IMG/VR virus record: IMGVR_UViG_3300030450_001534
Location: 1 to 33,360 of that record
Length of the DNA: 33,360 nucleotides
Reading direction: 5' to 3' (one strand)
Origin: a virus
In this document: positions 1 through 33,360 of the stretch, one piece after another
Numbering within the stretch: the first letter of the stretch is position 1
Layout of the letters: each line of letters begins with the position of its first letter
Notes under the pieces: model-generated
Told to the model about the DNA's origin: nothing
Database searches by the model: none
Seen by the model: the letters and a program-made list of their open reading frames with translations, nothing else
Translations under genes and position numbers: made by a program

Positions 1-99
1 GACATATAATCTCCTTCAAAAAATATAGTATTTATAAAGTTTTCTTTAATATTATTTTTCATTGTTTACCCCTTATACCTCTTTGTTAATAATTTCTTT
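1..99. repeat. Terminal direct repeat, left copy (circle junction)
   Basis: These 99 bases are identical to bases 33262-33360. The reading frame that enters from base 62 on the minus strand continues at the right end as the gene starting at 33323, so the two ends join seamlessly. An exact repeat of 99 bases is typical of the k-mer overlap left when an assembler closes a circle. I read it as proof of a complete circular assembly, not as a biological terminal repeat. It also holds the start of the leftward gene at 33087-33323 and the last codons of the gene at 73-405. Confidence 0.95.
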
Positions 100-405
100 A
101 TACCAATCAATAAAAGGTCTAACGCCGTGCTTATTTAGATTAATTTTTATTTCACAAGGCTTAGGCCCATATTCAGGTAATTTTTCTAGAAGCCATAAAC
201 CGCACGCGCTTATAGGCTCAAATTTAGTGCCATCACCTTTTATAAAATTGAAATGATCTTTCCCTTTAGCTTTGGCAATGTATAGTTTTTTTCCTCTGCT
301 GCGAAGTTTGAATGTTGCTTCAACGTAGCAGCTACTAGGTACTTCATATAAAGTACCGTATCTGTATTCTATTCCAGGTTTTGAATCTTGTCTTAATCTA
401 CTCAT
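73..405 (-). CDS. Hypothetical protein, leftward early operon
   Basis: A 110-residue soluble protein that I do not recognise. It is rich in Lys, Tyr and Gly, has no membrane segment, and shows no catalytic motif I can name. The start ATG follows the cassette GGGGTAAACAATG shared by its operon neighbours; the TAA inside that cassette is the stop codon of the upstream gene 409-597, so the two genes are probably translationally coupled. Its own stop is followed 10 bases later by the same cassette, which starts the gene that crosses the circle junction. It is probably an early protein acting on the host or on DNA metabolism, by position only. Confidence 0.7.
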   Translation of the reverse strand: MSRLRQDSKPGIEYRYGTLYEVPSSCYVEATFKLRSRGKKLYIAKAKGKDHFNFIKGDGTKFEPISACGLWLLEKLPEYGPKPCEIKINLNKHGVRPFIDWYKEIINKEV

Positions 406-408
406 TGT

Positions 409-597
409 TTACCCCTCTCCTTTTTGTGTTATTAATCTATCAATTTTAGCTTTAGCATCTCGAAGTAAGCCTGCGGTGTTTAGCTTGCCATTAACCTTAA
501 AAAAATAATGACTGTAATAATTATCACTATCTAAACCCATAGGCGTTCTTTGTTGCTCTATCTCTATCCCTCTATATTTTCTGTAATGTCTACTCAT
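409..597 (-). CDS. Small hypothetical protein, leftward early operon
   Basis: A 62-residue protein beginning MSRHYRKYRGIEIE. It has a basic N-terminus, an aromatic centre with YYSHYFFKVNG, and a C-terminal stretch (about residues 44-57) that looks helical. The layout resembles small phage proteins that pair a short beta-sheet with a closing helix, but I cannot assign a family. The start sits directly behind the shared cassette at 595-607, and the upstream gene stops within 11 bases. Its coding status rests on the dense operon packing and the conserved start signal. Confidence 0.65.
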   Translation of the reverse strand: MSRHYRKYRGIEIEQQRTPMGLDSDNYYSHYFFKVNGKLNTAGLLRDAKAKIDRLITQKGEG

Positions 598-607
598 TGT
601 TTACCCC

Positions 608-931
608 TTAGTTAAGTTCTTGTTCTATTTCTACATCGAAATTGTGACGCATTATCTTCATTCTTTGATTAATTCTATATCTTTTGCCTGTTACGTTATG
701 TTCACAATATTTGATTTTTTTTGTATCTACTGCGTCTAATATTTCTCTAAGTTCAGTTTCAGAATCATCAAAAATACTTGGATCAACTTTTTCAAAAGTT
801 TTAACCCATCCTTTTTTTTCGTCATAGTTCAGATCTACAAGTTTAAGTGGCGCGAAGTTGTGTCCTATCGCGTCTGTTATGGCGCAGTATCTTTCAATTT
901 GTGCTTTTCTTTCTTTACTTAATGTGTTCAT
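608..931 (-). CDS. Hypothetical protein, first gene of the leftward arm
   Basis: A 107-residue, charged, soluble protein with no recognised domain. The N-terminal 20 residues look helical, followed by acidic segments. It is the promoter-proximal gene of the leftward arm: the candidate minus-strand promoter at 984-1011 lies just upstream and its start uses the cassette TAAGGGGTAAACAATG. First genes of phage early operons often encode host take-over or regulatory proteins, but nothing in this sequence shows that. Confidence 0.7.
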   Translation of the reverse strand: MNTLSKERKAQIERYCAITDAIGHNFAPLKLVDLNYDEKKGWVKTFEKVDPSIFDDSETELREILDAVDTKKIKYCEHNVTGKRYRINQRMKIMRHNFDVEIEQELN

Positions 932-941
932 TGTTTACCCC
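929..941 (-). promoter_or_regulatory. Repeated ribosome-binding/start cassette GGGGTAAACAATG
   Basis: On the minus strand the 13-mer GGGGTAAACAATG forms the ribosome-binding site and start codon of the gene 608-931. The same 13-mer recurs exactly at 595-607, 403-415 and 60-72 (again at 33321-33333 through the circle overlap), with a variant GGGGTGACAATG at 33082-33093. In most copies the motif is preceded by TA or TAA, giving TAAGGGG, and it often contains or abuts the stop codon of the previous gene. Such conservation of the non-coding bases suggests recent duplication of the cassette or a shared translational control signal. Confidence 0.8.
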
Positions 942-1043
942 TTATTTGTTTATTGTTTCTATTTGTTGCCTTTTGTTATTGTAATAATACTCCTATTGAT
1001 ATACTTTGCAACAAGTAATTGTACTTATTTGAATTTATAAATT
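942..1043. promoter_or_regulatory. Divergent early promoter/operator region
   Basis: This 102-base gap separates the leftward and rightward arms. For the leftward arm a good sigma70-like promoter can be read on the minus strand: TTGCAA (1006-1011), 16-base spacer, TATTAT (complement of 984-989). For the rightward arm the best candidate is weaker: TTGATA (996-1001), 18 bases, TGTACT (1020-1025). An inverted repeat, AAGTA-ATTG-TACTT at 1013-1026, overlaps the rightward elements and could be an operator. No repressor gene is recognisable nearby. Confidence 0.45.
984..1011 (-). promoter_or_regulatory. Candidate leftward early promoter
   Basis: On the minus strand, TTGCAA at 1011-1006 and TATTAT at 989-984 are separated by 16 bases. 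Transcription would start about 43-47 bases before the ATG at 931 and would serve the whole leftward arm across the circle junction to 30776. Confidence 0.45.
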
Positions 1044-1334
1044 ATGGACACAGACAAAATGAGAAAACTACAACAGCTATATGTTGATGAAGTATTACAT
1101 AAAGACATCAAGGGCCTGGCCAGATTAAGACAGCAAGATATAAAGGTGGTTGTTACCAATTTATTCAAGTCTGAATTTAAGACGGATCGTTTCTTTAATT
1201 TTTGTAAAGAGATGCACGGCAAATACATTGAGGAGAAGCGCGCGTTCGCGTTCAAAGAAGATCCTTTGGACTTTGACGGCTATTGCGCTGAAAACTTGGA
1301 GTATCTTAAAGATGAATTTCACAATTCTTTGTAG
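1044..1334 (+). CDS. Hypothetical protein, first gene of the rightward arm
   Basis: A 96-residue charged, mostly helical protein beginning MDTDKMRKLQQLY. No family is recognised. There is no clear Shine-Dalgarno sequence before the ATG (the upstream bases are TTTATAAATT), so the mRNA may have a very short leader. An overlapping frame at 1150-1371 is open but is a shadow: it has unlike composition and no ribosome-binding site. As the promoter-proximal rightward gene, ahead of SSB and primase genes, it may be a replication accessory or regulatory protein. That is positional inference. Confidence 0.65.
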   Translation: MDTDKMRKLQQLYVDEVLHKDIKGLARLRQQDIKVVVTNLFKSEFKTDRFFNFCKEMHGKYIEEKRAFAFKEDPLDFDGYCAENLEYLKDEFHNSL

Positions 1335-1387
1335 CCTAAAATTTATACAATCTAAAGGTCACGATTATTAATAATAAGGAGTGTAAT

Positions 1388-1945
1388 ATGTTGAATGACG
1401 ACATGGGCGAAAGCCAAGCTAAGTGGGTAGCTTATAAACCACAAAAAGATGAATGGGTGTATAACGATGGAGAGCCATCAGAAAAGGCCATGGGTGCTTT
1501 TCTTTTTGATTATGTAAATATCAAAGCAGGATGGGGTAAGGTGCAAGCAGGCGTACCACCTGAATACTTATGGCGTGAAGATCTGTTAAAGCCAGATCCG
1601 AACCCAGGAAAGGATTTTAAGCCTGCCAGATCTGTGGATCTTTATTTTAAGGACGAACATTTAAAAGGTGTTTATTCCTGGACTACCAATGGATGGGGGC
1701 CTGTAAATGGCATTAATATTATTTATGAAAGAATAATGAATCACCCAGAAAAGAAGGAAGGAATGTTGCCTGTTATCAAATACACAGGATCCGAGGAAAA
1801 GAAGTTCCAACGTGGTTCTAGCAGAACCCCACAATTTGAAATAATCCAATGGGCAGAACGCCCTGCTGATTGGGATGCAGAGCCAGTAGTGGAAGCTGCT
1901 CCTGAGCCAGTAGTAGAGGAATCAACAGACGAAATACCATTTTAA
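1388..1945 (+). CDS. Phage single-stranded DNA-binding-like protein
   Basis: A 185-residue protein with an aromatic- and lysine-rich body (about residues 1-150) and a flexible tail rich in Pro, Val, Ala and Glu that ends STDEIPF. An acidic linker finished by DxIPF is the hallmark of bacterial and phage single-strand-binding proteins, where the last residues recruit replication and repair enzymes. The body could be an OB-fold, but I cannot confirm that by eye. The start has a good AAGGAG site 9 bases upstream. The next gene, 10 bases downstream, encodes the primase-helicase, which fits a role in coating ssDNA at the fork. Annealing-type recombination with the exonuclease at 31148-32122 is another possibility. 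Confidence 0.65.
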   Translation: MLNDDMGESQAKWVAYKPQKDEWVYNDGEPSEKAMGAFLFDYVNIKAGWGKVQAGVPPEYLWREDLLKPDPNPGKDFKPARSVDLYFKDEHLKGVYSWTTNGWGPVNGINIIYERIMNHPEKKEGMLPVIKYTGSEEKKFQRGSSRTPQFEIIQWAERPADWDAEPVVEAAPEPVVEESTDEIPF

Positions 1946-1954
1946 GATCTTGAA

Positions 1955-3958
1955 ATGGGAATTAAGGAATCAGCTAAAGAGTACAACGCTTTAGGCTTTC
2001 AATTAGTAGCGATGAAAAGTGGCCATAAGGGGCCACAAACGGCTAATTGGCATCAGAAAGGCGTAGACGTTGAACAATTAACTGATAATCAGAACATAGG
2101 CTTGATACATAATTTATCAAGCACATGCAGTCTTGATATAGACAATAGAGATGATGCTATAAAAGTCTTTCAAGACTATTTGGGGATGGATGCCACAGCA
2201 ATGAAAAGTGCGTACCCTTGTTGGCGTGGTTCGCGTGAAGGTATTAAGTTTCTATTCAGGATGCCTAATCTTGAACGCATAGGCATTAAGAAACTGACCT
2301 ACAAAGAAGGCGACAAGGTAGTAACCGTTTTCGAGTTACGCGGTTCTACTGGCAATGCAGGTTGTCAAGATCTGCTACCACCAAGCATCCACCCTACTGG
2401 CGTTCCTTACGAGTGGGTAACACCCTTACCCCAATCTTTTGAGGAAATCCCCTTACTCCCAGATAGGCTAGTAGAGTTATGGTCTAACTGGGATGTTGAG
2501 GAGAAAGCGATGTTGCATTGCCTGGGTAAATTCACCCCAGAACCCATTAAAAGGCAATTACCGACAAAGAATGATAGTGCGGATGTAATAGATCTGTTTA
2601 ATAAGAAATTCACGGTTAGTGAAATCTTAGAAAAGAATGGGTACGAAAAGAAAGGATCTAATCGTTTCTTATCGCCCCACTCTACAAGCAAAACGCCAGG
2701 AATCGTCTTATTAGACGATGGCACTATATATAGCCATCACGGCGGAGATCTATTAGGTGATGGCCATTCTCACGATGCTTTTGATGTAGCCAGGATCCTG
2801 GAAGCTAATTCAGATTGGAAAACGGCCTTTAATAACGCTAGATCTAATCTTGGTATGGAACAAGTGGTGTATGAGAAGCCAATAGACGTTAGACCGTTTA
2901 AATTCTTTCACGCATCAGAAGCTATTGATAACGCCACCCCACCAAAATGGGTGATTAAGAATGTAGCAGAAGAAGATTCATTAATAGGTATGTTTGGCCC
3001 ACCCAAAACAGGTAAATCATTCGTCACTATAGATATGGCAGCTTGTGTTGCTACAGGTATTGATTGGCATGAAAAAAAGACCAAACAAGGCCTATGTTTA
3101 TACCTGGCAGGTGAAGGACACAGAGGATTGAGCAGACGTTTATTGGGTTGGGAGCAAATAAACAATAAACCATTGAAGGATAGCAAATTGCATTATTCAG
3201 AGAGAGGAGTACAGATCTTAGATAATTTGGACGCTGAAATGATGCGCAATGAAGCGTTGGTGTTGCAAGATACTTATAAAGAACGCCCTACCCTAATTGT
3301 TATAGATACTCTGGCCAGAAACTTTGGGCCAGGTAATGAGAATAGCACAGAGGATATGAATAGATTTGTGGCTAACGTGGATCGTTATATAAGGGAAGAA
3401 TTTAGATGCGCTGTTATTTTGGTGCATCACACAGGACACTTAGAAGGATCCAGAGGTAGAGGATCTAGCGTGTTACCTGCTGCATTGGACGCTGAATATA
3501 AGGTATCTAAGAATGATGAAGGTATAGATAACAGCCATTGGTCATTAGATCTGGAACAAACCCTTATTAAAGATGGGCGTGGTATGGCTCCTATGCGATT
3601 CAGCTTCAATGAGTGTGAATTTATGCACTTATTGGATGAAGAAGGACAACCCACCACATCAGGAGCGTTGGTTACTGATATATACGTTGCACCAAATAAG
3701 GAAAAGCAATTAGGGCCTAATCAGAAGATAGTCCTGGAAGCACTAGAAACGGTGTACGCCAGGAAGGTTAGAGCAGCTAGAGGTAAAGGCGAAGAAGTGC
3801 ATGAGGTTACGGTAACGCAGAAAGAATTAAAAGAAGAAGTGGGCGATATGAGTACATCTGGTCTAAGTAATGCGAAAAAGGCGTTAATAAATGACCATAA
3901 AAAGATAGAGGAAGTAGAGCCAGGGGTGTTTATTCCAACAGATAAGGAGTTGTTTTAA
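1955..3958 (+). CDS. Bifunctional primase-polymerase / RepA-type helicase
   Basis: A 667-residue replication protein. The N-terminal part (about residues 5-175) looks like a Prim-Pol primase domain, with the metal-binding pair in SLDIDN (D61, D63) and the later IKFLFRMP strand. A middle segment (about 210-300) contains SHHGGDLLGDGHSHDAFDVA, typical of phage and plasmid primase-helicases. The C-terminal half is a RecA-fold helicase of the RepA/AAA_25 type: Walker A GPPKTGKS (about 349-356), Walker B TLIVIDTL (446-453), and a sensor region with VHHTGH (490-495). It should prime and unwind DNA for host polymerase, since no phage polymerase is present. The iteron array begins one base after its stop codon, so this protein probably binds or is loaded there. 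Confidence 0.88.
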   Translation: MGIKESAKEYNALGFQLVAMKSGHKGPQTANWHQKGVDVEQLTDNQNIGLIHNLSSTCSLDIDNRDDAIKVFQDYLGMDATAMKSAYPCWRGSREGIKFLFRMPNLERIGIKKLTYKEGDKVVTVFELRGSTGNAGCQDLLPPSIHPTGVPYEWVTPLPQSFEEIPLLPDRLVELWSNWDVEEKAMLHCLGKFTPEPIKRQLPTKNDSADVIDLFNKKFTVSEILEKNGYEKKGSNRFLSPHSTSKTPGIVLLDDGTIYSHHGGDLLGDGHSHDAFDVARILEANSDWKTAFNNARSNLGMEQVVYEKPIDVRPFKFFHASEAIDNATPPKWVIKNVAEEDSLIGMFGPPKTGKSFVTIDMAACVATGIDWHEKKTKQGLCLYLAGEGHRGLSRRLLGWEQINNKPLKDSKLHYSERGVQILDNLDAEMMRNEALVLQDTYKERPTLIVIDTLARNFGPGNENSTEDMNRFVANVDRYIREEFRCAVILVHHTGHLEGSRGRGSSVLPAALDAEYKVSKNDEGIDNSHWSLDLEQTLIKDGRGMAPMRFSFNECEFMHLLDEEGQPTTSGALVTDIYVAPNKEKQLGPNQKIVLEALETVYARKVRAARGKGEEVHEVTVTQKELKEEVGDMSTSGLSNAKKALINDHKKIEEVEPGVFIPTDKELF

Positions 3959-4073
3959 ACGCATAAAGTGACGCATAAAACGCATAAAACACATAAATGA
4001 AACAAGAAATAACGCTTAAAACGCATAAAAATCCTATAAGGATTATGCGTTTATGCGCTATTTGTTTATGCGC
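3959..4073. other. Candidate replication origin: ACGCATAAA iteron array
   Basis: Nine copies of a 9-mer related to ACGCATAAA lie in 115 bases. Direct copies are at 3959-3967, 3971-3979, 3980-3988, 3989-3997 (ACACATAAA), 4012-4020 (ACGCTTAAA) and 4021-4029. Inverted copies are at 4042-4050, 4050-4058 and 4065-4073. Several abut at a 9-base period. The orientation switches around a perfect inverted repeat AATCCT-ATA-AGGATT (4030-4044), so the centre can form an extended hairpin. Iterons next to a replication initiator are the usual design of theta-type origins. The hairpin could also act as a transcription attenuator. Confidence 0.75.
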
Positions 4074-4087
4074 TACATATTTAAGCG

Positions 4088-4639
4088 ATGACTAAATATA
4101 AGGCACCGCCTAACCCACAAAAAGATAGAGCAATGAAATTATTAGCAAGGGTTGAACAACGAAGATCTGAGATAAACATTAGATGGGGAGAAGATAGATT
4201 TACGGATCTACTAGATCCTGATTTGTGCGCTCGTTACTTACAGATGTGCGATAAGTTCAAATCAGTTAAGAATAAGACTAATTACTTTAGCGTTGAGCAA
4301 ATGTCAGAAGGCATGTTGAGAGCATACGATAAGTGTGAACAGAATGTACGCGCGCGCGGCCACAAGGAATTGAATGGTGAGATCTGGGCATTTACTTATA
4401 AAGACATAAGGTTTTTGGTGGTGAAGGATAAGGCCTTCTATGCCAAGGCAGTAGCAATGGCCAAGAAAGAGAATTGTATGGATAGTGTTTGGCATATAGA
4501 AGAATTGCTAAAGCTAATACCTAAAGAATCATTTGTGTTTACAGATGCAATCAAGAGCAACTTCCCAGGTGCGGAAGTTAAACCAGTAACAGAAGAAGAT
4601 ATAAAGGATGTTGGGCCAATAAGCCCATTCACAGGATGA
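4088..4639 (+). CDS. Hypothetical protein downstream of the origin
   Basis: A 183-residue soluble protein, basic at the N-terminus (MTKYKAPPNPQKDRAMKLL) and acidic with prolines at the C-terminus. It contains WGEDRFTDLLDPDLCARYLQM and a central beta-like stretch EIWAFTYKDIRFLVVKDK, with no motif I can tie to a known family. The start lies 14 bases after the last iteron and has no strong ribosome-binding site. It may be a replication or recombination accessory protein, since it sits between the origin and the J-domain-like gene, but that is only context. Confidence 0.7.
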   Translation: MTKYKAPPNPQKDRAMKLLARVEQRRSEINIRWGEDRFTDLLDPDLCARYLQMCDKFKSVKNKTNYFSVEQMSEGMLRAYDKCEQNVRARGHKELNGEIWAFTYKDIRFLVVKDKAFYAKAVAMAKKENCMDSVWHIEELLKLIPKESFVFTDAIKSNFPGAEVKPVTEEDIKDVGPISPFTG

Positions 4640-4640
4640 T

Positions 4641-4985
4641 ATGAGTGAGAAAGATATGTTCCACACTCATTTCACAACTGGCAGTTCAGGCACAGTAAAC
4701 AACGGCGCAACTGCCGTTTATTTAGATGCTTCTGATAAAACAGAGACAAAGTTAAGAAATACAATAGAACTCCAACAACAAGTAATAGACCGATTGAAGT
4801 TACAAATTGAACACTTAATTGAGGAGTTGAAAACACAAAAAGAACTAGAATCTGATGTGGGTTTTACACAAGAAGAAATGAATTTTATTTTATCCAGGGT
4901 GCATCCAGACAAAAACCCTGATTCAAAAATGGCACATAAATTAACAACTAAATTAATAAAAAGGAGAAAAGATGGACATAGATAA
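4641..4985 (+). CDS. Coiled-coil protein with truncated J-domain-like motif
   Basis: A 114-residue protein. Residues about 1-30 are polar and probably flexible. Residues 33-68 form a coiled coil (LRNTIELQQQVIDRLKLQIEHLI region). The C-terminus reads FILSRVHPDKNPDSKMAHKLTTKLI, with the HPDKN signature that DnaJ-family J-domains use to stimulate Hsp70 ATPase. Only the second half of a J-domain is present, a form that recurs in phage proteins, often with a HPDKH-like motif. It could recruit host DnaK to the replication complex or to capsid assembly. It starts 1 base after the previous stop and overlaps the next gene by 14 bases. Confidence 0.7.
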   Translation: MSEKDMFHTHFTTGSSGTVNNGATAVYLDASDKTETKLRNTIELQQQVIDRLKLQIEHLIEELKTQKELESDVGFTQEEMNFILSRVHPDKNPDSKMAHKLTTKLIKRRKDGHR

Positions 4986-5205
4986 ATTGATTGAAGAAAA
5001 AGGCGTGGATTACGGACGACCAGAGTTATTTTTTGGTGCATTGTCAGAGATATGGACACAGATGTTGGGTAAGAAGATATCAACAACGGATGCAGTAGCC
5101 ATGATGGTTGCGTTTAAAGCATTGCGAGCAGCAAACAATCCAGATCTAAAAGACTCATGGACGGACATTCAAGGCTACGGAAAAATAGGTGAAGATTTGA
5201 AATAA
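4972..5205 (+). CDS. DUF6378-like phage protein
   Basis: A 77-residue protein with the pattern YGRPELFFGALSEIWTQMLG ... DAVAMMVAFKALRAANNP ... DSWTDIQGYGKIGED. This matches the phage family known as DUF6378 as I recall it, whose function is not established. The strong AAGGAG site in front of the ATG at 4972 lies inside the end of the previous gene, a translational-coupling arrangement. Length is about what the family usually shows. Confidence 0.75.
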   Translation: MDIDKLIEEKGVDYGRPELFFGALSEIWTQMLGKKISTTDAVAMMVAFKALRAANNPDLKDSWTDIQGYGKIGEDLK

Positions 5206-5225
5206 AAATTTTAACTAACTATTAT
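5197..5225 (+). promoter_or_regulatory. Candidate sigma70-like promoter before the HTH/terminase block
   Basis: TTGAAA (5197-5202) and TATTAT (5220-5225) are separated by 17 bases, a near-consensus arrangement. The predicted transcript start is only a few bases before the ATG at 5237, and no Shine-Dalgarno sequence precedes that ATG, so the message would be almost leaderless. This promoter lacks the ATGCAACTTA block of the three late elements and would be a different class. Confidence 0.45.
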
Positions 5226-5236
5226 AAATTCTAATT

Positions 5237-5422
5237 ATGACCAATAGACAATATAAACAAGATATAAAAGATATAAAAGAAGTATTGAACAAGAGAATCA
5301 AACAAGGTGACTCCATGCACGATATAGCAATGAGCCTGGATGTTGATAAGGCAACGGTGTCCAGATGGGCAAAGAAGTTCAATATTAAGACTAACAATAA
5401 ATTTCCCAAGGGGGATAACTAA
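5237..5422 (+). CDS. Small helix-turn-helix protein
   Basis: A 61-residue protein. Residues about 24-50 (GDSMHDIAMSLDVDKATVSRWAKKF) read as a classic helix-turn-helix: a DIAMSLDV helix, a turn, then KATVSRWAKKF as recognition helix, as in Hin/Mu-like and transposase DNA-binding domains. It has no other domain, so it could be a small transcription regulator or a packaging accessory DNA-binding protein. It is the first gene after the candidate promoter at 5197-5225 and overlaps the next gene by one base (TAATG). A regulator of late transcription is an attractive guess, since the phage otherwise shows no obvious late activator. Confidence 0.65.
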   Translation: MTNRQYKQDIKDIKEVLNKRIKQGDSMHDIAMSLDVDKATVSRWAKKFNIKTNNKFPKGDN

Positions 5423-6003
5423 TGGCACAGTCATTTGATATAAGAACTAACCAGAAGCAGGTTGTTAAATCATTGGGTAGGAAAGCTAAGAAGCACATAC
5501 CAGAAGCTACCAGGTGGGCAATAAACAACACAGCTAAGAAACTACAGAAGGCCTATAAGGTTCAAACAGAAAAGAAATTAGATAGGCCTACTAAGTTCAC
5601 AACCAATGGATTTTTTATTAAGTATGCAAGAAGAAATAATCTTGAAGCATTTGTTCAAGTTAAAGATGTGGTTGCAAAGTATTTGAAGTGGCAGATAGAA
5701 GGCGGAGTCTCTACACCTAGCAGACCAGAAGCCGTGCCAACAGAGAATAGAAAGCTAAACAAATATGGAAACATACCTGGAAGGCAATTAGTTAAGAGCA
5801 ACAACATAGTAAGACCAACTAAGAAAGGTATGGGAGTCTGGACGAATCCAAAGAAAGGTACGCCCAAACTTTTAATAGCATTTAAAACTTCAATCAATTA
5901 CACAAAGAGATTTCCTTTCTACAAGATTGGTAACAATGTTATTAAGAATGTTTTTCCGAAAGAATTAAAGTTCTCATTAAGAAAAGAGATGAGAAGAAAA
6001 TGA
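5422..6003 (+). CDS. Tail-completion (gpZ-like) protein, tentative
   Basis: A 193-residue very basic protein. The stretch PEATRWAINNTAKKLQKAYKV followed by LDRPTKFTTNGFFIKYA resembles phage proteins of the minor tail Z type, which begin with a helix carrying ALNR/AINN-like residues and then a DRPTPFT-like motif. In lambda, gpZ acts in tail completion and lies near gpU; here the gene precedes the terminases, which is an unusual place. The start overlaps the upstream stop (TAATG) behind a GGGGGA ribosome-binding site. The family assignment is from memory and tentative. Confidence 0.55.
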   Translation: MAQSFDIRTNQKQVVKSLGRKAKKHIPEATRWAINNTAKKLQKAYKVQTEKKLDRPTKFTTNGFFIKYARRNNLEAFVQVKDVVAKYLKWQIEGGVSTPSRPEAVPTENRKLNKYGNIPGRQLVKSNNIVRPTKKGMGVWTNPKKGTPKLLIAFKTSINYTKRFPFYKIGNNVIKNVFPKELKFSLRKEMRRK

Positions 6004-6137
6004 TAGTGCTGAAAGCCTTATACTACGCGGTTTATAGGTTCTTCCTAGAGGATAGTTCGCCACAGGTTTCCGCGCCCCGTTATTTTTGTAGATACTGCCC
6101 TTTTTTGACCACATCAATCACATGGCTACAAACATAG
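6000..6137 (+). CDS. Possible 45-residue ORF before the small terminase gene
   Basis: The ATG at 6000 overlaps the stop of the previous gene (ATGA) and the frame runs 45 codons to 6137, 16 bases into the small terminase gene. The product would have a hydrophobic N-terminus (MIVLKALYYAVYRFFL) and a CRYC pair. The ribosome-binding site is weak and no homologue is recognised. The stretch may instead be non-coding packaging DNA (see the entry at 6004-6121). Confidence 0.25.
   Translation: MIVLKALYYAVYRFFLEDSSPQVSAPRYFCRYCPFLTTSITWLQT
6004..6121. other. Candidate cos (packaging initiation) region
   Basis: In lambda-type phages with a GpA/Nu1 terminase, the cos site lies just upstream of the small terminase gene. 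This 118-base gap is in that position and contains the only GC-dense block nearby, CCGCGCCCCG at 6070-6079, followed by a T-rich stretch. I cannot see a clear twofold symmetric nick site, so the exact overhang is unknown. Confidence 0.3.
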
Positions 6138-6643
6138 AAATTGCAGAACACCTGGACTGCCGCCCAGAACACGTTTCAAGGTTAAAAAGTCAAAACGTAC
6201 TGCCTTCCGCGCCTGGTAAGCCTATGGACTTAGACAGAGCAAGAGTGGCTTACATTAACTACTTGAGAAAGAAAGCAAGAATGACATCGAACACCGATGA
6301 TGGAACTATTACTGAACACAAGACGCGCTTAACGTCTGCCCAAGCTGATAAAGCAGAAATGGAAGTGCAAGTGTTGAGCAGTAGTTTAATAAAAGCTGAT
6401 GATGTTAGATCTACCTGGACTGAGTTTGTTTCTAACGTAAGGGCCAAGCTATTAAACCTACCTTCCAAATTAGCGCACCAGGTTATAGGTTTAGACCACT
6501 ACGCAGAAGCAGAAGAATTATTAACTAATGAGATATATGAAACACTTAACGAACTCTCCAAATCAGAGTACACAGAATCCGATGGAATGGGCCTGGACGG
6601 AGACAGCCAAAGCGTTCAAACCGCCAAAGAAGCTACTGGTTAG
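6122..6643 (+). CDS. Terminase small subunit (Nu1-like)
   Basis: A 173-residue protein that should recognise the packaging site and deliver DNA to the large subunit. The N-terminus (residues 1-45) is a winged-helix/MerR-like DNA-binding module, MATNIEIAEHLDCRPEHVSRLKSQNVLPSAP, as in Nu1/gpNu1 relatives. The middle (about 64-125), LTSAQADKAEMEVQVLSSSLIKADDV followed by a helical segment with LPSKLAHQVIG, is a pattern shared by Nu1-type small terminases. The C-terminal tail is acidic. It overlaps the large terminase gene in another frame. Confidence 0.85.
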   Translation: MATNIEIAEHLDCRPEHVSRLKSQNVLPSAPGKPMDLDRARVAYINYLRKKARMTSNTDDGTITEHKTRLTSAQADKAEMEVQVLSSSLIKADDVRSTWTEFVSNVRAKLLNLPSKLAHQVIGLDHYAEAEELLTNEIYETLNELSKSEYTESDGMGLDGDSQSVQTAKEATG

Positions 6644-8408
6644 CGAGTGGGCAGATAACTACCGCTTTCTAACTTCTGAATCTAGCGCAGAGCCAGGCAA
6701 ATGGAGAACGTCACGCGCAGCCTATCAAAGAGAAATAATGGATTGCATTGTGGATCGCAATATAGAAACAGTAGTGTTTATGAAAAGCGCACAAGTAGGC
6801 GCAACAGAATTACTACTTAATGTGTTGGGTTATTACATTAGCCAGGATCCCTGCCCTATTATGTGCCTACAACCAACTATAGAAATGGGAAGATCCTTTT
6901 CAAAAGATAGATTGGCCCCTATGCTTGCTTCATCCCCTGCCCTGGAAGATAAAGTGAAAGAGCCTAGATCCAGAGATAGTGAGAATACCGTATTGCACAA
7001 GAAGTTTCCTGGTGGCCACATGACCATAACAGGTGCTAACTCCGCAAGCGGTTTAGCCAGTAGACCAATAAGGATTTTATTAGTTGATGAGTGTGATCGT
7101 TACCCTCAGAGTGCAGGCACGGAAGGAGATCCAATAGCACTAGCCACAAAGCGTACAACTACCTTTTGGAATCGTAAAATCATCATGGCATCCACCCCAA
7201 CAATAGATGGATTATCACGCATACAAACAGCGTTTGAGAGTAGCGATAAACGCCGATTCTGGGTGCCTTGCGTACATTGTAATGAATATATTACGTTGGA
7301 ATGGGCCAACATTCATTGGGAAGAAAACGAGCCTGAAACCGCACATTATGTATGCCAAGAATGTGGATCTATTATGGAAGAAAAACACAAAATACAGATG
7401 TTAAGAAACGGAGAATGGCGCGCAGAAAATGAAACAACCACTATTGCAGGATTCCACATATCAGAATTGTATTCTCCCTGGTCAACCTGGGAATCTATGG
7501 CCGTTGGTTTTAATCTGGCCAGGAAGCACCCAGAAATGTTGAAGACCTGGATCAATACATCACTTGGCGAAGTGTGGAGAGATCAAGGAGAGGAAATAGA
7601 ATCAGAAGGTCTAATGGCCAGGCGTGAAAATTGGGATGAGTCATGTATTCCAGATGAAGTGTTGGTTATAACGGCAGGTGTTGACTGTCAGGAAGATAGG
7701 GTAGAAATAAGCGTTGTGGGTTGGGGCCTTGATTCGCAATCTTATGTAATAGAGCATTTAGTCTTTTGGGGAGAGACAGCACAATACCAGGTATGGAAAG
7801 ATTTAGATGATTACCTACAAAGAAGGTACGAGAGGGAGACACTACCAAGCCTTTCTATAGCTTGCGTATCTATTGACTCAGGTTATCAAACACAATCTGT
7901 ATATAACTTTGTAAAGCCAAGACAAGGGCGAAGGATCTTTGCGATAAAAGGACAGAGCCAGGCAGGTAAGCCAATAGCAGGTAAAAGTTCACAATCAGGA
8001 AGACAAAGAGTTCAGTTGTTTGCCGCAGGTGTAGATACCTGTAAAGAAACTCTATTCAGTTGGTTACAAGTTGATGAGCCAGGCCCAGGCTATATTCACT
8101 TTGCCGCTACAATGGATGAAGAATACTTTAAACAGCTAACGGCCGAGAAAAGAGCAATTAAATATGTCAGAGGTCGTAAGTCTGTTGTTTGGGTACAGAA
8201 AAGAGATAGAAATGAAGCCTTAGATTGTTACAACTACAGCCTGGTTGCCCTGCATATACTTAACCCTGACCTGGAAAGAATAGCCAATAAGCCAGATCCA
8301 GTTGAGCAAACACAAGAGGAAGTTCCAGTAAAAGAAGCAAAACCAAGAGATCTAATAAAAGAAAGACGTACTCCAAAGCGAAAAAAATCATTCGTTAAAG
8401 ATTGGTAG
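6582..8408 (+). CDS. Terminase large subunit (GpA family)
   Basis: The packaging motor ATPase and cos-cutting nuclease, about 608 residues from this start. An in-frame ATG at 6528 would add 18 residues and neither has a strong ribosome-binding site; I prefer 6582 because it overlaps the small terminase gene less (62 bases). Counting from 6528, the ATPase P-loop-like segment MKSAQVGATELLLN is at about 85-98, Walker B ILLVDECDR at about 183-191, and a zinc-ribbon-like pair CVHC and CQEC at 248-251 and 276-279. The nuclease domain opens with AGVDCQEDRVEISVVGWG (about 384-400). All are characteristic of GpA (Phage_GPA) proteins, implying cos-type packaging. Confidence 0.93.
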   Translation: MEWAWTETAKAFKPPKKLLVSEWADNYRFLTSESSAEPGKWRTSRAAYQREIMDCIVDRNIETVVFMKSAQVGATELLLNVLGYYISQDPCPIMCLQPTIEMGRSFSKDRLAPMLASSPALEDKVKEPRSRDSENTVLHKKFPGGHMTITGANSASGLASRPIRILLVDECDRYPQSAGTEGDPIALATKRTTTFWNRKIIMASTPTIDGLSRIQTAFESSDKRRFWVPCVHCNEYITLEWANIHWEENEPETAHYVCQECGSIMEEKHKIQMLRNGEWRAENETTTIAGFHISELYSPWSTWESMAVGFNLARKHPEMLKTWINTSLGEVWRDQGEEIESEGLMARRENWDESCIPDEVLVITAGVDCQEDRVEISVVGWGLDSQSYVIEHLVFWGETAQYQVWKDLDDYLQRRYERETLPSLSIACVSIDSGYQTQSVYNFVKPRQGRRIFAIKGQSQAGKPIAGKSSQSGRQRVQLFAAGVDTCKETLFSWLQVDEPGPGYIHFAATMDEEYFKQLTAEKRAIKYVRGRKSVVWVQKRDRNEALDCYNYSLVALHILNPDLERIANKPDPVEQTQEEVPVKEAKPRDLIKERRTPKRKKSFVKDW

Positions 8409-8412
8409 AGTG

Positions 8413-8440
8413 TTGACAAGCTAAAAATGCAACTTACGGT
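8413..8440 (+). promoter_or_regulatory. Late promoter-like element, copy 1
   Basis: TTGACA (8413-8418), 16 bases, TACGGT (8435-8440). The spacer ends in ATGCAACT, and the block ATGCAACTTACGGTCTT is identical to that at 22415-22431. The element begins 5 bases after the large terminase stop and would drive the portal-capsid-tail block. Conservation inside the spacer is not expected for a plain sigma70 promoter and suggests an extra binding factor or a special sigma factor. Confidence 0.7.
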
Positions 8441-8467
8441 CTTAAAAAAACTGTATGAGGGCAGAAA

Positions 8468-9058
8468 TTGGCTAATTTATTTGATTCAGAAAATTACCCT
8501 TCTAATGTGCCAGAGACATTAACGGTTGGCGACCGTTGGGCCTGGAAACGAGAAGATATAGCAACAGATTACATCCCCACTAGTTATACGCTAACTTATA
8601 GTTTTAGATTATTAAGTTCAGCCGCCACAGAAATAACGCTTGCCAGTTCAGTTATTACGGAAAGTTCTACAGCCTACATAGTAGAGGTGCCGAGTTCTAC
8701 AACCGCATCCTATACGAAAGGCGATTATAGTTACCAGGAATACATCACTAACGCATCTTCACAAAGAGTTGTAGTTAGTTCTGGTTATGCAACTTTAAAA
8801 GCCAACCTAGATGCTGATTCGTCAGATCCTAGATCCCACGCAAGAGTAGTGTTTGATGCACTAGAAGCAATGTTGGAATCCAGGGCCAGTATTGACCAAT
8901 CCAGTATGAGTATTGCAGGTAGATCTCTAAGCCGTATGACTCCAGAAGAAATAAGAGATTGGTACGAATATTACAGATACAAAGTTAATTTAGAAGTAAA
9001 GAAAGACAGGATCAGTAAAGGCCTAGCCACAGGATCCTTAATAAAAGCGAGATTTTAA
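8468..9058 (+). CDS. gpW-like head-tail joining protein with N-terminal extension
   Basis: A 196-residue protein between large terminase and portal, the place of gpW in lambda. The C-terminal part (about residues 125-185), FDALEAMLESRASIDQSSMS followed by SLSRMTPEEIRDWYEYYRYK, has the pattern of gpW-like connectors, which seal the portal before tail joining. The N-terminal 110 residues are Ser/Thr-rich and beta-like (TYTLTYSFRLLSSAATEITL), probably an immunoglobulin-like decoration domain absent from lambda gpW. The start codon is TTG, supported by GAGGGCAG 7 bases upstream and by the lack of any other in-frame start nearby. Confidence 0.65.
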   Translation: MANLFDSENYPSNVPETLTVGDRWAWKREDIATDYIPTSYTLTYSFRLLSSAATEITLASSVITESSTAYIVEVPSSTTASYTKGDYSYQEYITNASSQRVVVSSGYATLKANLDADSSDPRSHARVVFDALEAMLESRASIDQSSMSIAGRSLSRMTPEEIRDWYEYYRYKVNLEVKKDRISKGLATGSLIKARF

Positions 9059-10543
9059 ATGCCCTGGTACAAAAGATTGTTTGGTGGACGTAAGAGAGCA
9101 AGACCTTTAAACCTGCGAAGCTACGCAGGTGCTAATAAAGGTCGTTTATTTGCTGATTTTTTTAGTAATTCAAAGTCTGCTGATGCAGAACTGGCCCCTG
9201 CCCTACGCACATTAAGGGATAGATCCAGGGAATTGGCCAGAAATGACTCTTATGTTAAACGCTATTTAGCGTTACTATCTGCCAATGTTATAGGCACAAA
9301 AGGAATTAGACTTTCTTGCAAGGCCAGAGATGATAACGGTCAGCTAGATTTAGTAGGCAATCAGATCATAGAGCGCGAGTTTGCCAGGTGGTGTAAGAAA
9401 GAAAATTGCACCGTAACAGGTAAATTAAGTTTTATTGATGCACAAAAGCTATTTGTTGAGACATTAGCCAGAGATGGGGAGTGTTTAGTCAAGCACGTCA
9501 AGACAAAAGACAATCCTTTTAATTATTCTATTCAATTTGTAGAAGCTGACCACTTAGATGAGGAATTAAGCAAAAAAGCAGAAGGTGATGCAAATATAAG
9601 AATGGGAGTTGAAACCAATGCCGTTGGAAGGCCATTGGCTTATCACTTATTCAAACAACACCCCTACGATGATCCAACTTACGCTACTTCAAACACAAAG
9701 CAGTACACAAGGATCCCTGCTAACGAAATGATCCATGCTTATATGCAAGAAAGACCAGAAATGACGCGTGGCGTACCCTGGACAGCCACAGCAATGGATA
9801 AAATACACACTTTAAATGGTTATAGGCAGGCAGAATTAACCGCTTCAAGGCTTGCAGCTTGCAAAATGGGGTTCTATACCTCTCCTGGTGGTGATGGTTA
9901 TTTGGGTGAAGACTACGAAGATACTTTCTCTCCTATCATGGAAGCCGAGCCTGGTACCTTTGAGCAGCTACCAAGCGGCATGGACTTTAAGAGTTTTGAG
10001 CCTAATCACCCTACATCTGCCTTTGATGCCTTTGAAAAAGCCATACTTAGGGGCATATCTAGTGGTTTAAATATCAGTTATCACTCACTAGCTAACGATT
10101 TAAGTTCAGTTAATTACAGTTCTATCCGCGCAGGCTCACTAGAAGACCGCGCACAGTTTGGAGTTATACAAGAATTTGTAATTGCACACTTTATAGAGCC
10201 AGTATTTAAAGAATGGTTAGAAATGGCCATGACTACGAATCAAATACCCCTTCCTATGACTAGATTTGATAAGTTTGCTGAATCAACTACGTTTATTCCT
10301 AGATCCTGGAGTTATGTAGATCCGCAGAAGGAAATACAGGCCAACATCCTGGGCCTAAAGTCTGGCCAGGTAACAATGAGCGATATTCAAGCCGCTTACG
10401 GCCGTGACGTAGAGGAATTGTTTGAACAGCACGACAGAGAGACAAAATTAGCAGAGCAATACGGCGTATCTACGGCATTTCAGCCGTTTGGAGCGCAAAC
10501 TAGCGCAGTTGAGCCAGAAATACAGGGCGCAGAAGATGAATAA
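9059..10543 (+). CDS. Portal protein (lambda gpB family)
   Basis: A 494-residue portal that forms the dodecameric DNA channel at one capsid vertex. The N-terminus MPWYKRLFGGRKRARPLNLRS, then LRTLRDRSRELARNDSYVKRYLALLSANVIGTKGIRL (about 47-85), is the typical opening of Phage_portal_2 proteins. The middle has DGECLVKHV and FVEADHLDEEL, and the conserved SSVNYSSIRAGSLEDR lies at about 355-370. Length agrees with the family. The ATG follows directly after the previous stop. The acidic C-terminus overlaps the next small gene by 8 bases. Confidence 0.93.
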   Translation: MPWYKRLFGGRKRARPLNLRSYAGANKGRLFADFFSNSKSADAELAPALRTLRDRSRELARNDSYVKRYLALLSANVIGTKGIRLSCKARDDNGQLDLVGNQIIEREFARWCKKENCTVTGKLSFIDAQKLFVETLARDGECLVKHVKTKDNPFNYSIQFVEADHLDEELSKKAEGDANIRMGVETNAVGRPLAYHLFKQHPYDDPTYATSNTKQYTRIPANEMIHAYMQERPEMTRGVPWTATAMDKIHTLNGYRQAELTASRLAACKMGFYTSPGGDGYLGEDYEDTFSPIMEAEPGTFEQLPSGMDFKSFEPNHPTSAFDAFEKAILRGISSGLNISYHSLANDLSSVNYSSIRAGSLEDRAQFGVIQEFVIAHFIEPVFKEWLEMAMTTNQIPLPMTRFDKFAESTTFIPRSWSYVDPQKEIQANILGLKSGQVTMSDIQAAYGRDVEELFEQHDRETKLAEQYGVSTAFQPFGAQTSAVEPEIQGAEDE

Positions 10544-10670
10544 GCAGTTGAGGTGGGATCATTTGTTACCAAATGATGAGCAAAATGTAGATGTTGGGCG
10601 CACTCTCAGACATCTTATTTTCGTAGGTCTAAGGGATTTTGCTGTTCTGCTAGGGGTTAGAAATGACTAA
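10536..10670 (+). CDS. 44-residue overlapping gene between portal and capsid genes
   Basis: A short frame of 44 codons beginning MNKQLRWDHLLPNDEQNVDVG. Its ATG lies in the last codons of the portal gene (8-base overlap, ATGAATAA) and its stop overlaps the start of the protease-capsid gene by 8 bases (ATGACTAA). This double overlap is a strong sign of a real translationally coupled gene. The C-terminal half, LRHLIFVGLRDFAVLLGV, is amphipathic or membrane-seeking. It is tempting to compare it with small head-assembly cofactors, but I do not recognise a family. Confidence 0.6.
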   Translation: MNKQLRWDHLLPNDEQNVDVGRTLRHLIFVGLRDFAVLLGVRND

Positions 10671-12702
10671 AAAAGGTTTTGAAGGTGATAAAACGCCATC
10701 AGAAAGGGAGCCTAACGGCTCAAATTTACAACTAAAATCCACGGAGAATAATATGGATGATGAAGTAGTAGAAAATTCCGAGGAAGAAGTAACTGAATCT
10801 GTTGAAGAAGAAGTTGTGGAAACCGAAGAAGAAGAAAATCGCAATTTTAGCGAAGAAACAAGCTACCGTTCTATAGATCTCTCAAGAGCCGAGTTCATAG
10901 ATGAGGACAAAAGAACTGTCCGCATCGCGCTTAGTTCAGAGGAGCCTGTGGAGCGTAGTTTTGGCATGGAAGTTTTAGACCATGCCCCTGAGTCAGTTGA
11001 TATGACTTGGGCAAGAAGCGGCAATATGCCTGTTTTACTTGACCATGATACGACAAGGCAAGTAGGCATAGTGCAGGATTTTAATTTAGACGGTGCTACC
11101 AATAGGACATTGGCAACGGTGCGCTTTGGAAGAAGCGAACTAGCACAAGAAACCTGGCAAGACGTATTAGACGGAATTAAAAGATCTGTCTCAGTAGGCT
11201 ACAGAATCAACTCTATGGTTAGAGATGAATCTTTAGAAGATACGACTTACAGAGCGAACTGGACTCCAATGGAAGCCAGTTTGGTCAGTTTACCTGCTGA
11301 CACTAATCCTATGGTTGGTGTAGCCAGATCAAAAGATAGCGCAGAGGTGGTAGAACGTGAAACCCCTGTTGAGATAAACAATTCTATTAAGGAAAAAACA
11401 ATGGAAGAAAATAAAACTCCTGAAGTTGATTTAGAAGCTGTTAGATCTGAAACCGCAGTAAGCGTTAGATCTGAAGTTGCTAAAGAAGCAAAGGAAATAC
11501 TTGCATTAGCTACAAAGCACAATAAACGTGATTTAGCTGATGTTTCTATAGCGGAAGGACATTCTTTAGAGCAATTTAGAGGGATCCTTCTTAATAACAT
11601 ATCCGATGAAAAGCCACTTGAAACACCAGTAGCAGAAGTTGGATTAAACGAGCAAGAAAGAGGTAGATACTCTTTCTTAAACGCAATAAGAGCAGCATCA
11701 AGCGGTGACTGGTCTAACGCAGGTCTTGAAAGAGAAATATCTGATGAGATAGCAAACAGATCTGGCAAATCAGCCAGAGGTTTCTATCTTCCTATGGATA
11801 TTGGATGGGGCCAACGTGACCAAACTGTTGGAACTAACTCAGCAGGTGGTTTCTTAAAAGGAACTGACCATCTAGCTAATGAGTTCATTGGTGAGGTTTA
11901 CGCCACATCAGTAGTTGCACAATTAGGCGGCAGAGTGATGAGTGGTTTACAAGGTGATATAGCGATTCCAAAGCTATCTGCATCTGTAACTAACACAGCC
12001 TTCGTCGCAGAGGGCTCAGCCCCAAGCGAAGGATCCGCGACTTTCAGTCAAGTCACAATGGCACCTAAGACTCTAGCTACTTATGTAGACTACACTAGAA
12101 AATTAGCACTTCAATCTGATCCGTCAGTTGAAGCAATCCTAAGAAATGACGTAGTGCAAACTATGGCTTCTAAGATTGACCAAGTTGCTATCAATGGTGG
12201 TGGTTCTAATGAGCCTTCTGGTATCTTACAAGAATCTGACACTCAGGTTGTTGCTATTGGTACAAACGGTGGTGCATTAACTTACGCCAAAGTTGTAGAC
12301 ATGGAAGCTGCTATTCAGAACGATAATGCGATGGGTAGCACTATCAACTTCATAACCACGCCTGGAGTCCAGGGTGCTATGAGACAGATACCTAGACAGA
12401 GTTCAGGTGTTGAAGGCAACTTCATCCTAAACGATAGCAACTCTATCTTAGGACACAGCGTTAATGTTTCAACTAACGTGCCTAAAACATTAACTAAAGG
12501 ATCAACTTCTGGATCTTGCCATGCTTTAATTCTTGGTGATTTCTCACAAGTTATGCTTGGTTTCTGGTCGGGCGTAGATGTAGTTGTGGACTCATCAACA
12601 TTAAGTACATCTGGCGGAACTAGAATCGCGTTCTTCCAAGACGTAGATGTTGCAGTAAGAATCCCTAACGCGTTCTGCGCGATTAAGGATATAACTGTCT
12701 AA
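10663..12702 (+). CDS. Prohead protease fused to HK97-fold major capsid protein
   Basis: A single 679-residue frame carrying two functions that are usually separate. Residues 1-65 are an acidic low-complexity leader. Residues about 68-225 are an S78/HK97-type prohead protease: the catalytic histidine is likely H128 in LLDHD and the nucleophile S177 in KRSVSVGYR. A coiled/helical segment (about 247-330) resembles the delta/scaffold domain of HK97-type capsid proteins. Residues about 345-679 form the HK97 capsid fold (TVGTNSAGGFLKGTDHLANEF near the start, then EGSAPSEGSATFSQVT, and FQDVDVAVRIPNAFCAI at the end). A second start at 11401, in frame with a good ribosome-binding site, could also make the capsid part alone (433 residues). 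The stop is followed by a strong hairpin terminator. Confidence 0.9.
   Translation: MTKKGFEGDKTPSEREPNGSNLQLKSTENNMDDEVVENSEEEVTESVEEEVVETEEEENRNFSEETSYRSIDLSRAEFIDEDKRTVRIALSSEEPVERSFGMEVLDHAPESVDMTWARSGNMPVLLDHDTTRQVGIVQDFNLDGATNRTLATVRFGRSELAQETWQDVLDGIKRSVSVGYRINSMVRDESLEDTTYRANWTPMEASLVSLPADTNPMVGVARSKDSAEVVERETPVEINNSIKEKTMEENKTPEVDLEAVRSETAVSVRSEVAKEAKEILALATKHNKRDLADVSIAEGHSLEQFRGILLNNISDEKPLETPVAEVGLNEQERGRYSFLNAIRAASSGDWSNAGLEREISDEIANRSGKSARGFYLPMDIGWGQRDQTVGTNSAGGFLKGTDHLANEFIGEVYATSVVAQLGGRVMSGLQGDIAIPKLSASVTNTAFVAEGSAPSEGSATFSQVTMAPKTLATYVDYTRKLALQSDPSVEAILRNDVVQTMASKIDQVAINGGGSNEPSGILQESDTQVVAIGTNGGALTYAKVVDMEAAIQNDNAMGSTINFITTPGVQGAMRQIPRQSSGVEGNFILNDSNSILGHSVNVSTNVPKTLTKGSTSGSCHALILGDFSQVMLGFWSGVDVVVDSSTLSTSGGTRIAFFQDVDVAVRIPNAFCAIKDITV
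11389..11403 (+). promoter_or_regulatory. Internal ribosome-binding site and start for stand-alone capsid protein
   Basis: AAGGA (11389-11393) lies 7 bases before an in-frame ATG at 11401 (MEENKTPEVD), at the protease/capsid boundary. Translation from here would give a 433-residue delta-domain plus capsid protein, close to the usual size of HK97-type precursors. It offers a way to make many capsid subunits per protease-capsid fusion. Confidence 0.6.
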
Positions 12703-12714
12703 TTAGTTTGATTT

Positions 12715-12737
12715 GAGGGGAGTTCGCTCCCCTCTTT
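12715..12737 (+). terminator. UUCG-loop intrinsic terminator/attenuator after the capsid gene
   Basis: GAGGGGAG (12715-12722), loop TTCG, CTCCCCTC (12727-12734), then TTT. The eight-pair GC-rich stem closed by a UUCG tetraloop is very stable. The T-run is short, so it may act as a partial terminator or an mRNA-protecting 3' hairpin, giving more capsid message than tail message. Confidence 0.75.
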
Positions 12738-12751
12738 CAAAGGAGTAAACA

Positions 12752-12943
12752 ATGGCACAAATAAAAATGGAACAGGATGCTTATATAAGGGGCGTAATGC
12801 GCAAAAAGAATGAGGTAGTAGAAGTTGCTTCTGCCGAAGCTAGGCAGTTTGTTAGTAACGGTACTGCAAGCGATGTCTCCGATAAGCCTAAATCCACAAA
12901 AGATAGGGCCGTTAAAAAGGCACCTAAAAAAAAGGCTAAGTAA
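12752..12943 (+). CDS. Small basic head-region protein
   Basis: A 63-residue protein. The N-terminal part has YIRGVMRKKNEVVEVASAEARQFVSNGTA, a pattern seen in small phage head-region proteins in which a short beta-sheet with a VEV strand is followed by an AxxFVxxGxA helix. The C-terminus is a lysine-rich tail (VKKAPKKKAK) that could touch DNA. It has a strong AAAGGAGTAAACA site before the ATG and overlaps the next gene by one base (TAATG). The position fits lambda FI, but no similarity to FI is evident. Confidence 0.65.
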   Translation: MAQIKMEQDAYIRGVMRKKNEVVEVASAEARQFVSNGTASDVSDKPKSTKDRAVKKAPKKKAK

Positions 12944-13251
12944 TGGCTCTTGAATCGTCAGCAGATTTAGCAGGATATTTTGAAACTGATTCACATGGTA
13001 GTTCTGCAACAATTACCATCAATGGATCTGGTTCATCTATTAACGTGATACTTAATAAAGAATATTTTGCAATAGATCCTGGATTGGGCATGGAAGTAGA
13101 AGGAACTCAACCTGTGGCTACAGGCAGAAGTTCTGATATGACCAATGTTGAAATTGGCGACACGATTCAAATTAGTAGTATTACTTATAACATAGTGAAC
13201 GTACAACCAGACGGCACAGGCGTAACAGCCTTAGTGTTAGAGCAACAATAA
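12943..13251 (+). CDS. Head-tail joining protein (gpFII-like)
   Basis: A 102-residue beta-rich protein. The segments VILNKEYFAIDPGLGMEVEGTQPVATGRSSD and GDTIQISSITYNIVNVQPDGTGVTALVLE match the pattern of the lambda gpFII/head-tail attachment family (Phage_attach), which forms the connector face that accepts the finished tail. The usual family length is near 110. It lies between the capsid and gpU-like genes exactly as in lambda and is coupled by TAATG overlaps at both ends. Confidence 0.75.
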   Translation: MALESSADLAGYFETDSHGSSATITINGSGSSINVILNKEYFAIDPGLGMEVEGTQPVATGRSSDMTNVEIGDTIQISSITYNIVNVQPDGTGVTALVLEQQ

Positions 13252-13694
13252 TGGCACACGTTAGACAACAATTAAGAGAAAGAGCGGCTACAACCCTTAC
13301 AGGTTTAACCACTACTGGATCTAAGGTTTATCAATCCAGGGTATATCCCATGGGAGCGGCAAACCTTCCAGGATTGTTGATCTACACCAAGTCAGAAGAT
13401 AGCGAAGCACAGACCATAGGTAGTACGAGAACTGTTTTAAGAAATTTATCTTTAGTAATAGAAGGATATGTAAAAGCTGTAAGCAACTATGACGATACGA
13501 TTGATACCGTAGCGGCAGAAGTTGAAACGGCCCTGGGTAATGATGTCACGCTTAACGGCCTGGCTAAGAACTCATACTTGGAATCTACAGAAATTGAATT
13601 TGATGGAGAGGGAGACAAGCCTGTTGCAAGCGTTTCTATGACCTACATCGTTCAATACATGACTATTGAAAATGCACCACAAACGGCGGTGTAA
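13251..13694 (+). CDS. Tail terminator protein (gpU-like)
   Basis: A 147-residue protein. The N-terminus MAHVRQQLRERAATTLTGLTTTGSKVYQSRVYPM, the later LPGLLIYTKSED and the final VSMTYIVQYMTIENAP are typical of minor tail protein U, the hexameric ring that stops tail-tube polymerisation and docks to the head. It follows the gpFII-like gene with a TAATG overlap, as expected. Confidence 0.8.
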   Translation: MAHVRQQLRERAATTLTGLTTTGSKVYQSRVYPMGAANLPGLLIYTKSEDSEAQTIGSTRTVLRNLSLVIEGYVKAVSNYDDTIDTVAAEVETALGNDVTLNGLAKNSYLESTEIEFDGEGDKPVASVSMTYIVQYMTIENAPQTAV

Positions 13695-13704
13695 GGAGTA
13701 AAAA

Positions 13705-13848
13705 ATGGCAATTTTATATTCTCCAGACGGCAAAGATAGCATTGATGCACATATTGACCAGGTGGAGTATTTAAAAAGTAAAGGTTGGACTGAGAAGGGT
13801 AATTCCTCTAAGTCTGTAAGTAAAAATAATAAAAATAGCGAGGAATAG
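13705..13848 (+). CDS. 47-residue protein between gpU and tail-tube genes
   Basis: The ATG at 13705 sits behind AAGGAG (13693-13698) and opens 47 codons (MAILYSPDGKDSIDAHIDQVEYLKSKGWTE...). The second half is Ser/Lys/Asn-rich. The end is 2 bases before the tail-tube gene start. The pattern of a short beta strand, a helix HIDQVEYLKSKGW and a polar tail resembles small phage proteins found beside tail or head genes, but I cannot name a family. Tight packing and the ribosome-binding site support coding. Confidence 0.65.
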   Translation: MAILYSPDGKDSIDAHIDQVEYLKSKGWTEKGNSSKSVSKNNKNSEE

Positions 13849-13850
13849 AA

Positions 13851-14240
13851 ATGGCAACACACGCAGGAAAAGCAGGACTTGTAAAAGTAGCTTCTAACAC
13901 AGTTGCAGAAGTTCGTTCATGGAGTCTTAATACTAACGCTGATGTAATTGAAGACACGGCTATGGGAGATTCAGCAAGATCTTATCTTGCAGGTCTAACA
14001 TCTGCTGACGCATCAGTTGATGTATTCTGGGATGAAACAGATACAAATGGTCAGGTTGCATTAGCACCAGGATCATCTGTTACTTTGATTCTTTATCCAG
14101 AAGGAGCAGATTCAGGTGATACTTATTACACAGGAACGGCTTTAGTTACATCAAAATCCATAACAGGATCTTTTGATGGCATGGTTGAAGCAAGCATTAG
14201 TGCGACCTACACAGGCGCAGTAAGCACAGCAACGGTTTAA
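13851..14240 (+). CDS. Major tail tube protein
   Basis: A 129-residue beta-rich protein that should polymerise into the tail tube. GKAGLVKVASNTVAEVRSWSLNTNADVIEDTAMGDSARSYLAGLTSADASVDVFWD (about 6-61) is the familiar opening of short tail tube proteins, and the C-terminus TSKSITGSFDGMVEASISATYTG is the conserved closing strand pair. It lies immediately before the tail assembly chaperone genes. High expression is likely: the ribosome-binding site is GCGAGGAATAGA, overlapping the upstream stop. Confidence 0.8.
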   Translation: MATHAGKAGLVKVASNTVAEVRSWSLNTNADVIEDTAMGDSARSYLAGLTSADASVDVFWDETDTNGQVALAPGSSVTLILYPEGADSGDTYYTGTALVTSKSITGSFDGMVEASISATYTGAVSTATV

Positions 14241-14244
14241 GACT

Positions 14245-14580
14245 ATGAGCGCAATAGATAGAGCGGTCTCCCACTTCAACTCCATAGACATTAGATCTAT
14301 GGAAGTTGAAGAATGGGCAGACGAGAGTGGCACCTTCAAGATCTATGCTAAGCCTTTGACTCTCCAAGAAAGTTCAAAGTTATACCGTTTATCTAAGAAT
14401 GATGATTTGGCTTTATTAGCTTATGCTTTGATACACAAGGCATTAGATGAAAATGGCGATAAATTATTCACGATGGACGACAAGTACAAATTAATGAATA
14501 GCGTTGATGTAGCCGTTTTGACAAAGATTGGTACTTGGATAATGGGAACTGATGATCTGGAGACCGCAGAAAAAAAATAA
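14245..14580 (+). CDS. Tail assembly chaperone, short form (gpG-like)
   Basis: A 111-residue protein made by normal termination at 14578-14580. It has the layout of lambda gpG: a beta-like opening (VEEWADESGTFKIYAKPLTLQESSKLYRL) and a helical second half (DDLALLAYALIHKALDENG). It should bind the tape measure protein and hold it for tube assembly. Its last codons, GAA AAA AAA TAA, form a slippery run that yields the longer form. Confidence 0.8.
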   Translation: MSAIDRAVSHFNSIDIRSMEVEEWADESGTFKIYAKPLTLQESSKLYRLSKNDDLALLAYALIHKALDENGDKLFTMDDKYKLMNSVDVAVLTKIGTWIMGTDDLETAEKK

Positions 14581-14723
14581 GAGCTGATGCGGATTTATTC
14601 ACGCAATACGCATTAGCAGACAGACTACATAAGACTCTTGATGAGTTAAGCGTGATAACGGTTGACGAGTTTGTTGGTTGGTTAGCTTATATAAAAATAT
14701 TAGAGAGTAAGAAAAGTGGATAA
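14245..14723 (+). CDS. Tail assembly chaperone, -1 frameshift form (gpGT-like)
   Basis: If ribosomes slip back one base at A AAA AAA (14571-14577), reading continues from 14577 as IRADADLFTQYALADRLHKTL and goes on to TAA at 14721-14723, adding 48 residues for a 159-residue product. The extension ends with ITVDEFVGWLAYIKILESKK, which resembles T domains of gpGT proteins (short helix, then WxxYxx). The extension has no start codon or ribosome-binding site of its own, and it fills the otherwise unexplained gap before the tape measure gene, overlapping that gene by 8 bases. Confidence 0.82.
14571..14617 (+). other. Programmed -1 ribosomal frameshift signal
   Basis: The slippery heptamer A AAA AAA (14571-14577) is in the correct phase relative to the upstream frame and directly before its stop codon. 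A 5-base spacer leads to a stem: GCTGATGCG (14583-14591) pairs with CGCATTAGC (14609-14617), nine pairs with one G-U, loop of 17. Slippery site, spacer and stem together are the standard -1 frameshift design. Confidence 0.82.
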
Positions 14724-16383
14724 GTTTAAGATGATAATTGCTGCTAAAGATCAGTTTAGCAGTAAATTTAAACTCGCCACTAGCATGGTGAGCAAACTAG
14801 GCGGAGCAGCCAAGAGCGTTGCCAAAGTAGTAACTGGTCTAATGGTGGCTGTCACAGCAGCAGCCGCAGCTTTTGTTGCCCTGGGCAAGAAAGCCTTTGA
14901 TGCCCTAGACGATGTAGGCAAGACGGCAGACCGAACAGGTATTGCTGCCGAAAAAATACAAGCATTACGATTAGCCGCAGTAGAAAGTGGCGCGTCAGTT
15001 GAAGATCTTAATAAAGGCCTAGAAAAGTTTGCCAAAAACATTGGTGACGTAGTTGTAAAAGGCACAGGTGAAGCCACATACGCCCTGGATAGGATGGGCA
15101 TACAACTAAGAAACAATAGTGGCCATTTAAAAACTAACGATGAGCTGCTAAAAGAAGTAGTAGAAGGTATAGGTAAACTAGGCCAAGAATCAGAAAGAGC
15201 ATCTATTCTACAGTCCATGTTTGGTAGAGCAGGTATCAAAATGAATCAGGTCTTTGGAGAAGGTGCAGAAGCCTTTGATGCCTGGATTCGAAAAGCAGAT
15301 GAAATGGGTTTTGTTGTAAGTGGCAAAGCCGTAAAGGCCGTTGAAAGTTTTAATGATCGTTTTTCAGAATTACAATTTATAGCAAGCGGTCTAGTTAATC
15401 AGACCTTTGCTGCCCTATCCCCTATGCTTGATAATTTGATTACCAACTTTAGAGATTGGGTAATTGAAATAAACAAAACAGAAGGCGGTCTTGAATCTAT
15501 AGGCAAGAGTATAGCAGGCGGTTTTGTAGAAGGAGCCGCTAAAACTATAGAAGTGTTGGGTGGTGTAATTCAGTTCTTCAAAGAAGTGCAAATAGAAATG
15601 CAGGCTGTAGCTGCAAGATGGGAAGCATTGAATGACTGGAATGTGATAGATGGTTGGAAACAATTAGGAAAAATAAATGAGCAGCTAAAAATAGATTTAG
15701 CAAACATGGAAGACTTTGAGAAGAAGTATAAAAATATAGCAGATAGTTTAAGGAAATTATTTTCTGATCCTGGCACAGAAGGCGAAGGTGGTCTGAATGA
15801 CGAAGTAGAAGATCTTGCAAACAACCTTTCCACAGCAGCAGAATCACTAGAAAGATTTGGTAATGGATTCGATCAAGTCTTTAACAACGGCAAAAATAAA
15901 TTTGAAGACATGGAGAAGTTAGGGGAGAAGGTAGGAAAAACTTTAGAAGATGGGTTGGTTAATGCCTTTATGAATGTTCAAACAGGCGCAGAAGGTCTTA
16001 AAGATGTGATGGATAATATCTTGAAGCAGATAATAGCAGAATTAATTAGAGTTTTTATAGTACAAAGAGCCGTGGGTGCTATTGGTACCTTCTTTGGCTT
16101 TCCAGGCAGAGCATCAGGTGGGCCAGTATCAGCAGGCAGAACTTATCTAGTAGGAGAAAAAGGGCCAGAATTATTTACACCAGGCCAAAGTGGTGGGATT
16201 ACGCCTAACCATCAACTGGCAGCAGTAGGTGGTGGTGAAACTAACATAAACATAACTTATGACATTAAAGCATTTGATGCTAAAGACGCTACGGCAGCTA
16301 TAGCTGAACAAGCACCTACTATTGTGGGTATCGTAGAACAATCATTTAGAAAACGCGGCAGAAGGGGGCCATTAGGAGCATGA
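14716..16383 (+). CDS. Tail tape measure protein (lambda gpH type)
   Basis: A 555-residue protein that sets tail length and passes into the host at DNA entry. It starts with GTG. After an N-terminal helix (SKFKLATSMVSKLGGAAKSV) comes a hydrophobic segment (about 38-60, VVTGLMVAVTAAAAAFVALG). Next is the conserved block FDALDDVGKTADRTGIAAEKIQALRLAAVESGASVEDLN, found in many tape measure proteins. The centre is helical. The C-terminus has RASGGPVSAGRTYLVGEKGPELFTPGQSGGI, a typical tape-measure ending. At 555 residues a tail of roughly 80-90 nm would be expected by the usual 1.5 angstrom per residue rule (inference). Confidence 0.9.
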   Translation: MDKFKMIIAAKDQFSSKFKLATSMVSKLGGAAKSVAKVVTGLMVAVTAAAAAFVALGKKAFDALDDVGKTADRTGIAAEKIQALRLAAVESGASVEDLNKGLEKFAKNIGDVVVKGTGEATYALDRMGIQLRNNSGHLKTNDELLKEVVEGIGKLGQESERASILQSMFGRAGIKMNQVFGEGAEAFDAWIRKADEMGFVVSGKAVKAVESFNDRFSELQFIASGLVNQTFAALSPMLDNLITNFRDWVIEINKTEGGLESIGKSIAGGFVEGAAKTIEVLGGVIQFFKEVQIEMQAVAARWEALNDWNVIDGWKQLGKINEQLKIDLANMEDFEKKYKNIADSLRKLFSDPGTEGEGGLNDEVEDLANNLSTAAESLERFGNGFDQVFNNGKNKFEDMEKLGEKVGKTLEDGLVNAFMNVQTGAEGLKDVMDNILKQIIAELIRVFIVQRAVGAIGTFFGFPGRASGGPVSAGRTYLVGEKGPELFTPGQSGGITPNHQLAAVGGGETNINITYDIKAFDAKDATAAIAEQAPTIVGIVEQSFRKRGRRGPLGA

Positions 16384-16982
16384 GCGGAACATTCCCTAGC
16401 ACCCCTGCCCCTTCTAGCATAGAAGTACAAAGCATAGAGCCTACATTTACTAGCGTGGCCAATAATTTAAGAAGACAAGTTAGATCTAGGGGCGGCCAAA
16501 GATGGCTATTCAAGGTTACTTTCCCACCTTTATCCAGGGCGGATCTAGCTAGTATTTACGCATTTAGTGTTTCACAAAAAGGACAATATGAAACTTTTAA
16601 TTGGGTGCCTACAACAATTGGCACAACCAGAGGAAGTTCTAGCGAAACACCTGTAGTAAATGGTGCTTTAGCAGCAGGCGTTACAGCAGCAAGTGTAGAC
16701 GGCTTGACGGCAAGTACATCCAATATTCTAAGATCTGGAGATTTCATTAAGTTTTCAGGCCACAGTAAGGTTTATATGGTTACAGCAGATATGACCTCAG
16801 GTGGATCTGGTACAGCAACTTTAACTTTTGCACCAGAGTTAGAAGCTGCTGTTGCCGATAACGAAACAATTACAATTAGTTCCGTTCCTTTTCAGGTAGC
16901 TTTTGCAAGCGACAACAGACAATTTAATACAGACGCTTCTGGCTACTATGCTTATGAGATAGATCTAATAGAGGTTCCGTAA
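16380..16982 (+). CDS. Minor tail protein (gpM position)
   Basis: A 200-residue beta-rich protein immediately after the tape measure gene (ATGA overlap). It opens with PSSIEVQSIEPTFTSVANNLRRQVRSRGGQRWLFKVTFPPLSRADLASIYAFSVSQKGQYETFNW, the pattern of lambdoid minor tail proteins that join the tube end to the tip complex. An inserted middle region (about 78-160) is Ala/Ser/Thr-rich and looks like an added beta domain. The function is inferred mainly from position. Confidence 0.7.
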   Translation: MSGTFPSTPAPSSIEVQSIEPTFTSVANNLRRQVRSRGGQRWLFKVTFPPLSRADLASIYAFSVSQKGQYETFNWVPTTIGTTRGSSSETPVVNGALAAGVTAASVDGLTASTSNILRSGDFIKFSGHSKVYMVTADMTSGGSGTATLTFAPELEAAVADNETITISSVPFQVAFASDNRQFNTDASGYYAYEIDLIEVP

Positions 16983-18760
16983 TGGCTAACCGAGGAAGTT
17001 CAACAGCTTTCCGCACAGAGATTGTTAAAGATCAATCTAAACCGTGCCATTTGATTGAAGTTTATTTGGACAGCACACACTATGTAACGGATTCCTTTAG
17101 AGATATAACTTACAACAGCAATACCTATTCAGCGTTGGGTTTCTTTTTAGGTTTTGATTCCATTGAGGAATCAGCACAAATATCAGCTAGTTCTATGACA
17201 CTTACATTGTCTGGGGTGGATCAAACTTACACGAATTTATTACTTAGCCAGAATTACGTTGATCGCAAAGTGATAATAAGGAAGGCCTTTATAAATAGTT
17301 CAAACGCTTTAATCAGCAGTCCTATTATTATATTTGATGGCCGCATAGATAACGCAGTTATCAATGAAGACGCTGATACAGGCCTGGCTAGTGTTACAGC
17401 TAGTGTTGCTAATCAATTTGTAGATTTTGAAAAGGTTACTGGTCGTTATTTAAACCATCAAAATCAACAGTTATATTATCCTGGTGATAAGGGATTGGAG
17501 TACGCATCAGAGATAGTAAAGGACATAGTTTGGGGTTCTGAATTTAATACAGGCACTAGAGAAGAAGGATCTGGTGGTCTAACAGGAATGATTACAGGCG
17601 GATCATTCAGAAGGACTACAGAGCCAGGAAATTGGTCGCCCTTAACTTCTCAAATATGGGGCGGAATATTAAGCTATTCTACGTCTGATGCTAACAATGT
17701 AACCGTTAATGAAGCTGAACATGGTCGCGCCACAGGAGATTCAGTTGAAATAGCAGGAGCAGAAGGAACAGGTAACGTGCCTGCTTCCTCTATTAATAAA
17801 ATACACACTATTACGGTTGTTAATGACAATGAATATACATTTGTAGTAGAAGAAACAGTAGATGTAAATAGAGACTATGAAGGTGGCAGAGAAACTACTA
17901 TTTATGATGTTACACCACCAACAGCAGGCATAGAGACTCAGACTACAACTAATAAACAAAATTATGTATCAGTTGTAGATCCAACAGAAGAAGTAGAAGT
18001 TGGGGATTATATACAATTAGAAAATACAGGAACAGTTGGTGGTATAGAAGAAGAAAAATTAACAGAAAGGGCGTATGAAGTAAAAGAAGTTGCAAGCGGC
18101 ACAGGAGCAAAGAGAGCAATAATAGAAGTGGTGGAAGATAAAAAAACAACCGCACCACCTATATCTACAGACACAAGCACCAATAACACGATTACCGTAA
18201 ATGAAGCTGATCACGGCAGAGATGTTGGCGATACTGTTGTAATAGCAGGATCAACTGACGTAGGCGGTGTTTCTGCATCTAGTATCAATGGTACTAAAAC
18301 CATAGCTGCCATAAAAAATAATAATGCCTACAACGTAACGGTAACAGATAGTGTAAGCAGCACCGTTAATTATGGTGGTGGAAATTCTGTTACATTAGAC
18401 GGATCTTCACCTAACACTCCTTTTGTGGCCACTACGTCAGGAAGCACTACCGTTACCTTCCATCACACCGCACACGGACTAGCAGTAGGTGATACGGTTT
18501 ATATAAATGGATGCAATAGTGTTGGGGGTATTCCTGCGGAAGAATTAAATACTTCACATACAGTAGCTAGTGTTCCAGATGCTAATTCTTTTACTGTAAC
18601 TGTTAGCACTACCGCCACTTCCACAGCGATGGGCGGTGGAGCATACACCTACGTTAAACTTCCTGTAAAAGCAACAAGCGCAGTCAGGGGTGGTAAAGCA
18701 AATACAACATTAAAAATAGAAATAGCTATGCCAAAAAATCGCGTACGCATACCGATATAA
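16982..18760 (+). CDS. Minor tail protein (gpL position) with three repeated beta domains
   Basis: A 592-residue protein. The first 180 residues (CHLIEVYLDSTHYVTDSFRDITYNSNTYSALG ... LTLSGVDQTYTNLLLSQNYVDRKVIIRKAF) match the DUF2163/gpL-like tail hub pattern. The C-terminal part carries three divergent repeats, each with an HG..xGDxVxIxG..xVGGI/V core followed by a TV..V.D.NxYTV strand (about residues 230-305, 395-465 and 480-555). This repeat resembles the module that databases label E1 FCCH in phage proteins, a beta barrel unrelated here to ubiquitin. The repeats probably decorate the tail tip and may bind host surface. Lambda gpL has no such tail, and it is shorter. Confidence 0.75.
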   Translation: MANRGSSTAFRTEIVKDQSKPCHLIEVYLDSTHYVTDSFRDITYNSNTYSALGFFLGFDSIEESAQISASSMTLTLSGVDQTYTNLLLSQNYVDRKVIIRKAFINSSNALISSPIIIFDGRIDNAVINEDADTGLASVTASVANQFVDFEKVTGRYLNHQNQQLYYPGDKGLEYASEIVKDIVWGSEFNTGTREEGSGGLTGMITGGSFRRTTEPGNWSPLTSQIWGGILSYSTSDANNVTVNEAEHGRATGDSVEIAGAEGTGNVPASSINKIHTITVVNDNEYTFVVEETVDVNRDYEGGRETTIYDVTPPTAGIETQTTTNKQNYVSVVDPTEEVEVGDYIQLENTGTVGGIEEEKLTERAYEVKEVASGTGAKRAIIEVVEDKKTTAPPISTDTSTNNTITVNEADHGRDVGDTVVIAGSTDVGGVSASSINGTKTIAAIKNNNAYNVTVTDSVSSTVNYGGGNSVTLDGSSPNTPFVATTSGSTTVTFHHTAHGLAVGDTVYINGCNSVGGIPAEELNTSHTVASVPDANSFTVTVSTTATSTAMGGGAYTYVKLPVKATSAVRGGKANTTLKIEIAMPKNRVRIPI

Positions 18761-18762
18761 GA

Positions 18763-19167
18763 ATGAAGGATCAAGAAACTATAAATTTTGTAGAAAAAGA
18801 AAAGTATAAACCTTTCTCCTGGGGGGTTAATGATTGCCACACCTTAGTTTTGAAGTATTTAGACGAAGTATGGGGCAAAGACGTACACAAAGAAGTGTTT
18901 AAGAAATACAACACAAAGAAAGAAGCTGTAAGTTATAGGAAAGAATACCCAGAATCGCTAAGCGATGGAATTATTAAAGCAGGAGCCATAAAAATACCAC
19001 CTAAGCTGGCCAGAATGGGAGATCTGCTTATTGTGGATCATAAGCTGTTTCAGTTGGCCCATATTTGCTTGGGATCCCAGATAGTTTCTGTGTTTGAAGG
19101 AAGTTGTACGACTATATTCAAAATAGTTGATTTTACATTATTTGATTGGGCCTTGAGGATAGAGTAA
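18763..19167 (+). CDS. DUF6950/NlpC-P60-like tail-tip peptidase (gpK position)
   Basis: A 134-residue protein between the gpL- and gpJ-like genes, where lambda has gpK. The motif KPFSWGVNDCHTLVLKYLDEVWG places a cysteine (about C27) at the start of a helix, as in NlpC/P60 and DUF6950 proteins, and a possible catalytic histidine follows in FQLAHICLGSQ (about H104). GDLLIVD precedes it, also typical. Such proteins are thought to cut or loosen peptidoglycan during entry or to shape the tip. The start follows the upstream stop by 2 bases and the end overlaps the next start (TAATG). Confidence 0.7.
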   Translation: MKDQETINFVEKEKYKPFSWGVNDCHTLVLKYLDEVWGKDVHKEVFKKYNTKKEAVSYRKEYPESLSDGIIKAGAIKIPPKLARMGDLLIVDHKLFQLAHICLGSQIVSVFEGSCTTIFKIVDFTLFDWALRIE

Positions 19168-22100
19168 TGCCAGGAGCAGTATCAGCAGTTAAAGCAGTAA
19201 TAGATTTCTTTTACGTTGTATTTTGGGCAGCAGGTGTAGGCAATACTGCTGCTACAGTTCTGAGTTATATAGCGGCAGGTGCAACCTTTAATGCCATAGG
19301 TGGGGCATTAAACAGCTTATATAAAGTTCCACAAATAGGTCTTGCCCAACAAGGGGCAACGGTATTAAGTAATTCAAGATCCAGTTCCGCGCCTTTGCCT
19401 GTTATATATGGAGTAAGGCGTGTAGGTGGTGTTCAAGTATTTATTGGAACGTCAGATGGTTACACTATGGATGGAGCAGTAACCGATGAGTTTCCTAATG
19501 AATACCTAAATATGGTTATTGCTTTATGCGAAGGCCCTATAGGCGCAGTAGAAAAAGTTTATGCTAATAATGTTGAAATATGGCCAGTACAAGACGAAAG
19601 ATTTCAAGGCAAAGTATTTTGCAATGTTCATTTAGGAGAAACAGGGCAAACTGTAGATAAGGATTTAAAGGCAATTTCAGATAGTAAAACTAAGCCATTT
19701 GAATGGGGGGATGAACACAGACTAAGAGGGATTGCTTATCTTTATATAAGGTTAGAAGCTAATGAAGATGTATGGAAATCAGGACTGCCGACTATAAATG
19801 CTGATGTAAAAGGAAGAATGGTAGAAGATACCAGAAATCAATACGCAGGCACCGCTTATTCTATAGATAGATATTCTAATAACCCTGCCCTTTGCATCAG
19901 GGATTATTTGATGAACTCAACATACGGCAGAGGAATACCAGGAAGCCAAATAAGTGATAGCGCATTTGAAGCGGCGGCTAATTATTGTGATGAAGAAATA
20001 GACTTTGTTTTAGATGATGGTAATACAGTTAGACAAAAAAGATTCACTTTAAACGGAGTAGTGACTGTAGGTGAGTCAAGTTTAGATATTCTAAATAAAT
20101 TACTTAGTAGCTGTAGGGGGATGCTTGTTTATACAGGCGGTTTTTACAAATTAATTATTGATAAAGCTGAAAGTGCTTCATTAACATTTGATGAATCAAA
20201 TATTCTGCCCAATTTCAATATAACTCTACCAGGTAAAAACAGCTTAGCTAACAGAGTTAGTGCTAACTATTTTAATCCTGATAGAGAATGGCAAGCTGAT
20301 TTTGAATACGTTGAAAGTGCAGCTTACAAGACTGCTGACAATGAAATGCTGCTAGAGAGAAAAATAGAATTGCCATTTACAGCAGATAGATTGATGGCTT
20401 TTTATATTGCCGAACAAACAATGAAACAGTCTAGGCAAGGACTTTTAATTGAATTTAATACAACGCAAGAGGGCCTACTAGCAGAGGTGGGAGATGTTAT
20501 ATACATTAAATTAGATGCGCCTGGTTGGACAAGCCTTAATAGTGGATCTGGTAAGTTGTTTAGAGTTATACAAGTTACCTTAGAAGCAAACGATGAAGTT
20601 GCTATTGTGGCTATGGAATATGATGCAAATGTCTATGTTCACGGTACCGCTAGTGCAATAGATACTGCCCCTAATACAAACCTTCCTTCTTTATCTACGG
20701 TTAATGCACCAACATCTATAACTGCAACAGAAACGCTATTGTTTAATGATCCAAAAATTACCAACAGAATTACTTTAGCTTGGGCATCTTCTCCATCTTC
20801 TTATTTAGAAAAATATGAAGTGGCTTACATTGCAGGAACAAGCGGTAAAACATATACACAAGCAGGTACGGTAACAGGAAAGCAATTTACAATAGATAAT
20901 TTAGATCCAGGGGTTTATCAATTTGCTGTTAGATCTGTTAATACTGCAAATTTTAAATCCGATTATGTAAGCGTACTCTTAAAGGTTAATGGAACAAATA
21001 CCTTACCTGCTGTTAATCCGCCTGGAATAACTGGTGTAACTGAATCACTTGTATCAACTACTTTAGGATCAGGAATAAAAGCAAAAGCAGTTTTATCATG
21101 GACAGCTATAGCAAACAGCGATTGGGAAGCATTAGGAATAAATATAGAAAGTTATGAGGTTGAATATAAATTAACTAGCGAATCTACTAATTTTGAAAGA
21201 CTAGGATCAGCAACAGGTACTTTCTTTGAGTTTTTTGATATAGCACCTGGTAATTATGATTTTAGAGTAAGAGCAGTTAATGACGCAGGAATAAAATCAG
21301 CTTATTCTGCTATTGCGGCAGAAATTACAGGACTAAGCGCGGCCCCTGCTAATGTGGCTAGTTTCTATCTAAGAGTTGAAAGCACACAGGCAAATCTTTC
21401 CTGGACACCATCACCAGATATAGATGTTAAGGTTGGTGGTACGTTTGAGATAAGACATTCTGTGGCAACAAGTGGTGCTACTTGGGGTACGGCTATAAAA
21501 ATAGGTTCAGATGTTGCAGGATCTTCTAATTCAACTTCAATGCCTTTATTAGTTGGTACTTATTTAATAAAAGCCGTTGATTCTACAGGAAATAAATCAG
21601 CAGCAGCCAAATCAATAGTCAATACCGTATCACCTTCTTTGTTTGATAAAAGAACAGCAGCAACGGTTACAGACACTTCTTTTGCAGGTACAAAAACAAA
21701 TATGGTTATAGATTCTGATACAGGTTATCTGAAATTTGAAGCCGATACGCCCTGGGATAGCGTTGCAGGTGATATTGATACTTGGGGCCTAATAGATTCA
21801 GTTGGTGGCGCAGATCTATCTGGATCTTATGAATTTACAAACAAAATAGATCTAGGTGCTGTAGCTAATGCCACCCTATCAAGCAGTATAAGTTTCAATG
21901 CAGTTTCTACCTCTGATATATGGGATAACTATTTGCAGAATATAGACTCTTGGGAAGCTGTTGATGCCAATACTTTTGATGATCTCAATGCCACTATGTT
22001 CATCAGCAGCACTAATGACGATCCTGCAAGTGGGGGAGCAACCTGGTCAGACTATCAAGAATTTACTATTGGTAACTATTACGGCAGAGGGTTTAAATTT

Positions 22101-22403
22101 AAAGTTGAATGCACTTCTGGTGATGCAACTCACCAAATAAACATAACGCAATTAGTGGCAAAAGCAGAAGTTTATTACCGTTTTGAATCAGAAACAGGAA
22201 CTACTAATGCAGGTGGTACGGCTTTTACTTATGGCACGGCCTTTTTATCTACACCACAGATAGCTATAACGGCCAATGACATGGCTACAGGAGATTATTA
22301 CGCCATCACCAGTTCATCAGCTACAGGTTTTACATTACGTTTTTATAATTCTAGCGGTACTGGCATATCCAGAACTGCTTACTATTTAGCAAGGGGATAT
22401 TGA
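19167..22403 (+). CDS. Tail tip/host specificity protein (gpJ-like)
   Basis: About 1078 residues from the ATG at 19167, which overlaps the previous stop as TAATG; a longer frame from 19146 is unlikely. It should form the tail tip and central fibre. The N-terminus is hydrophobic (FFYVVFWAAGVGNTAATVLSYIAAG). The hub core contains SSSAPLPVIYGVRRVGGVQVF and YLNMVIALCEGPIG, then RNQYAGTAYSIDRYSNNPALCIRDYL and LLSSCRGMLVYTGGFYKLI, all usual for gpJ/TipJ-type proteins. Fibronectin type III-like domains follow (about 530-620 and 640-740, each ending PGxYxFxVRxVN). The C-terminal 300 residues are beta-rich and may contact the receptor. Its stop codon lies inside the next promoter element. Confidence 0.88.
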   Translation: MPGAVSAVKAVIDFFYVVFWAAGVGNTAATVLSYIAAGATFNAIGGALNSLYKVPQIGLAQQGATVLSNSRSSSAPLPVIYGVRRVGGVQVFIGTSDGYTMDGAVTDEFPNEYLNMVIALCEGPIGAVEKVYANNVEIWPVQDERFQGKVFCNVHLGETGQTVDKDLKAISDSKTKPFEWGDEHRLRGIAYLYIRLEANEDVWKSGLPTINADVKGRMVEDTRNQYAGTAYSIDRYSNNPALCIRDYLMNSTYGRGIPGSQISDSAFEAAANYCDEEIDFVLDDGNTVRQKRFTLNGVVTVGESSLDILNKLLSSCRGMLVYTGGFYKLIIDKAESASLTFDESNILPNFNITLPGKNSLANRVSANYFNPDREWQADFEYVESAAYKTADNEMLLERKIELPFTADRLMAFYIAEQTMKQSRQGLLIEFNTTQEGLLAEVGDVIYIKLDAPGWTSLNSGSGKLFRVIQVTLEANDEVAIVAMEYDANVYVHGTASAIDTAPNTNLPSLSTVNAPTSITATETLLFNDPKITNRITLAWASSPSSYLEKYEVAYIAGTSGKTYTQAGTVTGKQFTIDNLDPGVYQFAVRSVNTANFKSDYVSVLLKVNGTNTLPAVNPPGITGVTESLVSTTLGSGIKAKAVLSWTAIANSDWEALGINIESYEVEYKLTSESTNFERLGSATGTFFEFFDIAPGNYDFRVRAVNDAGIKSAYSAIAAEITGLSAAPANVASFYLRVESTQANLSWTPSPDIDVKVGGTFEIRHSVATSGATWGTAIKIGSDVAGSSNSTSMPLLVGTYLIKAVDSTGNKSAAAKSIVNTVSPSLFDKRTAATVTDTSFAGTKTNMVIDSDTGYLKFEADTPWDSVAGDIDTWGLIDSVGGADLSGSYEFTNKIDLGAVANATLSSSISFNAVSTSDIWDNYLQNIDSWEAVDANTFDDLNATMFISSTNDDPASGGATWSDYQEFTIGNYYGRGFKFKVECTSGDATHQINITQLVAKAEVYYRFESETGTTNAGGTAFTYGTAFLSTPQIAITANDMATGDYYAITSSSATGFTLRFYNSSGTGISRTAYYLARGY

Positions 22404-22427
22404 CAATATGAATATGCAACTTACGGT
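22400..22427 (+). promoter_or_regulatory. Late promoter-like element, copy 2
   Basis: TTGACA (22400-22405), 16 bases, TACGGT (22422-22427). It shares ATGCAACTTACGGTCTT with copy 1 and overlaps the stop codon of the gpJ-like gene. It would drive the tail fibre gene, whose ATG is 40 bases downstream behind AAAGGTGGG. Confidence 0.7.
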
Positions 22428-22467
22428 CTTTCGTATAAATTTTATAACGTGTAAAGGTGGGTTTTAA

Positions 22468-24552
22468 ATGGCACAACATGATTATGTAATAGCAAATGCG
22501 TCTGGTGCTACAGTTAGAGCAGACATTAACAATATGGCTTTGGCCATTTCTTCAAACAATAGCGGATCTTCCGCACCATCCACTACTTATGCTTATGAAT
22601 TTTGGATAGACACAGGCAATAGTTTATTAAAACTAAGAAACGCGGCCAATAATGCCTGGATCACCATGCCTTTATCTGTCACGGCAGATAATACGGTTGA
22701 TGTAAACGGCGGCACAATAGACGGCACTAATATAGGTGCTAGTTCAGCAGGAACAGGTGCTTTCACTACTTTAGCTGCTTCTGGTGCTACAGATCTTAAC
22801 TCTACATTGGCCGTGTCAGGAAATGTATCTTTAGACGGATCCGCTAATGAATTAAGGTTTTATGAAGGTGCTAACTACGTTGGTTTTGAAGCACCTGCCC
22901 TAACAGGCGATCAAATATGGGTGTTGCCTGCCGCAGACGGTTCTGCAAGTCAGGTACTTACCACTAATGGATCTGGAACTTTATCCTGGGCAACGGCATC
23001 TAGTGGGCCTACATTTAAAACATTTGGCACTTCTTCAATTATGGTTGGAGATGATGCCACAGGAACTATAAGTGCTGCAAATTACAATACTGGTTTAGGG
23101 GTAGATATTTTTGCAGCGTTGACTTCTGGCGATGCAAATACAGTTTTGGGATTCAGCGCAGGTAAGACTTTAAATACTGGCCAAAGGAACGTGATAATCG
23201 GCTATAACGCCATGGATGCAGCAAATACTGGATCCGATAGCGTAATGATTGGCTATGAAGCAGGCGGCGCGGTAGTGGATGCGGTGGAGAACGTAGCTGT
23301 CGGATATTACGCAGGTGCGGCCGACATGGGCGATTACAATACCTTTGTAGGTGCAAGCGCAGGACAGAATGTTACAGGCCAGAAAAATACTTTTTTTGGA
23401 GCCAGATCAGGCGATGCTTGTTCGTCAGGAAATAATAATATCGGAATTGGTTATGATGCTCTTGGTGCTTTAACGACATCAGAAGATTGTCTGGCCATTG
23501 GTACAAATGCAGGCAAATCTACTAATTCTCCTAGAAATATGTATATTGGTTATGATGCAGGTGCCGCACAGAGCGGATCGAGCGACAATATAGCTATTGG
23601 TTATAGTGCTTTAGTACGACAAACAACAGGCGCAAACGGAAATATTGCTATAGGTAACTACGCAGGTAGAGCTGTTGTAGATTCTGCTAGTACATCGCAA
23701 CTCTTAGCTATTGGGCATTATGTTGCTTCCGATAATTCTGCCGCATTAGCAGGTTATCAAAATTGTTTTGTAGGTTACAACATAGCATCAGCGTCAGGTT
23801 TAGCAGGAGCGTTCCAGAATACGGCTTTAGGTATGAACGCTATGTCAGATTTAACGACGGGCGATTACAACTGTGGAATCGGAAATCATGCCCTACACGC
23901 TATAACTTCTGGAATTTGGAATACTGGAATTGGAATGGATTCTTTAAACGCTATTACAACTGGCGATTATAATACTTGCGTGGGTAAAGGTTCAGGAGAT
24001 TCATTGGGTACAAGTTCGCACAATAATGTCTGTATTGGTTCTAATGCCAAAGGATCATCAAGTTTTAATTATCATCTTATTGTTATTGGATCAGGCATAT
24101 CAGCAGCAAATGTAGACAATCGTTTTAGTTTTGGTAAATCAAGCAATATTGTTCACAATGACTTTGGAACTAATGCTTCTTGGACTCGTACTTCGGATGA
24201 AAGGAAAAAGAAAAATATTAAAGAAGATACTCTAGGATTAGATTTTATTAATGATCTAAAAACTGTCACGTTTGAATGGAAACCTAACTGTGAATTTCCA
24301 GAACACTTTAAAGACTATAAAGAAAATCCAGAAGATAACATGATGGAAACAGATAAAGTTTTACACGGAATGATTGCGCAAGATGTAAAAGCAGCACTTG
24401 ATAAAGCAGGTGTAGATACATTTGGTGGTTGGACAGTAGATCCAGACGACGGTTGCCAAGAACTATCACAAGAAATGTTTGTGCATCCATTAATACGAGC
24501 AGTACAAGAATTATCTGCAAAAGTTGAAGAATTAGAAAATAAACTTAATTAA
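22468..24552 (+). CDS. Tail fibre with C-terminal S74 chaperone domain
   Basis: A 694-residue receptor-binding fibre. The N-terminal 60 residues (IANASGATVRADINNMALAISSNNSG) are a common phage attachment module. Residues about 200-570 carry a dozen or so short repeats of the form N..IGY.A.....G, similar to trimeric beta-helical head repeats. The C-terminal 119 residues are an intramolecular chaperone (peptidase S74/endosialidase type): SDERKKKNIKE starts the domain with the self-cleavage serine at about 576, HGMIAQDVKAAL follows, and a coiled coil VQELSAKVEELENKLN ends it. The chaperone trims itself off after trimer folding. Expression is likely from its own promoter copy. Confidence 0.88.
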   Translation: MAQHDYVIANASGATVRADINNMALAISSNNSGSSAPSTTYAYEFWIDTGNSLLKLRNAANNAWITMPLSVTADNTVDVNGGTIDGTNIGASSAGTGAFTTLAASGATDLNSTLAVSGNVSLDGSANELRFYEGANYVGFEAPALTGDQIWVLPAADGSASQVLTTNGSGTLSWATASSGPTFKTFGTSSIMVGDDATGTISAANYNTGLGVDIFAALTSGDANTVLGFSAGKTLNTGQRNVIIGYNAMDAANTGSDSVMIGYEAGGAVVDAVENVAVGYYAGAADMGDYNTFVGASAGQNVTGQKNTFFGARSGDACSSGNNNIGIGYDALGALTTSEDCLAIGTNAGKSTNSPRNMYIGYDAGAAQSGSSDNIAIGYSALVRQTTGANGNIAIGNYAGRAVVDSASTSQLLAIGHYVASDNSAALAGYQNCFVGYNIASASGLAGAFQNTALGMNAMSDLTTGDYNCGIGNHALHAITSGIWNTGIGMDSLNAITTGDYNTCVGKGSGDSLGTSSHNNVCIGSNAKGSSSFNYHLIVIGSGISAANVDNRFSFGKSSNIVHNDFGTNASWTRTSDERKKKNIKEDTLGLDFINDLKTVTFEWKPNCEFPEHFKDYKENPEDNMMETDKVLHGMIAQDVKAALDKAGVDTFGGWTVDPDDGCQELSQEMFVHPLIRAVQELSAKVEELENKLN

Positions 24553-24561
24553 GGAGTAAAA

Positions 24562-24894
24562 ATGGCAGTAACAAAATCAATAACAAAGTGCGTGCCATTT
24601 ATAAACGCAAATAACAAGGTGGATAATTGGAATATAACAATGACGTATAAAAACGATAATGAAGGCGATGCTACTTACTATAAGTCTGAATTTAGCGTAA
24701 ATGTTCCACAAGTAGATCAAAACGGAGCGGCAAACTATACATTAAAAGCAAAAGGTAGTTGGACTAATGCACAACTTCTAGCGTTATGCCCTGTAACGCA
24801 ATGGGATGAAGTTTTTGCAAGCCAGGTAGATTCAGTCATTACAAATCCGCCTGCTGTAAGCACACCAGATCAAGATTTCAACGTACCTAGCTAA
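24562..24894 (+). CDS. Hypothetical protein downstream of the tail fibre
   Basis: A 110-residue soluble, beta-rich protein: WNITMTYKNDNEGDATYYKSEFSVNVPQ, then a helical SWTNAQLLALCPVTQWDEVFASQVDSVI and a polar tail. I recognise no family with certainty. It has a perfect AAGGAG site and starts 9 bases after the fibre stop, so it is co-expressed and may be a fibre-associated structural or assembly protein. Confidence 0.7.
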   Translation: MAVTKSITKCVPFINANNKVDNWNITMTYKNDNEGDATYYKSEFSVNVPQVDQNGAANYTLKAKGSWTNAQLLALCPVTQWDEVFASQVDSVITNPPAVSTPDQDFNVPS

Positions 24895-24941
24895 AAATAA
24901 TTTAAACAATTTCATAATTAAAAATAAGGAGTGCAAACCAA

Positions 24942-25265
24942 ATGGAAAATAAAAATGAAGAAAATAAAAACATATCTAAAGAAAGCCTGGGAGAAGATCA
25001 AGAAATTTCTCAAAATGTTATGGGGGAAAATAACATCCCTATTCAAAGGCAAGCCTTCCAAGTAGATCTACCAGACGGTAGAAAGGTGAATACTGAAACA
25101 ATGAGTGATGATCAATACAGGGTTGCAACAAGTTTACAGTTTTTACAACGCCAAATAGAAGAACTATCAAGACACGTTGCAGAGTTCAACATGAAACAAG
25201 ATCATTTCAGATTAAAACAAAACGAATTACAAAATATGATTCCACCAGATGGAAAGCCAAGCTGA
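24942..25265 (+). CDS. Coiled-coil hypothetical protein
   Basis: A 107-residue charged protein. Residues 1-35 are Asn/Glu/Lys-rich and disordered; about 60-100 are helical (VATSLQFLQRQIEELSRHVAEFNMKQDHFRLKQNELQNM), likely a coiled coil. It has no membrane segment. AAGGAG lies 11 bases before the ATG. It overlaps the next coiled-coil/membrane gene by 17 bases, so the two may work together, perhaps as tail or lysis accessory proteins. The function is unknown. Confidence 0.65.
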   Translation: MENKNEENKNISKESLGEDQEISQNVMGENNIPIQRQAFQVDLPDGRKVNTETMSDDQYRVATSLQFLQRQIEELSRHVAEFNMKQDHFRLKQNELQNMIPPDGKPS

Positions 25266-25431
25266 AACAATAACAACACTAGAAGCACATCAGCGTGAGA
25301 ACGCTATTCGCTTCCAGTACATAGAAGACAGGTTAGACGAAGGATCTGCTAAGTTTAAAAGATTAGAAACCATAATATGGGGGATCTACCCTGTATTAAT
25401 TACCGCCCTTATAGCTACCAGGTATATGTAA
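25249..25431 (+). CDS. Small coiled-coil plus transmembrane protein (XhlA-like layout)
   Basis: A 60-residue protein: residues 1-40 are helical and charged (ETITTLEAHQRENAIRFQYIEDRLDEG), and residues 42-58 (LETIIWGIYPVLITALIATRY) are a single membrane segment. The layout matches XhlA-type holin accessory proteins and many small phage membrane proteins with a cytosolic coiled coil. No ribosome-binding site is obvious, and the 17-base overlap with the upstream gene suggests translational coupling. The end overlaps the nuclease start (TAATG). Confidence 0.65.
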   Translation: MESQAETITTLEAHQRENAIRFQYIEDRLDEGSAKFKRLETIIWGIYPVLITALIATRYM

Positions 25432-25859
25432 TGTATGAATACGCTTGTGAGGTTGAAAGAATCATTGATGGGGATAGTTTGGTGGGCGTGTTATGCCTTG
25501 GTTTCGATGTTAGTTTTAAGTCTAGTATTCGCCTATATGGTGTTGATACTCCTGAGTCACGCACTCGCAACAGGGATGAGAAGGCTAGAGGACTACTGGC
25601 TAAAGATTTCTTAAAAGACTCAATAGAAAACGGCAAGAAGATTGTCATAAAGACAGAGTTAAAAGATTCCAGGGGCAAGTTTGGTAGAGTCCTGGGAACA
25701 ATTTGGGTGGACGGAGTAAATATCAATCAAGCGTTAATAGATAATCACTTGGCGGTTGCTTACTTTGGCCAATCAAAAAAAGACGTTGAAGACGAACACA
25801 TGGTAAATCGTCAGAAACTAATAGATCTAAATATATTTAAACCAGAGGTGCAAACATGA
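25431..25859 (+). CDS. Thermonuclease-family (SNase-like) nuclease
   Basis: A 142-residue protein starting at the TAATG overlap (25431), not at the upstream in-frame ATG. It matches the staphylococcal nuclease fold: CEVERIIDGDSLVGVL carries the first calcium-site aspartate, IRLYGVDTPESR gives the active-site Arg, second Asp and Glu, and SRGKFGRVLGTIWVDG gives the second Arg. All key residues are present, so it should be active on DNA or RNA. No secretion signal is evident. Located between membrane genes in the late region, it could degrade host or competitor DNA, or act during entry if packaged; its role here is not established. Confidence 0.85.
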   Translation: MYEYACEVERIIDGDSLVGVLCLGFDVSFKSSIRLYGVDTPESRTRNRDEKARGLLAKDFLKDSIENGKKIVIKTELKDSRGKFGRVLGTIWVDGVNINQALIDNHLAVAYFGQSKKDVEDEHMVNRQKLIDLNIFKPEVQT

Positions 25860-26041
25860 GACTAGCAGATACATATTACGAAACAATTAAATACATTTCA
25901 CAGAAGATAAGAGGTGTTGAAGATAAAGAAGTTAGGGCCAGAACAGATGAAGGTAAATTTGTTGCTGATGATCCTACAACACCAGAAGTTAATGAAGCGT
26001 ATAAAACTGTAGAAGTAAAAAAGAAACCTCGTAAGAAATAA
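25856..26041 (+). CDS. Small charged hypothetical protein
   Basis: A 61-residue protein beginning MRLADTYYETIKYISQKIRG, with a helical N-terminus, an acidic middle with DDPTTPEVNEAYK, and a basic end (VEVKKKPRKK). Its ATG overlaps the nuclease stop (ATGA), indicating coupling. I do not recognise a family. The close link might mean it modulates the nuclease, but that is speculation. Confidence 0.6.
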   Translation: MRLADTYYETIKYISQKIRGVEDKEVRARTDEGKFVADDPTTPEVNEAYKTVEVKKKPRKK

Positions 26042-26047
26042 TTAAAA

Positions 26048-27169
26048 ATGAATAAAAACATTCATCAATTAATGTTTTTTGGACTTATATCTTTTAGTGT
26101 TGGTCTATACGCTGATGCACCAGACCAAACTGGAACGGGTTGTGCTAATGGTACGCAGTATTGTGAAAACAATAACTTAAATACAACCAATTCCACCACG
26201 ACTAATAATACCAACACCAATTCCAACACCAACGTCAACACTAATTCTAATACCAACGTCAGCACTTCTACGGCTACTAACACTAATAATTCAACTACAA
26301 ATGCAACTAATTCTAATACCAACGTCAGCACTTCTACGGCAAATAATAATAACGTAAACACTACGACAGCGACTTCAACAGCTACGACCAATAATACGAA
26401 CCAAAATAATAATGTTAATACCTCTACATCAACATCTGATTCCACAGTAAATTCAACCGTTAATCAGACTGTTAATAACAACAGTACTTCTGAAAATACC
26501 AACACGAATATAAATCAATCGAACAGCGTTAGTAACAGCACAAACGTAAACAAAAACGAAAGTAAGTCTGAATCAAACGTACAAACGAACAACGTAAACA
26601 ACAATAACACTAAATCAGACAATACAAATAGGAACATTAATCAGAGTAAATCAGAACAGACTATTAACCAAAATATTAAAACCGAAGCGCCACCTGCTAG
26701 TGCAATAGCACCAAGCATTATGTCTTATTCACAAGATCTTTGTACGGTTGGAAGATCAGGGGCGTTTCAGGGCCAGGTGTTTGGTATATCTGGCGGAAGA
26801 ACAGTTACAGATGAAAATTGCGAAAGATTAAAATTAAGTAAATATATCTATGATATGGGTATGAAGGTTGCAGCCGTTTCCGTGCTTTGCCAAGATGCCA
26901 GGGTGTTCCAAGCAATGGAAATGGCAGGCACTCCATGTCCTTACATGGGTAAAATAGGCAAAGACGCTTCCGAAGGTTGGAAAGCTAATCCTTCACAAAG
27001 ACCTGATGCTAAAGAATACAAAGCTAATTGGATAGCTAACTGTAAAAAAGGATTAAATCCCAACGACACAGGGTATAACAAAGATATTGTAAGCGGTGTA
27101 AGAAAGGTTTTGACTAAGAAAACTAAAACCACCAAACAATGTAAAAAAGAATGGAACAATGCCACATAA
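26048..27169 (+). CDS. Exported Asn/Thr/Ser-rich repeat protein
   Basis: A protein of about 373 residues with three parts. Residues 1-22 are a signal peptide (LMFFGLISFSVGLYA, likely cleavage after LYA). Residues about 42-205 are almost entirely Asn, Thr, Ser and Val, in patterns such as NTNSNTNVNTNSNTNVSTST, later with Lys, Glu and Gln. Residues about 218-373 are a compact domain, IMSYSQDLCTVGRSGAFQGQVFGISGGRTVTDENCERLKLSKYIYDMG..., with six cysteines (from about C231 to C364) that could pair in the periplasm. I have a vague memory of related C-terminal domains in marine phage genomes, but no known function. Possible roles are an envelope-modifying, exclusion or lysis-related protein, or a virion surface component. 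Confidence 0.75.
   Translation: MNKNIHQLMFFGLISFSVGLYADAPDQTGTGCANGTQYCENNNLNTTNSTTTNNTNTNSNTNVNTNSNTNVSTSTATNTNNSTTNATNSNTNVSTSTANNNNVNTTTATSTATTNNTNQNNNVNTSTSTSDSTVNSTVNQTVNNNSTSENTNTNINQSNSVSNSTNVNKNESKSESNVQTNNVNNNNTKSDNTNRNINQSKSEQTINQNIKTEAPPASAIAPSIMSYSQDLCTVGRSGAFQGQVFGISGGRTVTDENCERLKLSKYIYDMGMKVAAVSVLCQDARVFQAMEMAGTPCPYMGKIGKDASEGWKANPSQRPDAKEYKANWIANCKKGLNPNDTGYNKDIVSGVRKVLTKKTKTTKQCKKEWNNAT
26240..26340 (+). repeat. In-frame 66-base duplication in the Asn-rich gene
   Basis: A 35-base sequence (starting ACTAATTCTAATACCAACG) occurs exactly at 26240-26274 and 26306-26340, offset by 66 bases or 22 codons. It keeps the reading frame and encodes a TNSNTNVSTSTA unit twice. Exact identity over 35 bases, with more degenerate repeats around it, indicates recent expansion by slippage or unequal recombination. 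Confidence 0.85.
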
Positions 27170-29471
27170 AGATGAATGGCAAACTTGGTGTTTTGTAGGC
27201 AGTTTAATTTTATCAAGCATTTTTGCATTAGGCCTTAACAAACTACAAGCTGAATACATATATGAAGCCAATCAATCTTTATATCATTTACAAACTAACG
27301 CTAATAATTATGAAGGAGAATTAGCTTATTCAATTTCAGATGATGGGGTTTCTCCTGCTATAGATCTGTCTTTTAATTTTACTTTCTACGGAGAAACATT
27401 TAATCAGGCCAGAATAGCAACCAATGGCTGTTTGCATTTCAAAACAAGCGGATCTTATTGTAACGACTATACCCCAGATCCATTAACAGGACAGCATACT
27501 TATACTTTATATCCTTTTTGGACAGACTTAATTAGAGACAACAACTCAAGAATAAAGTCTTGGGGTGATTCTTCTAAAATGATTTTTGGTTGGTATGATT
27601 TAAGGGAATATAACAGAAGCAATACAGACAATAGTTTTGAAATAATCCTTTGGCCAAATAATACATTTGAATATAGATACGGTGGGTTAAATGTAATCAA
27701 CCATGATGTATTAATTGGAGAAATTGGAAGCGGTACATCACAAAGTTACACCTATTTATACCATGACGAATGTAGTACAGGCACAACTAATTCTAGTTCT
27801 TGTGTGAACACTAATTGGAATAACACTTCATCTAATACTGCGCTAGAAGATGGTGGCTCTTTGTATGGAGTAGGAACAGGTAATTCTATAGATTGTAGTG
27901 ATCCATTAAACAATCAATCTTGTTCTGGTTACGCAGCAGCTTACCTAACGCAGCAATGTAATATTACACAGCTTTACAGCGAATCCTGTCCTTCTTATTG
28001 GGAAGCCTATGATGATCAACAATGTAGTGAAGACTCGCAATACGCGCCCTTCTGTGCAGGCTATACGCAAGAAGCGTCAGTAGCTTATTATTTTGAAGAA
28101 GAATTTGATTATGGTTATCAAGATGATATGCAAGGTGGCAGTTTTGGTTTTGATGATAACTTTGGTTTTGAAGAAGATGTTTTTACTTACATAGAAGAAT
28201 TTGATTTTGAATCTAATGAAGAAGTATTTGTTTTTGAATACGAAGATGTATTTGTTAATGGTGGCTTTGAAGAACCTTTTTCTGATGCAATAGATCCATT
28301 GCCAGATTTTAACGTGATTGATGATGTTTATGAAATACAACTATTTGATGAGCCTGAGTTTTTGTTGTCTTATGATGGGTTTGAAAGAAACGATGCAATT
28401 ACAATTAACCCAAGCGAAGAACTTATAGAAGAATTTGTATTACAAGAAACCGTTTTGATAGAAGATTTTGAACAAATTAATACATTTGTAGAATTTGAAA
28501 CTATTGAAGAATTAGATGAATGGCTTGAAGAAGAATTATCAGAGGAAACAGAAGATCCCCAAGAAGAAATAGAAGAACTTTACGCCGAAGAAGAAATATT
28601 TGAAGAAGAAGCTGTAGAAGAAATATTTGAAGAAATAGAAGAACAGTTTGCAGAAGAAGAAAGAGTTGCTTTAGAAGAAAGAGAAGATGAAATTCTTGAA
28701 GAAGAAACAGAGTTAATTGCCGAAGAAAGAACATCAAGAAGTGGAATAACATCAACTATGTTAAATGTTGTTGGACAATCCATAAGAACGGCATCTAACA
28801 GTAATTCTTCTAGCAGTTCTGCTACAGGATATTCAAGCGGAAACAACAACAGTAGTGGTACTGGCGGTATGAATAGTGGTGCTGTAAGTTCTTCTGTTAC
28901 AGGTAGTGGAATAAGTACAAGCAGTTCACCCAGTATGTCTGACCAAATAGCTTCTGCTAATGTGCAAACAAACACTATTCTTTCTTTAAGCCAAGACACA
29001 AGCAGTATGTCAGGTGGTAGTTCACAAACAGTCAGTAGTGTTTCTACAGTTATAACACCCATGCCAACATTTGATAATAACCCACAAGTAGTTATGGCAG
29101 ATGTCCAGGTACAAAATATGCAAGGTGAAATAAATACAGCAGTATCAGGAGTAATGACAGCTAGTGAAGCTGACCAAATAGCTGACGAAATTATTGCTAA
29201 TAATATAAAAGAACAACAAGAACAGGCAGAAACAGAACAACAAGAAACAGGACAATACGCAGACCAGTCTACATTAATAGCTTATTTAGGATATGTACCG
29301 TCTTTTGAGGTATATAAAACTTATGAAATACCTAAACAAGAAACCTGGTATCAGTCTAAAGATATTTATAGCGATATAAGCATAAGTGATAATGTTAGTG
29401 GCTTTTATGATTTAGCAAGTAACAATATAAATTTGATGAATAATATGATTAAACAACAACCTAATTTATAG
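27159..29471 (+). CDS. Large exported protein: NIDO-like domain, Cys repeats, acidic region
   Basis: A 770-residue protein. Residues 1-31 read as a signal peptide (FVGSLILSSIFALGL, then LQA). About 50-205 resemble a nidogen-like/extracellular beta domain (DLSFNFTFYGETFNQARIATNGCLHF, later YPFWTDLI). About 246-305 hold repeats of roughly 22 residues with paired cysteines (C246/C255, C267/C277, C289/C299) and a GY..AY..QQC motif. About 308-460 are acidic and rich in Phe and Tyr. About 455-525 are mostly glutamate. About 543-635 are Ser/Gly-rich. The last 130 residues are helical, then aromatic. It overlaps the previous exported gene by 11 bases. An envelope or cell-surface role is likely; the exact function is unknown. 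Confidence 0.75.
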   Translation: MPHKDEWQTWCFVGSLILSSIFALGLNKLQAEYIYEANQSLYHLQTNANNYEGELAYSISDDGVSPAIDLSFNFTFYGETFNQARIATNGCLHFKTSGSYCNDYTPDPLTGQHTYTLYPFWTDLIRDNNSRIKSWGDSSKMIFGWYDLREYNRSNTDNSFEIILWPNNTFEYRYGGLNVINHDVLIGEIGSGTSQSYTYLYHDECSTGTTNSSSCVNTNWNNTSSNTALEDGGSLYGVGTGNSIDCSDPLNNQSCSGYAAAYLTQQCNITQLYSESCPSYWEAYDDQQCSEDSQYAPFCAGYTQEASVAYYFEEEFDYGYQDDMQGGSFGFDDNFGFEEDVFTYIEEFDFESNEEVFVFEYEDVFVNGGFEEPFSDAIDPLPDFNVIDDVYEIQLFDEPEFLLSYDGFERNDAITINPSEELIEEFVLQETVLIEDFEQINTFVEFETIEELDEWLEEELSEETEDPQEEIEELYAEEEIFEEEAVEEIFEEIEEQFAEEERVALEEREDEILEEETELIAEERTSRSGITSTMLNVVGQSIRTASNSNSSSSSATGYSSGNNNSSGTGGMNSGAVSSSVTGSGISTSSSPSMSDQIASANVQTNTILSLSQDTSSMSGGSSQTVSSVSTVITPMPTFDNNPQVVMADVQVQNMQGEINTAVSGVMTASEADQIADEIIANNIKEQQEQAETEQQETGQYADQSTLIAYLGYVPSFEVYKTYEIPKQETWYQSKDIYSDISISDNVSGFYDLASNNINLMNNMIKQQPNL

Positions 29472-29480
29472 GAGAAAAAT

Positions 29481-29825
29481 ATGGAATGGTTTGAAAATAA
29501 AACTACACAGATAATAGCTTTGGTGGGTATCGTTGGTACTTTGGCAGGCTTTGGGTACACAGGTGCTACTTATGTGAATAGATTAGAAAATCTTGAAGCG
29601 CAGATAGGCGGTATTGGAGATACAGAAAACGCTCAACAAATAATAGAAGAACGCTTTGCTAGTATAGAAACTCAAGTTACATACTTAGAAAAACAAATTA
29701 ACAGCATAAAAATACCTGACAATAGCGATATACAGGCTTCTGTTGCTTCTTTGACAAGTGATGTTGAAAGAATTTGGATTGAATTAGATAAATTAGAAGA
29801 TAGCACAAATCCTTTAGCTAATTAA
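29481..29825 (+). CDS. Membrane-anchored coiled-coil protein
   Basis: A 114-residue protein. Residues 9-30 (TQIIALVGIVGTLAGFGYTGAT) are a membrane segment near the N-terminus. Residues 33-110 are helical with heptads (YVNRLENLEAQIGG, IEERFASIETQVTYLEKQINSI, VASLTSDVERIWIELDKLED). This spanin- or Rz-like topology also fits other envelope coiled coils. It has GGAG 7 bases before the ATG and follows the large exported gene closely. It could be an inner-membrane spanin subunit, but no partner lipoprotein is visible, so this is unproven. Confidence 0.65.
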   Translation: MEWFENKTTQIIALVGIVGTLAGFGYTGATYVNRLENLEAQIGGIGDTENAQQIIEERFASIETQVTYLEKQINSIKIPDNSDIQASVASLTSDVERIWIELDKLEDSTNPLAN

Positions 29826-29843
29826 CAAGACAGATCCCAAGAG

Positions 29844-29871
29844 TTGACGTTCTGAAAATGCAACTTATAAA
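29844..29871 (+). promoter_or_regulatory. Late promoter-like element, copy 3 (lysis genes)
   Basis: TTGACG (29844-29849), 16 bases, TATAAA (29866-29871). It shares ATGCAACTTA and the TGAAAATG context with the other two copies but not the CGGTCTT extension. The holin ATG (29879) is only 7 bases after the -10-like hexamer, so the transcript would begin at or next to the start codon. Confidence 0.7.
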
Positions 29872-29878
29872 TTAACCC

Positions 29879-30352
29879 ATGAAAGAATTATTAAAAGGCG
29901 TTATTGGTGCTGTAGCACCAACAATAGGTACTGCCCTTGGTGGGCCAATGGGCAATATGGCAATGAATATGGTTTCTCAGGCGTTGGGATGCAAGAACAC
30001 ACCAAAAGATGTTGAAAAAGCTGTGCAGAACGCCACGCCTGAGCAGCTTGCAGATCTAAAAAAGATTGATAATGATTTTGAAATCAAGATGAAAGAATTA
30101 GACGTAGATCTATTTGCCCTGGAAACAGCAGACATACAAGGTGCTAGATCTATGTTTGCGAGAGATTGGACGGCTAGAATCATAGGTGTTGCTGTTATTG
30201 GTGGCTTCATGGGTTATATATTTCTAGTAACCATACAACCACCAGAACAAAATTCAGAAGCATTAATAAACCTAGTTCTAGGTTATCTAGGTGGCCTGGC
30301 TTCTGCCATCATATCTTTCTACTTTGGTGCATCGCACTCTAAAGATGATTAA
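29879..30352 (+). CDS. Holin, three-helix gene-transfer-agent type
   Basis: A 157-residue membrane protein that should set lysis timing. The N-terminus (GVIGAVAPTIGTALGGPMGNMAMNMVSQALG) is hydrophobic. A soluble middle (about 42-92) has TPEQLADLKKIDNDFEIKMKELDVDLFALETADIQGARSMFARDWTAR, the signature of GTA_holin_3TM proteins. Two membrane segments follow (IIGVAVIGGFMGYIFLVTI and LINLVLGYLGGLASAIISFYFG), then a short charged tail. There is no Shine-Dalgarno sequence and the promoter is immediately upstream, so the mRNA may be leaderless. It overlaps the endolysin gene by 8 bases. Confidence 0.9.
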   Translation: MKELLKGVIGAVAPTIGTALGGPMGNMAMNMVSQALGCKNTPKDVEKAVQNATPEQLADLKKIDNDFEIKMKELDVDLFALETADIQGARSMFARDWTARIIGVAVIGGFMGYIFLVTIQPPEQNSEALINLVLGYLGGLASAIISFYFGASHSKDD

Positions 30353-30779
30353 AGAATTAACTGAACACCTTATAGAATTTGAGGGGTTAAGGCTCAAGCC
30401 TTATCATTGCACGTCTGGCAAACTCACTATTGGGATAGGCCGAAACTTAGACGATAGAGGTATAAGCGAAGACGAAGCTATGGTTATGCTTAAAAACGAC
30501 ATAACTATAGTGCAAGAGGAATTACTGGCCAGATGGCCCTGGTTCGAGGATCTACCACCCAGAGCAAAGTTAGTGATGTATGACTTGGGATTTAATATGG
30601 GCGTTCCTGCTATATCTAACTTCCAGAATATGTTGAAAGATCTAGCGGATGAAAATTGGGAAGGTGCGGCCAAGAATCTACTAGACTCTAAGTACGCACA
30701 ACAGGTAGGAAGAAGGGCAATATATAACGCTCAACTGTTGGAAACAGCGAATGACCGTACATTGCCCTCTAAGGATTAA
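30345..30779 (+). CDS. Endolysin, T4-lysozyme-like (GH24) with E-C-T triad
   Basis: A 144-residue muramidase starting at the ATG that overlaps the holin stop (ATGATTAA). The active-site segment, EGLRLKPYHCTSGKLTIGIG, aligns with T4 lysozyme, but the catalytic aspartate (D20 in T4) is replaced by Cys: E-x8-C-x5-T. This version is common among phage GH24 enzymes, and a D20C change in T4 lysozyme is known to keep activity. The rest (GRNLDDRGIS, LGFNMGVPAISNFQNML, SKYAQQVGRRAIYNAQLL) is standard. No signal peptide is present, so export depends on the holin. Confidence 0.93.
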   Translation: MIKELTEHLIEFEGLRLKPYHCTSGKLTIGIGRNLDDRGISEDEAMVMLKNDITIVQEELLARWPWFEDLPPRAKLVMYDLGFNMGVPAISNFQNMLKDLADENWEGAAKNLLDSKYAQQVGRRAIYNAQLLETANDRTLPSKD

Positions 30780-30940
30780 TCCTCTTGTTTATATGAGATT
30801 GAAAAAGGTTTATGGCACGTTCCGCAGTTAGTGGCCGTAATTTCCCCACTTCTTTCTTTGTGGTTTAAAGCACTTATATAACCTTCCCAGGGGCCAGTTG
30901 CCCCACAATAATTACAGTATGCAAGTAGACTATCTTTCAC
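30776..30940 (-). CDS. 54-residue zinc-ribbon-like protein
   Basis: A short frame that ends the leftward arm, starting with GTG at 30940, 2 bases after the previous gene's stop. It reads AYCNYCGATGPW ... EITATNCGTCHKPFSISY: two CxxC-type pairs about 30 residues apart, a likely zinc ribbon. Its last 4 bases overlap the endolysin stop on the opposite strand, and a 12-base palindrome, AGGATTAATCCT (30772-30783), spans both stops. The ribosome-binding site is weak, so coupling to the upstream gene is likely. Zinc ribbons of this size in phages often bind nucleic acid or RNA polymerase; the role is unknown here. Confidence 0.7.
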   Translation of the reverse strand: MKDSLLAYCNYCGATGPWEGYISALNHKERSGEITATNCGTCHKPFSISYKQED

Positions 30941-30942
30941 TT

Positions 30943-31158
30943 TTAAACTTTCTCTACTTCCCTTAATCCTAAAGAATACAAGCCATTAGGTTGGATCTTC
31001 ATCGTTGCACCAGGTATATCTAATTGATAACACCTTTGCCTAGTTCCCTGGCAAGTAACTTTGTCTAAATCCTGTAAAGTCTTACCGTCCATTAATATGT
31101 CCACCAGATGGTCATACCTGCCCTTTTTAAGTGGGGCATCACTAATCTTATAGTTCAT
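30943..31158 (-). CDS. Hypothetical protein downstream of the exonuclease
   Basis: A 71-residue protein beginning MNYKISDAPLKKGRYDHLVDIL. The start lies inside the end of the exonuclease gene (overlap of 11 bases), so a longer frame reaching 31290 is very unlikely. It contains two cysteines (VTCQGTRQRCYQ), KPN-type beta turns (MKIQPNGLYSLG) and no known motif. It could be a recombination accessory protein by context alone. Confidence 0.65.
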   Translation of the reverse strand: MNYKISDAPLKKGRYDHLVDILMDGKTLQDLDKVTCQGTRQRCYQLDIPGATMKIQPNGLYSLGLREVEKV

Positions 31159-32122
31159 CTGTAATTTCCTTAATACTGATTGAATTAGAACGTACTGTGT
31201 AACCTGGTTCTTCTGGAACGATCTTTGAAGGCTTAGGCTTAACGGTACGCATACCCCATTTAACAACGTAGGTGGTCTTAGTAAGTCCACTATCCACAGC
31301 TATAGAGCCTGTGGTGTTATCCCCTAAGATAGTCATTAGATCTACCTGCGCTTTATCTTTGATGTCCTGCCAACCTTTAATGGCCTTCTTAGCAGAGTTG
31401 TATAGATCTATGTGATCCAACGCTTCTTCATTAAGATCTATGTGATCTTCATTAGGCGCAGAGTGAACAATGGCCGCGTCTTTTGTGCTTTCTGGTGGAA
31501 AATAATCCTTTTCTTTGATTCTCCTGTCCATGTCTAAGACCAGTTCATGGATCTGGGCCACCATAGCTTCATGGCGTGGGTATATGAAATAACGCCAATG
31601 AATACTTTGATAGCAAACTACTAGAACACCATAGCTTGCTCGCTTTATGTCCATCAATCCTTGTAGCTGCATAGGGCCACGCCATAAAGGTGGTTCATCT
31701 TCTGGATAAGCAGAAGTTAGTTTGCACTCCATAACACCTTCACCACTTATAGTTATTTCCTTTTTATCGTTCATAACGTATATGCCCTTTTCAGGATCTT
31801 CCTTAATGGTCATGCCATCAGGTGCGTAACAAAGTCCATCCAGGGATCCTTGTAATGGGATTTCTGTATGCGTTATAGGTAATAAAATATCAGTTTGGCC
31901 ATAATCTAAATTCAATTCAGTTATAGCGGTGTTCAATAGGACAGACTCTAATATATCTCCCCTGGACATTATGGCAGTTTGCTCCTTTCTTATATTCTGG
32001 CCAGAGTCAGCCTTGATTAAATCATCAAGGCACTCAGTTTTGCTTTTCCAAGGATTGTGTCCTGCTGCTGTAGCCAGGATAGAACAAGTCATTCCATTAT
32101 CTTTAGTTAGCTTCCCTACCAT
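31148..32122 (-). CDS. YqaJ/lambda-exonuclease-type recombination nuclease
   Basis: A 324-residue PD-(D/E)XK nuclease. The order of motifs is as in YqaJ viral recombinases: TCSILATAAGHNPWKS at the N-terminus, RGDILESVLLNTAI (helix with the first acidic residue), PLQGSLDGLC (catalytic Asp), GEGVMECKLTSA (E-x-K pair) and WRGPMQLQGLM (the conserved Gln helix). It should degrade double-stranded DNA ends 5' to 3' and load single-strand annealing. The C-terminal 100 residues are helical with a basic tail. A recombinase partner is not obvious; the SSB-like protein at 1388-1945 may serve. The start has a GGGGGG site and overlaps the previous gene by 7 bases. Confidence 0.85.
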   Translation of the reverse strand: MVGKLTKDNGMTCSILATAAGHNPWKSKTECLDDLIKADSGQNIRKEQTAIMSRGDILESVLLNTAITELNLDYGQTDILLPITHTEIPLQGSLDGLCYAPDGMTIKEDPEKGIYVMNDKKEITISGEGVMECKLTSAYPEDEPPLWRGPMQLQGLMDIKRASYGVLVVCYQSIHWRYFIYPRHEAMVAQIHELVLDMDRRIKEKDYFPPESTKDAAIVHSAPNEDHIDLNEEALDHIDLYNSAKKAIKGWQDIKDKAQVDLMTILGDNTTGSIAVDSGLTKTTYVVKWGMRTVKPKPSKIVPEEPGYTVRSNSISIKEITDEL

Positions 32123-32310
32123 GCTGCTACCCCCCTATCTCTTATTTGAGATCTAAACCCCTGCGCTAGATTCCTTTTTACTTTATCTAGGGCAATGTTT
32201 TCGTCCTGGGTTCGCATGCAAACAACGTAGTTATCCTTGCTGTATTCCCCTTTAGAATCGCTAATGTACTGCAAAACTTCATAAGTTTTGAATTGTTTTT
32301 GTTTTATCAT
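32116..32310 (-). CDS. Small basic hypothetical protein
   Basis: A 64-residue protein, KQKQFKTYEVLQYISDSKGEYSKDNYVVCMRTQDENIALDKVKRNLAQG..., with helix-strand-helix character and a positive charge. The start follows AGGAGAATAAA and its end overlaps the exonuclease start, so the two are coupled. It may be an exonuclease cofactor or DNA-binding protein. No family is recognised. Confidence 0.65.
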   Translation of the reverse strand: MIKQKQFKTYEVLQYISDSKGEYSKDNYVVCMRTQDENIALDKVKRNLAQGFRSQIRDRGVAAW

Positions 32311-32311
32311 T

Positions 32312-32437
32312 TTATTCTCCTAATTGATAAATAAATAAAAACATAAATCCTAATAACAGAAGGCAGTAAGCCAACTGATATAAGAAGTTATGTAAGTGTG
32401 GAAATCTTTTTTTTGTTCTGGTTGCCATTGTTTTCAT
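32312..32437 (-). CDS. 41-residue single-span membrane protein
   Basis: The ATG at 32437 lies 2 bases after the stop of the methyltransferase-like gene and the frame runs 41 codons, ending 1 base before the next ATG. The product is basic at the N-terminus (MKTMATRTKKRFPHLHNFLY) and has one membrane span (QLAYCLLLLGFMFLFIY). Its start uses TAACAATG, close to the operon's start cassette. Size and topology match small phage membrane proteins such as those involved in superinfection exclusion, but nothing here proves that. Confidence 0.65.
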   Translation of the reverse strand: MKTMATRTKKRFPHLHNFLYQLAYCLLLLGFMFLFIYQLGE

Positions 32438-32439
32438 TG

Positions 32440-33084
32440 TTACGCTACCTCTCTTGTTAAATTACCACCCCATTGATCAGCCATTGCTTTTGCAAGGCCT
32501 TGATGAAACTTGCTCCTAATCTTCCAACGATCAGGGCCAGGACTGGCTAGGTGTATGTCCTGTCTGGCTGTTTCTTTAGTGAGCGTACCTGTCTTAACTA
32601 ATGGCGGTAAATTTTTAAGCCATAAGCAAGTGCGCTTAGTCACGTTATCTTCATCTTCTATAGATTTTGCAAATTCATAAGGTTGTACGCTTTGTGTTTG
32701 CGGTACAAAATTTCTTATACGTTGTTTTGCGTGTTTGTGCATCACAGGATTTTCTACTGCTATGCGTGGTACGTCTGCGTTCCATAGATCTGAAAACAAG
32801 GCCGCCCCTTCCTCTAATTCATCCCACATCTGTTCTTTAGTTTTTCCTGGTGGTGGAACGTGCAACCATCTAACACCACTATTGCATAATCTGGTGCATG
32901 GTGGATGGGCAACCATCAACATATCCCATTGTTCGTATTGAAGGACGTATCTAACATCATCTTGAATGTGTCTATTGGTCTGCGTATCAGCAGGCAACAC
33001 ATCACACGACCAGGCATCGTGGCCGTTCTCTAAAAAAGCATCCCTAACAGTTCCGCTTGTTTCGCACCCTATTAATATTTTCAT
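32440..33084 (-). CDS. Compact cytosine-methyltransferase-like protein
   Basis: About 214 residues from the ATG at 33084; a GTG two codons upstream is less likely because GGGGTGACAATG matches the operon's start cassette. The SAM-binding opening KILIGCETSGTVRDAFLENGHDAWSCDVLP, the PPC catalytic-loop motif in AHPPCTRLCNSG and the ENP motif in AVENPVMHKHA follow the order of C5 cytosine methyltransferases. It is short and has no obvious target-recognition domain, as in a group of small phage proteins of this kind. It may protect phage DNA from restriction or modify bases. Confidence 0.8.
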   Translation of the reverse strand: MKILIGCETSGTVRDAFLENGHDAWSCDVLPADTQTNRHIQDDVRYVLQYEQWDMLMVAHPPCTRLCNSGVRWLHVPPPGKTKEQMWDELEEGAALFSDLWNADVPRIAVENPVMHKHAKQRIRNFVPQTQSVQPYEFAKSIEDEDNVTKRTCLWLKNLPPLVKTGTLTKETARQDIHLASPGPDRWKIRSKFHQGLAKAMADQWGGNLTREVA

Positions 33085-33086
33085 TG

Positions 33087-33323
33087 TCACCCCTTATACG
33101 CTTTTAATAGTTTTTCAGTATCAACCTCAAGATGCTCGTAAAAATCAAGACCTCTTAAAACTAAATCGTATAATGTTTCTACCTGCTCTTTTGTTAATGT
33201 TGTATCTATATCAAACTGCAATCGTTTACCTACTTCTTCTTTCCCAGAAGCAGTCTGATCGGACATATAATCTCCTTCAAAAAATATAGTATTTATAAAG
33301 TTTTCTTTAATATTATTTTTCAT
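33087..33323 (-). CDS. Hypothetical protein crossing the circle junction
   Basis: The first leftward gene after the junction; its start lies in the terminal repeat (same codon at 60-62). From 33323 it has 78 residues behind the operon cassette GGGGTAAACAATG. An in-frame ATG at 33266 (MSDQTASG...) follows the strong site GAAGGAGATTAT and would give 59 residues. The C-terminal part, RLQFDIDTTLTKEQVETLYDLVLRGLDFYEHLEVDTEKLLKAY, is acidic and helical. The two good starts in one frame may both be used. The end overlaps the methyltransferase's ribosome-binding site. The function is unknown. Confidence 0.65.
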   Translation of the reverse strand: MKNNIKENFINTIFFEGDYMSDQTASGKEEVGKRLQFDIDTTLTKEQVETLYDLVLRGLDFYEHLEVDTEKLLKAYKG

Positions 33324-33360
33324 TGTTTACCCCTTATACCTCTTTGTTAATAATTTCTTT
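33262..33360. repeat. Terminal direct repeat, right copy
   Basis: This is the second copy of the 99-base terminal repeat. Removing one copy gives a unit genome of 33,261 bp. Position x at the left end corresponds to x + 33261 here: the start codon at 60-62 is the same as the one at 33321-33323. Confidence 0.95.

Follow-up and report, generated by a model that had tools for sequence, protein, structure and literature searches.

A putative late promoter class with a conserved spacer block in ocean phages and a small helix-turn-helix protein as its candidate reader

INTRODUCTION

The phage activators Ogr of P2, C of Mu, and MotA/AsiA of T4 bind upstream of the −35 element of their promoters or in its place, and the late promoters of the P2 Ogr/Delta class carry the dyad TGTTGT-N12-ACAACA near position −55. 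In the MerR family and for GcrA, a DNA-binding element is located between the −35 and −10 elements of a sigma70 promoter; MerR promoters possess long spacers of 19 to 20 nt with a dyad.

Here, a box found at three gene borders of an ocean virus of bacteria is compared with these systems. The DNA analyzed, a 33,360-base virus record, is referred to in its entirety as the window. The box contains an intact TTGAC at −35 and a conserved block within a spacer of 16 nt, and a helix-turn-helix (HTH) protein encoded at 5237-5422 is considered as its possible reader.

RESULTS

Three copies of the box in the window

The pattern TTGACR-N8-ATGCAACTTA has only three exact matches in the window, at 8413, 22400, and 29844, all of them on the plus strand. 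Box J1 (8413..8440) is composed of a −35 TTGACA at 8413-8418, the N8 stretch, the spacer block ATGCAACT at 8427-8434, and a −10 TACGGT at 8435-8440. Box J2 (22400..22427) has the same −35, block (22414-22421), and −10, and its −35 overlaps the TGA stop codon of the preceding tail protein gene (19146-22403). Box J3 (29844..29871) has TTGACG as −35, the same block at 29858-29865, and at 29866-29871 the −10 TATAAA, which lacks the final T.

A preliminary description had proposed these three sites as TTGACR, a 16-base spacer, and a hexamer starting with TA, with two copies identical over 17 bases. The sites are real: when the intergenic DNA of the window (1,444 bases with small margins) was searched for its best triple of 24-mers, J1/J2/J3 came out with 18 of 24 columns invariant, whereas the best triples in 100 dinucleotide shuffles of this DNA averaged 11.3 such columns and never exceeded 14. 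J1 and J2 indeed agree over ATGCAACTTACGGTCTT. A pattern search that allowed three mismatches was too loose to inform, with 1.08 matches expected and at least three matches in 10 of 100 shuffles. A weight matrix from 16 sites of the clade, the window's own three included, scored J1, J2, and J3 with 33.7 to 41.1 bits. The next best position in the window reached 8.3 bits and was intragenic, so that no fourth copy was found, as the description had stated from inspection by eye.

The three sites precede the head-tail block, the tail fibre gene, and the lysis genes, again as described. The proposed target of J1 is the gene for the head-tail joining protein (joiner; 8468..9058, plus strand; PHROG 5774, 4e-25), the start of the late structural operon; that of J2 is the tail fibre gene (22468..24552, plus strand), the product of which contains the Peptidase_S74 (S74 chaperone) domain. 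J3 would serve a gene of PHROG 1544 (29879..30352, plus strand), a family with no assigned function that we take to be holin-like, with the phage lysozyme gene downstream (30291..30779, plus strand; PF00959, 2.5e-11).

The putative −10 of J3 ends 7 nt 5' of the ATG. This gap was 7 nt in seven of the eight listed box-bearing sites, that of the window included, and 6 nt in L187, and no Shine-Dalgarno sequence was visible at the J3 sites when looked for by eye. Therefore, a leaderless lysis mRNA is predicted to start from J3. Of the 30 loci listed (from a total of 80), 22 contained a relative of the J3 gene but no box; these relatives were more distant homologues in other phages. Directly before J3 in L187 (606-2384), a gene encodes a 592-aa protein that resembled a CHASE2/adenylate cyclase by eye, which is unusual at a phage lysis border.

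Other features of the window

An identical direct repeat of 99 bases is present at both ends of the window, at 1-99 and 33262-33360. Therefore, the assembly is probably complete and represents a circular map. The contigs of many relatives start about 0.5 kb before TerL, which suggests a packaging end near TerS. The 129-base gap at 3959-4087, after the primase/helicase gene, contains iteron-like repeats with several copies of AACGCATAAA plus the inverted TTATGCGTTT and is a possible replication origin. The translation start leaders of the leftward genes on the minus strand, AGGGGTAAACAATGA, are nearly identical to each other and are located at 59-93, 402-436, 594-630, 928-962, and 33320-33354.

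Conservation of the box

A scan of viral contigs for exact matches to the box returned 58 stretches, and relatives carried it at the same three borders. Some of these matches were in unrelated DNA, as chance would lead one to expect for a collection of this size. Since a selection based on the box itself would be biased, relatives were chosen by TerL, and the DNA upstream of the joiner gene was then inspected. The check for relatives lacking the box at equivalent borders, which had been suggested in the preliminary description, was thereby run, and the box was present: TTGAC, a 16-nt spacer, and TAnnnT preceded the joiner gene in all 79 joiner-containing loci (L092, which has none, was left out) and thereby in all 41 distinct sequences. 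Among more distant loci, 19 of which had no joiner match, the box stood before the joiner in 34 of 64.

Across all 158 distinct joiner-upstream regions, 117 had a spacer of 16 nt, and spacers of 12, 14, and 17 nt occurred 3, 4, and 2 times, respectively; any spacer other than 16 that was tried occurred at most four times. The 117 regions display the sequence features of sigma70-type promoters, which are a TTGACA-like −35, a spacer of about 16 to 18 nt, and a −10 with T, A, and the final T, the latter being absent from J3. Some relatives have extra genes between TerL and the joiner gene, and the box remains beside the joiner. A box copy was seen only at this gene in 12 more distant contigs, and the three-copy arrangement is special to the clade of the window. 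Judged from these comparisons, the box is very probably a conserved class of late promoter and would be an old one.

Relation to known phages and hosts

According to TerL, the nearest isolates are Roseobacter phages of the CRP-822 type, with 49% identity to CRP-821, CRP-406, and CRP-811. The structural gene order of CRP-822-type marine phages is similar to that of the window. Unlike the window, the three isolates possess neither the HTH gene nor the box; in CRP-821 and CRP-811, no gap precedes the joiner gene. In the paper on this family, most of the low-GC subgroup V is predicted to infect SAR86, and promoters are not mentioned (PMC12629253). No description of the box was found in literature search results beyond this paper, and literature searches returned nothing on gene control in these uncultured marine phages and their SAR86-linked relatives.

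One relative (55% by TerL) was located in a SAR86 single-cell contig; it has both box and HTH gene and adjoins bacterial genes. In this contig, AG-390-L11 (L565-L567), DNA of this phage group extends over about 22 kb and is located beside genes of a bacterial chromosome, in contrast to the CRP-822-type family being called strictly lytic. The junction is possibly a provirus or an amplification chimera; no tRNA was found in the contig.

Candidate readers of the box

The preliminary description had suggested that a phage factor or a special sigma factor may read the box and had named the HTH protein at 5237-5422 and a zinc ribbon at 30776-30940. The idea of a phage sigma factor was not sustained: a profile search of the window with PF04542 yielded no match, with control matches in 10 of 14 genomes. 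No match appeared with the Ogr_Delta profile (PF04606) either, the control of which matched in E. coli. The profile PF00940 for a phage single-subunit RNA polymerase did not match, and its control matched nowhere either. Outside the window, the zinc ribbon was detected in G001 and G006 only; it was discarded since G007, which has the neighboring genes and two boxes, lacks it.

Strong comparative support was obtained for a late promoter class read with the aid of a phage factor, and of the two named candidates, the HTH protein was supported. The 61-aa protein (5237..5422, plus strand) matches generic HTH families weakly, and its model has three helices with a mean pLDDT of 74.5. Sequence searches of the PDB with the family returned generic HTH proteins with one match under 0.001 (RacA), and a fold search of the PDB with the model found no match at 0.001 or better. 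Relatives are present in G001, G010, G014-G018, and G021.

Seventy-nine rows, with some contigs counted twice, represented loci with at least 1.9 kb of DNA upstream of TerL. The box and the HTH gene occurred together in 44 rows, 21 had neither, 14 had the box without the HTH gene in the flank, and none had the HTH gene without the box. Counted by distinct 70-mers, these were 22 with both, 15 with neither, 6 with the box only, and 2 boxes with both states. One of the 14 flank-negative rows, L333 (contig G026, 31.6 kb), is a true exception with a box and no HTH gene detectable anywhere in the contig. The boxes of the other 13 are of the GAAAACC or AAAAACC type; in this group, the HTH gene is about 4.7 kb upstream in G021 and elsewhere in the contig in G047, and among the members checked, it lies farther away than the flank in most of the clade.

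For a TerL tree, 299 rows were reduced to 124 representatives by TerL clustering, which placed the exception L333/G026 outside the HTH counts; L334 was scored as HTH bearing by hand. The box was present in 30 of 30 HTH-bearing representatives and in none of the eight scored as HTH lacking, the other 86 being without an HTH score. The box label changed five times on the tree and the HTH state three times, and both changed together on three of three independent paths, which is too few for a sign test to reach 0.05 (P = 0.25). One of the three HTH changes separates a distant outgroup, and the tree is a quick one with recombination likely.

When the open reading frame families of four box-bearing genomes were screened, only the HTH family was present in 14 of 14 box-bearing and 0 of 6 box-less genomes, and the next best families reached 10 and 0. 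The 14 genomes had been chosen with their HTH state known, so that this part of the result is partly by construction; the absence from the six box-less genomes and the comparison with the other families are not. G026 and G010 were outside both sets, and with G026 included, the count for the HTH family is 14 of 15. The gene adjacent to the HTH gene (the 5422-6003 family) was found in four of the six box-less genomes, which constitute the fair test. G062 and G031 lack this neighbor, and their contigs may be truncated, leaving four fully evaluable genomes. In L392, L404, and L407, the usual flanking genes (as in L413) are present with a 4-base overlap, and the HTH gene is cleanly missing. HNH endonuclease-like genes, identified by eye, are located near the place of the missing HTH gene in L398, L462, and L473 and are possible agents of its replacement.

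With TerL distance taken into account, distances between spacer blocks still correlated with those between HTH proteins (partial r = 0.53, 29 representatives), and none of 2,000 permutations was as high; after HTH distance, TerL distance added nothing (0.01). Two TerL clades that are separate from each other (L367/L375 and L517) combine HTH proteins of the SSR..AMQFG form with the block TTGGCTCA. The N8 stretch, used as a control, also correlated with HTH distance (partial r = 0.35). Therefore, shared ancestry or linkage explains part of the correlation.

These data have to be weighed against the alternative that host RNA polymerase alone reads the boxes, by sigma70 or by a host alternative sigma factor favoring the block, with the HTH protein merely traveling along. 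TTGAC, the 16-nt spacer, and TAnnnT provide the elements required by sigma70, the box of G026 exists without an HTH gene, and joint inheritance, as illustrated by N8, could tie gene and box. This alternative is nevertheless considered unlikely in view of three properties of the spacer block and the −10 element described below: a −10 held off consensus, its improvement where the HTH gene is cleanly absent from its slot, and a concerted block change within one genome.

Spacer block and −10 element

The spacer block is clade specific, with ATGCAACT in the clade of the window and ATGGCACT, ATGCACAT, ATGCACCT, GAAAACCA, ATGGTTCA, TTGGCTCA, and others elsewhere. Within 93 box-bearing representatives, its columns contain 0.58 to 1.59 bits of information versus 0.02 to 0.78 bits for N8. 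In G010 (68% by TerL), J1 and J2 both have ATGGCACTTA, the same two changes at both borders, and their N8 stretches differ. This argues for a common reader. J2 of L263 and L264 (tail protein 81 to 84% identical) likewise contains ATGGCACTTA.

In the clade of the window, the block starts with ATG (ATG CAA CTT...) and opens short frames, and it might be the conserved start of a short peptide or an RNA leader element instead of a DNA site. This is very improbable. The ATG is absent from relatives (GAAAACCA, AAAAACCA, TTGGCTCA), which led to rejection of a small peptide starting ATGCAACTT; an Rfam search yielded no match, and the leaders fold little better than shuffled sequences (z of −0.2 to −1.2). 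A dyad operator of the TTG...CAA type was also discarded, the TTG-N14-CAA spacing of the window copies being lost in relatives. Distant relatives (e.g., G016:7591-7604), unlike the clade of the window, have the palindrome TAGATATATCTA or TAGATTAATCTA just 3' of the J1 promoter; TAGATATATCTA was rejected as an HTH-linked element since it persists in the presence of the box and, in many relatives, also in its absence.

The −10 hexamer was TAGTGT in 59 of the 93 box-bearing representatives, and in 91 of them, it agreed with TATAAT at only three of six positions. An A at the fifth position occurred in 1 of 93, versus nine of nine nested box-less representatives (L392, L404, L407, L411, L336, L462, L473, L475, and L343), as scored by eye. 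Where the HTH gene is cleanly missing (L392, L404, L407), the promoter in the equivalent position combines a −35 of TTGCAA or TTGAAA with TAATAT, TATTAT, or TAGTAT, and the −10 in the box-less L462 and L473 is TATAAT. A −10 held far from consensus next to an intact −35 would fit dependence on an activator.

The co-occurrence of HTH gene and box would also be expected if the HTH protein were a repressor with its operator between −35 and −10, holding the late genes off early in infection, and a site overlapping the promoter core is the classic arrangement of repressors. Repression needs no poor −10, yet the HTH-bearing genomes keep one and those lacking the gene have a better one, making this explanation improbable, still more so than reading by the host polymerase alone.

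The box, its positions, its conservation, its co-occurrence with the HTH gene, and the linked changes were all read from sequence.

DISCUSSION

The boxes are probably late promoters that are used by host sigma70 and depend on the HTH protein (5237-5422) as reader and activator. The host sigma70 RNA polymerase would recognize the invariant TTGAC at −35 and the minimal TAnnnT at −10. The HTH protein, produced at the end of the early/middle operon beside the terminase genes, would bind to the conserved block between both elements (ATGCAACT in the window) and compensate in this way for a −10 kept far from the consensus. The head-tail, tail fibre, and lysis genes would start only once the HTH protein has accumulated. 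In this scheme, we infer transcription from the boxes, binding of the HTH protein, the timing, and the sign of the effect, which is activation.

More tentatively, and with somewhat less confidence than even, a single-domain HTH protein of about 50 to 65 residues may run the whole late program of widespread marine phages by means of a block in the spacer of sigma70-type promoters with an anti-consensus −10. Reader and box would co-evolve, the box would have reached three borders by spreading within the clade of the window, and the copy at the lysis border would give rise to a leaderless mRNA. If true, a switch of the late genes would be at hand for uncultured marine phages that are abundant and have relatives linked to SAR86 among them, and the HTH protein would be a minimal phage activator acting from inside the promoter spacer. 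The natural series of box and reader variants makes the recognition mappable.

The proposed system differs from the P2 Ogr/Delta class in that the window has no Ogr_Delta protein and in that its TTG-N14-CAA arrangement is located at −35, not at −55, and is lost in relatives. Similar to the MerR family and GcrA, the DNA-binding element would be positioned between −35 and −10 of a sigma70 promoter. Unlike MerR promoters, the spacer is 16 nt, and by eye, the listed boxes have no conserved dyad. The GcrA profile matched 1 of 24 HTH members (E value of 0.0072), the HTH proteins, with about 50 to 65 aa, are too short for a second, sigma-binding C-terminal domain, and the boxes of the window are without GANTC. 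As with P2 Ogr, Mu C, and T4 MotA/AsiA, a small phage protein made earlier is proposed here to switch on a late or middle class of promoters with poor core elements; unlike the targets of those activators, the boxes of the window keep TTGAC intact and carry the conserved block inside the spacer.

Follow-up and report, generated by a model that had tools for sequence, protein, structure and literature searches.

A cassette of three genes, here called A, B and C, recurs in fixed order in phages of several lineages, moves between them, and in close relatives gives way to a phage curli cassette. It is real, widespread and undescribed. We tentatively propose that A-B-C is a mobile accessory cassette that builds a structure in the cell envelope and does the job of phage curli. 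Under this proposal, which we hold with less than full conviction, A-B-C could be a second surface-fiber or envelope system, unrelated in sequence to phage curli and interchangeable with it, marine phages carrying one of the two and never both. If this is true, A-B-C represents a second, unrelated viral means of remodelling the surface of the infected cell.

The window, by which we mean the whole stretch of DNA analyzed, is an IMG/VR virus record of 33,360 bases. Its structural genes are lambda-like (GpA terminase, lambda-family portal, HK97-type capsid, and J-like tip protein), and its spike gene encodes an S74 chaperone domain. It carries no tRNA, and thus gives no hint of the host from that side, and a DNA search of phage records with its sequence returned no match. 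A first-pass annotation had drawn attention to seven ORFs at 24942-29825 occupying about 15% of the genome. These ORFs are present, all on the + strand; neighbors overlap or are separated by no more than 9 bases, and together they cover 4,884 of the 33,360 bases (14.6%). The predicted SNase (25431-25859, + strand) is the only one of the seven with a confident Pfam family (E 5e-15), and it also matches a PHROG endonuclease (2e-32). Its start is likely 25431 rather than 25377, which gives 142 aa, the length of the closest relative; the 18 extra residues (25377-25431) are read within the overlap with g2. The earlier description of an Asn-rich exported protein, an exported protein of 770 aa and a membrane coiled coil fits what we find in A, B and C.

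Gene A (26048-27169, + strand, 373 aa) has a signal-peptide-like start, an Asn/Thr/Ser-rich repeat and a C-terminal helical domain (~26681-27037) with four Cys that are conserved in the domain alignment. The repeat consists of 37.5% Asn and 29% Thr, and its Asn residues are enriched at lags 2, 4, 6 and up to 12 and depleted at odd lags, i.e., they occupy every second position, a pattern as in extended beta strands. The helices of the C-terminal domain are predicted by AlphaFold with pLDDT above 90, and the domain belongs to phrog_20531 (14/14 members, best E 6.5e-17), a family without a described function. The putative export of A and B was read from the sequence, and inspection by eye found no lipobox in either.

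Gene B (27159-29471, + strand, 770 aa) combines a signal-peptide-like start, a beta-sandwich (~27255-27878; AlphaFold pLDDT 70-93) and a Cys-rich stretch in which many Cys are conserved. Its linker is long and acidic, its C-terminal motif (~29340-29405; WY..k.IY....DN) is conserved, and an alignment of 71 sequences has invariant residues at both ends. It matches no Pfam family above the cut-off, and a search with the protein returned no match. Structure searches with A and with full-length B gave no confident PDB match, an absence of little weight given that the full-length models are mostly of low confidence; in BFVD the strong matches are solely to unnamed or uncharacterised phage proteins. 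B had been called NIDO-like. Its N-terminal domain does resemble those of NIDO proteins (PF06119) in being a predicted extracellular-type beta-sandwich, but it differs in that no family model matches it: there is no PF06119 match in the window at E<=10 or in seven MAGs, and no NIDO among the Pfam matches. In the fold comparison the best PDB Z score was about 5, a weak value, and to unrelated enzyme domains. Membership in the NIDO family was rejected on the missing PF06119 match, and literature searches on Asn-rich or NIDO phage proteins yielded nothing relevant among the papers covered. There are two classes of B, completely different at the N-terminus: NIDO-like in the window and carbohydrate-binding-like in SAR11 phages, of which that of MedDCM S28-C10 has a sub-threshold CBM_4_9 match. 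The C-terminal motif is common to both classes, weakly (profile E 0.002-0.02, versus 0.16-0.71 for control pairs).

Gene C (29481-29825, + strand, 114 aa) has an N-terminal membrane span, a coiled coil and, in the alignment, a C-terminal Asn-Pro-Leu (NPL) motif. This motif, which served to recognize C in our counts, lies close to the C-terminus in 187 of 4,710 control ORFs of similar size, and 185 of these 187, in 178 loci, are membrane proteins; it is practically confined to C genes.

Which genes form the unit? Searching IMG/VR with B gave 393 pattern matches, of which 368 were relatives, and 80 loci were fetched. Neighbor counts refer to these 80 other loci, leaving out the window and its own sub-locus, and order counts take in solely loci on contigs of sufficient length. 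A lies immediately upstream of B in 63/63 testable loci and C immediately downstream in 70/71, the exception (L060) having C on the other strand. The remaining neighbors come and go, at varying positions on either side of the trio: g1 occurs at 1 locus, that of the nearest relative, g0 at about 7, g4 at about 27, g2 at about 30 and SNase, a frequent but non-obligatory neighbor, at about 51. Among SAR11 phages with the second B class, A is at most 700 bases away in 23/31 loci and C in 33/34. Five of the eight such loci without A in range were inspected: in four, A sits a little farther upstream and two small genes intervene, and the fifth ends at the contig edge. At the lone locus without C in range, an ORF ending in NPL lies a little farther downstream. 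The full A-B-C order was found in at least 126 loci among the A-domain matches listed, at least 600 in number. Given this recurring order and the comings and goings of the other genes, the unit is A-B-C. The seven genes had been regarded as one tightly coupled set and as a candidate undescribed system. Both views hold for three of the seven, A, B and C, which recur in the same order and co-vary across hundreds of phages, and fail for g1, g2, SNase and g4.

Hundreds of IMG/VR stretches carry the trio, as do isolated phages of Pelagibacter and Roseobacter. Among the isolates, the A-B-C order is found in the myovirus Mosig and in the Pelagibacter phages HTVC033P, HTVC202P, HTVC023P and Baldr, and it also occurs in the uncultured MedDCM S28-C10 (Autographiviridae). 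B is different in the Roseobacter phages CRP-207 and CRP-810, and in HTVC115P the third gene is a variant that lacks the NPL tail. That variant resembles not C but one of the two small genes that lie between A and B in some SAR11-type loci (L189:5315-5916, L193:3818-4431, and L214:5297-5913), which encode a membrane coiled coil of about 130 aa ending in NGN and a protein of 71 aa. In isolated phages, nearly all genes of the trio are labelled hypothetical. We found no cellular home for the cassette: a search of 84,980 cellular genomes gave the A domain at only 19 loci, on MAG contigs assigned to very different phyla, and these look like phage sequence that was binned with host genomes.

The cassette moves as a block. 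A, B and C of the window are 83-94% identical to those of L004, L005 and L007, whereas identity is 32-63% for the spike and 44-67% for SNase, and no relative of the window lysozyme was found in these three loci. L005 combines a Terminase_6 terminase with an SU10-type portal, unlike the GpA terminase and lambda-family portal of the window, and it is this high identity across unlike terminase and portal families that reveals the movement. The cassette is also accessory, because many related phages carry neither it nor curli.

The relatives without the trio, found by anchoring on neighbor genes instead, carry something else at its site. In close relatives of the window, the slot after SNase and before the g8-lysozyme pair is occupied by a phage curli (type VIII secretion) cassette made of CsgF, CsgG, a curlin-like protein, FecR and usually a CHASE2 cyclase. 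Pfam matches in L301 are at 3e-16 for CsgF, 4e-45 for CsgG, 2e-10 for FecR and 2e-18 for the cyclase; the curlin-like protein has no Pfam curlin match, and we take it to be such from its position and from published phage cassettes. The sharpest case of the swap is L307, with the order J, spike, g2, SNase, curli genes, g8 and lysozyme, and with flanks highly similar to those of the window (identity of 79% for J, 77% for the spike, 78% for g2, 82% for SNase, 90% for g8, and 77% for lysozyme). A second lineage shows the same replacement between L301 (curli) and L058 (A-B-C), whose terminases are 94% and Rz/Rz1 78-80% identical. The flanks of the exchangeable slot lie outside the cassette. On the left is g4 (25856-26041, + strand, 61 aa), whose homologues sit immediately ahead of the curli cassette in L325 and others. 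On the right is the holin-like g8 (29879-30352, + strand, 157 aa; phrog_1544, of unknown function), with 90-93% identical homologues directly after it in L305-L307. The small coiled-coil proteins g1 and g2 (24942-25431, + strand), likewise outside the cassette, are also found beside curli cassettes. A joint action of nuclease and envelope proteins, as first imagined, finds little room here: SNase has no visible signal peptide, is often missing or elsewhere, and is kept in L307 after the replacement by curli.

The two cassettes exclude each other. No locus has both, and no relative of phage CsgF, CsgG or FecR was seen in any A-B-C locus. CsgG (PF03783) was found in 0/38 long A-B-C records and 0/9 isolate genomes, by a search that matched the control genomes and two curli phages. 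Conversely, A was found in 0/28 curli or curli-lineage records, in a search without its own positive control but with a model that finds A in six MAGs. In the named records, curli occurs without A in HTVC008M and Melnitz, and A without CsgG in Mosig and eight others. Counting loci with enough flank, the first anchor gave 18 with A-B-C, 4 with curli, 1 with neither and 0 with both, and the other anchor 1, 16, 4 and 0, respectively. The pooled Fisher test (p = 3e-8) overstates the exclusion, since relatives are not independent and two sets were pooled. A third lineage with the swap, sought using the M15 peptidase of HTVC023P as anchor, was not found, and most loci there have neither cassette.

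Phage curli offers the closest comparison. It has been described in pelagiphage and methylophage myoviruses and in podoviruses (PMC7029224, PMC9004378, PMC9599517), including HTVC008M, Melnitz and HTVC023P-type pelagiphages, and is reported to be widespread in ocean viruses and absent from the known SAR11 and OM43 hosts. Besides sharing a slot with A-B-C in two lineages, it is likewise a multi-gene exported or envelope cassette with a polar repeat protein and a small membrane coiled coil, spread over several phage lineages, and its FecR resembles B in being a secreted beta-domain protein with an acidic stretch. A-B-C differs in that no relative of CsgG, CsgF, a curlin repeat or the cyclase was found in it, and it has no recognisable pore and no visible sequence relation to phage curli; in Pfam, none of its three proteins matches CsgF or curlin. 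Proposed roles of phage curli include aggregation or "sibling capture," defense against superinfection, and a pore for uptake or lysis (PMC7029224, PMC9599517, PMC9004378). Some curli cassettes (L307:4019-6962, L306:2254-6969, L325:1598-6796, and L301:1935-6718) lie inside the lysis region, their carriers being relatives of the window's lambda-like phage and an Rz/Rz1-carrying group. Small proteins upstream of curli in two of these loci (L301:1314-1864 and L307:3663-4019), which match no Pfam family, have an N-terminal membrane span and a coiled coil in a C-like layout. A CsgG-like gene is also carried by OR851715.1, an unannotated Salmonella phage record of 1,499 bases that is perhaps host rather than phage DNA.

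How might A-B-C work? Expression is probably late, because many phages have the cassette within or close to their lysis region. A and B would reach the periplasm through the host Sec pathway; the Asn/Thr repeat of A could provide a beta-rich, fiber-like part, and the mature N-terminus of B a binding domain adapted to the host. C may be the inner-membrane anchor of the assembly, with its Asn-Pro-Leu tail in the periplasm. The assembly would then lie within the infected cell's envelope or on it, most likely altering surface contacts with other cells or phages. We suggest the same purpose as curli because A-B-C replaces curli and likewise includes putatively exported proteins, among them one with a polar repeat. 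This functional link rests on position and exclusion, and we regard it as about evenly balanced. Its main weakness is that A-B-C has no recognisable outer-membrane pore, which leaves the route of A or B to the outside unexplained. Several further points count against it: the function of phage curli is itself only proposed, the cassettes lie at different places in Mosig and HTVC008M, and HTVC023P-type relatives mostly have neither.

The proposal has practical consequences. As an unrelated cassette at the curli site, A-B-C gives an independent handle on phage curli function, since a trait shared by phages with either cassette, and lacking in relatives that have none, would be the likely benefit. 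Cultured hosts and phages exist for a direct comparison, namely Pelagibacter HTCC1062 with HTVC033P, Baldr or Mosig on the A-B-C side and with HTVC008M on the curli side. In addition, "hypothetical" protein families in hundreds of marine viral contigs can now be seen as parts of one unit with a role open to testing.

Surface remodelling and superinfection exclusion were among the functions first suggested, and the curli swap lends them indirect support. Exclusion or receptor masking without any fiber is a less probable reading than ours, though a serious one. The N-terminal domain of B would bind a surface or periplasmic target of the host and block the adsorption or entry of other phages, or the sticking of progeny to debris, with A and C merely positioning it. 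That the proteins are exported, and that this domain varies among phage groups while the remainder of the cassette is kept, fits such a role, as does the superinfection defense proposed for phage curli (PMC9599517). However, it gives no role to the long repeat of A. To our knowledge, known exclusion systems usually need fewer than three conserved genes. Neither killing of competitors nor a known anti-phage defense system gained support from the comparison with PADLOC defense families, where A and C have only weak coiled-coil or low-complexity matches (E >=0.01) and B none.

Mutual exclusion could also reflect one insertion site for unrelated cargo. Phage accessory genes often have insertion sites in common, and some loci have neither cassette, so that A-B-C and curli may be functionally unconnected occupants of a permissive slot. 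We consider this unlikely: it is always this pair of cassettes that alternates, in two lineages unrelated to each other, and the exclusion holds even in records where they lie at different places.

Slightly less likely still is an accessory role in lysis, as a trans-envelope device that times or completes the rupture of the outer membrane. An endolysin was detected within 3 kb in at least 34 of the 66 loci with 3 kb of flank on both sides, and C is laid out like an inner-membrane spanin, with an inner-membrane span, a periplasmic coiled coil and frequent closeness to lysis genes. Yet C matches the spanin model only weakly (phrog_739, E 0.13), A-B-C has no lipoprotein partner of the Rz1 kind, and its relatives carry separate Rz/Rz1-type spanins alongside (phrog_739 and phrog_812, E 1e-10 to 1e-15). 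A-B-C is thus not the spanin pair, and C was ruled out as a spanin. Moreover, the cassette does not adjoin endolysins in Mosig, HTVC202P and Baldr, and many relatives lack it. Finally, virion proteins for entry, also suggested at first, are very improbable despite the nearby tail spike gene and the beta-sandwich of B, because A and B have cleavable-looking export signals and many conserved cysteines; the cassette also moves between phages of unrelated structural genes and is missing from close relatives.

Two observations concern C and its surroundings. Genes annotated as lysozyme in CRP-207 (L088:3292-3873) and CRP-810 (L089:7162-7584) encode C-family membrane coiled coils ending in ADNPL and KNPLGR, respectively; the annotation looks wrong, and the endolysin count leaves out the CRP-810 gene. 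Directly 3' of C, and often overlapping it, some loci (L048:7579-7749, and also L128, L035, L040, and L045) encode a putative lipoprotein of 55-78 aa with a lipobox followed by EW.D.YD...WR, which may be an optional fourth member of the cassette.

Follow-up and report, generated by a model that had tools for sequence, protein, structure and literature searches.

A three-gene phage cassette centred on an exported mosaic protein with exchangeable heads, with a possible role at the host envelope or the cell surface

Genes in the window

The analyzed stretch of DNA (the window) is a virus contig of 33,360 bases with a lambda-like siphophage late region, in which the following genes were recognized upstream of the locus of interest:

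6528-8408: large terminase
9059-10543: portal
10663-12702: major head protein
14716-16383: tape measure
19146-22403: tail protein J
22468-24552: S74 tail spike (profile matches)
25377-25859: SNase (staphylococcal-nuclease-like)

The locus itself comprises five genes:

26048..27169, plus strand: gene A (P0002), directly upstream of B
27159..29471, plus strand: gene B (P0001), exported modular protein of 770 amino acids
29481..29825, plus strand: gene C (P0004), coiled-coil protein with a single membrane helix at the N-terminus, ending in ...NPLAN
29879..30352, plus strand: phrog_1544 membrane protein, holin-like (PHROG match)
30291..30779, plus strand: lysozyme-type endolysin (PF00959, 2.5e-11; phrog_7)

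The gene order is A-B-C, followed by the holin-like gene, the product of which is a putative holin although phrog_1544 itself has no assigned function, and the lysozyme gene. The open reading frames of A and B share 11 nucleotides; the coordinates and the overlap with the Asn-rich gene given for B in the preliminary description of this DNA were exact. Of 303 distinct A loci, 67 likewise have a SNase-like gene in the vicinity of the cassette.

Anatomy and export of protein B

Protein B is confirmed as a mosaic, apparently Sec-exported, of head, Cys-pair neck, acidic spacer, Ser-rich linker and conserved C-terminal domain:

27159..27251 (the part upstream of 27252), plus strand: signal peptide, residues 1-31 (sequence; heuristic)
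27252..27878, plus strand: head, beta-sandwich, with a NIDO-like core at residues ~54-192 (27318-27734) (profile-profile comparison; model)
27879..28073, plus strand: neck, three 22-residue Cys-pair repeats (246-299) (sequence; copy number 0-7 in relatives)
28074..28733, plus strand: acidic, mostly disordered spacer, residues 306-525 (composition; AlphaFold)
28734..29078, plus strand: Ser/Thr-rich linker, residues 526-640 (composition; AlphaFold)
29079..29468, plus strand: conserved C-terminal domain, residues 641-770 (common to B proteins with other heads)

The mosaic layout was thus as described before, except that the linker, the C-terminal domain and the constant partner C had been omitted.

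Signal peptides were called by a simple rule (hydrophobic core plus cleavage site), which is a heuristic and not SignalP; by this rule, 95-97% of the A and B proteins (97% of the B family, 96% of the A genes) have a signal-peptide-like N-terminus compared with 29% of control ORFs, in agreement with the export originally proposed for B. The neck likewise bears out the claimed repeats of about 22 residues: its Cys pairs are located at residues 246/255, 267/277 and 289/299 (period 21-22), and random placement produced three such units in 0 of 20,000 cases for the whole protein and in 1 of 20,000 for eight Cys within residues 205-305. Nine of the ten Cys residues of mature B are invariant in 51 relatives, the tenth being kept at 90% or more; this conservation is consistent with an oxidising compartment and, hence, with export.

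The spacer had been described as dominated by Glu, Phe and Tyr, which is correct for Glu and Phe (65 and 25 of 220 residues, next to 20 Asp) but not for Tyr, which is outside the six commonest residues. In the AlphaFold model, the head forms a beta-sandwich (pLDDT mostly 70-90) and the spacer is disordered (pLDDT mostly near 30); the sequence of the latter is poorly conserved among relatives. Its content of Asp plus Glu, usually 20-30% (quartiles of a wider set of 118 B proteins), drops below 10% in seven of the 118, where the spacer is instead rich in Pro/Gln/Ser/Thr or in Cys repeats. As acidity is dispensable in these seven and the stretch is disordered and poorly conserved, it is better explained as a spacer than as a binder of cations; the suggested binding of divalent cations or basic envelope components was not upheld. 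A function as cation chelator is also countered by the Mg2+ of seawater, which amounts to tens of millimolar.

The search of the full-length B model against the PDB yielded no significant match with Foldseek, and the best VIA hits (Z 5.6) were beta-sandwiches of sugar enzymes; the missing match of this full-length model is not evidence of a new fold. The only BFVD match with an E value under 0.001 was an uncharacterised phage protein.

Relationship of the B head to NIDO domains

HMMER gave no PF06119 hit for P0001, and none of the 51 relatives scored over the Pfam cut-off (hits below it in 3 of 51, best E 0.021). Profile-profile comparison with bacterial NIDO domains (23 domains excised by motif window from proteins over the PF06119 cut-off) resulted in a match of 99.0% (E 6.7e-18, 135 columns), with the reversed and column-shuffled controls remaining under 1%. 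By this comparison, the head core (residues ~54-192) is homologous to NIDO, and the earlier assignment of a nidogen-like domain is retained; a report of NIDO domains in phages was not found in the open-access literature. A profile match placing P0001 in a known tail-fibre or adhesin family, which the preliminary description had named as contradicting its reading, was absent in PHROG, Pfam and NCBIfam. CPW_WPC (PF09717) scored below its curated cut-off (18.3 bits versus 23; TIGR01492: 14.5 versus 35.6).

Genes A and C and the cassette

Protein A possesses a signal peptide, an Asn/Thr/Ser-rich low-complexity stretch, a conserved four-Cys domain (~26729-27019, residues 228-324) and a basic tail (pI about 10), and matches phrog_20531, PHROGs covering A only. 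The model of its domain is small and helical (confidence near 90 in the core); comparison with the PDB by Foldseek and VIA revealed nothing convincing, which again does not indicate a new fold. Among 197 C proteins, 187 contain NPL within the last nine residues; the charges flanking the C helix do not fix its membrane topology.

In 123 distinct relatives, A is located directly upstream of B in 87 of the 88 with room for it, and C is the next gene downstream in 101 of 105, with the genes overlapping or about 10 nt apart. Furthermore, C is found near 176 of 185 distinct A genes of several kinds (those followed by 4.5 kb or more of sequence). Judged by gene order, A, B and C are a hitherto unnamed three-gene cassette with B as its middle member, and the Asn-rich protein, already put forward as partner of B, is its constant neighbour and putative partner. 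One relative (L060:8136-8498) deviates from all others by a C match on the minus strand right after B, which may be an artefact of the search with a low-complexity coiled coil. In some pelagiphage-like loci (L215:2359-2739 and similar, L161-L199), a second small coiled-coil membrane protein of MSKKPLN... type is encoded between A and B.

Exchange of B heads

The C-terminal domains of the 118 wider B proteins are homologous to that of the window (98.9%, E 1.2e-17, controls nil). Their N-terminal parts, in contrast, fall into two single-linkage groups of 78 and 40 members, of which only the former matches NIDO and the head of the window; this group is not purely NIDO, as two of its members (L409 and L394) carry a different head. 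In 88 pairs, the last 80 residues are at least 50% identical and similarity of the heads is undetectable. The comparison of L405 with L409 illustrates a swap in place: head and spacer of B differ, whereas the neighbours are homologous (A at 57%, B over its final 185 residues at 72%, C at 73%, the next gene at 44%, the GH19 endolysin at 83%). According to these alignments, B heads are exchanged in place (NIDO versus another head) with the C-terminal domain and the partners being constant. The neck varies as well: the number of Cys-pair repeats ranges from 0 to 7 across the family, the highest seen being the seven (C-x8-11-C-xGYxxA) of the L420 protein. In one relative, the head gives a CBM_4_9 match below threshold.

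Distribution

The first scan of IMG/VR yielded 368 confirmed relatives of B, and two other A types had at least 597 and at least 585 confirmed relatives among the 600 matches listed for each; genes related to A are very abundant in this database. Sequence searches with P0001 retrieved none from INPHARED (50,697 phage records) and, as a one-sequence search, none from bacterial genomes; the wider B types found in INPHARED nothing except each query's own record, and PADLOC gave no match. The four-Cys domain of A, by comparison, matches proteins of the pelagiphages HTVC115P, HTVC033P, HTVC023P, HTVC202P, Baldr and Mosig as well as of the roseophages CRP-207 and CRP-810. In the examined pelagiphages, the gene after A encodes a Glu-rich protein, in most of them exported, whose head is of a different kind. 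A small membrane protein with NPLAN or a similar C-terminus comes next in HTVC033P, HTVC023P, HTVC202P, Mosig and an uncultured Mediterranean phage. The B proteins of HTVC023P and HTVC033P have the same layout as that of the window. Direct homology of the C-termini of window and pelagiphage B is not claimed (5%), but the 68% obtained through an intermediate set is suggestive of homology.

An HTVC115P-like cassette on an alphaproteobacterial assembly contig, apparently from a single-cell genome (AG-910-K03), represents a possible host link. Mosig (MT647606.1) encodes A-B-C and has no detectable CsgG, in contrast to published pelagimyophages with csgGF, for example HTVC008M; the cassette and the curli genes might be alternative exported systems.

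Siphoviruses, podoviruses and a myovirus infecting marine and freshwater bacteria share this conserved unit, which occurs in many phages of oceans and lakes and, with hundreds to thousands of metagenome copies, constitutes a sizeable piece of viral dark matter. Papers describing A-B-C were not found in the open-access literature, so that a description elsewhere is possible; no curated family names the cassette in Pfam, NCBIfam or PADLOC, and PHROGs holds A only, unnamed.

Neighbourhood of lysis genes

For 100 of the 185 cassettes, an endolysin (three types were detectable) is encoded within 4.5 kb, compared with 31% of control ORFs from the same loci; this control is conservative, as the loci were chosen around the cassette. 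The succession of A-B-C and endolysin is seen repeatedly, the enzyme being a lysozyme, an M15 or a GH19 type. In pelagiphage HTVC023P an M15 peptidase directly follows C, in the roseophages CRP-207 and CRP-810 A is followed by another protein and then lysozyme, and in the freshwater phage ctXG6705 lysozyme is encoded three genes after B. In Mosig, a distance of about 24 kb separates the cassette from the GH108 enzyme annotated there, which counts against an obligate link to lysis; in HTVC202P it adjoins the terminase.

Rz-like and o-spanin-like genes (phrog_739, phrog_812) adjoin the cassette in 33 of 185 loci, and no spanin gene was identified near that of the window. In L034:3416-3811 and L024:3317-3700, genes for a phrog_739 i-spanin-like protein and a phrog_812 o-spanin lipoprotein shortly follow the cassette, an arrangement that recurs in a subset of relatives.

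Possible function of the cassette

To the established anatomy, homologies, gene linkage and head swapping of the cassette, a functional reading can be added. The proposal that A-B-C is an undescribed phage system, i.e. a Sec-exported, membrane-anchored complex with swapped heads that acts on the envelope or cell surface, is considered to have not quite an even chance of being correct. With regard to the process served, the location beside cell-bursting genes suggests a role in host exit, and the tentatively preferred, though still doubtful, reading is a complex that spans the envelope late in infection and assists lysis or release. A and B would enter the periplasm through Sec, and C would be anchored in the inner membrane, its coiled coil reaching into the periplasm. 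Protein B would offer an exchangeable ligand-binding head on a disulphide-rich neck and a long flexible spacer, and its constant C-terminal domain would dock on A and/or C. At a late stage of infection, the complex would tie the inner membrane to a ligand of the outer envelope or wall and might, in this way, help cell opening or virion release beside holin, endolysin and, where present, spanins.

The exchangeable heads, however, would suit a variable ligand on the surface better than a constant one in the periplasm, which speaks against this reading. Next in rank, albeit as an unlikely explanation, is superinfection exclusion or receptor masking: A and B would be displayed or released by the infected cell, the head would cover a surface glycan or protein used by the phage or its competitors, and progeny would also be kept from sticking to debris. 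Swappable heads on a constant dock would suit such a function, and both the bacterial NIDO-type heads and the CBM_4_9 head below threshold resemble recognition domains; yet display on intact cells is left unexplained by A and B, in which neither an outer-membrane transporter nor a lipobox was seen. In addition, the cassette is placed in the late region, and genes for exclusion tend to be small and to be expressed early or in lysogeny. Rather improbable is an aggregation or capture fibre, in which the Asn-rich, low-complexity A would form, together with B, an adhesive matrix gathering neighbouring hosts. Protein A is indeed Asn/Thr/Ser-rich and apparently secreted, and curli operons with a proposed host-gathering role have been reported from pelagiphages (PMC9599517, PMC9004378, PMC7029224); on the other hand, no outer-membrane exporter was seen, and CsgG was absent from all 20 cassette-bearing records searched, including Mosig, in a search that was positive in four control genomes.

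Even less probable is a virion role of B as a minor protein of the tail or of head fibres, with an N-terminus that would not be a true export signal. The B gene of the window does come after the genes for the tail, at a distance of a few genes from the S74 tail spike, and modular binding heads resemble those of tail fibres; this is opposed by the signal-peptide-like N-termini on A and B across highly diverged families, the conserved Cys pairs, the membrane partner C and the missing match to a PHROG tail family. The lowest probability is assigned to a divergent spanin system with C as inner-membrane and A/B as outer part. One helix plus coiled coil is the plan of an i-spanin, and the lysis-gene neighbourhood would be appropriate; where Rz/Rz1-like genes co-occur, however, the cassette cannot simply be the spanin, which weakened the first idea of spanin replacement. 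In addition, no lipobox was detected by eye in A or B of the window, and B is far larger than any o-spanin known to us.

Action at lysis, as in the preferred reading, would extend the holin-endolysin-spanin scheme by a further layer; action at the surface would make the cassette a modular exclusion or adhesion system. The question is testable, as cultured pelagiphages and roseophages bear the cassette or close counterparts.

Comparison with known systems

Among described families, phrog_20531 holds homologues of A without a match to B or C, and NIDO (PF06119) shares a homologous core with the B head; B differs from the latter in its score below the cut-off and as a phage protein with spacer and new C-terminal domain. 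The Rz/Rz1 spanins resemble the cassette in the single membrane helix and coiled coil seen in C and in the neighbourhood of lysis genes, but A and B contain no lipoprotein partner, and some phages have spanin-like genes adjoining the cassette. The published concept that comes closest to such an exported multi-gene module is pelagiphage curli with type VIII secretion (PMC9599517), likewise a possibly adhesive module across distant marine phages, from which the cassette differs by its other proteins and the lack of CsgG. Modular tail fibres and bacterial stalked adhesins share with B the swappable head, the flexible stalk and a constant attachment part; in B, however, the constant part is C-terminal and is combined with an export signal and two constant partner genes.
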